This document shows, in pieces, positions 1-53,869 of a stretch of DNA of 53,869 nt; positions within the stretch are counted from its first letter, which is position 1; every line of letters starts with the position of its first letter. Source of the DNA: a virus; the IMG/VR virus record IMGVR_UViG_3300028410_000014, positions 1 through 53,869 of that record; one strand, 5' to 3'. The notes beneath the pieces were generated by a model that saw nothing but the letters and a program-made list of their open reading frames with translations, did not search any database and was not told the origin of the DNA. The position numbers were made by a program, and so were the translations under genes.

Positions 1-103
1 TTGTAAGGTACAGACAGGAAGCTCCGGTTTTGGCTCGTCGACTGGTGTCGAACATGTAAGGAGACATGATCTCTTCTAATGTTTGCATTTGTTTATCGAT
101 CAT
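1..103 (-). CDS. Partial small protein, cut by window edge
   Basis: Open frame from an ATG at 103 (ATGA overlap with the stop of the upstream gene at 100-102) to the left edge, so the C-terminus is missing. An in-frame ATG at 118 is also possible. The visible 34 residues begin MIDKQMQTLEEIMSPYM and are hydrophilic; no motif is recognised. The ATGA overlap is the usual spacing here, which supports translation. Confidence 0.5.
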   Translation of the reverse strand, partial: MIDKQMQTLEEIMSPYMFDTSRRAKTGASCLYLT

Positions 104-429
104 TTTCTCATATTCCATTTGGCTCTCGAAATTGCGGTGGCACTGCAATGCTGGCACCCTACCTCATCAATGTGAAAATAAAGATCTTCGCTACCGCAGA
201 AAGGGCAATCCCGCAGCGGGCCTTCCGGCAGTTCTCGCCAATGTGTGACAGTGTCAACTGCCCAATATTCAGTGTTGCCACAGTCATACTTAAATTTATT
301 TGGTTGAGCAACAAAATACATAACATGCATCGACTCATTTTCGACAGGCCAAACCAACACATGCTTGTTGAAATCAGGCTTTTCATCGTTTATATCAATC
401 CAGCTCGTGTTTACCTCAAGTTTTATCAT
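100..429 (-). CDS. DUF551 plus Lar-like zinc-ribbon protein
   Basis: A 109-aa protein of two parts. Residues about 10-72 fit the DUF551 pattern (WIDINDEKP at the start, HWRELPEGP at the end). Residues about 75-105 form a Lar-like zinc ribbon (CPFCGSEDL, then CQHCSA, then W-N). Lar of the Rac prophage eases type I restriction, but short Lar-like ribbons are common in phages and most are untested, so anti-restriction is inference. The start at 429 overlaps the stop of the upstream gene. It lies near the end of the left-arm string of small genes. Confidence 0.75.
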   Translation of the reverse strand: MIKLEVNTSWIDINDEKPDFNKHVLVWPVENESMHVMYFVAQPNKFKYDCGNTEYWAVDTVTHWRELPEGPLRDCPFCGSEDLYFHIDEVGCQHCSATAISRAKWNMRK

Positions 430-773
430 TATAAATTACTCGCTATGATTGCGGCCATACGGACACCTTCTTCTGTGATCGGGTCCATATAGGCGGGACC
501 ATTTTTAGGGTACAATGTGACGAAGTGGCCGCGGGGATCAAACCCACGCTCTGTCATCTTATTGACCCAGTCTTGGGGCAACGCATAATCAAATGTTTCC
601 GGCTTGAAATCCGAAGTGCACTTGATTGTTATTGTACTCTTTAAGTTAGGCTGAGAAGATATAAAGCCATGCGTTACTGTATCTTGTTTTGCATGCTGTA
701 CAATCTGAACGTCTTCTACTTTAATTTTTCCGGTTTGAATGAGATTGTTCATTTTGTCAATTAGATGTTTCAT
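429..773 (-). CDS. Hypothetical protein, 114 aa
   Basis: Soluble protein with no recognised domain. It contains a central beta-rich stretch (SQPNLKSTITIKCTSDF) and ends in a helical segment. Start ATG at 773 overlaps the stop of the upstream 261-aa gene by 4 nt and its own stop overlaps the next start, so it sits inside a translationally coupled string. Confidence 0.7.
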   Translation of the reverse strand: MKHLIDKMNNLIQTGKIKVEDVQIVQHAKQDTVTHGFISSQPNLKSTITIKCTSDFKPETFDYALPQDWVNKMTERGFDPRGHFVTLYPKNGPAYMDPITEEGVRMAAIIASNL

Positions 774-1555
774 TCAACGTCCCTCAACTTGAATGGAGCT
801 TGTTCAGCAAATTTTATAACTTGCCATTCATCGTGCTGCTTTACCGCAAAAGCTCGATTTTCTAAGTAAATGCAACTGCACCATTGCGCGCTGGTAACCC
901 ATTTTATTTCACCCTCCCATTTAAATTCCGGCATTATGTCTTCCCAGCCTTCCAGTAAATCGACCCCTCTGTCAAGCTTACTGATTATAGGCCCTTCCAG
1001 GAAGTATACAACGCCATCAGTGTCGAATAGAATTTTAGTCCCGTCTTGTAACCGCATTTTCTTCATGACAGCAGCCTCACGTATTTTCGACCCTTCAAAT
1101 TTGTCTCTCCAATACTCTACATTTGCTTTAAGAGGCTGGGTGTGAGTGTTGAGCCTTTGGAACTTTTTTTCGTTAATGTTCTTTTTGGTCAATTCAAAAA
1201 CTTCTGCTTTGAGCTGCGCATTCTCTTGTTCAAGAAACTCATTTGGGACACTCATCCCGGACACCATGTTTTCGATTTGATCGACTATCTCTACTGTTTC
1301 TTTAAGAATTTTGAAATTTGGGGAAGTTGCCTTGTAATGTTTTTCCCAAATATCGACCGTCAATCTGACTAACGCGTCGTGAGCTGACGGGCTGTACCCC
1401 ATCTTGGCTATTGTTTCCTGCAGCTCCTTGATAACCACTTGCAGCGACTCAGGCCAAACCTCTGGACAAGCTAATTCATCTTCATCACTCCTGGCTTCAT
1501 CATACTTGTGTTCTTCGCGTTCGTAAGCCTCATCACTGTCAATTAAATGTCCCAT
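770..1555 (-). CDS. Hypothetical protein with coiled coil, 261 aa
   Basis: A 261-aa acidic protein. The N-terminal third is rich in E and D. Residues about 100-130 (EFLEQENAQLKAEVFELTKK) form a probable coiled coil. The C-terminal third looks like a small alpha/beta domain with several tryptophans. No family recognised. The start overlaps the stop of the 94-aa gene upstream. Confidence 0.75.
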   Translation of the reverse strand: MGHLIDSDEAYEREEHKYDEARSDEDELACPEVWPESLQVVIKELQETIAKMGYSPSAHDALVRLTVDIWEKHYKATSPNFKILKETVEIVDQIENMVSGMSVPNEFLEQENAQLKAEVFELTKKNINEKKFQRLNTHTQPLKANVEYWRDKFEGSKIREAAVMKKMRLQDGTKILFDTDGVVYFLEGPIISKLDRGVDLLEGWEDIMPEFKWEGEIKWVTSAQWCSCIYLENRAFAVKQHDEWQVIKFAEQAPFKLRDVE

Positions 1556-1839
1556 TATTTTAACGCCTCGTCAGCAAGTTTCAGCAAAGGCTCAATCTTC
1601 TCTATCTTCTCATCAAGCCTCGTAACAGCACAGACCAACGCGTCGTGCAAGTTGTCAGAGTCTTCATTGAAGATTGTGCCCATTTCAATGAAGACTTGTC
1701 CCTCTGACTTATTGAGAAACTGCAGCTTGCCACTGAAGGCCCCGGTCTCGTTAAGTGTGGCATGTATTGCCATATTATATTTAGCCTTAAGGCGTAATAG
1801 CCTTTCGTACTCGGCAATCGCGTCTTTTAACTTTTTCAT
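1555..1839 (-). CDS. Hypothetical helical protein, 94 aa
   Basis: Small, strongly helical and charged protein (starts MKKLKDAIAEYERLLRLK, ends with LDEKIEKIEPLLKLADEALK). Likely a helical hairpin; function unknown. Stop and start are shared by overlap with the neighbours on both sides. Confidence 0.7.
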   Translation of the reverse strand: MKKLKDAIAEYERLLRLKAKYNMAIHATLNETGAFSGKLQFLNKSEGQVFIEMGTIFNEDSDNLHDALVCAVTRLDEKIEKIEPLLKLADEALK

Positions 1840-2036
1840 TTGTATTCCTCATAAGCAAGTTTTATGAAAAGTGCAGCAAAGATGCCTAATGACAATATCA
1901 TAATTGCCAAAATTGTTTTCGGAAAAGTTGCAACCAAAGCACCTAAGACAAAAGCACCTAGTGTTATCAGTGAGGCTCCGCCTGTGAACGTAATTGCTGC
2001 ATTTTTTCTCCACATTCTCTCAAGTAATTCTATCAT
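1836..2036 (-). CDS. Small two-helix membrane protein, 66 aa
   Basis: Two hydrophobic segments, about residues 16-36 and 40-58 (ILAIMILSLGIFAALFIKL), separated by a short turn with a proline and lysine. A short positive N-terminus precedes them. Start ATG at 2036 overlaps the reverse transcriptase stop by 4 nt. That coupling makes it a candidate functional partner of the transcriptase, but this is inference only. Confidence 0.7.
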   Translation of the reverse strand: MIELLERMWRKNAAITFTGGASLITLGAFVLGALVATFPKTILAIMILSLGIFAALFIKLAYEEYK

Positions 2037-3937
2037 AAGCGACTCATGCTGTAGTTGAACAGTTCATATTTTTCTCCCGGAAGTACAGGAGGCAGCTTCA
2101 CTTCAAAATTAAACATAGACAATTGCCCTCTGCGATACTGCCTTTTAATAATACCGGCAATAAATCGCGACTTATTGGGATTGTCTGACAGCAATCGCAG
2201 CGCGCTATCCACTACTACTTGCGCCTCTCCCGAGTTTTTGGTGCGAACTAAGTAAAGGTATTGCAGAGTGCTCAAAATTGGCCACTGTAACCCTGGACGA
2301 AACCAGTCAAAGCTGAACTCAAACTGCTTGTAGCGCATGATATAAAATTCAATGTCATTGGCATCCATATCTCTCTTGATCATATGCGCATTGTCGCGAA
2401 TTGTTTCCTCGTATGTTTTTGACAAATTGTAAAAATACGTAGCTCTTTTAACACCTATGAAGTTGTGCCCGTTCTCGTTCTTGATGTAATTAACGTCCAT
2501 CATTTCAGTTATGCTGTCTCCATGGTGTGTTGCCATCTTGACAATAGCAATCATCACAGGCTTTTCAAGAATACTCTGAACGGGTGTCAGGATAATATCT
2601 CTGCCGTTTGCTTCAAAACACTCAAGTTTGTCCCTGTAGCTATGCAGCACAAGGCTGTACACCAAGTTGACCTGAGCATCCGTCATTGAAGCTATTGCGA
2701 CATTGAAGCTGCTCATGCCCAGCCTGAAAATGATTTGCTGATAAGAATGCAACAGCTCTTCAGAAAGCTCTTCTGTAAAGTCTTTATTCACCTCCGGTAG
2801 TATGTCAAAATAGTTTATAGTGGGCAGTCTCACCAGACCTTTTAGAGCCAAATCTTGCATCGTGCTTTTAACGCTGGTCTTGGCAGCACTCAGATCAAAC
2901 CCGTAAGTCGCCTTCATAAACATTTTGAAGTCTTCCAGCAAGTCATGAGCCTGATTTTCTCTGCCTTTACAGAAAATATAAATGTCATCAATATATGACA
3001 CAATCTCATAATAGGGATGCCTGCCCATCTTCTCTTTGGAAGTGTTGATAAACTCAGTCAGCATTTGCCCCATCAGAATGTTGGCGAGGTAATGCTGGTA
3101 ATTACTCTCAATGGTGAGACCATTTTTAGCGTCTGCTGGATCCCCATCTTTATCAATGTATGTGAACTTCAGCAAATTTCCCAAGAAAATAGCTTCCTTG
3201 GACGATCCGAACAATTTTGAGAATATCTTGACAAGCTCCTCAATCTTGATATTGCTGAAGTACTTAACGAGATCCGTTGCCACCAAATGCGTGCTTTCTT
3301 TTCTCAGTTTTTTGCAGTGCTGTTCCATCAGATTGTATTCGTGAATGTAGGGGATAAAATCCCCTTTGGACGTTGTGCGCGGGCCGTATACGTGTACCTT
3401 TTCACTTACATTCTCGTTTAACCACTGGGCAATTGTGCGAGAGCGCCTGTGCAGCATAGAAGCAATCAACATCTCGTTGAGGGCCGGTTTCATAACAAAC
3501 TCGCGCACCTCTTCAGTGGCTTTGTCCGAGTTTTTCGGCACCGAGCGGCTCTTTCGAAAGGCCACCAGAGGCCCAACCTCCGCCAAAAATGTCTGGGCCT
3601 GACTCAGGGCATCCTGCAGCCGAGAAGCGTTGGAGAGGTGATACACACGTCCGTTAAGGGTGACCGATGCGCTGGTCAGCTTGTTTCTTGTGATGTCGCC
3701 GAAGGTCATCTTCAGCAAATTAGCCACGGCTTCTCTGTATTCTTCAATTACATACTCAATGCTGTAGCTGTTCTCCACGGCTTTGTTCACCAGGGCACAG
3801 AACTCCCTGCTGTTGAAGTGGATACGTTCAAATTCACTTAAGTGATCATACTGAATGCTGTGTTTCACATTGTGCTCCAGACTCTCACGGCCTTCGCGCA
3901 AAGAAAATGTTGTGAACAAGCTTGAATATCTAGACAT
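2033..3937 (-). CDS. Phage-encoded reverse transcriptase, long helical C-terminus
   Basis: A 634-aa protein with an RT palm. Motif A is VATDLVKYFSNI (Asp222); the motif B region is NGLTIESNYQHYLAN (about 272-286), where GL and LAN match the usual pattern; motif C is SYIDDIYIF (YIDD, Asp317-318). Fingers-like sequence lies at about 150-215. The last ~270 residues are helical and match no maturase, thumb or nuclease domain I recognise. It is not a diversity-generating RT: the expected SQ in motif B is missing and no template or variable repeats were seen. It is not a group II intron RT or a retron (no ncRNA recognised). The architecture is closest to abortive-infection and unknown-group RTs (AbiA/AbiK/DRT-like). 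Those act against phages, so here it may serve superinfection exclusion or replication. It overlaps genes on both sides. Confidence 0.85.
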   Translation of the reverse strand: MSRYSSLFTTFSLREGRESLEHNVKHSIQYDHLSEFERIHFNSREFCALVNKAVENSYSIEYVIEEYREAVANLLKMTFGDITRNKLTSASVTLNGRVYHLSNASRLQDALSQAQTFLAEVGPLVAFRKSRSVPKNSDKATEEVREFVMKPALNEMLIASMLHRRSRTIAQWLNENVSEKVHVYGPRTTSKGDFIPYIHEYNLMEQHCKKLRKESTHLVATDLVKYFSNIKIEELVKIFSKLFGSSKEAIFLGNLLKFTYIDKDGDPADAKNGLTIESNYQHYLANILMGQMLTEFINTSKEKMGRHPYYEIVSYIDDIYIFCKGRENQAHDLLEDFKMFMKATYGFDLSAAKTSVKSTMQDLALKGLVRLPTINYFDILPEVNKDFTEELSEELLHSYQQIIFRLGMSSFNVAIASMTDAQVNLVYSLVLHSYRDKLECFEANGRDIILTPVQSILEKPVMIAIVKMATHHGDSITEMMDVNYIKNENGHNFIGVKRATYFYNLSKTYEETIRDNAHMIKRDMDANDIEFYIMRYKQFEFSFDWFRPGLQWPILSTLQYLYLVRTKNSGEAQVVVDSALRLLSDNPNKSRFIAGIIKRQYRRGQLSMFNFEVKLPPVLPGEKYELFNYSMSRL

Positions 3938-4133
3938 TGATGAATCCTCTTAGGTAAAATTCCATAAGATCATGATCAAATTCCGCCTCAGTGTATTCGA
4001 GGCAGAATTTTGATCCGAACAACTTAAAAACTTCTTTACGACCGCCTTCAACAACTGCGACGCAATCCTTGTCAAAGATTACACCGTCAATTAAATGCAT
4101 GTGTGCTTGCCCGAATGTTACGTAAGTTTTCAT
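3930..4133 (-). CDS. Hypothetical protein, 67 aa
   Basis: Small protein beginning MKTYVTFGQAHMHLIDGVIF, with alternating beta-type residues then an acidic C-terminus. No family recognised. It overlaps the RT start by 8 nt and the stop of the 113-aa gene by 4 nt, so it is the gene immediately before the RT in the same translational string. Confidence 0.65.
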   Translation of the reverse strand: MKTYVTFGQAHMHLIDGVIFDKDCVAVVEGGRKEVFKLFGSKFCLEYTEAEFDHDLMEFYLRGFINV

Positions 4134-4471
4134 TCAGGGACTCTCCTGTAGTACAATGAAGGCACATCGCAAATACACTTACCGACATGCCGTTTGCATT
4201 CGAGGCAAACACCTTTGACATTATGACAAGGCGCACTGAACTCAACAGCACCGCAATTCATACACATCTGTTCCTCTCTATTACATACCAGATCAGCAGC
4301 TTCATCTTGATCTTCTGAATGAAAGTCATCACAAGTGTGCAGGACATGCTCATTAATAACTTCCCTGCGAAATCTGAATGTAACAGGCTGCTCATCAACA
4401 GCGGCCAGCACATCATGGAGGTGCTCTATTTGTTGAAGAGCCGAAGGAAATACATTTTGACGAATGCACAT
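4130..4471 (-). CDS. Zinc-finger-like hypothetical protein
   Basis: At least 113 aa. The C-terminal half has two Cys pairs, CMNCGAVEFSAPC and CLECKRHVGKCICD, typical of a zinc ribbon or knuckle. The frame stays open upstream of ATG 4471 to 4528 (ILTEEKRIKAIRQTQLVYS), just after the stop of the 38-aa gene. An AAGGAG lies suitably before an ATT codon at 4528. The true start may therefore be a rare ATT or CTG rather than ATG 4471, which lacks a clear ribosome site. Confidence 0.65.
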   Translation of the reverse strand: MCIRQNVFPSALQQIEHLHDVLAAVDEQPVTFRFRREVINEHVLHTCDDFHSEDQDEAADLVCNREEQMCMNCGAVEFSAPCHNVKGVCLECKRHVGKCICDVPSLYYRRVPE

Positions 4472-4531
4472 ACTGTAAACCAGTTGAGTTTGCCTTATTG
4501 CTTTTATTCGTTTTTCTTCAGTCAGAATGCG

Positions 4532-4648
4532 TCAAGTCTCCTTGTAGATGTTGCGGCAAAAATACACCGACTGAGTTGAAACGAAGCCTACTGCTTTTGA
4601 CACATTTTTCACTAACTCTACGATTTGGTTCTCTTGAATTTCAATCAT
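4532..4648 (-). CDS. Small hypothetical protein, 38 aa
   Basis: An ORF of 38 codons from ATG 4648 to TGA 4532 (MIEIQENQIVELVKNVSKAV at the start). It fills an otherwise empty 170-nt gap and its ATG overlaps the stop of the upstream gene as ATGA, as elsewhere in the arm. No function recognised. Confidence 0.5.
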   Translation of the reverse strand: MIEIQENQIVELVKNVSKAVGFVSTQSVYFCRNIYKET

Positions 4649-4932
4649 TGCGGATTATACCTTTTGTGATTAAGACGATGGATTAAGCAAAGCTTGATAA
4701 ACATTTCTCTGGCCTTTTTAAGAGAAGTCACAGACTTTAAATACAAAGTTTTGCCATCTAATCCTATGTGAATTATGTAACGGTTCACGTGATTCTCAAT
4801 GCCTAGAGAGCCTGTCATTGTCAGCCGCTTGTCTCCTCTTTCAGCAACTTCTTTCAATCCCTGAGAAAAGGCGGCTTCAGTAAGCCACCCCTCTACTGTG
4901 TATCGATACTCGTTATCCTTTCTGTTGCTCAA
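4645..4932 (-). CDS. Hypothetical protein, 95 aa, probable TTG start
   Basis: The frame is open from a GTG at 4989, but that would overlap the upstream gene by 77 nt. I prefer TTG at 4932 (LSNRKDNEYRYTVEG), which leaves a 20-nt overlap and has a GGAG 9 nt upstream. The protein is basic at its C-terminus (HRLNHKRYNPQ). No family recognised. Confidence 0.6.
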   Translation of the reverse strand: MSNRKDNEYRYTVEGWLTEAAFSQGLKEVAERGDKRLTMTGSLGIENHVNRYIIHIGLDGKTLYLKSVTSLKKAREMFIKLCLIHRLNHKRYNPQ

Positions 4933-5215
4933 TGTATTGCTCCACTGAAACGTCTGACATGTAGTCCTCACACAAGGACTGGCATTCACTGAGTGCTTTC
5001 TCTAAAGGAAGCTTTTCTGAAACTATTTTGATCAATTCAAGAGGGTCATCGTCGACATGATAATCACGCAAAGTGCAATAAAAAATTAAAGCGCCTCTAT
5101 TGTCAAACTCAAAGCTGATGCCAATATTATTGGTCTCAAAAAACTCACAATGCCCTTCGTACACGTGTTCAACTTGTCTGCCATTTGGTCTTACAAACTC
5201 TACTAATTTAAGCAT
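4913..5215 (-). CDS. Hypothetical protein, 100 aa
   Basis: Acidic 100-aa protein, beta-rich in the first 60 residues (HCEFFETNNIGISFEFDN) and helical afterwards. No domain recognised. An ORF end in another frame (stop at 5208) overlaps its start as ATGCTTAA, suggesting that an upstream product terminates here. Confidence 0.65.
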   Translation of the reverse strand: MLKLVEFVRPNGRQVEHVYEGHCEFFETNNIGISFEFDNRGALIFYCTLRDYHVDDDPLELIKIVSEKLPLEKALSECQSLCEDYMSDVSVEQYIEQQKG

Positions 5216-5272
5216 TCTTTAAATCCTCTATAACTCGCTGCATGTTAACTACTCGCCTCTCCAGTTCAGCTA

Positions 5273-5665
5273 TTAAAGCTTCGGTACGTGCGGGATCTTC
5301 ATCTTCGGGACTGTAGGGTTTACACGCACCGGGGCCACCTCTTCTGGTACTCTTAGCTTATCAAGCGCAGCTCCGATGGCCTCAGCTTCTTCGGCTGCAC
5401 TGTAGACTGGCTTCTCCTCTGCGCATGTCTCAAGCTCTGTGAGATACCCCATGTTAACTTTCTGGAAAACCCATTTGTAATTGTATGGACCTGTTGCCTG
5501 ACTTGTCTCATGCACTTCCAGGATGCGGGCAATCTTCAGGCCGTTGGCCGGATGCGCCACCACAATGTCTCCAAAGGACAGAGTCAAGGCCAGGTCTAGA
5601 GGGCATAAGAAAGTATAAGGCTTATCTTCACCGGAAAAATGCGCGCTTACTGTTGTGTTACTCAT
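5273..5665 (-). CDS. Hypothetical protein, about 130 aa
   Basis: Begins MSNTTVSAHFSGEDKPYTF from ATG 5665 (a TTG lies two codons upstream). The first 75 residues look like a small beta barrel (LSFGDIVVAHPANGLKIARI). The tail is Pro- and Val-rich and ends HVPKL. A second frame over the last ~130 nt encodes a much more protein-like coiled-coil tail (see findings), so the annotated C-terminus may not be the only or true one. It follows a ~150-nt leader after the terminator near 5829. Confidence 0.6.
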   Translation of the reverse strand: MSNTTVSAHFSGEDKPYTFLCPLDLALTLSFGDIVVAHPANGLKIARILEVHETSQATGPYNYKWVFQKVNMGYLTELETCAEEKPVYSAAEEAEAIGAALDKLRVPEEVAPVRVNPTVPKMKIPHVPKL

Positions 5666-5828
5666 CTTCAAATTTCACCTTTCTGAATGTGTAGTGGTAT
5701 TCATGGAGATTTTTTCTTTTTAAAAAATGTATTAGGTAGCTTTCTCTCTTATTTCTCATAAAGTAAAAGTCTAAGGGAAACTTTTTATTTACAGACAAGA
5801 CATACATAAGACACCTTTTGATTTTAAA

Positions 5829-5851
5829 CCCCCCAACCGTCAGGTCAGGGG
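5829..5851 (-). terminator. Intrinsic terminator
   Basis: On the minus strand GCCCCTGACC, loop TGAC, GGTTGGGGGG followed by TTTAAAAT. It lies just after the stop of the 73-aa gene (5858) and closes that transcript. It is nearly the same hairpin as the one at 6891-6914. The ~140 nt between it and the next gene (5672-5815) is AT-rich and contains GTCTTATGTATG, loosely like the 33-bp repeats near 27.3 and 28.8 kb. Confidence 0.7.
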
Positions 5852-5857
5852 CAATAC

Positions 5858-6079
5858 TCAGTAGGCGCGTTTGGACATTGCCTGCTTATTTACTGCGTTT
5901 GCATACGCTTCTTCAGAGGACTCAGTCAAAGCTTCTTTTTCTTCAGCTAGACCTTGCTTGTCATTCAGGAGTTTAGCGTAGGCTTCACCCACGAGTTTTG
6001 TACTGGCATCGTGATCGCCATAATCTTTGACGATCTGCTCGCCCAACATCACTTTATCTTCACTGTATTTGTACATCAT
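5858..6079 (-). CDS. Hypothetical helical protein, 73 aa
   Basis: Highly charged, helical, alanine-rich protein (KLVGEAYAKLLNDKQGLAEE). No cysteine or membrane segment; function unknown. It is the last gene before the terminator at 5829-5851 and overlaps the start region of its upstream neighbour's stop by 20 nt. Confidence 0.65.
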   Translation of the reverse strand: MMYKYSEDKVMLGEQIVKDYGDHDASTKLVGEAYAKLLNDKQGLAEEKEALTESSEEAYANAVNKQAMSKRAY

Positions 6080-6293
6080 TTCTCCTGAGAATTAAGATTG
6101 GTTCATCTTCATTGGTGCTCACAAGGATCACCTTCCTACGTACTGAGATTGCCAACAGTACATTCTTGTCAAGGATATACTCACACTCCAGCAGATCCAT
6201 TATGATTCTACTATTGGGGTCTGAAGATCTTAATTCAATTGTGCCTAAAGAACACAACTCATTCAAACAAACAGCCTGGACTAGATACTGCAT
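6060..6293 (-). CDS. Hypothetical protein, 77 aa
   Basis: I place the start at the internal ATG 6293 (MQYLVQAVCLNELCSLG) because longer versions from TTG 6419 would overlap the upstream gene by 160 nt. The product is rich in I, L and V with regular beta-strand spacing (VLLAISVRRKVILVSTN). No family recognised. Confidence 0.55.
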   Translation of the reverse strand: MQYLVQAVCLNELCSLGTIELRSSDPNSRIIMDLLECEYILDKNVLLAISVRRKVILVSTNEDEPILILRRNDVQIQ

Positions 6294-6495
6294 ACTCTGC
6301 TTCCTTGATACGCTTGAATTGGTTGTGTGCCGCACTGAACATAGCGCAGATGTCTTTATCTTCTGGATACTCAAAGGCTGCCAGCAGATACTCTTCATTT
6401 CCTCTGAATTCAATGCCAAGCAGACGGGCCTGTTTGCGCACCATAATGTCCAGAGTTTCTCTTTTACTGGCCTTTGAAAAAAGTTTCCTATACAT
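6259..6495 (-). CDS. Hypothetical protein, 78 aa
   Basis: A 78-aa basic-to-neutral protein beginning MYRKLFSKASKRETLDIMV. No recognised domain. It overlaps both neighbours (8 nt upstream, 35 nt downstream), consistent with a coupled gene string. Confidence 0.6.
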   Translation of the reverse strand: MYRKLFSKASKRETLDIMVRKQARLLGIEFRGNEEYLLAAFEYPEDKDICAMFSAAHNQFKRIKEAEYAVSSPGCLFE

Positions 6496-6865
6496 TTGTT
6501 GTCATTTCCTGTATTTGTTTTTTGACAATCGATGAGCTTTTGAGGATATCTGCGGCAAACACGCGTTTCTTACTACGAAATAAGTAAGATGTCATAAAGC
6601 CTCGGGACAGCTCGTTACAGAGCGCAGTGTAAGCGGTTTCAGCATCCATTTTAACACGAAGCCACTTATCCCCTCTGTGCCTGTGGATTAACAAATTGTT
6701 ATCCTTGTTAAGCCCAGGCTTTATTATCAACGCGCCTGTATTGACATCTGCTAACAGCATGTCACCTCTTTCTTTAACTTCTGTAAGTAGCTTGGAATTA
6801 CATAAGCGCCCACGAGCACTTACTATCAAATACTCAGTACCATCGTAATCAACAAAAATTGCCAT
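6488..6865 (-). CDS. Hypothetical protein, 125 aa
   Basis: Start chosen at ATG 6865 (MAIFVDYDGTEYLIVS) because GGAGG lies five bases before it; the frame extends to a non-ATG start at 6898 without a ribosome site. The product has a beta-rich N-terminal domain and a helical C-terminus ending in a run of hydrophilic residues (SIVKKQIQEMTTNV). No family recognised. It is the first gene after the terminator at 6891-6914. Confidence 0.65.
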   Translation of the reverse strand: MAIFVDYDGTEYLIVSARGRLCNSKLLTEVKERGDMLLADVNTGALIIKPGLNKDNNLLIHRHRGDKWLRVKMDAETAYTALCNELSRGFMTSYLFRSKKRVFAADILKSSSIVKKQIQEMTTNV

Positions 6866-6890
6866 TGCAGCCTCCAAAGTTGCGTAAAAA

Positions 6891-6914
6891 GCCCCCAACC
6901 GTTAGGTCAGGGGC
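6891..6914 (-). terminator. Intrinsic terminator
   Basis: On the minus strand GCCCCTGACC, TAAC loop, GGTTGGGGGC then CTTTTT. It sits ~90 nt after the stop at 7004. The interval 6915-7003 holds only tiny open frames with no convincing ribosome site; I see no gene in it. Confidence 0.8.
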
Positions 6915-7003
6915 ATGCAGATTTAGACAAGTCTAGGCTCTACGGGCCTTCCCATTCATTGCGCCAAGCAAACATTACATCCGCTTGACGCGGTAATGGT
7001 TAT

Positions 7004-7564
7004 TTACTTAGCAGCTTCTTTCTCTGCCTTGACTTTTGCACGATGCAAGGCCAGACCTTCCATAGCCTGCGGTGAAACTTCACGCTTCACTTTACCGGCT
7101 TCAAAGGCGGCTTCGATAGTCTCAGCGTTCTGGGCAACCCAATCTGCGGCGTCCACATTGTCGGGTCCAAGCATGTCAACCAAGAGTTCTTTGATGGCGG
7201 CTTCTTTTTCGTCAGCGTCAAGACGCTTCTGACCGGGCCACTTGAAAGACTTTGCGACGTCTTCGTAGTGAGCAACGAGAAATGCGAATTTAGGCTCATC
7301 TTTATGCTGTTCAACGACAGCTTCCAGCGCCTTAGTCAGCTTATTACGCTCACTCTTGGTCACACGCTTAACGGTGCCTGTGCCGAAGATTTGTGCCAAT
7401 TCTTCTTTCTTTTCCAACAACCAGTCCGACATCTGCTCATTACCGGCAGTGGCTGTCATCAGAGCCGCACGAATTTTCGGTGCACGACCGTGATCAACTG
7501 CTTCCGCTTTGGTGTTGAAAAGAGTACCGTCTGCTGCTTGGAATACTGGCTTAACTTCGCTCAT
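7004..7564 (-). CDS. Abundant-type hypothetical protein, 186 aa
   Basis: A 186-aa helical protein, Lys/Glu/Ala-rich, with no recognised catalytic motif. It stands as a one-gene unit with a promoter-like motif upstream (7631-7650) and a strong terminator downstream, unlike its tightly packed neighbours. That layout suggests separate, high expression. The segment VFQAADGTLFNTKAEAVDH at the start resembles a short motif often found in small phage proteins, but I cannot assign a function. Confidence 0.75.
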   Translation of the reverse strand: MSEVKPVFQAADGTLFNTKAEAVDHGRAPKIRAALMTATAGNEQMSDWLLEKKEELAQIFGTGTVKRVTKSERNKLTKALEAVVEQHKDEPKFAFLVAHYEDVAKSFKWPGQKRLDADEKEAAIKELLVDMLGPDNVDAADWVAQNAETIEAAFEAGKVKREVSPQAMEGLALHRAKVKAEKEAAK

Positions 7565-7630
7565 TTTTAAATCCTTGATGATTATGATGGACTCGCATTA
7601 TTGCCAGCCCTATTTTTACTACGTCTTCTG

Positions 7631-7650
7631 GGTTAATTTAACGGGGTCGC
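7631..7650 (-). promoter_or_regulatory. Candidate phage promoter, ACCCCGTTAAATTAA type
   Basis: Reading the minus strand, GCGACCCCGTTAAATTAACC lies 67 nt before the 186-aa gene. The core CCCGTTARATTAA recurs only in two other gaps that I found, at 23078-23098 (before SSB) and 50281-50300 (before scaffold and capsid). All three are on the same strand and upstream of genes expected to be highly expressed. A T7-like promoter is a reasonable reading, but recognition by either phage polymerase is unproven. Confidence 0.45.
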
Positions 7651-7702
7651 AACCCATGTCCTGCATGGCTCCGTCACAACTTGTGGCACGACTTTGAAAA
7701 AC

Positions 7703-7945
7703 TCACTTATTTCTGTTAGCCTCTATTTCACCAACTCTTCCGCCGGATTTGCTCCGGAAGGCACCTTTAGCATTGCCTGTGGGCCAACCCGTTGCACCTA
7801 CGAAAGCAGACAGCCTCTCAGTCGCAACGGCGTGGGCGGCGTAACAGCGCACCTGTCGGGCTTTGAACTCCGCCAGAGATTCTTCGGGTTTGCATCTCAG
7901 GTCTACACACTTTTTACCCTCGATACAGGCTTTACACTCTATCAT
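7703..7945 (-). CDS. Small cysteine-rich protein, 80 aa
   Basis: Begins MIECKACIEGKKCVDLRCK, a four-cysteine N-terminus that may bind zinc, followed by a Gly/Arg/Lys-rich tail. No family recognised. It overlaps the upstream 128-aa zinc protein by 14 nt. The gap between it and the next gene (7565-7702) carries the promoter-like motif. Confidence 0.6.
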   Translation of the reverse strand: MIECKACIEGKKCVDLRCKPEESLAEFKARQVRCYAAHAVATERLSAFVGATGWPTGNAKGAFRSKSGGRVGEIEANRNK

Positions 7946-8318
7946 ATAATAGCTCCTTCACTAACTCTTCTTCAAGAACTTTGGGATAAGCAAAGTCGGT
8001 ACACTTACGTTGCCATCCCCATTTACCTGATGTGAAATCCCCACTTTTAGGTTGAAAGAAGCGAGGACGGTGATACTTTAAGCAAGACATATGCATTTGA
8101 TCTGCACTTGGCTTGCCGAAGACACAGTCGTCGCAATGTCTCATTATTGCTTGTTTGGACTTAGGTAGTTTGTCAAACACTTCCTGCATATAAATTGTGG
8201 TCGCAACTCTGCTTTGCAAAAACTTTTGAAGCTTTATCTTTGCCTTATGCTCACAGTCGGCGCACATTTCGTCAAAGGATAACAATTGTGCAACATTCCC
8301 GCAATCTTCACAGATCAT
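7932..8318 (-). CDS. Zinc-ribbon protein, 128 aa
   Basis: Two N-terminal Cys pairs (CEDC at 3-6 and CADC near 18-21) form a typical zinc ribbon. A second cluster (HCDDCVFGK, MSCLKYH, RKCTDF) resembles the four-Cys pattern of small phage hypothetical proteins with a putative metal site. Function unknown; nucleic-acid binding is plausible. Start and stop overlap the adjacent genes. Confidence 0.7.
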   Translation of the reverse strand: MICEDCGNVAQLLSFDEMCADCEHKAKIKLQKFLQSRVATTIYMQEVFDKLPKSKQAIMRHCDDCVFGKPSADQMHMSCLKYHRPRFFQPKSGDFTSGKWGWQRKCTDFAYPKVLEEELVKELLYDRV

Positions 8319-8623
8319 ATTTCCCCCTTAATCTCAAGTCTGTTACCGTTCACTCTTGCACGGCCTCTGAAGATGAAGACACTGGGGATGATAAAGTCCC
8401 CCACCCTAGGAAAAAGTTGGCAAGCAGCCTCGCACTCGCTTGTCATTTGCCATCTGGGATTGCCAAACGCATCAACAAAGATAACGCCTTCTACAAGACC
8501 TTTGACAGCTTCGCAGACTATTAACTTTACATAGCTCCTTTGAATGCCTGCCTGTTTTGCTGCGGCGGCAGGTGTGTTACCTCTCCCAATCACTCCTGCC
8601 TCTGTGACAACTAAGTATCGCAT
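8315..8623 (-). CDS. Hypothetical protein with HTH-like segment, 102 aa
   Basis: Residues about 15-38 (GNTPAAAAKQAGIQRSYVK) look like a short helix-turn-helix, and the C-terminal half is beta-rich. DNA binding is therefore possible but not demonstrated. Start ATG 8623 overlaps the stop region of the upstream 75-aa gene by 13 nt. Confidence 0.6.
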   Translation of the reverse strand: MRYLVVTEAGVIGRGNTPAAAAKQAGIQRSYVKLIVCEAVKGLVEGVIFVDAFGNPRWQMTSECEAACQLFPRVGDFIIPSVFIFRGRARVNGNRLEIKGEI

Positions 8624-8838
8624 GCGGTGTCCTTCAAGTGAAGTCGGTATTTGCGCTTGTAAAAAGCCGCCTCTCGCCTTGAGTGTCTCTTGACTTTCCT
8701 TTCGATAAGCGCGCTCCTTCTAGTGATTTCTGAATTCACCTCTTCCATGACTTCTTTAGAATACTTGAATTCAAGAAGCGAAACAACTTCAAGAAGGAGC
8801 GCATCTAGTTCATTTTTCCAAGTTGTCTCTGCTTTCAT
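8611..8838 (-). CDS. Small helical basic protein, 75 aa
   Basis: Start taken as ATG 8838 (MKAETTWKNELDALLLEVV); a TTG four codons earlier is possible. The N-terminal half is an amphipathic helix, the C-terminal half is very basic (RKVKRHSRREAAFYKRKYR), which suggests nucleic-acid binding. No family recognised. Confidence 0.6.
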   Translation of the reverse strand: MKAETTWKNELDALLLEVVSLLEFKYSKEVMEEVNSEITRRSALIERKVKRHSRREAAFYKRKYRLHLKDTACDT

Positions 8839-9055
8839 ACCAAGCCTCAATTTTGTTTACTATGTGATCAGGAGCATTCAATCTACGCATGTACCTGCGC
8901 ACCATTACTTTCACCTCTTGAGAATCTGGCTCAGCATCCCAGATAGAATCATATTTGCTTGTGCTGATCTTCAACGGCAGCGACGCCCAATCACCGACAA
9001 TCAAACGGATATGCGTTGAATCTACCTTCCTTATGAAGAACGGTGCGTCATTCAT
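8810..9055 (-). CDS. Hypothetical protein, 81 aa
   Basis: Small alpha/beta protein (MNDAPFFIRKVDSTHIRLIV at the start, helical end EAWYESRDNLEK). No family recognised; overlaps both neighbours. Confidence 0.6.
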   Translation of the reverse strand: MNDAPFFIRKVDSTHIRLIVGDWASLPLKISTSKYDSIWDAEPDSQEVKVMVRRYMRRLNAPDHIVNKIEAWYESRDNLEK

Positions 9056-9272
9056 TTAATTTAGCCTTAAAATCTTCGATGCATTTATTGTAGCTATGCT
9101 TATAGCCAAAGTCGTAAAGGCTTGCATGTTCATCACAAGGCCACAGCTTCTCTTGTAAGCAGTCAACTCTGACAAAGGGTTGATACATAAAGTGAAACAT
9201 AGGGTCAAGGTCTGTTACAATTTCGGCAGGCACAGCTAAGTTTTGCCAAAGTACTACTATGTTCTCTTCCAT
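9048..9272 (-). CDS. Hypothetical protein, 74 aa
   Basis: Begins MEENIVVLWQNLAVPAEIV and contains several aromatic residues. GGAGGAATT precedes the ATG. The segment YDFGYKHSYNKCIEDFKAKL is reminiscent of small phage proteins with a G-Y-x-x-x-Y-N pattern, but I assign no function. Confidence 0.65.
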   Translation of the reverse strand: MEENIVVLWQNLAVPAEIVTDLDPMFHFMYQPFVRVDCLQEKLWPCDEHASLYDFGYKHSYNKCIEDFKAKLNE

Positions 9273-9361
9273 AATTCCTCCGCTAACTTACTCATTTGAA
9301 TAGCCCAGTCTTCATTAAAATGCACAACTTCGCAGCTTGATTTTTCCAGAATACTTGTCAT
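9257..9361 (-). CDS. Small hypothetical protein, 34 aa
   Basis: ORF from ATG 9361 (ATGA overlap with the upstream stop at 9358) to TAG 9257, encoding MTSILEKSSCEVVHFNEDWA and a helical end. It overlaps the next start by 16 nt and supplies that gene's ribosome site. Too short for confident assignment; supported by position and overlap. Confidence 0.45.
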   Translation of the reverse strand: MTSILEKSSCEVVHFNEDWAIQMSKLAEELWKRT

Positions 9362-10185
9362 TTAGGTGGCACCTTAAACTTAGGTGGTGGATTGAACTTG
9401 GGAGGAGCTTTGCGGGTTTCATTGTTATGCGTCTCAGCATCCATTGCGTGAACAATGTTAGGTGCGCTTGCTCCGTAAGAATTGAGAGTGCCACCTCTTT
9501 TCATCCCGACATTGTCTTCCTTAACTGTGTTTGCAGCTATTATGATTTGAGGCGGCCCTTCATCTCTCCCTGTTTTCTTTTCCCTGTTTAATTGTGTGAT
9601 TGATTTCTCAGGTTTATGAGTCAGCCAACCAGGGGTGATGCTGTTGAATTCTACGTCTTTCAGTAGAGACAACTTATGATTTACGTGCGCCTGGTATGCT
9701 TTACAAGGGTCTTGGATGTGCCTAAACTCAGGCATAACAAAACGCATGGGAGCCGTGAAGTCCTCACAGCTGAGCTTGTCAGGCGCTGTCATCAAGACAT
9801 TCTGCAAGTTGTGGTACTCGTGTTTTTCGCCGTGCTGCCTCTCATAGAGGGTACACGCACGGATGAAGCACAGAACCAGCCAAGTGTAATTGGCGGTAGA
9901 CTCACACAGCCAATTCACACAAGGGTGTTCCAAGTTTACACCGGCAAGCAGTATGTAACCTGTTAGGCGAGGCTTCTTACCACTTTCATCCAGAGTGTCT
10001 GTGTGATGCACCCACCACTTGCGGTCATTGCCGTCGTGCTTAACCCACAGTGGGCCGAACCCGTCCAACTTTCGGTGTGCCGAGGACAGCAACATGGCGT
10101 AATGTGGGATTTTCTCCCTCAAATGCGCATTGCAAAGCTCCTCTGCGGAAGTACGCGGGTCTTTGTTTGTGTAAAAGATGTTCAT
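9358..10185 (-). CDS. Conserved phage protein, 275 aa, function unknown
   Basis: The N-terminus (MNIFYTNKDPRTSAEELCN, then HLREKIPHYAMLLSSAHR) matches a pattern I know from conserved phage proteins of unknown role that begin MNIFxxDxDPxxxAExLCDKH. Aromatic and His residues follow (KWWVHHT, HPCVNWLCES), a pattern suggesting an enzyme or base-binding fold. The C-terminal ~70 residues are Pro/Lys-rich and disordered (repeated PPKF). No reaction is assigned. It overlaps genes on both sides. Confidence 0.65.
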   Translation of the reverse strand: MNIFYTNKDPRTSAEELCNAHLREKIPHYAMLLSSAHRKLDGFGPLWVKHDGNDRKWWVHHTDTLDESGKKPRLTGYILLAGVNLEHPCVNWLCESTANYTWLVLCFIRACTLYERQHGEKHEYHNLQNVLMTAPDKLSCEDFTAPMRFVMPEFRHIQDPCKAYQAHVNHKLSLLKDVEFNSITPGWLTHKPEKSITQLNREKKTGRDEGPPQIIIAANTVKEDNVGMKRGGTLNSYGASAPNIVHAMDAETHNNETRKAPPKFNPPPKFKVPPK

Positions 10186-10370
10186 TAGTGTATTGTCTCC
10201 ATAATGTAGTAAAACAATTCAATTCCCTTATCTTTGTCTATGGAAATCCTGGAAGCCTTCGCCGTAAAGTACTGCGTTGGCAGCCCGCCTCCTTCTATTC
10301 GCAACGCTCTTGTGTCCCCTGATAACACCCAAGCAACAGCAAAAGGAAGCGACTTCAACGGGAGACTCAT
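10185..10370 (-). CDS. Hypothetical protein, about 61 aa
   Basis: I choose ATG 10370 (MSLPLKSLPFAVAWVLSGD) because AAAGAG lies 6 nt upstream; ATG 10385 is an alternative and TTG 10427 would overlap the HTH gene. Small alpha/beta protein with an unremarkable composition. No family recognised. Confidence 0.5.
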   Translation of the reverse strand: MSLPLKSLPFAVAWVLSGDTRALRIEGGGLPTQYFTAKASRISIDKDKGIELFYYIMETIH

Positions 10371-10389
10371 TTTACACTCTTTCATCGGA

Positions 10390-10599
10390 TTACACCATAT
10401 GTTTGAGTTCAGCCATTGACACTTCAAGGCCGAAATAGATACAGAATTTCACAAATACTCTGAGACTTGGAGACTCAACCTCTCCTCTGGACCAACTATC
10501 ATAGGTCCCTCCGCACACTCTCACGTTTTCAATTACAGTGGCACGGCTTGTTTGCTTGAGTTTCATCTTAATGATTTCAAAAGCTTCCAGATAAGTCAT
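10390..10599 (-). CDS. HTH (XRE-like) small DNA-binding protein, 69 aa
   Basis: The whole 69-aa protein has the size and layout of a single helix-turn-helix domain: two N-terminal helices, a recognition segment (ATVIENVRVCGGTYDSWSRG), then SPSLRVFVKFCIYFGL, typical of XRE repressors where SPSLxTLxKIAxxLG follows the HTH. It may regulate early genes. No operator was located. Confidence 0.65.
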   Translation of the reverse strand: MTYLEAFEIIKMKLKQTSRATVIENVRVCGGTYDSWSRGEVESPSLRVFVKFCIYFGLEVSMAELKHMV

Positions 10600-10889
10600 T
10601 AGCTGATTCCGTCTAAATATGATTTGATATCTATGCAGAGTTGTTTTGCCACCAACTCAGCGCCGGCATTGGGTTTTCTTAGTATTACACTTTCAGCTAT
10701 ACCCCAAAGTTTTAGTTTAAAATCTGCAATTTTTTTCCTCTTATTTTCCTCGCAAAGCTTCCAGACTTTATAGTAGGCATTAAGATGGCCGTCATAGTAA
10801 CCTTGCTCGCTCCTTGTGTTAAATGCCGCTGCGGGTATTTTAAAATTACCACGCATTACCTCCTCAAACTCTGTTCGGTCATTTATCAT
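10599..10889 (-). CDS. Hypothetical protein, 96 aa
   Basis: Mixed helical protein starting MINDRTEFEEVMRGNFKIPA with central YYDGHLNAYYKVWKLCEENK. The pattern F-x-P-x-x-F-N-T-x-x-x-Y-x-D-x-x-x-N-x-x-x-x-x-W is common in short phage early proteins of unknown role. Overlaps the HTH gene's start by 1 nt. Confidence 0.6.
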   Translation of the reverse strand: MINDRTEFEEVMRGNFKIPAAAFNTRSEQGYYDGHLNAYYKVWKLCEENKRKKIADFKLKLWGIAESVILRKPNAGAELVAKQLCIDIKSYLDGIS

Positions 10890-11167
10890 TTTGACTCCAG
10901 TCGAACCATTTCACGGTATACCCAGTAGATGACTCTCTCAATTGGTATCTCAGCATATTGCGCCACTACACTGCCATTTGTAGCGGTCTGCACGCCAACT
11001 TTAATAGCCTCTTGAGAAGGTGTCCTTTCTACAATAGCTGGACGCATTTGCACAAAATTCTCCAGACGTTGGATTGCGTCTGAACCGTCAGGAGTTGCAT
11101 TTATTTTGTTTTCATAACCTAACTCTTCAAATTTGTCCAGTAAAGCACTTAAGTCATCAAGTAGCAT
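10886..11167 (-). CDS. Hypothetical protein, 93 aa
   Basis: Begins MLLDDLSALLDKFEELGYEN, an amphipathic helix. The rest is mixed. No family recognised. Stop overlaps the next start by 4 nt. Confidence 0.6.
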   Translation of the reverse strand: MLLDDLSALLDKFEELGYENKINATPDGSDAIQRLENFVQMRPAIVERTPSQEAIKVGVQTATNGSVVAQYAEIPIERVIYWVYREMVRLESK

Positions 11168-11519
11168 TTTTAATCTCCTGTGTCATCATATCAGACAACT
11201 CTTTTGCTTTTTGCGGCTCGTGCATTGCCAGATTGACCAGCGCCTCTACTGTAATAGTCCTAAGTTCTTTCACTCTGACGCGCAGCACTGCAATCTCGTC
11301 GGGATGCTTGTGAGAGTCTCCCGGCAGAGGCATATCTCGCCATGTCTCATCATTGTCCAAAGCTGACTGGGCGCGCTGGACTATCCATTTAAACCGCCGT
11401 GTATTAGGGCCATTTGCCGCAATTATAATGTCGTCAAATGCATCTTCCAACCTGCTAAGCATGCCCAAAAGCTCTGGGATGTCATTTAATGATGTGGCTT
11501 GTTTGACCAGTTTTCTCAT
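11157..11519 (-). CDS. Hypothetical helical protein, 120 aa
   Basis: Mostly helical 120-aa protein ending QKAKELSDMMTQEIKNAT. No motif or membrane segment. It overlaps the next start by 11 nt and the upstream stop by 4 nt. Confidence 0.65.
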   Translation of the reverse strand: MRKLVKQATSLNDIPELLGMLSRLEDAFDDIIIAANGPNTRRFKWIVQRAQSALDNDETWRDMPLPGDSHKHPDEIAVLRVRVKELRTITVEALVNLAMHEPQKAKELSDMMTQEIKNAT

Positions 11520-11887
11520 TCAGTCATGCTCCTGTGTCTCGCTTCGACCATTTCTTTGGCAATACGATAGGCAGTATCAGTGCAGAGCCTAGCTATTGCC
11601 TCATCTGTATTTAAGTTGAGAGAACTGTTTTCTAATGCAAAAGACATAAATCTTTCAGCAAAGTCATCGGTCAGTCTGTCAAGATATTTTTTCTCTTCAC
11701 TCTGTTGGCTGTGGTACGCAACTCCATTATACAGGATTTTGTGGTACAACGCTTTAACCTCGTTGCGCGTCATCACTTCACCGTGCTCTTCTAATGCATT
11801 TTGAAATCGTAAGTGTTTGTCTAGCGCATTACCGTCAATGTAAGAATTCTCAAATATCTCAAGCAAAGTTACTGGTGCAATTTTCAT
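11516..11887 (-). CDS. Hypothetical helical protein, 123 aa
   Basis: Helical, charged protein (MKIAPVTLLEIFENSYIDGN at the start). No family recognised. It is coupled by overlap to the YfbR-like gene just upstream. Confidence 0.65.
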   Translation of the reverse strand: MKIAPVTLLEIFENSYIDGNALDKHLRFQNALEEHGEVMTRNEVKALYHKILYNGVAYHSQQSEEKKYLDRLTDDFAERFMSFALENSSLNLNTDEAIARLCTDTAYRIAKEMVEARHRSMTE

Positions 11888-12423
11888 AAGTTAAATACCT
11901 TGTTCGGCATGTCGCTGAGAAATGTATGTCGCTTCTCACTTAGAACATACCCTGCAAGTTCAGGAGGAAGTACGCCGTCACTATCAAGCCTCCAAATTAT
12001 TGCTAAGCATTCGTCTTTCATGGCTTTGACAGAAGTATTTCCGAGTGCTTGCTCTTCTTGGCACCACTGCCACAACTCTACTATGTCTACCGACTTAAGC
12101 CAGAAAGTTTCTTCGGCAGTCAATTCAATTTCAGGGTGAATTTGTTTGAGGATTGCTTTTTCAAAAGTATTTATTTCAGCTTTCATTTTGGGGGCCAAAT
12201 ACTTTACGGGAGTCGGCAGATCACCTGTCCACCGTTCCGGGACATCATGCAGCACAACTGCTTTAATTAAGTTTGTAGAAGGATTAGGGTGAAACACCAT
12301 CAGCAGTGCCAGCATGTTGAAGCTGTGTTGACCTACTGTATACTCGCGATGCATAAATTTTGTGTGACAGCGTTTGACAAATCCGCCTTCACGTATTGCC
12401 TTTATCCGGTCAGAAGTTTTCAC
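11884..12423 (-). CDS. HD-domain 5'-deoxynucleotidase, YfbR-like
   Basis: A 179-aa HD phosphohydrolase. The metal-binding residues are visible: the first His in YTVGQHSFNM (His33 region), HD in AVVLHDVPERWTGDLPTPVK, and the later Asp in KSVDIVELWQW. The HDxxExxxGDxPxPxK arrangement is that of YfbR-type 5'-nucleotidases, which remove phosphate from deoxynucleoside monophosphates. In a phage it would feed or reshape the nucleotide pool during DNA synthesis. Length is close to the ~200 aa of E. coli YfbR. It overlaps the 120-aa gene upstream by 14 nt. Confidence 0.85.
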   Translation of the reverse strand: MKTSDRIKAIREGGFVKRCHTKFMHREYTVGQHSFNMLALLMVFHPNPSTNLIKAVVLHDVPERWTGDLPTPVKYLAPKMKAEINTFEKAILKQIHPEIELTAEETFWLKSVDIVELWQWCQEEQALGNTSVKAMKDECLAIIWRLDSDGVLPPELAGYVLSEKRHTFLSDMPNKVFNL

Positions 12424-12772
12424 CTTGCATCTCCTTAATGTACATTTTTACAATCTGTGTAGCACCAAAGCGGTCTTTCAAAAAGACTTTTGAATTAGCG
12501 ACGACATTTGAGAGTTGTAATATGTTATATGTTTCTTTCATTTCTTTAAAAATAGGAGTCGCCATAAAGTATGAAGTCTCATTAAGCCTTATTTCTACAT
12601 GGTCTGAAAAAGCCACTCTTAAAAATTTTCTGAGGTCTTCAGGGTAGATATAAAAATTCATAAAGTCTTTATAGGCACAAATGCAAAGTTCGGCTAAGTC
12701 GCCACCTTCATGTAAATCCGCCTCGTCAACTAAATAGGTGACATCGTTAGACGCCGTTAAAAGTATTAACAT
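12410..12772 (-). CDS. Hypothetical protein, 120 aa
   Basis: Begins MLILLTASNDVTYLVDEADL. Probable alpha/beta fold of about 80 residues followed by a helical end. No family recognised. It is the first gene after the hairpin at 12793-12820. Confidence 0.65.
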   Translation of the reverse strand: MLILLTASNDVTYLVDEADLHEGGDLAELCICAYKDFMNFYIYPEDLRKFLRVAFSDHVEIRLNETSYFMATPIFKEMKETYNILQLSNVVANSKVFLKDRFGATQIVKMYIKEMQGENF

Positions 12773-12792
12773 AACTGCTCCTTTTGATTTTA

Positions 12793-12820
12793 ACCCCCAA
12801 CATTATGTCGGGGGCTTTTT
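12793..12820. terminator. Hairpin, possible bidirectional terminator
   Basis: The sequence CCCCCAACATTATGTCGGGGG can fold from either strand. Unlike the other terminators here, its best U-tract (CTTTTT) follows the hairpin on the plus strand; on the minus strand it is followed only by TTAAAATC. It separates the ligase-side genes from the left-arm string. It could end minus-strand transcripts weakly and block antisense transcripts. Confidence 0.55.
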
Positions 12821-12823
12821 AAT

Positions 12824-13426
12824 CTAACTGTTAAACTTTTTCCACTCATGCTGACTGAACAAGGCTTCCGCCTGTCTACCCAGCATTTTGGCTCCGCTGA
12901 GTGTCTGCCTTTCTTTGAGCTCCTCCTCGATCTTTTTAGCGTGCTCGGGATGGAGCCTTGCCATCATTCGGCGATGCAAGTCTGCATTGACATCCCACCA
13001 AGTTTGATTACTCAAAAATGCACCGTTGTCTTCTTCGGGGCGTTCTTGCTTTACTACCAACTCACTGTAGAAGCGGAGAGCTTCAATGACAGCTACTTGC
13101 GTCAGGCTACCGAAGTCCGAAAACTCCATCAGTTCTGTCACAAATTCTGTATTACTAGGTTGCATTTTTGCTTTCTTTATTGCTTGTACCATGGCTAATA
13201 GATCGTCTTCACTGAAATAGGTGTTATTTCCTATTTTAATGTCAAGATCTTTGTCAACTACCCAAGTCGGGAACTCTTGCAAAAGAAAGCCCTTAAATGG
13301 TAATTCAGCCAGCATATCCAGCAAGTTATCTCGGGTTAAAGAGACACTTTGTTTATCCGGAAATATGTAAATAACAAGTGCGTTTTCAGATACTATCCAT
13401 TCATCATGTGACGCTGTTCTTTTCAT
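12824..13426 (-). CDS. Hypothetical protein, 200 aa
   Basis: A 200-aa protein. The N-terminal ~70 residues are beta-rich (ENALVIYIFPDKQSVSLT), the rest helical. The last third resembles a helical tail (RMMARLHPEHAKKIEEELK). No family recognised. It lies 2 nt after the ligase gene in transcription order and directly before the hairpin at 12.8 kb. Confidence 0.65.
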   Translation of the reverse strand: MKRTASHDEWIVSENALVIYIFPDKQSVSLTRDNLLDMLAELPFKGFLLQEFPTWVVDKDLDIKIGNNTYFSEDDLLAMVQAIKKAKMQPSNTEFVTELMEFSDFGSLTQVAVIEALRFYSELVVKQERPEEDNGAFLSNQTWWDVNADLHRRMMARLHPEHAKKIEEELKERQTLSGAKMLGRQAEALFSQHEWKKFNS

Positions 13427-13428
13427 AT

Positions 13429-14781
13429 TTAAATCATCGCTTTTATAGACTCGTAGCTGTCGGTGTCATCTTTGTCAAATCTGAACTCTTTAAACCTGGG
13501 CAGAAACAATGAGAACGTTTCTCTGTTTCTTTTGCTGAGCAAGTCATTGAAGGTCAACTCCATCAAACGGCCTTTGTAGACATTCTCCCAGTTTTCATAG
13601 ATGTCTTTTCTCAGCTCGTCGGTGTAGCCTGAAACATCTACAATAACATTCCCATCGTCTGTCGCGCAGGCGATTGAGCCGAATGTAGCTTCATTTTTAC
13701 CCGTACCCGGAGTCAGCAACAACATCCGCAGATCTGCAGTGTGTTCAGCTTTAATCTTGATCTCATGCTTGGAAGTTGTTTTCTTCCAAAGACCTTCAGG
13801 GTGCTTCAAGACAGTGCCTTCACCGCCCGAATCCATAACTTTTTGCGCATGTGCTTGTGCCTCTTCCAAGCTGAAGACTTGCCGTGTCTCCACAAAGCTT
13901 ATGTCACTGAAATCTTGGAAAGATAAGATGCTCAGCAGTGCGGCTTTACGTTGGACTCTTTTGCGATCATAAAAATTATCTGCAGCAGCTTGTATTGGCA
14001 CCATATCCCACACTGTGTACGCAACGTGGCAATCATCAGGCAACGTGTCATTGCCGTTTAACAGTGCATTGATGAAACCGTTACCGGTTTGACGCTTCAT
14101 TGTCTGCCCGTCTCTGACAACAATTAGCTCGCCAGAGAAGCGGAAGCCGGGAGGTAACAATCGAATGTCTTTATTTAGACCATCCCAAGACGCCAAGCCA
14201 AGGTCAAATAGCTGGCCTTTGCGTGTATGCATCTGCCCTCCGCTGCCCACTACAGACAGGCTGGCAAACATACCGTCCAGTTTCACTTCACTGTCAATGC
14301 CTGAGACCCAGGGCCATTCTTTAAGATTCACATGCTTGGGCAATGAGCACCGCATGTAAGGGAAGTCGGTGATCAAAGCAGAACCATTGATCTTTTTTGA
14401 AGCTTTGTTTACAATTGCCGTGCCGAAGCCTGCACGCAAATCCTTTTTAAGAATTCGGCGGAACAATTCTTGGGACTCTCCTGTGAGACTTCCTAAATGA
14501 TCAGTGACAAGGTCAATTGTATCTATAGATCGTTGAACTTCACCTGAGGAGAGACGCTCCAAAATATCCCAAGATTCCTCATTTAAAGTATTGTAGCCGG
14601 GAGTTACGGCAGGCATGTCTAGCAGACCAAACCTTAGAAGCGGCTCACAAGCTAATTTGATTACTTTTTTGAATAGTTCAGTATGTAGACACGCTTCAAT
14701 AATATCTTGTTTAGCCTTTGTGCTCGGAGTTACCGCAATGTACTCAATAATTTCAAACACATCATCTGAGTTGTTAATCAT
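13429..14781 (-). CDS. ATP-dependent DNA ligase
   Basis: A 450-aa ATP-dependent ligase. Motif I, with the adenylated lysine, is EVKLDGMFA; motif III is FRFSGELIV; motif IV is EGTVLKHPEGLW; motif V is HEIKIKAE. The C-terminal OB-fold segment (LMELTFNDL, PRFKEFRFDKDD) carries the motif VI region. It seals nicks in duplex DNA, joining Okazaki fragments with the T7-like replisome. I start at ATG 14781 (MINNSDDVFEIIEYIAVTPS), which overlaps the upstream stop as ATGA; a longer frame from 14859 begins at a non-ATG codon. The N-terminal ~150-aa helical domain makes it longer than T7 ligase (359 aa), more like T4 ligase in size. Confidence 0.93.
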   Translation of the reverse strand: MINNSDDVFEIIEYIAVTPSTKAKQDIIEACLHTELFKKVIKLACEPLLRFGLLDMPAVTPGYNTLNEESWDILERLSSGEVQRSIDTIDLVTDHLGSLTGESQELFRRILKKDLRAGFGTAIVNKASKKINGSALITDFPYMRCSLPKHVNLKEWPWVSGIDSEVKLDGMFASLSVVGSGGQMHTRKGQLFDLGLASWDGLNKDIRLLPPGFRFSGELIVVRDGQTMKRQTGNGFINALLNGNDTLPDDCHVAYTVWDMVPIQAAADNFYDRKRVQRKAALLSILSFQDFSDISFVETRQVFSLEEAQAHAQKVMDSGGEGTVLKHPEGLWKKTTSKHEIKIKAEHTADLRMLLLTPGTGKNEATFGSIACATDDGNVIVDVSGYTDELRKDIYENWENVYKGRLMELTFNDLLSKRNRETFSLFLPRFKEFRFDKDDTDSYESIKAMI

Positions 14782-14879
14782 CCTTTTAAACCTTTTATGA
14801 GAAGTGAGGATTGCCCTTTGTCTAATGTCCACGGCATTTCTTTGCCGCAGTCTACACATTTCTTTAAATTAAGCGACAT
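14778..14879 (-). CDS. Small zinc-knuckle-like protein, about 33 aa
   Basis: From ATG 14879 the product begins MSLNLKKCVDCGKEMPWTL, with one Cys pair and a lysine-rich end. The frame stays open to 14978, overlapping the helicase end and adding a second Cys pair (CEC), so a longer zinc-binding version is possible. The stop overlaps the ligase ATG. Confidence 0.4.
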   Translation of the reverse strand: MSLNLKKCVDCGKEMPWTLDKGQSSLLIKGLKG

Positions 14880-14901
14880 CAGGCTTACTGTAGTGTTACA
14901 T

Positions 14902-17541
14902 TCACAAGATGTCGACTGCGGCAATTTTAGTTCCTTTTTCTGTTTTGTTGAAGGATTCTTCACTTGCTTTTTCCTCAATAAAATCTACTGCAGTCATTCG
15001 GCCTGTTGACGGAATAAATCGAAGACCTGCAACTCTGCCTGTTAAGCCGATTGTCCTGGCTTTCAGCACTGCCATGTCTATCGTGTTTCTGTCTGTCTCT
15101 GACTCGGCTGTCATGTTTCTTGCAAAGGCCACTATGTCAAATGAGATTTGCTTTATGGAGCCTGAGTTATGGGTGATGGTATGGTTGCCTAAAAGAAAAC
15201 GTCCATTGCCGTTAAGCACAAAACCATAGTAGTCTTGTACATCCAGGGCTTCAACAGTGATGCCTCTCTTCAGCGCATTGGTCTGTCTATCAACTTTGTT
15301 AATTTTCTGCGTAGGAATTTTATCAATATCCCCAGAGATCATAACTTGAAATATCTCAGAACCATTTGAAGAATAATCACCTGAAATTATCTGAGACCTC
15401 ACAGTACTGTAAAGACCCAGAGATCTTGCAATGCTTTTCACTGTTTTTGCAAGCTCTTTATCTTTCTGGTAGAAATAGAAATGACTGTCACGTGTTGAAT
15501 AAGAGCCATCTGTATCAAGCAAGCCTGCAAGAAGCTCTAGTCGCTGTGCTCTGCTGGCATATTGATAAGCTGAAGGAATATGTTTATTTTTAAACAAGTC
15601 AAGGTTTTTCAGCTTGTTAAGCATTTCTCCTTTTGTTTCTGTTATGAAGTTGAAATATTCTTTGTTGACATTTTTTGGGCTCCCTAAGACTGCGCCGAGC
15701 TCATTAGCTACTCTTTCAACAATACCTATGCGAGCTGCGTCCATGATTCTGAAAGCTGATTTAGAACCATCGCCGAGCCAAGCGCCTAGAGAGTAAGGCG
15801 GGATAAGAAGCTCTTGATGGGGTAAATCATAACCTCCGCTGTAGTGCTGCTTACATCTGTATTGAAAGCTGTCACTTTTGTTTAAGAAATCTTTCACAGA
15901 AATATTAAATAATTTGTCATTATGCGACAATGTCAAGACATGGTCTTCATTACAAATGAAAGAATCATTTGAGGTTTTTGTCACCACTCTGTACATTTGC
16001 TGCGAGCCTCGCCTTAATTTTAAAATCTGCCTAGGCTGACCGTTGTCACCAATTAGGCAATCTCCGACTTTTAAATTTTGAACTGCTTCAGAAGTGCCGT
16101 TCGAAAGCAAGACTTTTGTGTCTCTAGCAAGGCATCCTTTTATATCATCCAGAGAAGGCAGTCTTCCTTCTTCGAATGACTTTTTGTCGTTAGGCGTTTT
16201 GCGTAGATGCGACACAAGACCGATCCATACGTCAGGATAGCGCTTCACAATACGCAGCAAGTCGTTCATTATTTTATCTTGTGCTTCATTACCTTGCAAG
16301 TTTTCTGCCCCTTCCGATACAAGTATCGTGATGTGGTCAATGAAAATTTTCTTGCAGCCAACCAAGCACATATATTCTATGCGATCGATTATACTGCCGT
16401 CATTTGCAGAGCCTTGATGATCTAATAGCTCTACTCTGTCGCCTTCAAAGACTTCATTAAAGCCGACTTCAAGATCTTCTAGAGAAATCTCTTCCAGGGC
16501 TTTATTACGCTTCAGCTGCATACTTGCAAGAGACTTACCGGTCTCACCGGGGGCTTCTTCCAAGCTTATTACGCCAATCTTCTCCTTAGATGTCGCCAGG
16601 ATATGCAAGATTATTTCTCGCATTATTGTACTTTTACCCGAACCTGTGCCGGAGATGAATAGCGTAATCTCTCCGCCGCGCATGCCTTTAAGCTTACTGT
16701 TGAGACCGGCAAGACAAGGCGGAAATGGAATTGAAACAACTTTACTTGCTGCTACAATTGCTTCCCATATAGCAGTTCGCTTTATGATCCCGGAGGGTAC
16801 AAACGTAGTTGCGTCAAAGATACATTGAAGTAGCTCTTTGCCACCCATTTCGACAAGCACGTTATTTGCATCATTTTTCGGGAGTTTTGTGACACGCGCT
16901 TTATCGTAACCAATGATTCTTATAGCTTCTTTTTGTGCCTTCAAGCCTGCGTCGTCTTCATCAAAACAAATCACAACTTCTTGAAAAGAGCGAATCCAAG
17001 AGCGATGCTCTACAAGGTGCTCTGCCATTGCGGAAGAAGAAATACCTACTATTGGGTAAAACTTATTGTATCTTTGATGGGATGCCTCGGCTACTGCAAG
17101 AGTATCGCATTCACCTTCGCATATAATTAAACGCTTGCCACCGCCGTTAAAGTGTTCCATACCGAATAGGGACTTGGAACCAGACGGTGTCCATTGAAAC
17201 TCTTTGGGGAGTTTGCGGATTTTATAATGTGTTTCTTTTTCATAGGGGTAGTAATGTGTGTCAATATTACCGTCTGAATTGTAAGAAACTTTCACATTGT
17301 AAAAAGCACAGACTGCTTTGGTAATAGCTCTTGCTTCAAAGCCTCTTGTTGCGTATGTCTTTATCTCTTCTGGATCTATCCTTTTAGGACTGTACATTCT
17401 GGGTGCTGGCTTGACTGCTTCATCAGATTTAAAACTTTTGTCACATGAGAAGCATTTTGAACCGCCGTCTTCATATATCTGACGTGCATCAGTTGAGTCA
17501 CAAGCCAAGCAGGGCTGATTTCGCTTGACGATTTTGCCCAT
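14902..17541 (-). CDS. Primase-helicase (T7 gp4-like) with in-frame intein
   Basis: The 879-aa precursor gives a 556-aa mature protein after removal of a 323-aa intein. In order: a Cys4 zinc ribbon (CLACDSTD, then CFSCDKSF) at the N-terminus; a TOPRIM primase core (LIICEGECDTLAVAEA and VVICFDEDDAGLKA); a DnaB/RecA-type helicase with Walker A GTGSGKST, motif H1a (VISLEEAPGET), Walker B (KKIFIDHITIL) and H3 (WIGLVSHLRK). The intein splits motif H4, between DIKG and SGSIKQISFD (compare T7 RGSGALRQLSD). The mature enzyme should unwind the fork and prime Okazaki fragments with the polymerase at 19905-21779. The C-terminus is short and acidic, ending AAVDIL. Confidence 0.95.
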   Translation of the reverse strand: MGKIVKRNQPCLACDSTDARQIYEDGGSKCFSCDKSFKSDEAVKPAPRMYSPKRIDPEEIKTYATRGFEARAITKAVCAFYNVKVSYNSDGNIDTHYYPYEKETHYKIRKLPKEFQWTPSGSKSLFGMEHFNGGGKRLIICEGECDTLAVAEASHQRYNKFYPIVGISSSAMAEHLVEHRSWIRSFQEVVICFDEDDAGLKAQKEAIRIIGYDKARVTKLPKNDANNVLVEMGGKELLQCIFDATTFVPSGIIKRTAIWEAIVAASKVVSIPFPPCLAGLNSKLKGMRGGEITLFISGTGSGKSTIMREIILHILATSKEKIGVISLEEAPGETGKSLASMQLKRNKALEEISLEDLEVGFNEVFEGDRVELLDHQGSANDGSIIDRIEYMCLVGCKKIFIDHITILVSEGAENLQGNEAQDKIMNDLLRIVKRYPDVWIGLVSHLRKTPNDKKSFEEGRLPSLDDIKGCLARDTKVLLSNGTSEAVQNLKVGDCLIGDNGQPRQILKLRRGSQQMYRVVTKTSNDSFICNEDHVLTLSHNDKLFNISVKDFLNKSDSFQYRCKQHYSGGYDLPHQELLIPPYSLGAWLGDGSKSAFRIMDAARIGIVERVANELGAVLGSPKNVNKEYFNFITETKGEMLNKLKNLDLFKNKHIPSAYQYASRAQRLELLAGLLDTDGSYSTRDSHFYFYQKDKELAKTVKSIARSLGLYSTVRSQIISGDYSSNGSEIFQVMISGDIDKIPTQKINKVDRQTNALKRGITVEALDVQDYYGFVLNGNGRFLLGNHTITHNSGSIKQISFDIVAFARNMTAESETDRNTIDMAVLKARTIGLTGRVAGLRFIPSTGRMTAVDFIEEKASEESFNKTEKGTKIAAVDIL
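15166..16134 (-). other. Intein with LAGLIDADG homing endonuclease
   Basis: A 323-codon in-frame insertion inside the helicase. The first residue is Cys (CLARDTKVLLSNG, splicing block A), block B is NEDHVLTLS, and the C-terminal block is GRFLLGNHTITHN followed by Ser as the +1 extein residue; the terminal Asn and penultimate His are intact. Two dodecapeptide motifs, LGAWLGDGS and LLAGLLDTDGSY, keep their acidic residues, so endonuclease activity is possible. It should self-splice to restore KG-SG in helicase motif H4, a conserved site typical of inteins. Confidence 0.95.
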
Positions 17542-17543
17542 TA

Positions 17544-17726
17544 CTACCTCATTGTGTTCGCAATAAAGCCTAATATTAAAGAAGATAGCATTAATTTAAT
17601 GTTGGATAGGTCGTTGTCTTCAGCAACCCCCAATGCTTCCATTCCCATCAAAATGCAGCTGGCAATTAAACCCACAGCGGCAATGAGTGTGAGGATTACA
17701 AATAAAAAACGTTTGAACTTAAGCAT
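17544..17726 (-). CDS. Small two-helix membrane protein, 60 aa
   Basis: Starts MLKFKRFLFVILTLIAAVGL, a positive N-terminus leading into a membrane helix; a second hydrophobic segment (MLSSLILGFIANTMR) ends the protein. Function unknown. It sits between the endonuclease-like gene and the helicase, overlapping the former by 8 nt. Confidence 0.65.
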   Translation of the reverse strand: MLKFKRFLFVILTLIAAVGLIASCILMGMEALGVAEDNDLSNIKLMLSSLILGFIANTMR

Positions 17727-18177
17727 CGGGGTCTCCCATGTTGATGATTATATTCAGTCTGCGTTTATGCCTTTCAGATAATTTTTCGCTGACATTCCAT
17801 GCAACTTTTTCAATGCGCTTGTTATACCAACGATCTGTTGTAGGCGCCTCCACTAGACACAAGGACCATGTCTCTGCGTAGCTCACAGTACCTGTCATCC
17901 TGTATTGCTCAAGACAAAAGAAATCAAAGTCTGATTTATCACCTGCTTCCAGCAAGCTATTCAATATGTTTGAAGAAGACGTGTACTTACGCCAGTTTGT
18001 CTCATAGCCACTGCTGACTCTGAAAGATTTTTTGCCTAAGTAAAATTTCTCCATTAAATTATCGCGGATTATGTAAACAAAGCCTGCTCCTTTTCCCATC
18101 TGTTGATCAAACTTCCAATGACCATTGTTGAACTTTGAGGCGGAGGGAACATAGTTGTTTGGCACTGACATTTTCAT
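17719..18177 (-). CDS. Putative GIY-YIG-type endonuclease
   Basis: A 152-aa protein. Residues about 32-50 read GFVYIIRDNLMEKFYLGKKS, matching the spacing of a GIY-YIG nuclease core with FVY and YLG in place of GIY and YIG. Arg and Glu candidates follow (NWRKYTSSS; YAETWSLCLVE). Its place, between the exonuclease and helicase genes, is that of the T7 gp3 resolvase, so a junction-resolving or recombination role is possible; that is inference. A free-standing homing nuclease is the alternative. Confidence 0.6.
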   Translation of the reverse strand: MKMSVPNNYVPSASKFNNGHWKFDQQMGKGAGFVYIIRDNLMEKFYLGKKSFRVSSGYETNWRKYTSSSNILNSLLEAGDKSDFDFFCLEQYRMTGTVSYAETWSLCLVEAPTTDRWYNKRIEKVAWNVSEKLSERHKRRLNIIINMGDPDA

Positions 18178-18252
18178 TGGGTTCGCTCAGTTGAGGAACC
18201 GACAACCTACTCATCTTGGAGGGCTATTCTTGACGATCCGAAAAGTTTAATC

Positions 18253-18495
18253 TTAGTCCGGCTCCTTTAGAGCTATTGAACTGATGGTGTGAGTTTTCTT
18301 TGTGAAATCAGGCGTTATTTCTTTTGTGTAAGGCTTAAATGTGCCTACCCAGTCACCACTCAGACAATTCACTCTGACAGCGTCCTCACCGTCCATTGCA
18401 AACATTTCAAAAGTAGTACCATCGAGCCAGACAGTGGCATTTCTATCCACGCAACTCTTTAACGATGGGCCATTCTCGAATAGTGAAGTGTGCAT
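18253..18495 (-). CDS. Hypothetical protein, 80 aa
   Basis: Beta-rich small protein (NATVWLDGTTFEMFAMDG, then VRVNCLSGDWVGTF), perhaps an OB- or SH3-like fold. It starts at ATG 18495, inside the end of the exonuclease gene (53-nt overlap). The 75 nt between it and the endonuclease start (18178-18252) hold no gene I can support. Confidence 0.55.
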   Translation of the reverse strand: MHTSLFENGPSLKSCVDRNATVWLDGTTFEMFAMDGEDAVRVNCLSGDWVGTFKPYTKEITPDFTKKTHTISSIALKEPD

Positions 18496-19258
18496 TCCAG
18501 TGCTCCTGAATGTAGATCATTTTGCCATTAGAAAGCAAATGGCTTTCCCAATCATCTCCGTAGGCTTCTAAGTACATTGCCACCACTGCCTCTTGACAGT
18601 CTTCCTCTGTTCCTGCAATTGCCTTTTGTGCTTTAACAGGACCAATGCCAGGGAGTCCCGGTATATGATCTGTAGGATCACCGGAGAGGAGCTGTGCGTA
18701 GTAAAGCCACATGCCTTCTTCTTTACTGACTTTTGAGAGCTCTTTTTTACTGAGATGGTAATGTGTGCCTTCAATGCATCTCAAGTCTTTGTCAATAGTG
18801 CCCACCACAAATTCAATTCCGTGCTCTTTGCACTCGGTTGCCCATGTCCTTACCAAGTCATCTGCCTCTTTACCTGTGGCACCCAGAGCAAGATCTTCTT
18901 CTATAGCTCGCTTTCGAAGATACTCCACAAACGGATTGTGCACATTGTATTTGCCGCGTTTCAGCTTATATTGAGGGTAGATCTCATCTCGGTATGACTT
19001 GCCATCTTTAACCGCCATGACGTATTCTGTGCAATAACTTGCCTCCACTGCAGCTTCAAGCATTTCCAGAAAGGTGTCCCAGCATTTTTCTTGCATAGCT
19101 AAGTCTGTTGTGTAATCATAGCCGGGTACATAGCCCAGCCCCTTGAGAGGCGCAATATTAAGGCCGTGCAACTCCCACTGACTGACCTTCTTACGCCAGT
19201 GGAGGTCTGCGGCATCATGACAGATAATATCTCCGTCAATTATGGCTACTCTTCGCAT
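18443..19258 (-). CDS. 5'-3' exonuclease / flap nuclease (FEN family)
   Basis: A 271-aa nuclease starting at ATG 19258 (MRRVAIIDGDIICHDAA) with GAAGGA upstream. Metal-binding acidic clusters are visible: IIDGDI; GKEADDLVRTWA; VGTIDKDLRCI. A helix-hairpin-helix (SGDPTDHIPGLPGIGPVKAQ) binds DNA. These match T7 gp6 and the PolI-type 5' nuclease family, which remove RNA primers and process ends during recombination. It belongs to the replication operon just after the DNA polymerase and small zinc-protein genes. Confidence 0.93.
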   Translation of the reverse strand: MRRVAIIDGDIICHDAADLHWRKKVSQWELHGLNIAPLKGLGYVPGYDYTTDLAMQEKCWDTFLEMLEAAVEASYCTEYVMAVKDGKSYRDEIYPQYKLKRGKYNVHNPFVEYLRKRAIEEDLALGATGKEADDLVRTWATECKEHGIEFVVGTIDKDLRCIEGTHYHLSKKELSKVSKEEGMWLYYAQLLSGDPTDHIPGLPGIGPVKAQKAIAGTEEDCQEAVVAMYLEAYGDDWESHLLSNGKMIYIQEHWNAHFTIREWPIVKELRG

Positions 19259-19374
19259 TGATCCTTCTCCATGTAGCACTGATTACATTCTTCCTCGTCA
19301 AACGCGCCTTCCAACTCTTCTTGGGAATCCACCATCTGGCCACAGCCGCTGCATTTGTAAATCATTGGATTCAT
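19246..19374 (-). CDS. Small zinc-ribbon protein, 42 aa
   Basis: ORF from ATG 19374 (or 19365) to TAG 19246 giving a rubredoxin-like two-pair Cys pattern: CSGCGQMV near the start and CNQCY near the end, with an acidic middle. It overlaps the exonuclease start by 13 nt and carries that gene's ribosome site. It is one of three very small proteins between polymerase and exonuclease. Confidence 0.6.
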   Translation of the reverse strand: MNPMIYKCSGCGQMVDSQEELEGAFDEEECNQCYMEKDQCEE

Positions 19375-19389
19375 CCTTATGATAGTTTG

Positions 19390-19599
19390 TTATGGCTCGC
19401 ATTTCTTATTCTCCAGAAAACAGTCATCACACTGTTGCAGCGATACTGCGTCTTCAAGGTGAATTGGGCCATATACCCGATCACCGCAGTCTGTACACTC
19501 GTACCATTTCCTGTAACAATCTCTGCAGAGACCTAGACTGGTATTGGCCCAAGGCTGTGACTTGACACTAACCTCGCAGTGCGCACATTTAAAAGTCAT
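19390..19599 (-). CDS. Zinc-finger-like protein, 69 aa
   Basis: Four Cys pairs in 69 residues: CAHC, CRDC, CTDCG and CDDC, giving two probable zinc sites. Tiny multi-zinc proteins like this are common in phage replication operons and are mostly untested. Start overlaps the stop of the 44-aa gene as ATGA. Confidence 0.7.
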   Translation of the reverse strand: MTFKCAHCEVSVKSQPWANTSLGLCRDCYRKWYECTDCGDRVYGPIHLEDAVSLQQCDDCFLENKKCEP

Positions 19600-19730
19600 T
19601 GGACTCTCCTTATAGTGGTTTGCTGCACAATTATTGTAGTGTCACCTCCGAAAACAAGCTTATTAAGTTCAGAGTGCTTGTCACAGGCAAGTTGCCATTC
19701 AATATCAGTTTTTATAAGAATCTTTCGCAT
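19596..19730 (-). CDS. Small hypothetical protein, 44 aa
   Basis: ORF from ATG 19730 to TGA 19596, beginning MRKILIKTDIEWQLACDKHS. It overlaps both flanking genes (26 nt and 4 nt) and fills a gap that would otherwise be empty. No family recognised. Confidence 0.55.
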   Translation of the reverse strand: MRKILIKTDIEWQLACDKHSELNKLVFGGDTTIIVQQTTIRRVQ

Positions 19731-19905
19731 GCTTTTCTAAGACCTCAACTAGATGTTTTTGCAATATTAAAATCTCTTCAAGACTGAGATATACAGATAC
19801 ATAATTCTCGTAATCCTCCAGTGCTAAGCAGAGGTCGTTATCTGCATCAACACAGCTATTTACCCATAACCTGCTAAATTTTGAGTGTTTGCAATTAATT
19901 TCCAT
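19705..19905 (-). CDS. Hypothetical protein, 66 aa
   Basis: Begins MEINCKHSKFSRLWVNSCVD, then a beta strand and a C-terminal helix (EEILILQKHLVEVLEKHAKD). No family recognised. Start overlaps the DNA polymerase stop by 1 nt. Confidence 0.6.
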   Translation of the reverse strand: MEINCKHSKFSRLWVNSCVDADNDLCLALEDYENYVSVYLSLEEILILQKHLVEVLEKHAKDSYKN

Positions 19906-21779
19906 CAGTGAATGTCCATCCAGTCATTCCCAATTTTACCGTCACCACTCATAATTGTCACTCCAAACAGTTTCGGTCCTTCTTGAAATGCTTTAACGCC
20001 CAGCTCTGCAGCTCTTTCGGCGTATTCTTCAGGAACCATAAAATCAAGCTCATCGTGCATAAATATACAAGGGCTGTACGGTATGTTTTCTTCCTTTAGC
20101 CATTGGGTCAACAGCAGGCATGCACCCGCGCAAGTAATCTTCTCAAGTGACTGCAGCAGGTAAACAAGCAGTTTATGCTTAGAGTCGACATATATGCGAG
20201 TGCCGGCAATAGACGGGATAAAACCATAGCCTTTGTTCTCTCTTTTGGTTTGATTGAATACACGATCCAGTTTATCCAAGAGATCTTTGAACCCTGGAAC
20301 TGCCTTTGTGAAGCCTTTCTTCAGAGTTGCACCACGTTTTTCATTGGGCTGTCCAAAGATATAGCCCCAGAGCTTCCCACCAGAAGCCCCGAACAAGAAA
20401 GCATACAAAATTCTCTTTGCAACGCTTCTCTCTACAACGTGATCCATTCCCATCTCACGCAAAACTTCTGTCAACTTTTGCGCGTTATAAGTATGGATAT
20501 CGTCATGCAGCAGGATTCTGGTGAACTCATCGTTGTTCAGGTAGTGTGCGAGACCACGCGCCTGGTTGCCGGAGGAGTCGCACCCGACAAGTTTCCAGCC
20601 CGGCCTGGATCGGAACAGGCGGCGCATTTCGGGACCGTAGTCGGAGTCTGCGCTTGGTACGTTCACAATAATCTTGTGTCTGGCCCGCATACTCGGCGTG
20701 CCTATTGGGAAGCAATCACCCCTCAGACAACCGTCTTCACCAACGTTCTCTACCCAAGTTTTTGTGATGCCGTAACGGGACTGTACTGTAAGATACTCTA
20801 TGTAGAGCTTGCCGTCACTCCCAAGAAACTCAAGGGAGCTGTCTGTTATTTTCGGTGAAGTTCTTGTCTTCTCAAAAGTCACGGGATTGACTTTAGTGTT
20901 CCATTGATCAGGAATCCAGCCGTTGCGGTAGAGAAACACTTTAACATCTGCAGGAGAACTTAACTTTAGTTTTTTAAACTCAACTCTGCAGTACTCTCCG
21001 TCAATCTCTCTTGTACCATCCTCTTGTCCCTCCTCGGGCTCAATGCCAAACCATGCGCATGTGTGATGATTGTAATCGCCATCCTTTTTCCATTTAGGCT
21101 TTTTGACTTCACAGACACCTTTGACCATGTCAGTCGCCACAGTCTTGATACCAAGTTTTGCTTCAAGTGTTTCTGTGATGGAGTCTAACAAAGCCTTGAG
21201 AGTGTTGAGGAGCTCAATTGCGCCCTCCTTATCAAAAGGCCAGCCATACTCTGCTGCGTCTGCACACCATTGAGCGACTGCGTGTTCAGCTCGCATATAA
21301 GGTATTATAAACTCGTTACGCTCAGCAAGCGCCTCAAATTCAGTTAACAGAACTCTGTAAACTTCAGTGTTGAGATCAACGTCTTGTTGACCGTAAGTAA
21401 GCATTTCGGGAGTATAAGCAGAGTAGTCATCAAACTCTATTTTAGAATAGTCCAGGTACTCGCCCCAAACTTTTAAGCCGTGGCCTTTTTCTCCAAATCG
21501 CTTATAATCTTGTACTTGGCTCATAATAAGACTATCATGAATTCGAGTGCCTGGACTCAAAGTGAAACCATAAATCTTTTTAAGCGCTTTTAAATCAAAA
21601 TTAATAATATTATGGCCTACAACAAGCTCGGCTTCTTGCAGCACTTTTTTCCAACGCATATCCTCTTGAGTACAATAGAAGCGCTCATCCGTTTCTATAT
21701 CTCTGAAACAAATAAGCCACATGCAAGTCAACTTGTCAAGCAAATTGTCAGTTTCAATGTCGAATACGTATCTTGACAT
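19905..21779 (-). CDS. DNA polymerase, family A with 3'-5' exonuclease
   Basis: A 624-aa T7 gp5-like polymerase. The proofreading domain is at the N-terminus: FDIETD (Asp7, Glu9), VVGHNIINFDLKAL and the KGHGLKVWGEYL region. Polymerase motif A is LVGCDSSGNQARGLAHYL, motif B AKRILYAFLFGASGGKLWGY, motif C FMHDELDF with the catalytic HDE. It is about 80 residues shorter than T7 gp5 (704 aa). No obvious thioredoxin-binding loop was identified, so how processivity is gained is unclear. It is the replicative polymerase of the T7-like set. Confidence 0.96.
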   Translation of the reverse strand: MSRYVFDIETDNLLDKLTCMWLICFRDIETDERFYCTQEDMRWKKVLQEAELVVGHNIINFDLKALKKIYGFTLSPGTRIHDSLIMSQVQDYKRFGEKGHGLKVWGEYLDYSKIEFDDYSAYTPEMLTYGQQDVDLNTEVYRVLLTEFEALAERNEFIIPYMRAEHAVAQWCADAAEYGWPFDKEGAIELLNTLKALLDSITETLEAKLGIKTVATDMVKGVCEVKKPKWKKDGDYNHHTCAWFGIEPEEGQEDGTREIDGEYCRVEFKKLKLSSPADVKVFLYRNGWIPDQWNTKVNPVTFEKTRTSPKITDSSLEFLGSDGKLYIEYLTVQSRYGITKTWVENVGEDGCLRGDCFPIGTPSMRARHKIIVNVPSADSDYGPEMRRLFRSRPGWKLVGCDSSGNQARGLAHYLNNDEFTRILLHDDIHTYNAQKLTEVLREMGMDHVVERSVAKRILYAFLFGASGGKLWGYIFGQPNEKRGATLKKGFTKAVPGFKDLLDKLDRVFNQTKRENKGYGFIPSIAGTRIYVDSKHKLLVYLLQSLEKITCAGACLLLTQWLKEENIPYSPCIFMHDELDFMVPEEYAERAAELGVKAFQEGPKLFGVTIMSGDGKIGNDWMDIH

Positions 21780-21785
21780 AAGTTA

Positions 21786-21806
21786 AAGAGGGCCACTACA
21801 GCCCTC
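21786..21806 (-). terminator. Intrinsic terminator
   Basis: On the minus strand AGAGGGC, loop TGTAGTG, GCCCTCT followed by TTAACTT. It lies between the 204-aa gene and the DNA polymerase start, so it may attenuate polymerase expression rather than fully end transcription. Confidence 0.6.
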
Positions 21807-21812
21807 TCTCCT

Positions 21813-22427
21813 TTACATAGTCTTGTGTGGCATGGCAGGCATTGCCGCAATCCACTTGTGAACTTCGTTAGCCTTTATCGGCAGACAGCCATTCTCCATG
21901 TACAGTATTGCGTACATTTTGTAGAACAAGCTCTTTTTGCGTTCTTGGAGAGGATCATCTTTTTTGCCCAGACGTTCCATGTATTTACTTTCTTGCAAAT
22001 CCACCGCGCCAAGAAACACTGTGGGGTCTTTGTACTTGGCTTTTCGACTCTCAATGTCAATCCAGCCGTAGTCAGGGAGTCCCGCCAGCATACCGCGATA
22101 GTGACTCGGGTCAACTGCTGAGGATACTCCAATATGAGCTGTTTCGATTAATGGCTCTGCAAGGTCTTTACCTGTCATTTTTTCTTCTATATCAGAGTGC
22201 CAAGCAGACCATCTTTCAAGACCTACAATCCAAGATTCATAGTCTTCAAAACTGCTTAAGGCAATGTCTTGACGACCATTGACCGATATTGAAAGATTGT
22301 GACTTATGAAGAGTTCATTGACTGCGGACATCTTCAAGTCATCTAAAACATTAAGCAAAAGTGGATCTGTTGTGGTTGCAACTCGATAGTCACGTTTGCA
22401 ATCAATTACGTCTATTACGTATTTCAT
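21813..22427 (-). CDS. Hypothetical replication-region protein, 204 aa
   Basis: A 204-aa soluble protein (MKYVIDVIDCKRDYRVATTT at the start) with an aromatic-rich middle (SFEDYESWIVGLERWSAWHS). No family recognised. It lies between SSB and DNA polymerase with a 9-nt gap to SSB, so a replication accessory role is possible by position only. Confidence 0.65.
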   Translation of the reverse strand: MKYVIDVIDCKRDYRVATTTDPLLLNVLDDLKMSAVNELFISHNLSISVNGRQDIALSSFEDYESWIVGLERWSAWHSDIEEKMTGKDLAEPLIETAHIGVSSAVDPSHYRGMLAGLPDYGWIDIESRKAKYKDPTVFLGAVDLQESKYMERLGKKDDPLQERKKSLFYKMYAILYMENGCLPIKANEVHKWIAAMPAMPHKTM

Positions 22428-22436
22428 ATATTAGTC

Positions 22437-23039
22437 TCAGAATTTAACGGATTCACGAGCCTTGTCTGAACCTTCCGGTGGCGCTGTTTTCTTGAAAGAC
22501 TCAGAGGGTGCTCTGTCGGCGTCATCTTCACTCCCATACTTGGGGAGTTCACCCAGTACTTTTGTCTTGGTTACAGCGAATTCTTCACGGTCTTCAGACG
22601 GCTTGGGGACATATACTCTGTGCACTGTCACTTGAACGCCCATCAGTATGCTGACAAGCTTAGCTGGCATTGCAGGCTTGTCGCCGCTTGCTGCCATTGC
22701 TTCCTGGTTGTATTGGAAAATTCGGACGTGGCCTTCAGAGCCGTTTCCGACAGTACGCGGATCAATGCTATTTAGGTCTCCGTCAATCAGCTCCGGGCAT
22801 ACCACAGGCGTCATGTCTGCTTTGACTGCTTTGCGCTTCAAGTTCACAAAGTAGAATAGATTATCGTGGTCGTCTGTTTGAGGTGTTACCTTCAGACCGG
22901 CAGCTTGCCACTCTTTCATTTGCTCTTTCTTAGTTGTTCTGATTTGAATTTCCCAAGAAGGGCGCACTTTGCTAAACTTGGTGTTTGGGTTTGCAGGGTC
23001 AAGCCTAATATACCATAATTCGCAATCGTATAACATCAT
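22437..23039 (-). CDS. Single-stranded DNA-binding protein (T7 gp2.5-like)
   Basis: A 200-aa protein. The N-terminal ~140 residues have the length and strand pattern of the gp2.5-type OB fold (WEIQIRTTKKEQMKEW; FYFVNLKRKAV; VTVHRVYVPKP). The C-terminal tail is low in complexity and rich in D, E and S and ends in Phe (ARESVKF), as in gp2.5, where the last Phe contacts DNA and polymerase. It would coat ssDNA and coordinate the helicase and polymerase. It has its own hairpin and promoter-like motif upstream (23068-23098). Confidence 0.8.
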   Translation of the reverse strand: MMLYDCELWYIRLDPANPNTKFSKVRPSWEIQIRTTKKEQMKEWQAAGLKVTPQTDDHDNLFYFVNLKRKAVKADMTPVVCPELIDGDLNSIDPRTVGNGSEGHVRIFQYNQEAMAASGDKPAMPAKLVSILMGVQVTVHRVYVPKPSEDREEFAVTKTKVLGELPKYGSEDDADRAPSESFKKTAPPEGSDKARESVKF

Positions 23040-23067
23040 TTTAGAAAATTCCTATGTGTTTGGTTAA

Positions 23068-23098
23068 AACCCTTTCAGGGTTAATCTAACGGGTTGAT
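23068..23098 (-). promoter_or_regulatory. Promoter-like motif followed by hairpin, SSB leader
   Basis: Minus strand: AATCAACCCGTTAGATTAA (23098-23080), the second copy of the CCCGTTARATTAA motif, runs into a short hairpin AACCC-TGAAA-GGGTT followed by TTTAACC (23082-23064). The stop at 23102 and ATG 23039 bracket it. The layout could be a terminator for the upstream gene joined to a new promoter for SSB. Confidence 0.45.
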
Positions 23099-23101
23099 TG
23101 G

Positions 23102-23485
23102 TTAAAAAACAGAAAGCGCATCTCGCACTGCCTGGGGGATATCTATATCATTTCTGAACAAGTAAACAACACCGAACTCATCGTTTACAAGGTGCAGGAT
23201 TTCCCATGCATTCTCGTACTCTTCTAAATACTCCCAATTTACAAAGGCTTCATCATGTGCAACCATTGTCAGATGCAATAAGAAACCTTTATCACTTGTT
23301 AGATAAGCTTCCTCCTTGCTAAAGTCTTCAGCTGTTTCTAAAACAACAATTATGCCGATCTCTGACATCTTGTTACCCTGCCCTACCCACTCTTCAATAC
23401 TTAGTTGATAGCTATTAAGAGCAATTCTGTTGATTATAGGGTCTTCAATTGCTTCAATGTCTTCGAGTGTTCTGCAGATTATCAT
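23102..23485 (-). CDS. Hypothetical protein, 127 aa
   Basis: Acidic alpha/beta protein (MIICRTLEDIEAIEDPIINR at the start). No family recognised. Its ATG overlaps the RNA polymerase stop by 4 nt, so it is translated with the polymerase. Confidence 0.65.
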   Translation of the reverse strand: MIICRTLEDIEAIEDPIINRIALNSYQLSIEEWVGQGNKMSEIGIIVVLETAEDFSKEEAYLTSDKGFLLHLTMVAHDEAFVNWEYLEEYENAWEILHLVNDEFGVVYLFRNDIDIPQAVRDALSVF

Positions 23486-25716
23486 GCAAATGCGTACTCC
23501 GAGTCAAGAACCAGTGTCAGGTCTAATTTGCCTTTCTCTATTTTTGTGATGTCCGCTCCTATGTCATTGAAAATTGATGTCAGTGGGTCTTTAAGGTACA
23601 GCTCAACAAAGGTCTCCCTGACAATCCTGAACAGATCATTCATGTCACCCAACAACGCCCCGTAGGAATCATGGACTGTTGTTACCGGGAATGGCGCTCT
23701 GCAGACTGTCAGTATGAGATGGCCCGCATCAAGGCTGTGAATTATGTTCGGTGCGGCACCTTGAGATTGCTTATTTTTAGAGGGCTTTGGCTGCTCCAGA
23801 TAAGAAATCATCAATTGGTACGTATTCTCGTAATACCCCGTGTTCAATCTCTTGCCTTTAGGCGCTCCGTATTGCACCCAAGTTTTCTTAACTTCTCCTT
23901 CAATGTAATGCTGTACTACAGGAAAGTTGGTTATTGGGACAGTCCAAGAGAGGAACTCACCGCGCTGTTCCGCTGCTTTGCCCGCTTGCTCAAATGTTGA
24001 GAGAAGACGCATCGGCTTTTTAAGACAATCCATACAAACTCTGAAAAGATCTCTTCCGAAATAAGCACCCCAAGTGTGTTCCATGTAAGTTAATAACTCA
24101 ATGCCGTGTTTGCGAGAGTCATTTATTACTTGCTCTCCCAGGCCATAAGGCTTAGAGCCGTACGGAAGAGTCATTACGCCTCTCTTGCATATCTTTCTTT
24201 TTTGCTTATCTTCGTTGACTCTCAACCAGAAGATCGGAGCAGCTCTTTTAATGATCTCCTTGTTTTTCAGCTTGTACTTCTTATAGATCTCAATAAGCTC
24301 TTGGCGTTGCTCGCTCTTAGCTTCTGTTGCATTGATCTGCTTCTTCATTTCGATGAGGGTATCAATGCATTTGTCCAGACTCTTCTTAGTCCTTGAAGTC
24401 ATTTCACTGACTTCTTTCTCAAGTTCAGCCCACATGTGGTATGCCACAAACATATAAAGGTCGCCCGGAAGATCTGAGGGCACTAAGTTTACATATGGTG
24501 CCGTCTCTTCATCCAGCATCAAAGCCGATAGATGTTGACTTCCGTTAGTGCTGCCGTCAAGATATGCTTCTAAGCCTGATTCATAAGAGAAGTCCTCGAC
24601 ATCACCCATTTGATGCTGTCTCAATTTCAACATCTCAAAGCATGCAGCAATAAACTGCCAGGGCTTATCTGCCTTCATCCATCCTTGGTTTAACTTAGGA
24701 TTTTCTGCGTACGCAACTATAATCTCTTCATTGTCAAGAACCCACATGTAGCGATCTTTCAGAGGTATCTTGTCTGTTTTTAACTCGTCTTCTCTCCCGG
24801 CGTCCCCGCCCCAGTTAGAAGCAATGCTGACACATAGCCAAAAGAAGCCGCTCTCTTTAATCGCTTTTCTGTCGTTTCGTATCAAAAGGCCTTTGGCCAG
24901 ATCGGAGCCTTGCTCGTTGAGATAGGCGGTTGCCACATACTTTCTTCCTCTGAAATCCATGTATTGTAAATGGTAGAAAGTGTCATCTAAGAATCGTTCA
25001 GCAATGCTGCTGATTGACTTTGTCTCCCTGATCTTTGTAGATCTTGCTTCAGGGCTGTGCGCCTTCCAGACATCATTAAATGCGTCTGCCTTGTTTCTGA
25101 AAGACCACAGCTGTAACTCGTGGACAGCTTTGTTGATGTTCCAACCAACTGATTGAGATTTATTAATAGCCTCATATATCAATGGATGTGTTAGCGGAGT
25201 TACTGTAGATCTGATTTTGTGGTTTGTTTTGATAAGCAATGCACCGGTTGAATGGCGAAAGCTTGTCCATGCGTCATAAGGTAGAAGTGATGGTAGCTTT
25301 TCTAAAGTAGCCGGTGGAAGTTCGTTCCATAATTTGATGAGAGCTGCATCGTCCACTACTTCTACAATATAGGCTTGGTGTCCATTTGAACCTTTGCTTT
25401 TCACTACTTTCAGCAAATTAAGTTCCTCAAAAGAGTAAAGAATAAATGCGCCTGTTTTAGCAGCCAACGCTGAATCTTTTTTGAGTTGCTCTTTGGACAT
25501 AAGCTTTTTACCAATAGCACACACAATTTCTGTAAGGAACGTGAATTGTGCTCCTGACTTTACTCCCTTTTTAGGTCTAGTGTAAAGATACACGACGCCT
25601 ATGATATCGTTGATGTGTTTTTCAAGGGACAACGCCTTCAAGTATTTTAGAGGCATTCTGATTGAAATTTCAGAACCAACTCGGGTTTCAAGACTATTCA
25701 AAATTTTGTTGCGCAT
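23482..25716 (-). CDS. Single-subunit DNA-directed RNA polymerase, T7-like
   Basis: A 744-aa polymerase of the T7/mitochondrial superfamily. All signature motifs are visible: DxxGR as MDFRGRKY (Asp254); motif A LDGSTNGSQHLSAL (catalytic Asp387); motif B RKICKRGVMTLPYG, giving R507, K511 and Y519 in the RxxxKxxxMxxxYG pattern; motif C TTVHDSYG (catalytic Asp683). It is shorter than T7 RNAP (883 aa), mainly at the N-terminus, where T7 has its promoter-binding region, so specificity may be different. It should transcribe phage genes from dedicated promoters. It follows a strong terminator and a small membrane-protein gene, which implies that it is read mainly from its own start. Confidence 0.97.
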   Translation of the reverse strand: MRNKILNSLETRVGSEISIRMPLKYLKALSLEKHINDIIGVVYLYTRPKKGVKSGAQFTFLTEIVCAIGKKLMSKEQLKKDSALAAKTGAFILYSFEELNLLKVVKSKGSNGHQAYIVEVVDDAALIKLWNELPPATLEKLPSLLPYDAWTSFRHSTGALLIKTNHKIRSTVTPLTHPLIYEAINKSQSVGWNINKAVHELQLWSFRNKADAFNDVWKAHSPEARSTKIRETKSISSIAERFLDDTFYHLQYMDFRGRKYVATAYLNEQGSDLAKGLLIRNDRKAIKESGFFWLCVSIASNWGGDAGREDELKTDKIPLKDRYMWVLDNEEIIVAYAENPKLNQGWMKADKPWQFIAACFEMLKLRQHQMGDVEDFSYESGLEAYLDGSTNGSQHLSALMLDEETAPYVNLVPSDLPGDLYMFVAYHMWAELEKEVSEMTSRTKKSLDKCIDTLIEMKKQINATEAKSEQRQELIEIYKKYKLKNKEIIKRAAPIFWLRVNEDKQKRKICKRGVMTLPYGSKPYGLGEQVINDSRKHGIELLTYMEHTWGAYFGRDLFRVCMDCLKKPMRLLSTFEQAGKAAEQRGEFLSWTVPITNFPVVQHYIEGEVKKTWVQYGAPKGKRLNTGYYENTYQLMISYLEQPKPSKNKQSQGAAPNIIHSLDAGHLILTVCRAPFPVTTVHDSYGALLGDMNDLFRIVRETFVELYLKDPLTSIFNDIGADITKIEKGKLDLTLVLDSEYAFA

Positions 25717-25731
25717 GTCTCTCCTAAGCGT

Positions 25732-25872
25732 CTAGGTTTGGGATGATTTGGAACCTTTTCGCAATAAGTATAGGATAACAACGAGTAACATTGCAGCATC
25801 TAATCTGAATCTTGTAACACAGATAATCAATAAGATTATAAGTATTGCTTCAATCAGGTCACGAAGTTGCAA
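25732..25872 (-). CDS. Small membrane protein, 46 aa, TTG start
   Basis: ORF from TTG 25872 to TAG 25732. AGAGGAATAACC precedes the TTG, a good ribosome site. Two hydrophobic stretches (AILIILLIICV and AAMLLVVILYLL) are separated by the polar RFRLD, and the end is basic and polar. It occupies the leader of the RNA polymerase gene. It could instead be chance coding within a promoter region: GTGACC, 16 bp, TATAAT (minus strand, inside the ORF) resembles a host sigma70 promoter for the polymerase. Confidence 0.5.
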   Translation of the reverse strand: MQLRDLIEAILIILLIICVTRFRLDAAMLLVVILYLLRKGSKSSQT

Positions 25873-25887
25873 GGTTATTCCTCTGAG

Positions 25888-25942
25888 AAAAAAAAAAGTT
25901 CATGACGCCCTCTCCCACAACCCCAAAGGGATGTGAGAGAGG
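25888..25942 (-). terminator. Strong intrinsic terminator before RNA polymerase
   Basis: Minus strand: CCTCTCTCACATCCC, loop TTTG, GGGTTGTGGGAGAGG, then a short spacer and a run of T's (plus-strand A's at 25888-25897). It follows the stop at 25949 and separates the membrane-protein cluster from the RNA polymerase unit. Confidence 0.75.
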
Positions 25943-25948
25943 TAACGC

Positions 25949-26251
25949 CTAGAACAGGTCTTTGTACGGCAGTATTAAATTTTTTAGCTTATTATACGTT
26001 GCGTTTTCTACGTATATTGGCACACCTCCATCTGTTCTCAGATTTGCTATTGCGTGGACTTTTGCCCCAATTAGATTGGAGCCCATAAAGTGCTTTTGAT
26101 TTAAATCCATTAAGTCTGAACCGTTGAAGGTTCTGACAGTCTTTAGCCACTGTTCCTTGTCTAGAAACCTTGCGGCTGTCGGATTCTTGAATGACGACTT
26201 TTTACCTTTATCGTCAACTGCACCGATAAAAGAATAGCAGACGAGATTCAC
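25949..26251 (-). CDS. Hypothetical protein, 100 aa, GTG start
   Basis: Starts at GTG 26251 with an excellent AGGAGGGG upstream and a GTGA overlap with the previous stop. The product MNLVCYSFIGAVDDKGKKSS is soluble and alpha/beta in appearance. No family recognised. It is the last gene before the terminator at 25888-25942. Confidence 0.65.
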   Translation of the reverse strand: MNLVCYSFIGAVDDKGKKSSFKNPTAARFLDKEQWLKTVRTFNGSDLMDLNQKHFMGSNLIGAKVHAIANLRTDGGVPIYVENATYNKLKNLILPYKDLF

Positions 26252-26529
26252 TTTCCCCTCCTTTTTGCTACAATGCCCAGTATTACCACCTCGGCGAGCT
26301 TGTAGACTAGGTAAATCTGCAAGGAAGTTATCAGTGCGGCTACGATGACGCCTCCTGAGATTAGTAAAATCCCCATAATCGAAGGTGCAAATAGCAGCGC
26401 CAGAGCGCCCACAACACCGACAATTGCCGCGTATTGTAAAAGCATCTCAAATATCCCTGTCTTTTTCATGATTTTTGTCATGAAGAAAAAGGCACAACAA
26501 GTTAGTACTACTAACACAAAATTTGCCAT
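26248..26529 (-). CDS. Membrane protein with three or four helices, 93 aa
   Basis: Hydrophobic throughout: FVLVVLTCCAFFFM, LLQYAAIVGVVGALALLFA, IMGILLISGGVIVAALIT, then a shorter VYKLAEVVILGIV, with a basic end (AKRRGK). A holin is a fair guess given the cluster and the endolysin 2.5 kb upstream, but sequence alone cannot confirm it. Confidence 0.6.
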   Translation of the reverse strand: MANFVLVVLTCCAFFFMTKIMKKTGIFEMLLQYAAIVGVVGALALLFAPSIMGILLISGGVIVAALITSLQIYLVYKLAEVVILGIVAKRRGK

Positions 26530-26609
26530 TATTTTGTCACCTCAAAGTATATGCTCACCAGCATCCTTACGATGCTTACGACAATTAACACTCCCAGCAA
26601 AATGCTCAT
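26529..26609 (-). CDS. Tiny membrane protein, 26 aa
   Basis: ORF from ATG 26609 (ATGA overlap) to TAA 26529 (TAATG overlap), MSILLGVLIVVSIVRMLVSI then a short polar end. One membrane helix. Supported by exact stop-start coupling on both sides. Confidence 0.45.
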   Translation of the reverse strand: MSILLGVLIVVSIVRMLVSIYFEVTK

Positions 26610-26695
26610 TTGCCACGTCCTTTCAGAGTTTGGTAAATTTCCAGGCCCATGTGGACTAGGGATACAAGTAAGACGGCTACAACTAAAATGCCCAT
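26606..26695 (-). CDS. Tiny membrane protein, 29 aa
   Basis: ORF from ATG 26695 (TAATG overlap with the lipoprotein gene) to TGA 26606. MGILVVAVLLVSLVHMGLEI is one membrane helix, followed by a basic tail (LKGRGK). Confidence 0.45.
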   Translation of the reverse strand: MGILVVAVLLVSLVHMGLEIYQTLKGRGK

Positions 26696-26916
26696 TATTC
26701 TTTCCTCGTCAATTTGCAGGTACTTGAGTACCCGTTATTGAAAATCCAAGTGCCGTCGATAATGTCAACGACACGCTCTTTGTCTATTTTTGTCCAGCCT
26801 TTTTGCAGGTGACAGTGTAGTTGTGCCTCCCCGCTTTGCACTTCTTCAAGCGCCGCCGGTGCACATCCTGACATCAGTGCTAAAATACACACTATTGCCA
26901 ATGTGCGCGAAATCAT
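26695..26916 (-). CDS. Small lipoprotein, 73 aa
   Basis: N-terminus MISRTLAIVCILALMSGCAP is a lipoprotein signal peptide with lipobox LMSGC, so the mature protein begins at Cys18 with a lipid anchor. The mature ~56 residues contain two more cysteines (LHCHLQKGW and STCKL) that may form a disulfide. It could be an outer-membrane spanin subunit or a superinfection-exclusion lipoprotein. Its length is spanin-like, but it lacks the proline-rich stretch usual in Rz1. Confidence 0.65.
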   Translation of the reverse strand: MISRTLAIVCILALMSGCAPAALEEVQSGEAQLHCHLQKGWTKIDKERVVDIIDGTWIFNNGYSSTCKLTRKE

Positions 26917-27029
26917 TCGCCCATTCGCTTTTCTAAATCTAACTCAAAGTACTTTTCACACGCTGGTCTTTCAACAGCAAGATATAAAGCTACTGACACT
27001 ACCGCAACACCAATAACAATAATAATCAT
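26913..27029 (-). CDS. Small membrane protein, 38 aa
   Basis: ORF from ATG 27029 to TGA 26913 with an ATGA overlap into the lipoprotein gene. MIIIVIGVAVVSVALYLAVE is one membrane helix; the rest is charged (RPACEKYFELDLEKRMGE). The single-helix plus charged periplasmic or cytoplasmic tail layout is common for phage lysis or exclusion factors; role unknown. Confidence 0.55.
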   Translation of the reverse strand: MIIIVIGVAVVSVALYLAVERPACEKYFELDLEKRMGE

Positions 27030-27180
27030 TTGATTTTCTTCCTTTTTTTTCTTCCATTTCTGCCCAACGGTCTGGGGCAAAGAATTTGATGAGAACCGCT
27101 AGGATAAAGAAAAACAATATCCCTCCCAAGATTACAATAATAGAACCAAAAAATCCCTATATGAACGCTTTAAATAACAT
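26971..27180 (-). pseudogene. Small membrane ORF with in-frame amber codon
   Basis: From ATG 27180 the frame reads MLFKAFI, then TAG, then GFFGSIIVILGGILFFFILA and a basic end (EMEEKKGRK). Without the TAG it would be a normal one-helix protein like its neighbours. A run of eight A's near 27042-27049 can shift the frame by -1, giving a stop that overlaps the next ATG (AAATGA). A TTG start after GGGAGG (downstream of the amber) is an alternative that would make the gene intact. Degenerate, readthrough and sequencing-error explanations are all open. Confidence 0.4.
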
Positions 27181-27304
27181 TGTCGTCGTCCTCTTTCTTG
27201 CTCTTTTTAATTCCTTGATAGAGCCCTACGACTCCTCCTATAATAAACATTACCATGAAGACTATTGCCAGGCCAACTAAAATCAATAACATTAGATGTA
27301 GCAT
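27170..27304 (-). CDS. Small membrane protein, 44 aa
   Basis: ORF from ATG 27304 to TAA 27170; AAAGGAAATATT precedes the start. MLHLMLLILVGLAIVFMVMF is a long membrane helix, followed by a charged tail (IKKSKKEDDD). It is the first gene after the 33-bp repeat at 27323-27355. Confidence 0.6.
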   Translation of the reverse strand: MLHLMLLILVGLAIVFMVMFIIGGVVGLYQGIKKSKKEDDDNVI

Positions 27305-27322
27305 AATATTTCCTTTGATTGA

Positions 27323-27355
27323 TGTTTCTTCATATAAGATACTCTATTTCCCGCA
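27323..27355 (-). repeat. 33-bp repeat copy B, candidate promoter
   Basis: On the minus strand this reads TGCGGGAAATAGAG then TATCTTATATGAAGAAACA. It matches copy A (28753-28785) at 31 of 33 positions. Both copies begin a few bases after a stop codon and end 18-20 nt before a small membrane-protein start. A promoter (perhaps for one of the two phage RNA polymerases) is the simplest reading. Confidence 0.55.
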
Positions 27356-27357
27356 TT

Positions 27358-27918
27358 TTACTGAATAGCCCAGTTACGCAGCTGTGCACGAAGGAACGCA
27401 ATCTCCTGCGCACTCACGCCTGTTCGAAAAACTTCTCGCTTATCTTGATCGGCAAAAACAAGAGCTAATGGGAACAGATCCCCGTTACTTCTTCTCACAA
27501 AATGGTACGCCAAGAAGTAAGACACCGCGTCTGAATTGACAAATAGTTCTGACTTTTGTCCCCTGAATATTTTATTCAGTTCTGCTTTTATACAGGGGTC
27601 TGGATCGGTACTCACATGCTGAGTACTAAAGGACAGCTTCATACCATTCTGGTACTCGCCCCACTGCATATGAGTTTTGATCACCGGGCCTTTGTACGCC
27701 TCATGCGTTATCACCAGGGTTAAGTCGTCTCTTACAAAATAGGTATCTGATCCTTCTACCCATGTTTTTCCGCGAACAGCGCTGAGCGCACCATCCTGGC
27801 AGAGCCGCTGCCAGTAGTGATAGTCCACCGATTCCCGATGCCCAGGGTCATTTATCCCTTCTAATTCCTTCTTCAATCCTAGAAACATATTCTCAATAGC
27901 TACAATTGCACTGTTCAT
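27358..27918 (-). CDS. Hypothetical protein, 186 aa
   Basis: A 186-aa soluble protein beginning MNSAIVAIENMFLGLKKELE, with an alpha/beta middle region and a helical end (AQEIAFLRAQLRNWAIQ). No family recognised. It lies between the Nudix gene and the candidate promoter repeat. Confidence 0.65.
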   Translation of the reverse strand: MNSAIVAIENMFLGLKKELEGINDPGHRESVDYHYWQRLCQDGALSAVRGKTWVEGSDTYFVRDDLTLVITHEAYKGPVIKTHMQWGEYQNGMKLSFSTQHVSTDPDPCIKAELNKIFRGQKSELFVNSDAVSYFLAYHFVRRSNGDLFPLALVFADQDKREVFRTGVSAQEIAFLRAQLRNWAIQ

Positions 27919-27942
27919 AACAACTCCTTTGATTGATAAATA

Positions 27943-28533
27943 TTACGCGGGATCTTTGCTTGCCAGTACGTCCCAGGCATCTGTCCACCTTAGCTGTTCT
28001 TCGATGACTATTTCATGCTTCTGTTTTTCACAGTTCACAAGATGCCCCTCAAAATTGCATATAAAGTGCCAACCGATATAAGGATTCCCTTTCGGCGACC
28101 GGTGTTTAGTCGTGTGCGCCAGTGTCATATGTGTAACTTTGACGCCCAACTCTTCCAGCATCTCTCTTCTGCAGGCTTGTTCAGGCGTTTCTCCCGAGTC
28201 CACCTTTCCGGTTGGCAAAGTAACAGTGCCTCTCTTCTTGTGGTATAAGAGAGCAATGCCTCTAGAGCTTTCCAGTATTGCGCTTATGTAATCAGTTGCC
28301 ATATTTTTCTCCGAAAGTTTTTCATAAATACGACTCTGCTCTGTCGTCAGATGCGTGCACTTTAAGATCGCTCTTATCTCTTGAAATGCAAGTTCTTCCT
28401 CGCGTCCTGTATCAAGATATTCTTTGATAGACCTAACGGGCATGAATCTTTTATCATGCAAATTGATTGCAAGGCGGCCTGCACCTTCCAAGTCGTAATT
28501 CCTGTACTGATCTGCTAAGTCAAAATGATTCAT
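27943..28533 (-). CDS. Nudix hydrolase
   Basis: A 196-aa protein with a full Nudix box at about residues 108-130: GKVDSGETPEQACRREMLEE then LGV, matching GX5EX7REUXEEXGU. An N-terminal ~80-residue helical region precedes the fold, longer than in minimal Nudix enzymes. Members hydrolyse nucleoside diphosphate-X compounds; the substrate here is unknown (damaged dNTPs, NAD-like molecules and RNA caps are all possible). With YfbR it suggests control of nucleotide pools or RNA ends. It is preceded by a UUCG-loop terminator. Confidence 0.9.
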   Translation of the reverse strand: MNHFDLADQYRNYDLEGAGRLAINLHDKRFMPVRSIKEYLDTGREEELAFQEIRAILKCTHLTTEQSRIYEKLSEKNMATDYISAILESSRGIALLYHKKRGTVTLPTGKVDSGETPEQACRREMLEELGVKVTHMTLAHTTKHRSPKGNPYIGWHFICNFEGHLVNCEKQKHEIVIEEQLRWTDAWDVLASKDPA

Positions 28534-28559
28534 AATAAATACCTTAAATTGATTTTAAA

Positions 28560-28575
28560 GGCACCCGAAGGTGCC
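28560..28575 (-). terminator. Intrinsic terminator with TTCG loop
   Basis: GGCACC-TTCG-GGTGCC on the minus strand, followed by TTTAAAATC. The very stable UUCG tetraloop hairpin separates the 48-aa gene from the Nudix gene. Confidence 0.75.
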
Positions 28576-28586
28576 AGATTTCTTTT

Positions 28587-28733
28587 CTAAAAAAAAAGCT
28601 CATCATAACGCTTTAGACCAAATGCCCAAGTAGCATTCCAATCATGCAGTCTATCTCCGAGGGCTGCAGGAACAAACATCATCATTGAGTGTACTATGCA
28701 ATTGTGCGCAAAAGCTTTAAGCCAAGTTTTCAT
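28587..28733 (-). CDS. Small conserved-looking phage protein, 48 aa
   Basis: ORF from ATG 28733 to TAG 28587. MKTWLKAFAHNCIVHSMMMF then PAALGDRLHDWNA and a WAFGLKRYDEL end. I recall similar tiny phage proteins with W-L-K-A-F-x-H-N-C-x-V-H and W-A-F-G, of unknown role. It lies between repeat copy A and the UUCG terminator, so it is a self-contained transcription unit. Confidence 0.65.
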   Translation of the reverse strand: MKTWLKAFAHNCIVHSMMMFVPAALGDRLHDWNATWAFGLKRYDELFF

Positions 28734-28752
28734 GTCAAGTCTCTCATATGAT

Positions 28753-28785
28753 TGTTTCTTCATATAAGATACCCTATTTTCCGCA
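28753..28785 (-). repeat. 33-bp repeat copy A, candidate promoter
   Basis: Minus strand TGCGGAAAATAGGG then TATCTTATATGAAGAAACA. Starts 2 nt after the endolysin stop codon and ends 19 nt before the 48-aa gene's ATG. See copy B at 27323-27355. Confidence 0.55.
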
Positions 28786-28786
28786 G

Positions 28787-29248
28787 TTATTGTTGCGCCA
28801 AAATCTTAAAGAAAGTCCTGGGATCATTCTGAAAGTACACATAGCCGTGCACCGCGTCTCGCACCCACATCAGCCTTTCATCTCGCATGTCCAGATGAAT
28901 CATGGGCATTTTATTGCCGCCTAACTGAGTGTCCGTGTACAAGCCAATGCCGCCAAAATTCATCTGAGTTGCTCTGTTCCATATCGCAAAAGCAATTTTC
29001 CAGTTAGGCAGAAACAAGTCGGTTGCATCGGACTGCCTTGTGCCCTTCTTTGTGGAGTGTCTTGAGTTTCCTTCGTTACGTATATGCGCACCAAATATTG
29101 GGGATGGCGTCATGGAGTGTGAACCCGGCACTGACTCACGCAAGCGGAATAGCTCGTGCATAAGTCGTAAGTCTAAGGCTTCCGCAACTCCACTTGGCCA
29201 TTCATTTGGTGAAAAACGTGAAGTTAAACTCCAGTCAGTATTTTGCAT
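28787..29248 (-). CDS. Endolysin, peptidase M15-like
   Basis: I start at ATG 29248 (MQNTDWSLTSRFSPNEWPSG) because AAGGAATCG precedes it; this gives 153 aa, while the frame runs open to 29341. Zinc-ligand candidates fit M15/VanX-like carboxypeptidases: His and Asp in NSRHSTKKGTRQSDATDLF, and a later His in MPMIHLDMRDERL. The enzyme would cut peptidoglycan peptides at lysis. No signal peptide is seen, so a holin is probably needed; the membrane-protein cluster at 25.7-27.3 kb offers candidates. Confidence 0.7.
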   Translation of the reverse strand: MQNTDWSLTSRFSPNEWPSGVAEALDLRLMHELFRLRESVPGSHSMTPSPIFGAHIRNEGNSRHSTKKGTRQSDATDLFLPNWKIAFAIWNRATQMNFGGIGLYTDTQLGGNKMPMIHLDMRDERLMWVRDAVHGYVYFQNDPRTFFKILAQQ

Positions 29249-29270
29249 AATCGATTCCTTGGAAAAATCC

Positions 29271-29294
29271 GAAAAAGTGAGCCTCCGGAGAGGC
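29271..29294 (-). terminator. Intrinsic terminator before endolysin
   Basis: Minus strand GCCTC-TCCG-GAGGC, then TCACTTTTTCGG. It lies 84 nt after the stop at 29378 and 23 nt before the endolysin start. It closes the structural (tail) operon. I see no gene in 29295-29377. Confidence 0.65.
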
Positions 29295-29377
29295 CGCTGG
29301 TGAGACGTTTGAGAGTGCCCGAGGTCAGAGGCATGGGGCAAATTGGAACCCCCTAGCGGCTGACTCTCGCGATGGGT

Positions 29378-29923
29378 TCAAGAGGGTGGCTGAGGGCCAC
29401 GCTGCTGGAGTCTGCGGGCTGCCCTGCCTGTCGGCCTGGGCTGGTGCGACTTGCCGTCTGCGGCCTTCTCAGGGTCATAGTGGGTGGTTTTCTGCATTGC
29501 CACGTAGCCTCTGCGTTCCCATCCGAGCATCCGCTCCAACATCTTGGTGAAGCTGTATTTTTCGTCATGATGAGAGCCGGTAGAGATTACCATCCAGTAG
29601 CCCCTGTCTTCCGCAAACTCGAAAAGGTCTTGATGCAGCATCTTCAGAGCTCTTGCAGCTTTACTTCCTTTGCACCATGAGCAGTAGTACTTCTGCACAT
29701 AGGCCGGGAAAGGCATGTGAAGCATTTGTTCCGGATTGCCGTACAAGAACGCAATGATTTCACCGTCTTCGTCTTCCGCTACTTTTACATAGCAATCCGA
29801 CTTTGATAATTCTTTGGCAAAATCTTTGGCATTAGTTGTCCGTGTCGGTAGCCAGTCTTCCATTGATGCATATTTAATGTAGCATCTCACAATTTCTTTG
29901 GCTGATGGTTTTCTGATTATCAT
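29378..29923 (-). CDS. GNAT-like acetyltransferase protein
   Basis: A 181-aa protein from ATG 29923 (MIIRKPSAKEIVRCYIKYAS); a TTG seven codons upstream is possible. The first ~150 residues look like a GNAT fold: a cofactor-loop-like stretch (CKGSKAARALKMLHQDLFEF), and an ending WERRGYVAMQKT typical of the last GNAT strands. The last ~30 residues are basic and Pro-rich. Phages often carry such a protein beside tail genes; the target is unknown. Confidence 0.6.
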   Translation of the reverse strand: MIIRKPSAKEIVRCYIKYASMEDWLPTRTTNAKDFAKELSKSDCYVKVAEDEDGEIIAFLYGNPEQMLHMPFPAYVQKYYCSWCKGSKAARALKMLHQDLFEFAEDRGYWMVISTGSHHDEKYSFTKMLERMLGWERRGYVAMQKTTHYDPEKAADGKSHQPRPTGRAARRLQQRGPQPPS

Positions 29924-29931
29924 GATAGGTC

Positions 29932-30321
29932 TCAGGTTAGCCAAAAACTCAATGATTTGAGTTCTGACACATTAGGTTTTATTTCCATGGCTTCGTATTC
30001 GGCAGCTTTCAAATGAAGCAGACCGGCACGCTGAGCACGGTTCACACGTATCTCATGGTACACCGTCGCAAGCTCTGCTTTGGTGAGGTTTACCCATGTG
30101 TTGTCTGCACGTTTCCAGCTCAATGTTCCGTCAGCGTTGAGTGTGGTCAGATAATCAAACAGATCCAGTTGTTCATACAAGCGTTTGTCTGCCATGGGCC
30201 CGCAATCGAATGCACCAAACTGTGAGTCCACCGGTGAGACTTCGTGAATGTCACGCCACTCACGCACTTGCTGCCAAGTAGCAGGCCTGTTGTCGGGGTT
30301 AAGTTGCAGCGATCGCTTCAA
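29932..30321 (-). CDS. Tail-associated hypothetical protein, TTG start, 129 aa
   Basis: Starts at TTG 30321 inside the end of the previous gene. Contains DLFDYLTTLNADGTLSWKRA and a helical region (ELATVYHEIRVNRAQRAGLL), a layout like small tail-fibre chaperone or assembly proteins (DUF4376-like) that follow host-recognition genes. The assignment rests mainly on position and length. Confidence 0.55.
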   Translation of the reverse strand: MKRSLQLNPDNRPATWQQVREWRDIHEVSPVDSQFGAFDCGPMADKRLYEQLDLFDYLTTLNADGTLSWKRADNTWVNLTKAELATVYHEIRVNRAQRAGLLHLKAAEYEAMEIKPNVSELKSLSFWLT

Positions 30322-30700
30322 TAGTTATCTCCTTAATTAGATATGGGGTTGAGGAAATACTTAACCAATACTTGCCCGGCAAGTCTACTGAGAGCTCAAT
30401 ATCACCCCCGTCCGAAATCTCTGTTACACCGTCAAACCAATTAATGACGGAGCCAGCAGGTACATTTGAGATAACTGCCGTATCTTGTAAATCCGCGACA
30501 AGTTCAATATGGTTGGGTAAGAAAGGGAAACTAGACTTATGTGTTAACACTCCATCGCTAACCCAGCTATCGTCAGCACCCACATTTGCTTGAGAAGTCA
30601 GTCTAAATTCACCTTCCTTTACTTGCATCAAAACCATTGAGTCTGGGCAAGTGACTACCCTGATGATAGCACCATTTGCATTATAAATAACGTGGTTCAT
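30299..30700 (-). CDS. Tail-tip accessory protein, 133 aa
   Basis: Starts at ATG 30700 (MNHVIYNANGAIIRVVTCPD) with a TAATG overlap with the large tail protein. Beta-rich. Its N-terminus resembles those of small tail-fibre assembly or tip proteins that read MxxVIYNxxGxIxRVVxCP. No catalytic motif is present. Together with the 129-aa gene it forms the end of the tail module. Confidence 0.6.
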   Translation of the reverse strand: MNHVIYNANGAIIRVVTCPDSMVLMQVKEGEFRLTSQANVGADDSWVSDGVLTHKSSFPFLPNHIELVADLQDTAVISNVPAGSVINWFDGVTEISDGGDIELSVDLPGKYWLSISSTPYLIKEITIEAIAAT

Positions 30701-33700
30701 TAACGCTGTACTCCCAAGATTAGTAATGAAGCTCCCATTACAGACCACCCACTGTTATTGTTAAAAGGTTGAGAGCAACCTACGTTAAGATAGAAAGTTC
30801 TGTTACCTGAGCCCATTAAGCCTTGAAAAGAAAATACGTGTTGGGTTGTCCACCGCCCACCTCTTGTACTTGACTCTCCTAAACCAACTAGACCATTATT
30901 TTCGTCTCTGATTTCAAACAAAACATTAGTATCATTGTTAGGAGCATTAGCTGAAATTGTGATAGTAAAAACTGTAGACACACTGCCGGGGAAAAATGCC
31001 GAAACACTTGTAATTTGATTACGAAAAGTATTTGGAGCAATAATAGTATCATTACGGGGAGCCGTTCCAAATACAGGAATGGTAACTGCGTTTCCTTGTA
31101 TCTGAAGCGTATCCACATACGCATCTCCGGTGAATATTTTGTTGCCGTCGATGAAAGTTGTGCTTGGCCTAACCCAAGTATCTGTCCTATTCTTTGCCGC
31201 CTGCCCTGCAAGCGCTGCATTACGGATAGTGGATGCGGAGGAGCCAGACACATTTGCAGTATCGTAAGCAGTGTTGCTGCCGGTGTTGTCTGCATTAGTG
31301 GGAGGTTTGCTGCCTGTAACTTCACTGTAAAAAAGACTATCTTTAAATGCAAATCCGCCAAGGCCTGATACGCTGTTTTGACCTCTGAACGTGGCGGAGC
31401 CATTCTTATCTAATTTCCATCCAGCTGCTCCGGGTATCTCCCAGCTGTTACTTTGGATAGTGTTGCCAATTTTTGCATTTGTTATTTCACCGTTTCCGAC
31501 AAATAAATTGACAAAGTCACCGTTTGCGACAAACAACTTTTCGGCATCCAGGTTAGTGATCTTTGCGTTATCAATTGTAGCATCAACAATGTAGGCACCT
31601 GACATAGTCGTCATGCCTTCTGACACACCAAATACTAAGCTTTGAGATGCACTCGGATGGTATATGGCAAAATTGTCTGCCATTACTTCAAACAAAGAAG
31701 GCGAGCCTTCCTTGTTTATTAAGCCAACTCCGGAGACTCTACCGTTGACGTCTGTACGAATTGACCAAGAGGCTTCAATGCCATTTATAGACTGAGTCTG
31801 AGTTTGTATTGCGGCAGTTTGTTTGCCTATTTCTGTGGAAAGATCAGTAAAGTCTATAGCCGCTGCTGTTGCACTGCCCTGCGCGTCCTCTGCAAAAGTT
31901 GAGGCTTGCCCAGCATAGGTTTGCGCATTTCCGCTTGCGCCTTCTGCAAGAGTTGACGCTGTTTCAGCTGCTGACGCATAGGTACCTGCGCTAGTTGCGG
32001 CTGTGACTGCAGTAGAGGCAGAGCCGGATGCAGCTGTTGCACTATTGCCCGCGTTATCTGAGCTGGTTGCTGCAACACCAGCACTAATTTGTGCCCTTTC
32101 TGCTGCGCCGTCCGCGAGTGTGTAAGATTCAGAAGACTCATTCCTGTATATCAGTGATTGATTTTTAGAGTCTAATGCTGCAGCGGCGCTCTCAGCTGCA
32201 TTCATTGTGCTCCCATACGTTGCTTCAAGCCCTGCAAATTGGTCTAGTAGTCCCGTATCAGGCGCATCTATCTTATCAATTCGTTCTGAAAGTCTTAAAT
32301 CAAGGTGCTGATCTTTAATTTTGTCTTCAAGCTCTTCAAGTATAATTGCGGCTGACTGATCAGTCACGGCTACAACCGGGCCGGCGTAAGCTGCGGAGAC
32401 ACCTCCACCCACAGACACTTCTTTTGCCCAATACACCCACCTTGTGTTCGGGCTAATTGAGTGTGCATAGATTCGTGTGGCGAGCACTTTTGCAATAAGA
32501 GTTGCGTCAATAATTGTGGGCTCAGTCTCACCATCCAGCCAAGGCGCGGCAAATATAAGTGTGGCGCTATGTCCGCCTGCTTCAGAATAAATGGGTATGT
32601 CCCAAGTTAATATTATTGACTCAATTATAGGACGCGCTGCCAGATTCAGCGGAGGTGGTGGCTCAAAAGTAATGTCGTTAATTGTGGCATAGTAATCGTA
32701 GTCTACGGACACGCTTTCAGAGAAATCACCAAACACGCCCGAGTAACTGACGAAGCGCACCCAGTAGAAAAGCATACCAAACTCTGTTGGCACCTCCGCA
32801 AATTTCTCACGATCAATAGTTGTGACCAGTCTTGCCGCGTCTTCAAACACGTCAGTCCTGCCGCGATATATTTCGGTAGCATAATGGTTGTTATACTTGG
32901 TGGAGTCCCAGGGTCGCAGCTCAGGGATACTCCAACTGACTGTCACCAATTGCTTTCGATCACCGCTTATTGCAACACTCACGTTTTCAGGAGTCGGAGG
33001 CTCTGCGGGGTCAAGCGAAATAAGGCTTGTAGTGATCATTTCAGAGACAGCGCCGGACTTAGAAACAGACTGTATTCCGAAGATAACTTCAGGATGTACA
33101 AGAGCGGTTAAGCTGAAAGGTGGGTCCAGGATGGCACCGATTCTCTTGAAAAGTAGCTCACCGAAATCATTCAATTCACCGGGGACATGGATAAATATCC
33201 AGTTTTCAAGCAAAAGAGTGCTGCCGGAGTTCAGCCAGACAAGTGATCCAACTGAGTCTTTTGTGTCATAGAGATTCGGCACATATTGCAGGAAAGAAGG
33301 TGCGGAAAACTCTTGGCTGAACACAGGGGATGGTGAAAGATATTGATCATCCTCAACGTTCCAAGCCAGCTGAGTCCAGTCAAAACGAGTGCCGGATAAA
33401 GAACAAGTGCCGTTCTCGGCGGGTTTAACCTTGTCAATCTTAATGTACAATGGACCGTCAATGCTTAGACTTTCAGAGCTCAGCTCAACAATGTCACCTG
33501 GCTCATAGTAGCGATCTGTCAGAATGATTTCAAATTCAAACTCAGACGCGGACCGGCTTGTCCTTACCATTTCTTCGGCTTTAGCCAACGCATGGTACTG
33601 AGAAGTAGCGCCGTCTAGAAACGTTTCAGTCTCCAGCGCAATGCCGTTGTCTTCTGCCCGCATCTCCTCGTAAACTGCGATGTCGTTGGAGTAGTCCCGT

Positions 33701-35349
33701 ACAATAAAACCTGTAATAGACTCACTGCGGGTATACCACGCAAATGAGCCGTTCGGGCCTGTCAGAGTTGCCGCAGGTCTGTCACCCGATATTAAGATTA
33801 CATACTCTTGGCCCGCAATTAAGTTTACGGAGAGAACGGCGGGGTCTAGTTCATCATATCTGGCCTGACGCTCTTCTATCTGACCGTTCCTCCCTCCAGT
33901 ATCATAACTCACAGTCTTTGAGGGTTTCGCCACTATCATCAGCGCCGAGCCAGATTGAGACTCGGTCAGGCCCCTTTCCTCTGCGTTAATAGAGTAATTT
34001 GATTTTAGGCCGATCTCAATGAAACCGCTAAATGCGTAGAACTCTCCGGTGTAAGTCCCGCTGACATCAGGCTTAAATACCCACAGGAATTTGTTTGAAT
34101 CGTGTGTGACGCCAGCCCTTCTCAGCAGACGCCCGGAGCCCCTATTGTTCCAATCTTTTCTGGAGTTTTCATAAAATAGAGAGCCTGTGGGAATTTCAAA
34201 AGAAGAGACATCAGTAGTGTTTCTGGGCCAGGATATTGAAGACTGCTTGAAATTAATGGCTTCATCACTGAATTTCACAAGAGCTTTGTTAAAACGCTGA
34301 TCAGCTTCGGGGTAGTGAACTGTAACAGCTCCGCCCAGCACCAAGTCTTCGTCGGTCAAAACACCTGCAATCTCAATGTTTGCGTTATTAATTCCAGGAT
34401 ACTGTAAAACTAACTTGTATTTACCCTGCGACCAAACTAATCTTGAGTCGCCCATTGTGTTAAGGATGTTCTCAACATTCTCCCTGAACGACCTGCTGGT
34501 GTCCAACAGGATATTGCACTCATATAAAGGGATATCTCGCTTTGTTTGCTTAGTGCCGTTTATGGGCTCCCAGAAAGCCCCTCCGACAGCCGCATTCTGC
34601 ATAACAATTTTATCACAAACTGCGGCGGATTTCTCAAATGAAGCCAGGTCAATGTCTTCTAAATCGAGCTCACGGAAGACTAGCAAATAATCAAGTAAAA
34701 CCCACGCCGGATTGTTTGTGTAAACCGGAGGGTACTGCAGTTCACCGTTAGCGGAGCGTCTGATAGAGCGCCCTTCAACTAAAAAGGCGACATCGGGGAC
34801 GCCTTGAAATTGCGGATCGTCTCTGTCAAGGTCAAACATACAAGAGGCATAAGCCACTTCTGAGAATTTTGCGTTACTGCGCCCTGGGCAATTCACCCTG
34901 ATCATATTGTCTACAACACTTCCGCTCCAATGCACATCGATGCGGTAACCGCTGTTGCCTTGCGTCAGTCTTTCGTCGTCTAGGCGCATGTCATCGTTTA
35001 TAAGGATATCACGAACTGAGCTTATACCACCATACGCCAATGCTTGCTGGAAATACAGGGCTTCTCTGTCACTGCCTGACAATGGGCTGGTACCGGCCTC
35101 AAAAGACTGATTGGCATTTGAAGCTACGTCATTGTACTCCGTAGAGACATTGTGGTAAACTCTTGCCCCGCCTATCTTGTTTCGGCCATAAGCGATAGGG
35201 AGTGCGACCATTTCACCTTCAACAACTACTTCAAATCCTTTGCGTGCGTCTGCTGCGTCTTTGGCCTTACGTTTTGCTTTTGCGGCCTGCTGATACTGAT
35301 AGGCAGTGGATGCTACTGTAATCGCGATTGCTACTGCTGTTGCAACCAT
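30700..35349 (-). CDS. Tail tip / host-specificity protein, gpJ-like
   Basis: A 1549-aa protein. The N-terminus (VATAVAIAITVASTAYQYQQ) is followed by ADARKGFEVVVEGEMVALPI and YGRNKIGGARVYHN, typical of J-like central tail-tip proteins. Fibronectin-like beta domains occupy the middle (for example TVSWSIPELRP, IILTWDIPIYSE). A long Ala/Ser/Thr-rich coiled-coil region lies at about 1080-1170, then a beta-rich C-terminal receptor-binding tip. It should form the tail tip and recognise the host. Start at ATG 35349 overlaps the previous stop as TAATG. Confidence 0.85.
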   Translation of the reverse strand: MVATAVAIAITVASTAYQYQQAAKAKRKAKDAADARKGFEVVVEGEMVALPIAYGRNKIGGARVYHNVSTEYNDVASNANQSFEAGTSPLSGSDREALYFQQALAYGGISSVRDILINDDMRLDDERLTQGNSGYRIDVHWSGSVVDNMIRVNCPGRSNAKFSEVAYASCMFDLDRDDPQFQGVPDVAFLVEGRSIRRSANGELQYPPVYTNNPAWVLLDYLLVFRELDLEDIDLASFEKSAAVCDKIVMQNAAVGGAFWEPINGTKQTKRDIPLYECNILLDTSRSFRENVENILNTMGDSRLVWSQGKYKLVLQYPGINNANIEIAGVLTDEDLVLGGAVTVHYPEADQRFNKALVKFSDEAINFKQSSISWPRNTTDVSSFEIPTGSLFYENSRKDWNNRGSGRLLRRAGVTHDSNKFLWVFKPDVSGTYTGEFYAFSGFIEIGLKSNYSINAEERGLTESQSGSALMIVAKPSKTVSYDTGGRNGQIEERQARYDELDPAVLSVNLIAGQEYVILISGDRPAATLTGPNGSFAWYTRSESITGFIVRDYSNDIAVYEEMRAEDNGIALETETFLDGATSQYHALAKAEEMVRTSRSASEFEFEIILTDRYYEPGDIVELSSESLSIDGPLYIKIDKVKPAENGTCSLSGTRFDWTQLAWNVEDDQYLSPSPVFSQEFSAPSFLQYVPNLYDTKDSVGSLVWLNSGSTLLLENWIFIHVPGELNDFGELLFKRIGAILDPPFSLTALVHPEVIFGIQSVSKSGAVSEMITTSLISLDPAEPPTPENVSVAISGDRKQLVTVSWSIPELRPWDSTKYNNHYATEIYRGRTDVFEDAARLVTTIDREKFAEVPTEFGMLFYWVRFVSYSGVFGDFSESVSVDYDYYATINDITFEPPPPLNLAARPIIESIILTWDIPIYSEAGGHSATLIFAAPWLDGETEPTIIDATLIAKVLATRIYAHSISPNTRWVYWAKEVSVGGGVSAAYAGPVVAVTDQSAAIILEELEDKIKDQHLDLRLSERIDKIDAPDTGLLDQFAGLEATYGSTMNAAESAAAALDSKNQSLIYRNESSESYTLADGAAERAQISAGVAATSSDNAGNSATAASGSASTAVTAATSAGTYASAAETASTLAEGASGNAQTYAGQASTFAEDAQGSATAAAIDFTDLSTEIGKQTAAIQTQTQSINGIEASWSIRTDVNGRVSGVGLINKEGSPSLFEVMADNFAIYHPSASQSLVFGVSEGMTTMSGAYIVDATIDNAKITNLDAEKLFVANGDFVNLFVGNGEITNAKIGNTIQSNSWEIPGAAGWKLDKNGSATFRGQNSVSGLGGFAFKDSLFYSEVTGSKPPTNADNTGSNTAYDTANVSGSSASTIRNAALAGQAAKNRTDTWVRPSTTFIDGNKIFTGDAYVDTLQIQGNAVTIPVFGTAPRNDTIIAPNTFRNQITSVSAFFPGSVSTVFTITISANAPNNDTNVLFEIRDENNGLVGLGESSTRGGRWTTQHVFSFQGLMGSGNRTFYLNVGCSQPFNNNSGWSVMGASLLILGVQR

Positions 35350-35909
35350 TATCTTTTCCCCCATAAAAGTGTCAGAGAACGAGAACCCTCATAGACTTGA
35401 TCAAAGGCACTGTCACTGGGGTCTATGTTCCGAAGAGTCTCGCGCGAGCTGTAGAAGCCATCTGTGGCGTCAAGCGCGGCGAGCACGTTCGATCCTGTTA
35501 TCTTTGTTATTGTTTCCCCCTCGATATCAGTCTCAAAGTTTACGTCTTTACCTTGGACAATCCCGGAGTATAGCGTGAACATATCACTGACGAGCGGCTC
35601 TTCAGTTGAAGGATCGACAAAGCCCAGCTGCACAGTTAACTTGGAGCCTATTAAGCCTTGAGTGTACTGGTCACCGAGCGCGTTGCCAGGATCAGACAAT
35701 ACAACCTCGTATAAAGAACGATCTACTGAAGAAGTAGCTTCTGGAGGAGTGACCCCGACCAGTATTTCAGAAGACAAGTAAGTGCCCTCAGAAGTCACAA
35801 GATCACGACTGTAGTCTGTCATGAATAGGTCTTTTATGCGTACACAATAGAATCTCTCTGCCTCATTGTCTGCAAGCAATTGCACTTGAATAGCCGAGAG
35901 GTTTATCAT
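35349..35909 (-). CDS. Tail tip / hub assembly protein, 186 aa
   Basis: Beta-rich 186-aa protein (MINLSAIQVQLLADNEAERF at the start; FTLYSGIVQGKDVNFETDIE in the middle). Size, position before gpJ and strand pattern match the small tail-hub proteins of siphoviruses (DUF2163-like or HK97 gp-like). It probably links the distal tail protein to the tip. Confidence 0.65.
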   Translation of the reverse strand: MINLSAIQVQLLADNEAERFYCVRIKDLFMTDYSRDLVTSEGTYLSSEILVGVTPPEATSSVDRSLYEVVLSDPGNALGDQYTQGLIGSKLTVQLGFVDPSTEEPLVSDMFTLYSGIVQGKDVNFETDIEGETITKITGSNVLAALDATDGFYSSRETLRNIDPSDSAFDQVYEGSRSLTLLWGKR

Positions 35910-36499
35910 ATTTTCTCCACGAATGTAAGTTCGCCGTTGTCCATTAAAATACCGTCTGTAAATGACATGCCCTGGACGCTACCTATTTCAAGGTAGGCAT
36001 GCATTACAAGATCGTCCTGCCAAGCAAAATTGGCATTGCTGGCAGCTTTCGTTAGTTTTGGGCTTATCTCTATAGAGCCACTGCGATCTCGATGCGTCAG
36101 TGTCAAGTATATTTTGTTGCTGTTATCGAATTGGATGAAAGTGCCCGCAGGTATAATACTGTTAGTATCAACCGTGATTGTGGAAGAGCCCACAAGACCA
36201 TTTGCCTTGTCAATTCCGTATCGAGGCACTCTATTATGAACTGCCCCGTAGTTTTGAGGCATTTGCAGTTTGTATACACCCGTATTCCCTTTCTTGACAA
36301 AAAGCGCAAACAGCCCGTTAGAGTCGGTGCTGAGAGGCATCAATTGAGAACTGACCTGCCATCGCTGGGCACTTCTCCTTTTGACGTTACGCTTCAAAGA
36401 AAGGGAATCCGAGACGAACGAGGGTACGATGCTTTCTACCCTCATTGGCGCAACAAATTTGGCCAATAGTTGTTCATTATCGTCAAGGATTCCGTACAT
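35906..36499 (-). CDS. Distal tail / tail tip protein, 197 aa
   Basis: A 197-aa mainly beta protein beginning MYGILDDNEQLLAKFVAPMR. It directly follows the tape measure gene, the usual place of the distal tail or minor tail protein. It likely joins the tube to the tip. No enzymatic motif. Confidence 0.65.
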   Translation of the reverse strand: MYGILDDNEQLLAKFVAPMRVESIVPSFVSDSLSLKRNVKRRSAQRWQVSSQLMPLSTDSNGLFALFVKKGNTGVYKLQMPQNYGAVHNRVPRYGIDKANGLVGSSTITVDTNSIIPAGTFIQFDNSNKIYLTLTHRDRSGSIEISPKLTKAASNANFAWQDDLVMHAYLEIGSVQGMSFTDGILMDNGELTFVEKI

Positions 36500-36500
36500 A

Positions 36501-39500
36501 TCAACTCCTGTTACCCACTTCGCGATTTTGCTTGTTCACGCCTTGGGCAATTGACGGCAGCATTTTGTAAATCTCTGCCTTAGTTTGACGACTGATGTCG
36601 CCGGTTATGTTTACATTAAAGATCTGCTGGCTGGAACTCTTTGGTGACATCTTGTCATTGGATATGTAAGTCGGCTTACTGACACGTCCCACCTGACCAC
36701 CTTTTGCAAACTTAGAGATAGACTTTCCACTGTTCAACGCAGTAAGAAGCCCTAGATTCTTTTGAGTATCTCTTGCGTTAACAACAAATTCTCGATTTGA
36801 GAGCATTGTGGGGATAGAGTCAGATGTGCCTGTACCTGGGCCTGTTACAAGGCCACCTGATGCAAAGTTTTGCAATTCAAACTCGGTCAGAACACCGCTG
36901 TCAATAAACGCATCTGTACCTCCGCCACCCCAGGCTCCGGCAACGCCAGCACCAATCTTCATTATAGCGCCGAAAAAATCGACACCACCACCGCCGCCGC
37001 CTGAGAACATCTCAGTCAGCATCCCACCAATTCCTTTTGCCAACGCGACAAACGACCTGCCTAAAGGCGCAAAAAAGCTCTCGGTGGCGGTATTTCCCAT
37101 TGCCAAGAATTGAGTTCCCATGTTTGCAAAGAAACCTTCAGCGTCTCTGTACCCACTCTCTATCATTTCCTTAGTAGGTACAGTAGTCTCACCGTCATCA
37201 CCCCATCCTGAGAACAGACCGGTAGCGCCTTCAGCGACTTGTGAGCCCAGCCCGTACTGACCTTCATTAATCTTTTTCAGAAAGCCATCAGTTACACCTG
37301 AGATAAGCTGATCTGCAATGCCTTGAGTGAATGCTTCGATTACACCCAGCGTGAAAGTGTTAGCCAAACTTTCAAAGAAGCTGGTAAAGCTCTTATTCTC
37401 ACCCGTCATCAATGCAGTCAAACCGGTCTTTATAGAGCCTCTGATGCCGTCTGACATGGCCTGGCCCGCCGATCTCATGCCGTCTGTCAGTCGAGTGACG
37501 CCCTTCAAAATATTATCTACTTCTCTCTCAAAACCTAAGCGAGCTTGCTCAATGGCTCGTGGGTTCATTCCAGAAGTATCTAAAGCGTTAAGCTCTCCAA
37601 TAAGCCCTTCTAATTTCTTTCTGTCAGAGTCGCTGGCAAGCCGTAATGTGCTTATATCGAGTGATTTACCCGCATCATCTGATGCAATTATAAGGTTGCG
37701 CAAGCTTCCTTCAATTCCTCCAAAGGCTTTCTTGGTAATGCCAGACGTCAAACTGGCTTCTGCTACATCTAAGTCTCTGAAGACGGAAGAAGTGTTTCTG
37801 TCACCTGTTTCCAAGGACTTCGGTGCGGCTCCAGTCTCTTTCGTTACCGGCTTGAGTGCCTCGGGGACTTCTACCCCGGCAAACTTATACAGAGCATCTC
37901 TGACAAAGCCTAACGCATCTGTATTCAAATCAACTGACGTCTTCATGTCTTGAAATTCAGACGACGGAGTGATTTGTGTTAAGAGCTCTTTGAGGCTGAG
38001 CTTGGCACTTGCTGCAATAGCTGCTACGACTTCTTCGGCATTAGTCTTATCGTATGTCAGCAGAATATCTTGCTGCTCATTTGTCAGACCTGCTTCCGCC
38101 ACCTTACGAAGTTGTTCAATTGCTTTTGAGTCGGCTTTATATTTATCACGCGATGCTTTTGAGACCTTTGCAAATTGAGCAATTGTTATCTCACCTATTG
38201 CATTCTGCGCTCTCGCAAAGCCTTCACCTAAACCTTCGTATGCGCTTTGAGCCAGGCTTATTTTAAGATCCTTGCCGAGCTTTAGAATTTCTGTTTGGCT
38301 GTCAATGGCAGATATCACGCCAAAGAGATTCAGAGACTTTTGAGCGCTGTCTTGAGCATTAGCTGCAAAGTTGTCAAATGCTTCTTTAGCAGCAGATGAG
38401 AATCTAAACAACAAGCTTCTGAGCTTAGAGTCGACCATTGCAAACTCACGATCAGAAAAGCCGCCTTGCAGTACAGAGCCTACTACATTGTTCTGATCGG
38501 CGAGGCTGTTACCGGCAAGTGCACTGAGTCTATCTCTGCTGGCCTCAAGTATTGCCAGTCGTTTCATTGCAGTGTAGTACTTTTCAGTTCCGACTGTCAA
38601 TCCTTTCAACTCAGCCTCAACAACTTGCAATTCAGACTCAATTCCTACAAATGTGTCTGTAGCTTCTTTAGACAACCTGTTCATAGCTTTGTAAGTGCTG
38701 AAACCTGCACTATTTAACGCTGCAATTACGCCTTGCGGGAGTTTGGCCATAACCGCTGTAGTTACTTTAATTGCCGCAGATGCCGCAATGAACTTGTCTG
38801 TCAGTAGCTTTTTGAGATCAAGTGCGGAGAAATTTGAACCTAAGTTCTTGATACCGTCATCTGCTATCTGAATTGCAAGGCCTGCATCTTTCAGAGTTTG
38901 CAATCCCGAAGAGTCAATCCCTCTGAAACTAGCCTCTTCAAAGCCTTTCGACATACCGTCGCCGAGTGCGCTCATGAGATTAGGTGCCGTGAGAACCGCA
39001 CGATTCATTCTATCTGTAAAAGAAAGGAAATTTCTTTCAAAGAGACTATAATTCTCTTCATTCTCAGAAGCTGCAGCCCGAACACCTTTTCCTTGGAGTG
39101 TTAGACCTTCTATCGTGGCATCCCGAACAGCCTGCAAGCCGTCGTTTCTATAGATCTGATTGAAGTCTACATTGACCATCTCAGCAACTTCTTTCAGCGC
39201 ATCAATCTTCCCTTCTTTTGCGACCCCTGTAAGCGTTCTGTATTTCTTCAGACTCTTTAAGATAGTCGCACCAGCCGCGCTTAGTGTGCCATTTGCGACG
39301 CTATCATCTGTGTCTCGAAGCTCGGTTATTGTGTCATTTACGCGATTACCTAAGCCGTCTGACATTGAACTGATGATTTCAGGGCTTAATCCCAAGTCCA
39401 CTGAAGACACACGCATACTCGCAACCATAGAAATACTGAGATTTGGGTTGCTGTCTATGCTGTCGTCTATAACATTTTGCGCACTCTTTACTATGCGCTT

Positions 39501-42500
39501 CATGTCAGCTTTCAAATTATTCTGAATATCGACATTTCGTGCATCTGTTTCAAGTGTCAGCTTTATGTTTTCCATGAAGTTCAGGAAAGTCTTCAGTTCT
39601 TGCAAATCGATGTCACTCAAAAACTGAGTCTCTTGAGCTTCAACACCAAAGTCTTTTAGACTTGTGAACAGATTTTGCAATTGATTATTCAGCAGTCGAG
39701 TATCTACTAGCCGTAGGCCTTCTTCAATACCTTGCCGCATTAGCATGCCGGCTGTTTCTGCAGCGTGTTCAAGATTCTTCATTAAAGGCGAATCATTATC
39801 GACAACTCTTGCAGAAAAGAAGCCCTTATCTTGCTCTTCTCTGAGCTCCCTGAACAGCTCAATGTATTTCGCTCTTATATTGTCTATTTGAGCATTCAAT
39901 ACAGCATTCGGCTTCTCGCCCGCATCGTACTCCTTGCTCAGATCAGTGAGCATTTTAATGTTTTCAACTTGCCCCGGTGCGGTGTACCCGGCATTAAATT
40001 CTTTATCTTTCTGAGACTCCAGTCGCTCTCTTATGTCAGCGCTGTTAAACGAGTTGGCCAGCCACATATTTATGGCGTAAACTGCGTCAAGACCTATCTG
40101 GTCAAAAAATTGCTGGGAAGCAGTGAAAATTGAAGTCTTCCCCTCCTGCTTAGAAAGATCTTCTATTGTGTTTCGAAACTCTTCAGTTGAGTAAACTGAC
40201 GCGGAAACCGCCTTACTTACTTGCCGCTCAAGTCCTCTATTTGAGGTCTGAATGCGTTTCATAAGTGTTTTGTCTTCTTTGCCACTCATCTGATTCTCAG
40301 AGGCTTCTAAGATTAACTTACTATACTCTTCCAGACGGTCGTTCAGTTTTTCTAATGTGCGCTCTGGTAAGTTACTCCTGTTCAGCCTGCTTAAATTAAA
40401 GTCTTGCTCAATCCCCAGATTCTTAGCACGTGAAGCTACTTCAGTCTTAAGCCCGGTGCGTGCGTCAACAGAGGGCGATTTGGCCTCCAAATTAAAGAAC
40501 TCACGGGTTCTTGCAATGGCTTTATCCAGCTTCTCATTAAAGTCGTCACCTGTGCCGAACAACCAAACAAGCGCTGCACCGGCAACAGCCAGACCTACTG
40601 CTGTCACAGCCAGTACCGCGATACCAGCTAACATAATAGGGACTGCCGCCAGAAAAGCACCCGAAATCATGGCACCGATTGTCATGATCCAAGGTACAGT
40701 TGCAAGCTTAGTTATAATCCCTGTTATTATGGAGGAGCCAATCGTGGCACCGATTGTACCTCCCATTATCGCGCCCTCCGCACCTCCACCGAAATAGCCC
40801 GCCAGTGCCCCTACAGTTCCACCTAAAGCACTGCCGAAGGCTCGCTGTGTTCTAGTTGCTGCAGTTCTAGCTCTGCGTGCCCAATCTTGGATAATGCTGC
40901 CGCTGAATGTTGCAAGCAGCAGAGCGCCTATTCTTGCACGGAATATATAGAACGCTGCAACAATGCTCGGCAAAGTTACGGCAGCAATTTGATATGCCAT
41001 TGCTTGGAATGGGTTAGATATCTTAAGAGAAGCCCAGTCATCAACAAGGGAATCAAGCACCGATTTATCTGGTTTTATATCTGGAACATCCCCTTCGTCT
41101 TTATCTGAGGCGAATGCCTTGCCGGCAAATAAACTACCTGCGACAATTGCGGCAATGAGTGCTGCTCTACCGGCCCGCCCTATCAAAAGCCTACCTAGGC
41201 TGCCCATCGGACCACCGAGCCTGTTTACATAAGCGCTGAACGCGGCAAACTTTCCTCGCATCAGAGCTAAAAAATCGACAATCTTATTCTTGATTGCAGC
41301 TGGGCCTCTCAGAAACAATGCGCCGAGGAATCCATCTGGGCCTGCCCTGAAAGTGATGCTGCGAGCGAATCTTGTCAAAGACGCTGTAATATTTGAGAGC
41401 AAGCCTGTTAGCGCCCCTAATACCCCTGAACTGCCGCCTGCCCCATTTCGACCTCCAAACATACCACTGAAAGCTCTACCAATACTGGCAAATATAGGAG
41501 ATCTACTGAAGTCTCGGAGCGCAATAGAGATTTTATCCATCCCACCTCTGACCAAAAGCTCAATCTTGGCCATTGTTCTTCTGGGGTTCGGCCCGAGCAG
41601 CACACCTTGCACCCAAGTAAGGCCTGTGCCTACGTATGAAGACAAAGTGGTAGTTATGGAAGTTGTAAAGCCGGTAAGTATCGGTCCGAAATTGTCTACA
41701 GCACGTTGACCAAATGTACCCACGCTACCGAACAGTACATCAGAAAATTTCCGGCCTAGGCCTGAAGTTGACAGCACTGATTCAACAGCAGATATCAATG
41801 GGCGTCCTAGGTATTTAGCAACCAGCTGCTTGACATTTGTCAAACCGCCCTCACCTGCCAAGAACAAATACAACAGACCACCTTTGGTTGCATACTCAAG
41901 CAATACAGAATCCATAAAGATCCCGTCAATTGCGCCGAACATAGTTAATGCTAAACCAATGCCAGACAGTGACCGGGTCAAACCTAACGGACCGAACAAG
42001 TATCTTGACAGAATGCCTCCGCCGCTGCCTGTGATCATTGCCTTACCGGCGGCTAGTATTTTGCCTATTGTTTTCTTCCAGCTGTCGTCACTCAACAAGG
42101 CAGGTATTAATTTTGTGCCAAGAAAGTAAGTACCAATTAAGCCTAACGCACCAGGCAGTGCCGAGGAAAACTTACCTGCAATGTTTAGAATACCTGTAAG
42201 CAGTCCTCCGATTATTGGCAACTCTTTAGCTAGTCCTTGTGTAAGAGACGAAAAGAAGGAACTGGCAGCATTCAGTATTTCAGGCAATGCGTCAAATAGC
42301 GCTGCAAGAGTGCCGCCTATAAATTTACCTACTGCTTCACCTAAGACTGACGCAAAACTGCCTCCAAATAGTTTTTCTGAAAGGTTATTGGACAAGCTGA
42401 ATGCTATACTTGCCGCAACAGCAATAATACGTGCTCTGAATTGACCGGCAACATCGCCTCGCAACAGACCTACAGTTATTGCTGCTGCGGCAAAGCTGAG

Positions 42501-45101
42501 GGCAGCGCTTAAAGCCGATTGAATTTTTGGGCCTAAGCCTTGAAATATGTCGGCAACCTTAGTGGCAAAATTACGGAGACCGTCATAAAGAGAGTTGAGC
42601 TTCCCGCCTACACCGGCAACTGAAGGCACCAATATCTCGGGCACACTTACAGAGCGGGCTTGCAACCTTTCACCGACGCCTGCGTAGACTTCTGAAAATA
42701 GCTTAAGTACTTTGCTGCGGAACTTCAACAAACCTACAGAAACACGCTCCCACAAATTACGGCTGTACTCTACAACACCGTCAATAGTATCAGGCCAGTA
42801 GGAGTTACCTACTACTTTATCATATATATCAAAGAAAGCATCTTTAATTTTCTCGGCAAAAGAAATCACTTTCTCTAATACTAGAGGTAGCCCGTTTTTG
42901 ACTACGGCGTATATACTGTCAGTTAAATCTCTGAATGTTAAAGATAGTCCTCTCAAAATTATTATGGGAGTGGCTATTGCTGCGGCAATTGCGGCCAACA
43001 CGCGACTCAAACCACCTAAGTCGCCCACTACGCTGCTGATACCCTCAGAGAAGCTGTTAACAATGCCTAAAAAGCCACCGCTTTCGGCCATTGCTGAAAC
43101 GCCGGTGCTCCATGCGCCGGAGCCAAAGGAAGACATCTTGGATAGTAATGAGTCCAATTCGCCCATATTTTCCTTAACAACACTGACAAAGCCTACAAAT
43201 ATGCTGCCTGCTACGTTCTTAAGTTTCACTGCGTAGGCAATTACGCCGTCAACCATATCAGGCCAGTAGGAGTTACCTACTACTTTATCATATATGTCAA
43301 GAAAGGTGCCTTTGATACTGTCACCAAAGCTTGATATAAAGGACTGTACTCTTCCAAGGCCACTTTTTGTTTTGCTAAAAATATTACCGACCATACTGTC
43401 AAATGCCGATTCTATCACTTTCGTATACTTGGCGACTTTTGTGAACTTGAGAAACTCAAGCGCAATGTCTTTAAACAGTTTTGACAGAGATGTTACGGGA
43501 ACCCAGTCAGCTATTATTGTGGCCAACATTTTGACTGCCTTCACAGCGCTTGCCGCCATTGCTTCAATGACAGCCATGATGACCTTTGGCAATGACTGTA
43601 AGACATCTCCCAAAAATGTAAACACGTTAAACAAGGAAGGCGCCCACATGTCAAAAATAAGACGAGATGCCTTGTAAAAAGGAACGGACAGGCCTGTTAT
43701 GCCTTTGCCTATTTGTGCAAGAGATACGAAAAAGGTTTCGAGGAAACCTGTCTTTATCGATATCAAGGCGTTGTCAGTTAAGCCAATGTACCTGAGCGCA
43801 GACTTAAAGCTGTTATCTACGTTTATAAATGTTCTGCGAAGTACTGTACCTATTGTGTTTGTGTTGCCGGCCAATGCAACCGCCAAATCACCGAAAGCGT
43901 CTCCGTATAATTTCAGGTTTCTGACTGAAAAAATTTCTTTTATCGTCTCTACGTCAAAACCGGCGGCTGCCCAATTGCGAGGACTGAGTCGTCTTATCTG
44001 GCGAAGCGCTAATTCTACATCGCTTTCTATGTTAATGAAGTCAACGAGACGTATCTGTTTAAAGGAGGTAATGGCACCACCCAGAAAACTCCGGTCGATA
44101 TCCCGTATTATAGAATTCAGGTCTTCAGACAATGTATCTGTGAAAGAAATGTCCGGTATGATTCTGAGGAAGTACTCTCCCATAGTTTTAAAGGAGTTTC
44201 CCAAAGGCTTACTGATCACTTCTATCATCTGTTGCGCTGTTTGTAGCGCAAACATGAATCTGTTGCCCATTTCAAAAGCGCCGTCTGCGGCATCACTTAT
44301 GCCGTCGGCAAAACGGAAAGTGCCTCGAGTAATAGCAGCGGTCAGGTTGAGACCTTTGTCCAATTCCGATGTGTAAATTGACATCGAATCTTTGAGGTAG
44401 CCACCGGCCTCTCCTATTGTGGGCGCCAGCGCCTCAAACTCTTTAGATATGGCAGCACTCTCACGAACAAGCGCACCGAAAACTTCTCTATCTGTCAATT
44501 TACCTTGTTCGGCCAAGCTTTTAAGACTGCTCTTTGCAACACCCATGCCGTCGGCAATAGCTTCTGCAACACGAGGCAGCTGCTCCATAACTGACATCAA
44601 TTCTTGACCGCGAAGCGCACCTGCAGCAAGACCTTGGCCCAGCTGTATAATAGCCGCGTTAGCAGACTCAGCGTCTGTGCCATATATTGCGATGCTTTGT
44701 TGAATGGCCTTTGTGGCCACCAAAATCTCAGACATTGGTTTGCCGGTGCCTTTGAGCGATCTGCCGAATGCACCGAAGGTTTCAACGGAGCTTTGTATGC
44801 TGCTGCGTGTGTCTCTGGCTATTTTATACAATTCTTTTTGAGCTAATATTAACTCATTTGTGCGCCCTGTTACAGATGCTATCTTGTTTTCAAGATTAGA
44901 GAAATTATTTGAAACTCTGAATAGCGCGTTGCCACCCAGTCCCACCGTCGCAATTGCGGCAATACTTCTTACGACTCTGCCAATGGACTTGCCAGCTGAA
45001 AGCGCAGAAGACTCTATATTACCAAGAGACTTATTAACATCCTGTAACTCTCGTGTAGCGCGGTCCGCATTGGCTTTGACGTCTATGAATACACCAGACA
45101 T
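36501..45101 (-). CDS. Tape measure protein, 2866 aa
   Basis: The largest gene. The N-terminal ~230 residues match the tape-measure start (KSLGNIESSALSAGK, SNNFSNLENKIASVTGRTNE, FGRSLKGTGKPMSEI). Several hydrophobic stretches occupy about residues 1000-1650, and a Gly-rich C-terminus ends in the usual FAxGGxVxGPGTGTSDSIP motif for insertion or assembly. A motif DKVVGNSYWPDxxDGV occurs twice (about residues 600 and 770). It sets tail length and is injected during infection. At about 0.15 nm per residue, 2866 aa predicts a tail of some 400 nm, which is long. Confidence 0.95.
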   Translation of the reverse strand: MSGVFIDVKANADRATRELQDVNKSLGNIESSALSAGKSIGRVVRSIAAIATVGLGGNALFRVSNNFSNLENKIASVTGRTNELILAQKELYKIARDTRSSIQSSVETFGAFGRSLKGTGKPMSEILVATKAIQQSIAIYGTDAESANAAIIQLGQGLAAGALRGQELMSVMEQLPRVAEAIADGMGVAKSSLKSLAEQGKLTDREVFGALVRESAAISKEFEALAPTIGEAGGYLKDSMSIYTSELDKGLNLTAAITRGTFRFADGISDAADGAFEMGNRFMFALQTAQQMIEVISKPLGNSFKTMGEYFLRIIPDISFTDTLSEDLNSIIRDIDRSFLGGAITSFKQIRLVDFINIESDVELALRQIRRLSPRNWAAAGFDVETIKEIFSVRNLKLYGDAFGDLAVALAGNTNTIGTVLRRTFINVDNSFKSALRYIGLTDNALISIKTGFLETFFVSLAQIGKGITGLSVPFYKASRLIFDMWAPSLFNVFTFLGDVLQSLPKVIMAVIEAMAASAVKAVKMLATIIADWVPVTSLSKLFKDIALEFLKFTKVAKYTKVIESAFDSMVGNIFSKTKSGLGRVQSFISSFGDSIKGTFLDIYDKVVGNSYWPDMVDGVIAYAVKLKNVAGSIFVGFVSVVKENMGELDSLLSKMSSFGSGAWSTGVSAMAESGGFLGIVNSFSEGISSVVGDLGGLSRVLAAIAAAIATPIIILRGLSLTFRDLTDSIYAVVKNGLPLVLEKVISFAEKIKDAFFDIYDKVVGNSYWPDTIDGVVEYSRNLWERVSVGLLKFRSKVLKLFSEVYAGVGERLQARSVSVPEILVPSVAGVGGKLNSLYDGLRNFATKVADIFQGLGPKIQSALSAALSFAAAAITVGLLRGDVAGQFRARIIAVAASIAFSLSNNLSEKLFGGSFASVLGEAVGKFIGGTLAALFDALPEILNAASSFFSSLTQGLAKELPIIGGLLTGILNIAGKFSSALPGALGLIGTYFLGTKLIPALLSDDSWKKTIGKILAAGKAMITGSGGGILSRYLFGPLGLTRSLSGIGLALTMFGAIDGIFMDSVLLEYATKGGLLYLFLAGEGGLTNVKQLVAKYLGRPLISAVESVLSTSGLGRKFSDVLFGSVGTFGQRAVDNFGPILTGFTTSITTTLSSYVGTGLTWVQGVLLGPNPRRTMAKIELLVRGGMDKISIALRDFSRSPIFASIGRAFSGMFGGRNGAGGSSGVLGALTGLLSNITASLTRFARSITFRAGPDGFLGALFLRGPAAIKNKIVDFLALMRGKFAAFSAYVNRLGGPMGSLGRLLIGRAGRAALIAAIVAGSLFAGKAFASDKDEGDVPDIKPDKSVLDSLVDDWASLKISNPFQAMAYQIAAVTLPSIVAAFYIFRARIGALLLATFSGSIIQDWARRARTAATRTQRAFGSALGGTVGALAGYFGGGAEGAIMGGTIGATIGSSIITGIITKLATVPWIMTIGAMISGAFLAAVPIMLAGIAVLAVTAVGLAVAGAALVWLFGTGDDFNEKLDKAIARTREFFNLEAKSPSVDARTGLKTEVASRAKNLGIEQDFNLSRLNRSNLPERTLEKLNDRLEEYSKLILEASENQMSGKEDKTLMKRIQTSNRGLERQVSKAVSASVYSTEEFRNTIEDLSKQEGKTSIFTASQQFFDQIGLDAVYAINMWLANSFNSADIRERLESQKDKEFNAGYTAPGQVENIKMLTDLSKEYDAGEKPNAVLNAQIDNIRAKYIELFRELREEQDKGFFSARVVDNDSPLMKNLEHAAETAGMLMRQGIEEGLRLVDTRLLNNQLQNLFTSLKDFGVEAQETQFLSDIDLQELKTFLNFMENIKLTLETDARNVDIQNNLKADMKRIVKSAQNVIDDSIDSNPNLSISMVASMRVSSVDLGLSPEIISSMSDGLGNRVNDTITELRDTDDSVANGTLSAAGATILKSLKKYRTLTGVAKEGKIDALKEVAEMVNVDFNQIYRNDGLQAVRDATIEGLTLQGKGVRAAASENEENYSLFERNFLSFTDRMNRAVLTAPNLMSALGDGMSKGFEEASFRGIDSSGLQTLKDAGLAIQIADDGIKNLGSNFSALDLKKLLTDKFIAASAAIKVTTAVMAKLPQGVIAALNSAGFSTYKAMNRLSKEATDTFVGIESELQVVEAELKGLTVGTEKYYTAMKRLAILEASRDRLSALAGNSLADQNNVVGSVLQGGFSDREFAMVDSKLRSLLFRFSSAAKEAFDNFAANAQDSAQKSLNLFGVISAIDSQTEILKLGKDLKISLAQSAYEGLGEGFARAQNAIGEITIAQFAKVSKASRDKYKADSKAIEQLRKVAEAGLTNEQQDILLTYDKTNAEEVVAAIAASAKLSLKELLTQITPSSEFQDMKTSVDLNTDALGFVRDALYKFAGVEVPEALKPVTKETGAAPKSLETGDRNTSSVFRDLDVAEASLTSGITKKAFGGIEGSLRNLIIASDDAGKSLDISTLRLASDSDRKKLEGLIGELNALDTSGMNPRAIEQARLGFEREVDNILKGVTRLTDGMRSAGQAMSDGIRGSIKTGLTALMTGENKSFTSFFESLANTFTLGVIEAFTQGIADQLISGVTDGFLKKINEGQYGLGSQVAEGATGLFSGWGDDGETTVPTKEMIESGYRDAEGFFANMGTQFLAMGNTATESFFAPLGRSFVALAKGIGGMLTEMFSGGGGGGVDFFGAIMKIGAGVAGAWGGGGTDAFIDSGVLTEFELQNFASGGLVTGPGTGTSDSIPTMLSNREFVVNARDTQKNLGLLTALNSGKSISKFAKGGQVGRVSKPTYISNDKMSPKSSSQQIFNVNITGDISRQTKAEIYKMLPSIAQGVNKQNREVGNRS

Positions 45102-45114
45102 AAAATACCCTCAC

Positions 45115-45146
45115 GAAATAAAGCCCCCACCAAGATAGGTAGGGGC
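45115..45146 (-). terminator. Intrinsic terminator before tape measure
   Basis: Minus strand GCCCCTACC-TATCTT-GGTGGGGGC followed by TTTATTT. It lies just after the stop at 45151 and before the tape measure start. It likely reduces read-through, lowering tape measure expression relative to capsid and tube proteins. Confidence 0.8.
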
Positions 45147-45150
45147 ATGT

Positions 45151-45465
45151 TTACTGCTTTTCAGAGACAATCACACCGTTAGGCCGTACTCTGGGCTCTG
45201 ACAGTACAGTTCTTTCAATAAAATGAGAAGGTGCTTGTATTGACGAACCTCGATTCAATAGCAAGACATAATCGACATTATTAACAATTGACTCGCCTTG
45301 AATCTGCCAACTTGCGGCAGCCTCCCCAGTGTCTTTTGGAGTGGCTTCTCTCAGAGCTGCCAGCATTTTATTTTTAACAGATTTCTCTGCATTTTGCACC
45401 GCGTCTCTCTTTGCGGCTTCAATCTCTCGAAGAACATTCTTGATACCTGAAACCTTAATAGTCAA
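45151..45465 (-). CDS. Tail completion / HK97 gp10-like protein
   Basis: Start at TTG 45465, with AAGGAGGGG six bases upstream; a GTG at 45486 is within that site. The 104-aa product has a conserved-looking pattern: ATPKDTGEAAASW, then NNVDYVLLLNRGSS and SHFIERTV. This is the signature of HK97-gp10-like tail completion proteins. Its place between the chaperones and the tape measure is less common than near the connectors. It overlaps the frameshift chaperone stop by 11 nt. Confidence 0.7.
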   Translation of the reverse strand: MTIKVSGIKNVLREIEAAKRDAVQNAEKSVKNKMLAALREATPKDTGEAAASWQIQGESIVNNVDYVLLLNRGSSIQAPSHFIERTVLSEPRVRPNGVIVSEKQ

Positions 45466-46101
45466 TTTTATCCCCTCCTTTGGCACTTAATAACTTAGAA
45501 AACATGCCGGAGTTCTGGAATTTGCTGTGGTTGAGCGTACCGTCATCGGAAACAGAGGTCTTTTCCCCTGCACGCATTGTGGCAAGAGAGCTGAATATTT
45601 CTTCTGGGCGGGCTTTCACACCTTGAGCTTGAAGGAGTTTAAATGTCCTCTCATCATCCCTCCAGCCTACAGGTCTCATATTAAAGTATTCAAACCAAGA
45701 AATAAATTCTTCATATGGCATCTCTTCCATTAGCCTGTATACCGGCATTCTGAGTTGGAACGCCAGTTCATAGACTAGGAGTTTGTCGCCTGTGAGCTCT
45801 TCGCGTTTGGGTCACCTGCAACTCCAGAGAATTGCATGATGGCATTGGAGAGTTTAGACAACTCATCCAAGGGAAATTGGTCAAAGTCTTCTGGTGTCAG
45901 GTCAGCCGCATCTGGACAGCCCACTTTAATAACGTCTTGCAAAAGACGGAAGTTAGCGGTCTCATCTTCGCCGATATCTTTGGCAGACTTTTGAATTCCC
46001 ATTACTTCAGAGACAGACAATTTCAGAATCTCTACTTCCTCTTCCATAAACGGGGAGATCTTACGAAGACGTTTACCTACAAGAGCTTTCATTGCTGACA
46101 T
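45455..46101 (-). CDS. Tail assembly chaperone G-T fusion by -1 frameshift
   Basis: The upstream frame (46101 to 45805) continues after a -1 shift at CCCAAAC (45811-45805) into the frame ending at 45455, giving about 99 + 116 residues. The junction reads GDPN then REELTGDKLLVYELAFQLRM, and the second part contains MPVYRLMEEMPYEEF, typical of the T part of lambda G-T-like chaperones. The G-T product recruits major tail protein and the tape measure during tube assembly. The downstream frame has no good start near its own beginning, which supports frameshifting. Confidence 0.85.
45775..46101 (-). CDS. Tail assembly chaperone G (unshifted product)
   Basis: A 108-aa protein from ATG 46101 (MSAMKALVGKRLRKISPFME); AAGGAAG lies 8 nt upstream. 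An ATG at 46140 is an alternative. Helical, with the charged, compact layout of tail chaperone G. It ends QATNS when ribosomes do not shift. Most ribosomes should make this form. Confidence 0.75.
   Translation of the reverse strand: MSAMKALVGKRLRKISPFMEEEVEILKLSVSEVMGIQKSAKDIGEDETANFRLLQDVIKVGCPDAADLTPEDFDQFPLDELSKLSNAIMQFSGVAGDPNAKSSQATNS
45805..45811 (-). promoter_or_regulatory. Programmed -1 frameshift site CCCAAAC
   Basis: In the zero frame the site is read C CCA AAC, a canonical X XXY YYZ heptamer. After slippage the next codon is CGC, starting at 45805. It lies 30 nt before the zero-frame stop (TAG at 45775). Confidence 0.88.
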
Positions 46102-46126
46102 AACTGGTACTTCCTTATTAGTGAGA

Positions 46127-46363
46127 TTAGGAGCTGACATTTGTCAAGTCTCCTACTTTATTGGCGATGGCCGCGTTCATCTTCTCGATATCCCGCTTCA
46201 TTTCGTGAAGGATTGAAAGAGTTTGCATCAACTCCATGCTCTTCACGGCGTCACCCTCGAACTCGCTCACACGGCTCAGCGTCTTGCTTATGCTGAATTC
46301 AATGTCATTTTTCATGTTACGAAGGGTAAGACTGATGACATAATCTTTGTTAAACGGTTTCAT
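46127..46363 (-). CDS. Small helical protein between tail genes, 78 aa
   Basis: Helical 78-aa protein (MKPFNKDYVISLTLRNMKND at the start, then ISKTLSRVSEFEGDAVKSME). No family recognised. Its position between the tube protein and chaperones suggests a structural or assembly role. It overlaps ATG 46140 of the next frame by 14 nt. Confidence 0.6.
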   Translation of the reverse strand: MKPFNKDYVISLTLRNMKNDIEFSISKTLSRVSEFEGDAVKSMELMQTLSILHEMKRDIEKMNAAIANKVGDLTNVSS

Positions 46364-46382
46364 TTATGTTCCTAATATAGAG

Positions 46383-46404
46383 AGCCTCCCCCGAAAGAGA
46401 GGCT
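46383..46404 (-). terminator. Hairpin after major tail protein
   Basis: Minus strand AGCCTC, loop TCTTTCGGGG, GAGGCT followed by CTCTATATT. The U-tract is poor, so it may be a partial terminator or an mRNA-stabilising hairpin behind a very abundant message. Confidence 0.5.
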
Positions 46405-46412
46405 CGCCTGAT

Positions 46413-47012
46413 TTAGACGGTAAACGCACCGTAGAAAGCAGACTGGATAGTCAGAGTGATTGTCGCAGTGTTCGCGTCAGTCAACTGAGGATTAACTTGA
46501 AGGGCTTCCAACTTGCCTGTCCAGTAGTATTGCGAGTTACCAACAGTGCCTAAACCGGCAGAGGTAGATGCATATTTAATGTCACCTGCACCTGTTGGCT
46601 CAGCGTTCAGAAGTGTGAAACGGAAGATGTGCTGTTTACCGTCACCTACCATAGAGCCCAGGATGTTGGAGGCGTCATCAGCCCACTCGGAAGGCACATA
46701 GTTCAATGTGATTTCCATAGAAGGCGCGTCTGCCTGGCCCTGAATCTGCTGCGAAGTCTTTGAGCCGTATACAGGCACGTTGACTACGTTAGGTGGTGTG
46801 CCCATGCTTGGGAATTCACGAACGTTCTTCACCCGAACAAAAGTGCCTGGCGCTTGAGTGCCACCGGTAGTTGGGATCTCTTCGCTGAACAGCGCTTGAA
46901 ACTCGGAAGCTTCGTCAAGTGCTGCGATCGCTGCGTTGGTCAATTCTGTTGCAGGGGTTGCCACTGACAAGTCAGAGAAAACGCCTGCACCAATTGAAGA
47001 AATATGAGCCAT
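46413..47012 (-). CDS. Major tail (tube) protein
   Basis: A 199-aa beta-rich protein (SIGAGVFSDLSVATPATELT at the start; GTFVRVKNVREFPSMGTPPN; VTIQSAFYGAFTV at the end). It follows the connector and terminator genes and precedes the chaperones, the standard tube-protein position. Low cysteine and even composition fit an abundant structural protein. It should form hexameric rings around the tape measure. Confidence 0.85.
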   Translation of the reverse strand: MAHISSIGAGVFSDLSVATPATELTNAAIAALDEASEFQALFSEEIPTTGGTQAPGTFVRVKNVREFPSMGTPPNVVNVPVYGSKTSQQIQGQADAPSMEITLNYVPSEWADDASNILGSMVGDGKQHIFRFTLLNAEPTGAGDIKYASTSAGLGTVGNSQYYWTGKLEALQVNPQLTDANTATITLTIQSAFYGAFTV

Positions 47013-47420
47013 TTAATTTACTCCGAAAAAACTGAAAGGAATTGAATAAGTCATCATCGTCAGAGACGGTTTTGCTTTATCCAAAGAAGGATTGTCTGCT
47101 GCGCTGTCAAGAAATTGCACGACGTCACCGTCCAGGTTTTCAACAGATTTTCTCATGAGGAAGGAATCCAGAGAGTCTGCTATTGAATAAGATCTTTTAG
47201 GTGAGTCCACTGTCTTGACAAATATGCCTATTATCAGTAAACCTGAAACTGACTGTCCATTGACGCCTGTTCCACTTGGTATTACTGAAAGACGAATATA
47301 TTCCGTTCCAGGATTCTCGGGAACAATTGAAGAAGGATGCGCAGTTATGCCCATTACCTTCCATGCTTCTGTCGCAAAAACAGAGTAAATAGTCATAAGC
47401 GAACTTTCGTATCGCGACAC
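47013..47420 (-). CDS. Tail terminator-like protein, GTG start
   Basis: A 135-aa alpha/beta protein starting at GTG 47420, with AAGGAG upstream. Contains VSGLLIIGIFVKTVDSPKRS, like the terminator fold (lambda gpU-like). It would cap the tail tube and join it to the head. Confidence 0.65.
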   Translation of the reverse strand: MSRYESSLMTIYSVFATEAWKVMGITAHPSSIVPENPGTEYIRLSVIPSGTGVNGQSVSGLLIIGIFVKTVDSPKRSYSIADSLDSFLMRKSVENLDGDVVQFLDSAADNPSLDKAKPSLTMMTYSIPFSFFGVN

Positions 47421-47423
47421 AGG

Positions 47424-47765
47424 CTACTCCTTATAAACAGTAAGCAGCGTTACATAACGCTTTTGAGCTATGACAGGGCCGATTTTCCAGACTTCGTCTT
47501 CTATTTGAACTTCTGAAAAGTCACCTATTTCGCCGAGTTCTTTTGACTTAAACAAGACTTCTCTTTTGAGAACACTTTTGTCTTTAGACTCTTTGAGGAT
47601 AACACATTTCACGTTAGGCACATTCTCATTAATAACGGGAGAAGTACCTGCCGAAAAATCAAACGACTCAGCTGTCTTGCGAACGAATGTAACACTAATA
47701 GCGAGATCTTTCAACTGATTGAAAGCGAGGACTAGCTGAGAGTCAATTAACGCTTTGTAAGCCAT
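47424..47765 (-). CDS. Head closure-like protein, 113 aa
   Basis: Start at ATG 47765, overlapping the previous stop as TAATG, with GGAGG upstream. The beta-rich middle (VKCVILKESKDKSVLKREVL; DEVWKIGPVIAQKRYVTLLT) fits a head-closure or stopper protein of HK97-like phages. Confidence 0.6.
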   Translation of the reverse strand: MAYKALIDSQLVLAFNQLKDLAISVTFVRKTAESFDFSAGTSPVINENVPNVKCVILKESKDKSVLKREVLFKSKELGEIGDFSEVQIEDEVWKIGPVIAQKRYVTLLTVYKE

Positions 47766-48238
47766 TAGTTTGCCCTCCACCAAATTCTTGAGCCATGATT
47801 CACAAGCATTGGACGTATCAGCGTGTAGGCAATATTCGGCAACGTGGCTGCTTTACGAATGTCTAATAGCTCTACCGAAGAGATTTTGAGAGACTCGACT
47901 TTACCGGTCTCATCCAATAACCCATCATTGTTCAAAAAGTGATAAGCTGTTTCAAATTGCGCTTTCAACAGTCTAGCGGGGTAACCGTCAAAGTCTACAC
48001 AAAAACCCAAACGTGGATCGAGGTAAGAGCCTTTTCTGGGATGTGCCATAAGCTGTGTCCCAGACACGGCAACGCCGCCCCAATCCTCTTCGTCCAGAAC
48101 TTGAGCGGCTGTTACCATTGCAGCATTTTTCATAGCATCATCGGCAACACTCCAAGCTTCCGAGTCCAGTCGAGTTATGAAATATGTCTCCGCTTGTTCA
48201 AGAGTGCCGTATGAGTTTTCGCCGACAATTAACGGCAT
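47765..48238 (-). CDS. Head-tail connector (adaptor), 157 aa
   Basis: Starts MPLIVGENSYGTLEQAETYF. The LEQAExYFxxR and EEDWGGVAVSGTQLMAHPRK patterns are those of DnaT-like/gp6-like adaptor proteins that follow the capsid gene in many siphoviruses. It forms a ring under the portal, linking head and tail. Confidence 0.75.
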   Translation of the reverse strand: MPLIVGENSYGTLEQAETYFITRLDSEAWSVADDAMKNAAMVTAAQVLDEEDWGGVAVSGTQLMAHPRKGSYLDPRLGFCVDFDGYPARLLKAQFETAYHFLNNDGLLDETGKVESLKISSVELLDIRKAATLPNIAYTLIRPMLVNHGSRIWWRAN

Positions 48239-48250
48239 AGGTCACCTCAC

Positions 48251-49435
48251 TTAGGAATGGAATACCGGCAGAATGCCCAGAGACAACGCTGAGGCTGACT
48301 TACGCTTCCAGGTACCGGTGGTGCTAGAAAGGGCATCAGTCGCGGCTGTCATTGCCACACCTGTACCACTTTCAACCACATAGCGGTAAGCTTCATCAGA
48401 CGGGAACGCTTCTTCATTACCCACCCAATCGTAACCGGCAGGAGCAAGAACGTAGCCCCAACGACGCCAGATAGTGGTTGTACCACCACCTTTGTAGGAA
48501 CTGGCATTACGATCAATTTCGGTAGGCTCAGGAACCATCAAGCTCTCCATAGCAACAGCGCCGGGGAGTACAATGAAGGAGGTCTTGGTACCTACGAGAT
48601 CTACGCCTGCACCTGTGTTGACTTTTGTCAATTCAGCTGAGGTCAAGCCTTGAGCTGCACGAGTCTGAATCAAGCGCAATTTGCCTTGAAAGATCGTGTT
48701 AAACTCAATGCTGCCATCGGTTACACGGTCAGCGTCAACAAGGTTTGCTGAACGCAGGCTGGCAATCACTTCCGGGGAAGTAATCAGGTAGGCAAACGGA
48801 GGCTCGTAGTCTTTGTAAGCCATGCCCATTGCCAGCAAGAAAGCTTCAGCGCGTTGAGCGCCTTGGCTTGAACTGGTGGGGGTGCTTACCAGCTTGGACG
48901 CGCCAAGATCCACGTAGAAGCCGTTGCGCAGTTCAGTTGGATCGTTTTCAAAGCTTTGTCCACCAAGACCTGCAGAGCCGGAACCGGAGGCAGCGCCCAT
49001 AAGTACTTCAGACAGAGCAACACCTTTCAGCACAGCAAGAATGCCGTTGTGCTCGTCTTGGCCTTGAGTCTCGCCAAAGTCACGACCGATCTTAGCCAGA
49101 CCATCAATCTGTGTTACCACTTGCTGCATGTTTACTTTCTTTGCACCGTTGGTACGCACAGTCTTGATATACTTCATGTAGTCAGAGCTGTAGCTTGTTA
49201 CAGTACCGTCAGTGGCGTCTGTCAAAGATGCGACGTTGATAGTCGGGTTTAAAGGCTTGTGCCAGCGCATTTGGCCAACAAAAGTCTCTGTGTTAACATC
49301 AATCAGTGGGTTACCACCGACGATGCCTGTGCCAGACAGCTTACGCGCATTTGTGTATGCTTCGTCAGAGTATGCAGAAAGAACTTCTTGCAATACTTCA
49401 TTGCTGGCACCGGCCAGGTTTGTATTTACGGGCAT
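48251..49435 (-). CDS. Major capsid protein
   Basis: A 394-aa protein next to the scaffold gene. It has a helical N-terminal arm (SNEVLQEVLSAYSDEAYTNA), a spine-helix and P-domain layout and a G-rich central loop (GAASGSGSAGLGG). The end contains VLAPAGYDWVGNEEAF, typical of capsid A-domains. The HK97 fold is expected. It should be one of the most abundant products; the whole unit lies behind a promoter-like motif at 50281-50300. Confidence 0.85.
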   Translation of the reverse strand: MPVNTNLAGASNEVLQEVLSAYSDEAYTNARKLSGTGIVGGNPLIDVNTETFVGQMRWHKPLNPTINVASLTDATDGTVTSYSSDYMKYIKTVRTNGAKKVNMQQVVTQIDGLAKIGRDFGETQGQDEHNGILAVLKGVALSEVLMGAASGSGSAGLGGQSFENDPTELRNGFYVDLGASKLVSTPTSSSQGAQRAEAFLLAMGMAYKDYEPPFAYLITSPEVIASLRSANLVDADRVTDGSIEFNTIFQGKLRLIQTRAAQGLTSAELTKVNTGAGVDLVGTKTSFIVLPGAVAMESLMVPEPTEIDRNASSYKGGGTTTIWRRWGYVLAPAGYDWVGNEEAFPSDEAYRYVVESGTGVAMTAATDALSSTTGTWKRKSASALSLGILPVFHS

Positions 49436-49444
49436 AATTTTTCC

Positions 49445-50089
49445 TTATTTCTTACGTAATGTCCCCGCTTGTGCCCGCTTAATGATTTCATCTTGTGAAA
49501 GACTAAACATTGATTCAGGCTTGCTGCTGGGTGACGAAGGTTTGATGGTTGTCGTTCCCGCACCGCTTGACTCTTTAGACTTGAAAAGGAATGAGTTCTC
49601 ATCATCTTGCGCAAAAGTAGTGACAAAGGAAGTCAGGGCTGCGCCTGTTTTGTGTTTCCACACTCCATTCTCATCTTGCACAAGCTCACCGACAATTTCT
49701 TCAAATGCCATTTTACGAGACTTTTCGCCACGGAATTCAAGGCCAGACAAAAGGCTGTTGACTTCCATATTTCGGGTCAGTTCAACAATCTTCTTATCTT
49801 TTACACTATCTTTTGCTTTCAGCTCATCAAGTTCACTTTTAAGAGCTTCGGCTTCTAAGCCTTGGTCACGGAGTCTGGCGCGTTCTGCTTCCTTGATTGC
49901 CTGCTCTTGTTCAGCAGCCTTTGCGAGGGCGGCATCACGCTTGGCATATGCGTCATTCAACTTCTCTTTCATCGGTGCAAGTGCTGCGTCTATTGCCGCC
50001 TGCAGAACATCTGCGGGGATTTCAACGGGAGGCACAACCGGAGGTGTCACCGGTGGCACGATTTCATCATCTAGCGGTAGGTCTGACAT
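49445..50089 (-). CDS. Capsid scaffold protein
   Basis: A 214-aa protein from ATG 50089 (MSDLPLDDEIVPPVTPPVVP) with AGAGGA upstream. It has a Pro-rich start, a long coiled coil (about residues 40-115, for example KLNDAYAKRDAALAKAAEQE) and a small basic end (DEIIKRAQAGTLRKK) that can bind the capsid protein. No protease motif is seen. It should guide procapsid assembly and leave before or during packaging. Confidence 0.8.
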   Translation of the reverse strand: MSDLPLDDEIVPPVTPPVVPPVEIPADVLQAAIDAALAPMKEKLNDAYAKRDAALAKAAEQEQAIKEAERARLRDQGLEAEALKSELDELKAKDSVKDKKIVELTRNMEVNSLLSGLEFRGEKSRKMAFEEIVGELVQDENGVWKHKTGAALTSFVTTFAQDDENSFLFKSKESSGAGTTTIKPSSPSSKPESMFSLSQDEIIKRAQAGTLRKK

Positions 50090-50143
50090 AAAATCCTCTG
50101 AGTACAACTCATTTTTTGAAGCACAGCTTCTTTAACATAAAAA

Positions 50144-50162
50144 GCGAGGCAATTTGCCCCGC
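50144..50162 (-). terminator. Intrinsic terminator ahead of scaffold gene
   Basis: Minus strand GCGGGGC-AAATT-GCCTCGC, then TTTTTATG. It ends transcripts coming from the RNA polymerase-like gene, so scaffold and capsid messages must start downstream or read through. Confidence 0.75.
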
Positions 50163-50334
50163 CAATGTGATATTCATAGGAGAATAGTCTCATTATTTTA
50201 GATTCAAAAGAATCAATAACAACGAGACGAGAACTCTAGAGAGTCCTCTCTCAGTGTCGTCAAGTGTCAACACTTTCCTTTAATTTAACGGGTTCGTTTA
50301 ATGTTATGTGAAAGTGATGTTAATACATTATTTA
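50163..50334 (-). other. Intergenic region with promoter-like motif
   Basis: 172 nt without a gene. The minus-strand motif GAACCCGTTAAATTAAAGG (around 50281-50300) is the third copy of the CCCGTTARATTAA motif. Downstream of it lie small inverted repeats (GAGAG-AGGA-CTCTC near 50235-50255) and a TTGACA-like hexamer. Since the terminator at 50144 follows, a simple capsid promoter here would have to read through it, so the order is odd. Confidence 0.4.
50281..50300 (-). promoter_or_regulatory. Candidate phage promoter, third CCCGTTAAATTAA copy
   Basis: Minus-strand TAAACGAACCCGTTAAATTA, 35 nt after the stop of the RNA polymerase-like gene and 190 nt before the scaffold start. Core identical to the copy at 7631-7650. 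Confidence 0.45.
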
Positions 50335-53300
50335 TTAACCGACGCCATACCAAGCGCGGTCTTTAGTGAAGCCTTCAGGGATCTTCTCTAAAATATCTAA
50401 AGCCTTAAGTATGTCATCATCTGTAAGCAATTTCCCACCTACGCGTGACCTACCGGCTACAGGTATCAAACCTATGTCAATAGCTTCTTCCCTGAACTTG
50501 TTGTAGACTTCCCTGGGTAGACCTCGTTTAAGCATTTCTTTCAGTGTCATCTCAATGACATTGTCTTTGAGAACTTCTGCGTATATTTCACGAAGCCCTT
50601 CTCGTGCTTGTGTCATGACTGCTGCGTTAGCGAAGAACGCATCATGTATAGTGCTTGTTGGAACATTGTTCTTCTTGCCCCATAAGTGAAACTTCTTTAC
50701 GATAACTGCGTCATTGGAGTGATTCGTTGTGTTAAGAGGAAGGCGTGACGTTCCTCCGTCCTATAAATTCAACTTTGCAAATTCACCGTGATGTACTTTA
50801 GCCATTTCATCATATGTGCCTGCAGCTTCAAGCTCACTTTCAAATTGAATTTATAGAATCCTACATGTTACCATGCAGACCAGACTATATCTTACATCCA
50901 TTGTGGACGTCTCCGCGCTTCGAACTCACTTGAGCTCTACAAGTCTCATATCCCGTTTTGGGATGTACACTCTAGTCGTTGCACCTTCAAACCCATTCCT
51001 GGGTAAGCTTGGCTCAGGATTGTCCACTTGGGAGTTCCCCTGAATTCACGGAGTTTTATAACGGCAATTACTTACCGTTTACTGCGTAGGCTGTCCTGGC
51101 TCTTGTGGCATCAGCAATATCATTTATCTTACCTGACTCACCTGTTGCAACATCCCACCACCCGGCCTCAGTCTTCTGATCCACTTGCACTATGCTGGTG
51201 ATCATCTTGCCGTTCTTGTCACGATACATCAGCTTCTCTTCAAACGACTGCGTGAAGTTCTGCTCTATTGTCTTACCGTCAAAGTTCACCCAAGGCACAT
51301 TTGTCCAACTCTTCGGGAGCTTATTGGCGTAAAGCAATTCAACACCGTCTGAGATTGTCTTTCCGAGAAACTTACGCTTTAATATGACAGTACCTGTTCT
51401 GCGATTGCCTGACGGGTCACTTCCGAAGATGATCTCTGACATTGCGTTCATCTTGTTCCAAAAAGGAAGCCTCTCAACAAAGTCTTTGAGATATAACTTA
51501 CTGGGATCAAGTCCCAAGGCGGAAGCCACACCAGTAGGGAGCTTGGTGCCTTTTCTCACACTGCCTACAGTTGCCGCTTTAAATATCTCCTTGAAGTCAA
51601 ACGCGGCTGAGGACGGCTTAGCGTTTGTGAGATACGCCTGTGCCAACCTGCCAAAGAACTTTGTGAAGTCCTTAAGTATAGGCACCTGTTCAGACAGCTG
51701 CGCAGACATGATCTTTGCGATTGTCTTAAAGTCATCAGGTGTGACTACTTTGTTGTAACTGCGTGACATCTTCTCCACAAGATCTTTTGTCTGAGAGTCA
51801 AGGAACCACAACTGATCCATTATGTCAACACCGGGATCTGTGCCTTTATTGAACACATCTCGGACGTCTGTGCGAAGTGCCCTCAAACGTGCTGCCATCT
51901 CAGGATCAAAGCGATCATATCTGGCGGCTCTGGCAGAGATCTCATTCAGCACTGTGTCCCGATCAGCTGCTTTTACAACCAATGTGTCACCGTATTTTCC
52001 CAGAGCTTTACCTAACTTACCTTCGACATTGAATATGCCGGTCTTCTCACCAGCGCCGTATAAAGTACTGTTATTAACTAAGGTCGCTAAGCTTAGCCAG
52101 ACAAAGTGCCTGCTGCATGTCGCCATGCAGATTAGACTATATCTTACATCCATTGTGGATGTCTCCGCGCTTTGAGCTCGCTTGAGCCCTACGGGTTTCA
52201 TAACCAGTTAAGGTCGTTTACCCTAGTCGTTGAACCTTCAAATGTGTTTCCACATGAGCTTGGCTGCTGATTATCTCTTAGAGACGTCCCAGCAATTCAC
52301 GGAGTTTATACATGGCCACTTTAACCATGTTTTGCATTACGTTAAACACAAGCGCTACCCTGTGCTGGCTTTCACCCTGCATGTCGCCATGCAGATCAGA
52401 CTATATCATCACCTGTTTAGGTGTCCTGCGCTTCGGATTCGCTTGAACCCTACGGACTTCATCTGCCGTTCTGGCCGGTATGCCCTAGTCGTTGCACCTT
52501 CAAGTCCCTTCCGGGACGAGCTTGGCTCAGGATTGTCTCAAAGAGATGTCCCCTGAATTCACAGGATTTTAAAAGGCCCAATTTAAGCCTTTGCTGCCTT
52601 ACGTAAGTCGCGTTCTGTCAAGCCTAACCTCTCATTCAGCTCCCTAAACACAGGATCATTGAATGTTGCTGCAGCTATTTCATCGTACCTTTGCTTTCAA
52701 CTATAATCGTTACATATAGCCGGTTCTCTGATGAACTCCTATATGTCGCCATATAGACAAGACTATATCATCACCTTCATAGGTGTCCCGAGCTTCGAGC
52801 TCACTTGAGCCCTACGGATTTCATCCACCGTTCTGGCGGGTATATCCTAGTCGTTGAACCTTCAAACCCATTCCTGGGTAAGCTTGGCTGCTGATTATCT
52901 CTTAGAGACGTCCCAGCAATTCACGGGATTTTACAAGGCCGTACAGCCTTCGCTTCTGATTTGTGGGAACTACGTTAGAAAGCTCCGCCAACTGTTTGTT
53001 GCGGGTTGTCAAGGCAATGATCTGAGCACCTGACGAAGAAGCATCCTGCTCCAGGGCGAGTCCTGTTTTGTAGTTTACAAGGTTGTTTAGAGATTCTTTA
53101 GAATAGAAGTCAGTTAAGGCTACACTTCGCATGTCTTTGTCAGTTAAATACTGTACATTTAATATTCTGTTAGACTTAATGGCTGACTGTATTCGGTGCA
53201 ATCCATCTACAATCACTTGACGCCCGTTTGTCTCCCAGATCAAGACAGGTGCATTCATATCAGGTGGCGTATTGCGTACTTCTAGCTTAGTATTGACTTG

Positions 53301-53869
53301 TGGACTTTTTTCTAGTGACTTTGCATCTAACTTATATACAGGGCGCTTTAAATTAAAGAGAGCGTCAACTTGGTATAGTACACCGTTTCTTGAAAAAGTA
53401 TTACCTACAGGTTGTTTCAAGAAGTCATCTATCTTTGAAGTCTCAATGGCGAACCTGAAAAACTTCCCCAACTCTTCCGCGTCAATGCTTTGCACAATAT
53501 CCATTTCAAGAATAGCGCGAATGTCTCCGGGCTTATTCCTGCGCATATGGTTGCCAATCTTAATCATATCAGGCCGAAACTTTTCAGCTATTTTCTGGCG
53601 TCCTGTGATAGTCAGTGAGCTGAAACGCCCTTCAAACTTCTCGTCAAGCCCACCCAAGAAAGCACCCACCTGATCCTGAAAATTCTCAAATGCGTCTTTG
53701 CTGAAGGCGTAATCTTCGGCGGTGTTAAGGAATGGACGAAATGTCTCACCACTTTGCGGACCTATCAGGCCTCTATCGTAGATTCGTGCACGATGGTCAA
53801 TGAAAGGGTTGTTGGAAAACGCAGTGTCATCTTTCCTCAACCACTCCATAGCCTTGAATCGCTCATAAG
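50335..53869 (-). CDS. Virion-type RNA polymerase-like protein, split by four group I introns (N-terminus outside window)
   Basis: Five exons: 53869-52945 (open at the edge), 52688-52586, 52334-52324, 52067-51074, 50724-50335. The spliced frame is open for ~806 codons. It restores T7-superfamily RNAP motifs: DxxGR as IDHRARIY (53786 region); motif A LEQDASSSGAQIIAL; NVVPTNQKRRL-YDEIA (T7 NLLPSETVQDIYGIVA); motif B RKAAKA-QNM(V)-TLYG with exact RxxxKxxxMxxxYG spacing; and NHSNDAVIVKKFHLWG then motif C TIHDAFF. A ParB/sulfiredoxin-like segment (NGRQVIVDGLHRIQSAIKSN) lies between DxxGR and motif A. Its site next to scaffold and capsid and its size suggest a packaged, injected polymerase like N4 vRNAP or a phage polyvalent protein; that is inference. 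The terminus ends EKIPEGFTKDRAWYGVG. Confidence 0.82.
50725..51073 (-). ncRNA. Group I intron 4, with degenerate endonuclease remnant
   Basis: 349 nt. P1: exon AACGGU with intron GCCGUU. Core AATTCAGGGGA ... CAATCCTGAGCC, CAACGACTAG, GATATAGTCT; P9 CTGCAT-GGTA-ACATGTAG. After P9 a 12-bp inverted repeat (CTATAAATTCAA / TTGAATTTATAG) brackets ~75 nt. The 3' site at G 50725 joins YAVNG to NHSNDAVIVKK, which fits T7 RNAP; P10 (AAU with AUU) is short, so this site is the second least certain. Confidence 0.82.
50761..50850 (-). pseudogene. Remnant of AP2/HNH-type homing endonuclease in intron 4
   Basis: An open frame of 29 codons ending TAG reads FESELEAAGTYDEMAKVHHG then EFAKLNL. EAAxxYDExAxxxHGEFAxLN is the well-known C-terminal pattern of AP2-domain HNH endonucleases. 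No start codon, HNH motif or zinc ligands remain. It lies between the arms of the 12-bp inverted repeat. This supports loss of an intron-encoded nuclease. Confidence 0.7.
52068..52323 (-). ncRNA. Group I intron 3 of RNA polymerase-like gene
   Basis: 256 nt, no ORF. P1: exon CAUGGU with intron GCCAUG; P10: intron UAAAGUG with exon UACUUUA, 7 bp; last base G. The core is AATTGCTGGGA ... AATCAGCAGCC, CAACGACTAG, GATATAGTCT; P9 as in intron 2. Splicing joins NMV to TLYGAGEKTG of motif B. Note that the intron starts only 11 nt after the previous one ends. Confidence 0.87.
52335..52585 (-). ncRNA. Group I intron 2 of RNA polymerase-like gene
   Basis: 251 nt, no ORF. P1: exon AAAGGCU with intron GGCCUUU. 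The core shows AATTCAGGGGA ... CAATCCTGAGCC, CAACGACTAG and GATATAGTCT, and P9 CTGCAT-GGCG-ACATGCAG. The 3' site is less certain: ending at G 52335 gives CAA pairing with UUG (P10, 3 bp) and restores exact motif B spacing; earlier in-frame G's (for example 52377) would add up to 14 residues that break the spacing. Confidence 0.8.
52689..52944 (-). ncRNA. Group I intron 1 of RNA polymerase-like gene
   Basis: 256 nt, no ORF. P1: exon AAGGCU pairs with intron GGCCUU, with U-G at the splice site; P10: intron GUAC pairs with exon GUAC; last intron base is G. The core has P4 (AATTGCTGGGA ... AATCAGCAGCC), P7 (CAACGACTA ... TAGTC in GATATAGTCT) and a P9 hairpin CTATAT-GGCGAC-ATATAG. Splicing joins KRRL to YDEIA, matching T7 RNAP. 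Confidence 0.88.

What the first reader, a model, noticed from the sequence alone, without database searches (positions are those of the whole stretch)
2033..3937. Standalone phage reverse transcriptase of the abortive-infection/unknown-group type
A full RT palm with YIDD is followed by a long uncharacterised helical region. No DGR repeats, group II intron or retron RNA were seen. Related RTs are usually bacterial anti-phage genes; a copy in a lytic phage may exclude competitors or act in a new process. It is coupled to a two-helix membrane protein gene (1836-2036), which may be its partner.
Basis: partly seen in the sequence, partly recalled or inferred. Interest (0 to 1): 0.8.

Follow-up and report, generated by a model that had tools for sequence, protein, structure and literature searches.

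The report
Orphan reverse transcriptase of lytic phages
This phage carries an intact, actively maintained reverse transcriptase that belongs to none of the catalogued bacterial families and is otherwise known only in one sister phage and, unrecognised, in the giant Yersinia phage phiR1-37; it may be a phage weapon or takeover enzyme that makes DNA, but that is untested.

Summary
Window 2033-3937 (minus strand) encodes a 634-aa protein with a catalytically complete reverse transcriptase (RT) palm (D222, YIDD 315-318) and a C-terminal region that matches no family. It is not a diversity-generating retroelement, retron or group II intron RT. The 'Abi/unknown-group' label is only partly right. Against every AbiA/AbiK/Abi-P2/DRT/UG model it scores 35 bits at most (46 for its homologue), where real members score 380-804 bits. 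In trees it forms its own clade (support 97-99/96-98) of three proteins: this one, a 90% identical one in a sister contig, and g096 of jumbo Yersinia phage phiR1-37 (27%, annotated 'hypothetical'). The position of that clade among RTs is unresolved. All three share a motif 4 not seen elsewhere, GLTIES..QH, in place of the usual G-x-P-x-G. Selection maintains the protein (dN/dS 0.21); residues 416-520 diverge fastest. The proposed membrane-protein partner is not supported: its gene is frameshifted in the sister phage, absent beside phiR1-37 g096, and 'coupled' like every gene in this operon. Best guess: a free-standing, Abi/DRT-like DNA polymerase used against competitors or the host. The RT lineage is well shown; the mechanism is inferred.

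The parts
2033..3937 (-). Orphan reverse transcriptase gene, 634 aa
   Evidence: ORF; RVT_1 40.2 bits; orthologue 90% identical in L001, homologue phiR1-37 g096 27%; dN/dS 0.21
3503..3541 (-). Motif 1/2 region VPKNSDKAT..R (residues 133-145), invariant in the family
3251..3274 (-). RT motif 3 DLVKYFSN with catalytic D222
3092..3121 (-). Unusual RT motif 4: GLTIESNYQH (residues 273-282) in place of G-x-P-x-G..S; only the sister contig and phiR1-37 carry the encoded pattern in the scan of 2.9 million viral contigs
   Evidence: alignment; pattern scan
2984..2995 (-). RT motif 5 YIDD (residues 315-318)
2810..2812 (-). Invariant Y376 in the segment joining palm and C-terminal region; candidate priming tyrosine (inferred by position from AbiA)
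   Evidence: comparison with PMC11077055
2036..2797 (-). C-terminal region (residues 381-634), no family match, predicted helical at low confidence; residues 416-520 diverge fastest
1836..2036 (-). 66-aa two-helix membrane protein ORF downstream: examined and not supported as an obligate partner
   Evidence: 13-nt deletion and frameshift in L001; no such gene beside g096

Best explanation
The gene encodes a free-standing reverse-transcriptase-type DNA polymerase of an undescribed lineage carried by lytic phages. Its layout, a large N-terminal fingers region, an RT palm and a separate C-terminal region with no group II maturase domain and no companion RNA, is most like the Abi/DRT polymerases. 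The most likely mode of action is that it is made with other small proteins of the operon, starts DNA synthesis on itself (a tyrosine primer) or on a captured nucleic acid, and the product or the act of synthesis harms a competing phage or disables a host process, to the benefit of the resident phage. Shown: RT fold, intact catalytic residues, purifying selection, orphan lineage, presence in two unrelated phage types. Inferred: DNA polymerase activity, protein priming, lack of a template RNA. Guessed: use in competition or takeover.
For: RT: (palm aligns to solved RTs at Z 13-17, mostly rmsd 3-4 A over 190-260 residues). Own clade: 97/96 and 99/98. Abi/DRT-like layout: Foldseek ranks AbiA, UG15/DRT4 and Abi-P2 first, with the AbiA alignments running over most of the protein although no Abi sequence was put into the input alignment. 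No X/maturase domain, no ncRNA, no DGR repeats. Gene-packed operon leaves no room for an ncRNA. Conserved tyrosines where Abi/DRT primers lie: Y376 in the palm-to-helical linker (AbiA Y298/Y303, PMC11077055), Y629 near the C-terminus (DRT3b Y666, PMC13174585), Y30 near the N-terminus (an AbiK Y44F variant is among the structures). Two unrelated phage types carry it; no tyrosine integrase.
Against: Sequence links to Abi/UG are weak: 35-46 bits at most, the C-terminal region matches no Abi model, and profile comparison ranks group II RT above UG9, DGR and class 1 Abi (UG9 itself behaves the same way). The whole-RT-domain tree puts it outside class 1 Abi; palm-only support beside UG/Abi is only 74/60. 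Foldseek superpositions with AbiA have rmsd 20-28 A, so only the palm is well matched. No functional data; no defence-gene neighbourhood.
Confidence: 0.45

Rival explanations
1. The RT serves the phage's own programme (host takeover, RNA processing, copying a phage or host RNA into DNA) and has nothing to do with competitors.
For: Kept by selection in a small-gene operon, and in the giant phage phiR1-37 near structural and RNA polymerase genes rather than a defence island. Motif 4 differs from all defence RTs examined.
Against: Absent from the nearest sequenced phages DSS3_VP1/PM1, which share RNA and DNA polymerase at 34-36%, so it is not a core replication gene.
Confidence: 0.25
2. It is a counter-defence protein: an RT look-alike that titrates dNTPs, ncRNA or partners of host DRT or retron systems.
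For: RT-based defences are common and phages carry counter-defences (general knowledge); the middle of the C-terminal region diverges fastest.
Against: A decoy need not keep the whole catalytic set, which is invariant between phages at 27% identity.
Confidence: 0.12
3. A free-standing group II type RT/maturase acting in trans on ORF-less introns.
For: Highest single model score is the group II RT model, 45-46 bits, and best profile comparison is with group II RTs.
Against: No group II intron RNA in this phage, the sister contig or phiR1-37; no maturase domain; score far below the cut-off of 300; AU test p 0.042 against a clade with group II.
Confidence: 0.04
4. It helps phage group I introns spread by reverse-transcribing reverse-spliced RNA.
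For: All three records with this RT hold group I introns above the Rfam cut-off, four of them packed in 2.1 kb here, against 1 of 33 other phage records from an RT-motif scan.
Against: Only two independent lineages; DNA similar to this intron-rich stretch occurs in 367 phage records, nearly all of which lack this RT.
Confidence: 0.03
5. An ordinary DGR or retron RT whose RNA was missed.
For: The AU test alone does not exclude joining DGR or retron rows.
Against: No repeats, no ncRNA space, no retron model above 21 bits where a phage retron RT scores 135; C-terminal 250 aa absent from the DGR and retron RTs compared.
Confidence: 0.03

Closest known systems
phiR1-37 g096 (Yersinia jumbo phage, YP_004934330.1, 'hypothetical protein')
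   Same: Homologous along the protein: SIQYDH, VPKNSDKAT, YIHEY, GLTIES..QH, Y-x-DD, LVRLP...YFDI and C-terminal blocks conserved
   Different: 27% identity, 690 aa, single gene with its own promoter and terminator, other phage type
UG/Abi (DRT) reverse transcriptases: AbiA, Abi-P2, AbiK, UG15/DRT4, DRT6, UG21, UG9
   Same: RT palm, large N-terminal part, long C-terminal region without a maturase domain; top structural matches
   Different: Profile scores an order of magnitude below real members; C-terminal region not alignable; motif 4 changed; found only in phages so far
Group II intron RT/maturase
   Same: Closest palm sequence by profile
   Different: No X domain, no intron RNA, 45 bits against a cut-off of 300
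DGR reverse transcriptases of phages
   Same: Phage-borne RT palm
   Different: About 250 aa longer at the C-terminus; no TR/VR repeats

Membership tests
Reverse transcriptases (RVT_1) | RT motifs with catalytic aspartates | tested here: met
   RVT_1 40.2 bits above 29.6; D222, D317, D318 align with those of the other RTs
AbiA | Match to the AbiA model above its cut-off | tested here: not met
   22.6 bits, 30.4 in L001, against 250
Modelled UG/DRT/AbiK/Abi-P2 groups (PADLOC) | Score to one group's model like that of its members | tested here: not met
   Best 34.5 bits (45.8 for g096) against 380-804 for real members and mostly 50-330 between related groups
UG/Abi superfamily in the wide sense | Branches with UG/Abi RTs | tested here: inconclusive
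   Beside UG9 and class 1 at 74/60 in the palm tree, outside class 1 at 99/97 in the wider one
Class 1 UG/Abi | C-terminal alpha-helical (alphaRep) domain replacing the thumb | tested here: inconclusive
   No sequence match; model helical but under pLDDT 60 for most of the region; Foldseek alignments to Abi structures span it with high rmsd
Class 1 UG/Abi | Untemplated, protein-primed DNA synthesis | not testable with these tools
   Candidate tyrosines only
DGR | Template and variable repeats near the RT | tested here: not met
   No such repeat pair
Retron | msr-msd RNA beside an RT that matches retron models | tested here: not met
   No intergenic space; retron-type models at most 20.5 bits against 135 for a phage retron RT
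Group II intron RT | Intron RNA around the gene and maturase domain; model score over 300 | tested here: not met
   No RF00029 match, no maturase domain, 45 bits

The most novel reading that the evidence does not exclude
A reverse transcriptase class private to lytic phages, with its own chemistry: the dNTP/template loop of motif 4 (P-Q-G in most RTs) is T-I-E, invariant between phages at 27% identity, so it may make DNA in a way not seen in Abi, DRT, retron or DGR enzymes and serve the phage itself rather than bacterial defence.
Probability: 0.3. Interest if true: 0.8.

Novelty: new variant of a known kind. Interest (0 to 1): 0.55.

Why it matters
RTs in bacteria turn out to make surprising DNA products in immunity. 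An orphan RT kept by lytic phages, including an isolated model jumbo phage, makes it directly testable whether phages have taken up this chemistry as a weapon or for takeover. phiR1-37 can be grown and g096 deleted or purified.

Tried and rejected
AlphaFold with the three family members failed (pLDDT 31); adding 41 phage RTs gave a good palm but a poor C-terminal region. VIA-align did not separate RT classes (Z 13-17 for all). Peptide-pattern scans of genomes and viral contigs, and tblastn of phages and plasmids gave no further member; the pattern scans can miss diverged ones. Retron-type RTs of Staphylococcus jumbo phages looked like kin at first but score as retrons. The membrane-protein partner was rejected, though the sister's reading frame could still start internally at a GTG. 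DGR, retron and group II readings were rejected. A group I intron link was considered and kept as a minor rival only. The key UG/Abi classification paper (gkac467) was not held, so group definitions rest on PADLOC models. The reference set for the trees was small and lacked UG21, UG20, UG32 and UG33 sequences.

Full report
OBSERVATION. The ORF at 2033-3937 lies on the minus strand, starts with ATG and encodes 634 aa. Pfam RVT_1 matches residues 204-357 at 40.2 bits, above its cut-off. Motif 3 (D222), motif 5 (YIDD, 315-318) and motif 6 (K353) are intact. Downstream, overlapping by 4 nt, is a 66-aa ORF (1836-2036) with two hydrophobic stretches. Every gene pair around it overlaps by 1-8 nt, so this overlap carries no special meaning.

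RELATIVES. tblastn against 50,697 phage records found one homologue, g096 of Yersinia jumbo phage phiR1-37, 27% identity over 57%, annotated hypothetical. Alignment shows homology also outside that stretch, towards the C-terminus. IMG/VR gave a 30.7-kb sister contig with a 90% identical copy (L001). No match in plasmids nor, by peptide patterns, in 84,980 bacterial and archaeal genomes; patterns on several conserved blocks found only the sister contig and phiR1-37 in IMG/VR (the window's own record may be left out of such scans). The first structural hit among predicted viral proteins is a 690-aa protein, G4KK35, the length of g096; I infer that it is g096. I found no paper in the held library that names an RT in phiR1-37.

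THE PHAGE. The window is a 53.9-kb virus record. Its RNA polymerase and DNA polymerase are closest to phages DSS3_PM1 and DSS3_VP1 (Naomviridae), 34-36%, which lack the RT. No tyrosine integrase was found in the window, the sister or phiR1-37. The sister contig and the window may be incomplete.

IS IT A REAL, USED GENE? Window against L001: dN/dS 0.21 overall; 0.16 for residues 1-130, 0.135 for the RT domain, 0.38 for 381-500, 0.11 for 501-634. Residues 416-520 are only 69% identical, with raised synonymous divergence as well, so recombination may contribute.

WHAT IT IS NOT. DGR: no repeat pair with the needed form; the long direct repeats in the window are four group I introns and an 86-nt repeat in the tape measure gene. 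Retron: no room for msr-msd and retron model scores of 20.5 bits or less, whereas a Staphylococcus jumbo phage retron RT scores 135. Group II: no intron RNA in three records, no maturase domain, 45 bits against a cut-off of 300. Rfam in the first 12 kb, permissive: nothing credible.

IS IT UG/ABI? As a calibration, reference RTs were scored with the same models: Abi-P2, Drt6, Drt3b and UG9 members score 380-804 bits to their own group and mostly 50-330 bits to related groups. The window RT reaches 34.5 bits and g096 45.8 bits (UG21 for both). It is therefore not a member of a modelled group. A profile of the family hits group II RT structures in the PDB by sequence (E 1e-6) but none of the Abi/DRT structures that are there (their presence is shown). 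Profile-profile comparison ranks group II > UG9 > DGR > class 1, but UG9, a true UG group, shows the same order, so this order says little about kinship. In a tree of the RT domain the three proteins form one clade (97/96), apart from class 1 Abi (99/97 split; there motif 1/2 of g096 was partly cut off). In a tree of the palm with a better alignment they again form one clade (99/98), now beside UG9 and class 1 Abi at weak support (74/60); the AU test does not reject joins with class 1, UG9, DGR or retron, and gives p 0.042 for group II. Position: unresolved.

STRUCTURE. With three sequences AlphaFold failed (pLDDT 31). With 41 phage RTs added (none of them an Abi reference), the palm reached pLDDT about 90, residues 41-80 and 551-620 about 50-73, and the ends, residues 80-148 and 435-550 mostly under 50. 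Foldseek against the PDB ranked AbiA, UG15/DRT4 and Abi-P2 first (E 2.6e-8 to 3.5e-8), closely followed by group II RT (1.2e-7); AbiA alignments run over 548-670 columns but with rmsd 20-28 A. VIA-align gives ties among DRT6, DRT2, group II, Abi-P2 and DGR (Z 15.6-16.9). This favours, weakly, an Abi/DRT-like layout. The C-terminal region alone matches nothing in PADLOC and nothing above cut-off in Pfam; [quoted passage not shown]

AN UNUSUAL ACTIVE SITE. In motif 4 other RTs show G-x-P-x-G or close variants (AbiK GIPTG, Abi-P2 GIPQG or GIPLG, Drt6 GLPVG, Drt3b GIIVG, UG9 GLPQN, group II GVPQG). The family has GLTIES..QH, with Glu in the place of the usual Gly, identical in both phage types. 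In HIV-1 RT the corresponding Gln-Gly contacts the incoming nucleotide and template (general knowledge). The DNA pattern for this motif was found nowhere else in 2.9 million viral contigs.

MECHANISM (INFERRED). Abi enzymes start DNA on their own tyrosines: AbiA on Y298/Y303 in the loop between RT and helical domain (PMC11077055), DRT3b on Y666 at its C-terminus (PMC13174585). The family keeps tyrosines at the comparable places: Y376 (YFDI, linker), Y629 (C-terminus) and Y30 (SIQYDH, N-terminus). With no RNA partner in sight I propose a self-primed, template-free or captured-template DNA polymerase, used against competitors or the host. The first step (RT) is shown; priming and product are inference; the purpose is a guess.

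PARTNER. In L001 the membrane ORF has a 13-nt deletion that shifts the frame after its first codons; only a shorter product from an internal GTG would remain. L001 also carries an extra small ORF between the RT and the upstream gene. phiR1-37 g096 stands alone between promoter and terminator, next to a head protease. No fixed partner.

VERDICT. A sound observation and a real, undescribed RT lineage in lytic phages.

Noticed in passing
window 50861-51083, 52113-52355, 52377-52596, 52739-52990 (minus strand): Four short group I introns without ORFs (Rfam 68-80 bits) within 2.1 kb, 60-85% alike, breaking up one late gene whose last exon resembles the end of a single-subunit RNA polymerase (17.7 bits, below cut-off), perhaps a virion RNA polymerase. 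The sister contig has two such introns.
   Followed up: partly
window 14902-17541 (minus strand): Intein with LAGLIDADG homing endonuclease inside the primase-helicase (Hom_end_hint 70 bits, LAGLIDADG_3 32 bits).
   Followed up: partly
L111 6361-9933 (Staphylococcus phage MarsHill; also S6 and UFV_DC4): Jumbo Staphylococcus phages carry a retron-type RT (PADLOC II-A 135 bits) behind a 1.24-kb stretch without annotated genes and followed at once by a 274-aa unknown gene: a likely phage-borne retron.
   Followed up: partly
G031 (IMG/VR record of L082, 71,310 bp): Another phage record with four group I introns over the cut-off, three within 2.7 kb, with an RT that looks like the DGR-type phage RTs.
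   Followed up: no
window 42775-42860 and 43243-43328: An 86-nt direct repeat (80% identical) inside the giant tape-measure gene.
   Followed up: no

Follow-up and report, generated by a model that had tools for sequence, protein, structure and literature searches.

The closest described systems for an intein in a replicative hexameric helicase come from bacterial DnaB. In Mycobacterium smegmatis both the P-loop and the H4 motif of DnaB have been invaded (DnaBi1 and DnaBi2), and two inteins in one protein occur; DnaBi1 is a class 3 mini-intein and the H4 intein belongs to class 1 and bears an endonuclease (PMC6195587). Mycobacteriophage inteins likewise occupy phage nucleic-acid enzymes, often at active sites such as the P-loop, and are described as having active endonucleases and putative lateral transfer; the hosts are mainly terminases and others, and no gp4-type helicase with an H4 intein appears in the portion of that source available here (PMC5050341). 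Vibrio phage RYC, a large phage (BAV80986.1), carries a related intein, 32 % identical to the one described below, in a phage gene annotated as a putative helicase (...TSVGK/C...HN/T), but that intein is at the P-loop GK/T of a distant helicase and not at H4. PI-SceI, the yeast VMA1 intein, is the closest solved structure over the full length and has the same Hint/LAGLIDADG arrangement, yet it has 454 residues rather than 323, is 24–26 % identical in structural alignments and interrupts another host gene.

The DNA analysed here, referred to as the window, is a stretch of 53,869 nt of viral origin. Its intein lies in a phage gp4-type primase-helicase and not in a DnaB, between the KG and SG of the H4 region, two residues before the usual position of DnaB H4 inteins. 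The features of the locus are as follows.

14902–17541, minus strand: primase-helicase precursor gene, T7 gp4-like (Zn finger, Toprim, RecA-like helicase), 879 aa
16135–17541, minus strand: N-extein, residues 1–469, ending ...SLDDIKG
15166–16134, minus strand: intein, 323 aa (residues 470–792), of class 1 by sequence; a LAGLIDADG endonuclease is nested in a Hint splicing domain
16132–16134, minus strand: codon of Cys1, the splice-junction nucleophile
15940–15942, minus strand: codon of block B His65 (CNEDH)
15766–15789, minus strand: LAGLIDADG motif 1, LGAWLGDG, with D122 aligned to PI-SceI residue 218
15583–15585, minus strand: codon of Lys184, aligned to PI-SceI residue 301
15505–15534, minus strand: LAGLIDADG motif 2, LLAGLLDTDG, with D209 aligned to PI-SceI residue 326
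15166–15171, minus strand: codons of block G His322-Asn323
14902–15165, minus strand: C-extein, residues 793–879 plus stop, starting S(+1)GSIKQ

The host gene is a single continuous frame with no internal stop and has the features of T7 gp4: the Zn-finger Cys residues, Toprim, the P-loop and H4. The ORF matches PHROG 239, DNA primase/helicase (E 3.5e-126), and Pfam Toprim_2 (E 8.5e-9), while C11, C14, C30 and C33 of the Zn finger as well as G302 and K303 are invariant in an 18-row alignment. Taken together, residues 1–469 and 793–879 match the T7 gp4 primase-helicase (PDB 6n7i, E 1e-52). In that alignment the insertion point falls between Gly488 and Ser489 of T7 gp4, the region that the earlier note had called H4, and residues 470–792 have no T7 gp4 counterpart. 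Masses computed from the sequence are 97.9 kDa for the precursor, 36.3 kDa for the intein and 61.7 kDa for the spliced helicase, in agreement with the value of about 62 kDa given previously.

The boundaries of the intein, which had been placed at 15166–16134 with 323 residues from the letters alone, proved exact to the base. The junctions read ...SLDDIKG/CLARDTK...HTITHN/SGSIKQ..., and the termini that this earlier reading had noticed, a Cys start and a terminal HN before Ser, are present as C1, H322-N323 and S+1, the pattern of class 1. Across an alignment of 22 inteins, C1, N62, His65, K184, D207, H322 and N323 are invariant. The block B Thr of TxxH is replaced by Asn in the window intein (NEDH), with Asn62 and His65 occurring in 22/22 rows; PI-SceI likewise has Asn in place of this Thr. 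Both predicted LAGLIDADG motifs with their acidic residues were found (LGAWLGDG with D122, LAGLLDTDG with D209), and these two residues are at least 90 % conserved in the same alignment. Asp218, Asp326 and residue 301, the PI-SceI residues with which D122, D209 and K184 align, are catalytic.

Three Pfam families match the insert, all above their curated cut-offs: Hom_end_hint at the insert start (E 3.2e-19), LAGLIDADG_3 (E 1.7e-7) and Hom_end (E 2.4e-4). NCBIfam gave no useful match to the intein. An AlphaFold (AF2) model built from the 22-intein alignment reached a mean pLDDT of 91.7; Foldseek matched it to PI-SceI (E 6.9e-25), also the top match by VIA-align, with Z 31.4 and an rmsd of 3.0 Å over 320 residues, the full length. 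The insert is thus predicted to have the Hint fold. A model of the whole precursor (18-row alignment) was poor, with pLDDT 66.8 and pTM 0.41, and is uninformative on splicing geometry. An intein profile search of the 53,869 nt window found no intein besides that at 15166–16134.

Among 50,697 phage records no single place covered 80 % of the intein-bearing query, and megablast of window positions 1–25000 against phages gave no match. The closest intein relatives in phage records, among the 60 of 668 records listed, are at most 39 % identical and lie in other genes, mostly annotated helicases. Plasmids yielded six records at up to 33.3 % identity, none closer. A scan of bacterial genome contigs found inteins that match along their full length at 37 % identity or less; the best of these (L125–L129, 34–37 %), and also L133, have P-loop type flanks such as ARPGMGK/C...HN/T, which we take to be DnaB-like, and none of the bacterial relatives whose flanks were examined is at an H4 site like that of the window. 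A literature search by title and abstract, covering open-licence papers and therefore not proof of absence, found no intein at H4 of a gp4/T7-type helicase. As an element the intein is unremarkable and belongs to a well-understood class of genetic parasites.

Homologues without an intein at KG-SG, the comparison proposed in the earlier note, do exist. Two viral contigs of a sister phage, L004 and L005, which differ from each other at three positions in the coding sequence, encode a helicase that is 97.3 % identical to the window exteins and has no insert. DNA alignment with them gives an exact empty site, with the insertion between KG and S. The empty H4 site of L004 (7408–7416) reads KG-SAS instead of KG-SGS, and Ala at +2 occurs only in L004 and L005 among the loci examined; SAS is possibly a homing-resistant allele.

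Fifty related helicase loci were surveyed, 43 from a search with six peptide patterns and seven that carry a related intein plus the same helicase. The seven stem from a search for intein relatives that returned 80 loci, 17 of them with a detectable helicase extein (nine on contigs already in the pattern-search set, the seven added and L119, which was left out of the tally as distant, at 25 % extein identity); the remaining 63 are in other genes or too far from the helicase to tell. Of the 50 loci, 10 have an intein at H4 and 40 are empty there. At the P-loop site (SGTG/SGK) 12 loci have an intein, 37 are empty and one, L043, is cut off. Both sites are occupied in four loci (L013, L014, L015 in part, and L048) and neither in 32, L043 included. 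The status of L021, L022, L043, L049, L054 and L076 was assigned from motif lines and extein continuity. These counts should not be read as frequencies: the same phage probably recurs among the loci (L001–L003 with L006; L013–L015; L037–L039 with L042), and the selection favoured inteins, since two of the six peptide patterns derive from the intein and the seven added loci were picked for carrying one.

The window intein and that of L001, a more distant phage, are 92 % identical, whereas the N-exteins of the two are 74 % and the C-exteins 57 % identical. Synonymous divergence between them has reached saturation in both exteins, against 0.281 in the intein, and the tree path from window to L001 is 0.081 for the intein versus 0.66 for the extein. 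With so little divergence in the intein between such diverged exteins, the intein appears to have moved between the lineages after their split, and its history is decoupled from that of the host gene. In the endonuclease part, split off by the analyst's choice of region, the single pair window–L001 shows 24 synonymous and 10 nonsynonymous changes over 145 codons (dN/dS 0.099), a ratio that shows purifying selection on the endonuclease.

The sequence next to the insertion carries a probable trace of such an arrival, in two parts.

16135–16179, minus strand: –45 to –1, the upstream section of the probable co-conversion tract
15157–15165, minus strand: +1 to +9, the downstream section of the probable co-conversion tract

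Over the exteins as a whole the mean identity of the window is 94 % to L004 and 68 % to L001. From –45 to –1 the window equals L001 at 41/45 positions and L004 at 36/45, while directly upstream the figures are 87/120 and 114/120. From +1 to +9 they are 8/9 and 5/9, and directly downstream 73/121 and 118/121. Identity over the 54 bp flanking the insertion is therefore 49/54 to L001 and 41/54 to L004. Window and L004 differ at 100 extein sites, 13 of them within –45 to +9. L001 has the window's base at 10 of these 13 and at 30 of the other 87 (Fisher p 0.0047, with bounds picked post hoc). Additionally, when the exteins are cut into 1606 overlapping segments of 54 columns, L001 is closer than L004 in 46, and 44 of those segments make up a single block at the junction. 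Co-conversion of extein residues at intein invasion is described for haloarchaeal MCM inteins (PMC10643990), and the footprint from –45 to +9 probably represents donor flanks co-converted in this way.

This tract could also be no arrival trace at all, if L004 drifted near the site, perhaps under selection for a homing-resistant allele (SAS versus SGS). The Ala at +2, confined to L004 and L005, fits such a history, and so does the intein-free L009, which agrees with the window at 8/13 tract sites (33/87 outside). Since L009 agrees to this extent and there are only 13 sites, part of the tract signal may be due to chance or to another donor. Against drift of L004, the state of L007 at the 13 sites is shared by L004 at eight (28/87 outside) and by the window at two (33/87 outside), so it is mostly the window that changed and not L004. 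Drift of L004 is rated unlikely, though as an explanation of the tract it keeps some weight.

From evidence that is sequence-based (the exact insertion, the empty site, the intact motifs, the unlinked intein and extein histories and the purifying selection) together with a predicted fold, we infer splicing, cleavage, homing and the direction of transfer as follows. The phage would make one 98 kDa precursor, from which the Hint domain would excise itself by attack of Cys1, transfer to Ser+1 and cyclization of Asn323 aided by His322. This would join KG to SG and restore an uninterrupted H4 loop in the gp4-like helicase of 61.7 kDa. The freed LAGLIDADG endonuclease of 36.3 kDa would cleave the corresponding site of helicase genes that lack an intein in co-infecting related phages, and repair of the break would copy the intein with a short flank into the cut gene. 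Very probably the insert is a PI-SceI-type intein of class 1 that is mobile in this way: it would splice, home in co-infections and have reached the window phage from a relative resembling L001 once the L004 lineage had split off.

Patchy distribution alone could also result from repeated loss, and an intein that splices without homing might have been inherited vertically from the ancestor of the window and L001, with precise loss in L004, L007 and L009. The extein tree is compatible with this in that the empty L007 and L009 group with the window, L004 and L001 in one 100/100 clade. Several precise deletions would be required, though; co-inheritance is a poor fit to an intein dS of 0.28 beside saturated extein dS; and the strong purifying selection on endonuclease codons speaks against an element without homing, which leaves strict vertical descent very improbable. 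Still less credence, close to none, is given to an accessory domain of the helicase fold that is not removable. Its in-frame, uninterrupted coding would suit such a domain, but the whole length takes the predicted PI-SceI fold, the history of the insert is unlike that of the helicase, and empty homologues exist. The earlier note had named homologous insertions belonging to the helicase fold as one finding that would count against an intein; the homologue at 97 % identity is instead empty.

Because the insertion interrupts the DNA-contacting motif H4, the precursor is probably inactive, and the unspliced helicase would likely be without function. The earlier note went further and made the timing of replication dependent on splicing. 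For such a conditional switch, which would time helicase activity and hence phage replication, the P-loop intein of M. smegmatis DnaB offers a precedent, its splicing being documented as conditional (PMC6195587). No regulatory feature and no sign of slow or conditional splicing was found in the sequence, and with 40 of the 50 loci empty at H4 phages manage without an intein. Moreover, the class 1, endonuclease-bearing H4 intein of M. smegmatis DnaB is described in the same study as splicing fast and being unresponsive (PMC6195587). The claim on timing is therefore not upheld, and a switch of this kind is considered highly unlikely.

A tree of 14 inteins of these helicases separates them by site, with the six from H4 in one clade and the eight from the P-loop in a second (both 100/100); each of the two sites therefore has an intein lineage of its own. 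The P-loop inteins of this helicase family start with Cys and have LAGLIDADG sequences, unlike DnaBi1. Two double-intein loci illustrate the full state: L013 has inteins at 6958–7935 and 8443–9420, its P-loop intein being about 36 % identical to the window intein, and L048 has them at 2504–3490 and 4001–4969, with about 32 % identity for the P-loop intein. The P-loop intein of L037 (6044–6997) and L042 retains Cys1, the block B His and HN/S, and its LAGLIDADG motifs read LGTLLGAS and LAGLIDTNG. With these acidic residues lost, the endonuclease has apparently decayed, a state expected late in a homing cycle. It is possible, and is put forward tentatively, that the gp4-type helicase family is an arena with two intein sites and all four states (empty, H4 alone, P-loop alone and both occupied) that arose independently of the same sites in DnaB, with homing from phage to phage at co-infection and with L004 and L005 resistant to homing.

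Other elements of the phage genome had been cited together with the intein as homing-type elements, namely four introns and a GIY-YIG gene. The introns are real: four group I introns occur within 2.1 kb at 50861–52990 on the minus strand (Rfam RF00028, 68–80 bits), seemingly in one gene. An ORF on their 5′ side (52902–53849) has a weak match to an RNA polymerase family (phrog_414, E 3.2e-8, residues 256–308), and a tblastn search of the intron region with the RNA polymerase of the window gave no significant hit. Rfam found no match at the gathering threshold on L004 (13.7 kb). The GIY-YIG ORF, also real, is SegE-like (17719–18177, Pfam SegE_GIY-YIG) and lies directly upstream of the helicase. 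As a sporadic second homing element it was rejected: in 36/36 pattern-search loci that reach it (the other seven of 43 start within the helicase gene or beside it) it adjoins the helicase, at 42–98 % identity and with or without inteins. Being a stable neighbour regardless of the intein, it gives no sign of recent homing and is possibly not mobile but a resident gene. Elsewhere in the window are a 2866 aa tape measure protein (36501–45101; TMP_3, E 3.5e-45), a J-like tail fibre (30700–35364) and a single-subunit RNA polymerase (23482–25716). The window probably derives from a long-tailed phage despite this polymerase and the gp4-like helicase.

The phage gp4-type helicase family repeats the P-loop/H4 intein pattern of bacterial DnaB. 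Here the intein can be seen alongside its empty site and what is probably a trace of its arrival, and the donor-like L001, the window phage as a probable recent recipient and the near-identical empty sister L004 provide a natural test set for homing, to which further relatives add the P-loop site and a decayed endonuclease. With the P-loop and H4 invaded in two lineages of replicative helicase, the case agrees with the idea that inteins become established at sites which their host has little freedom to alter.
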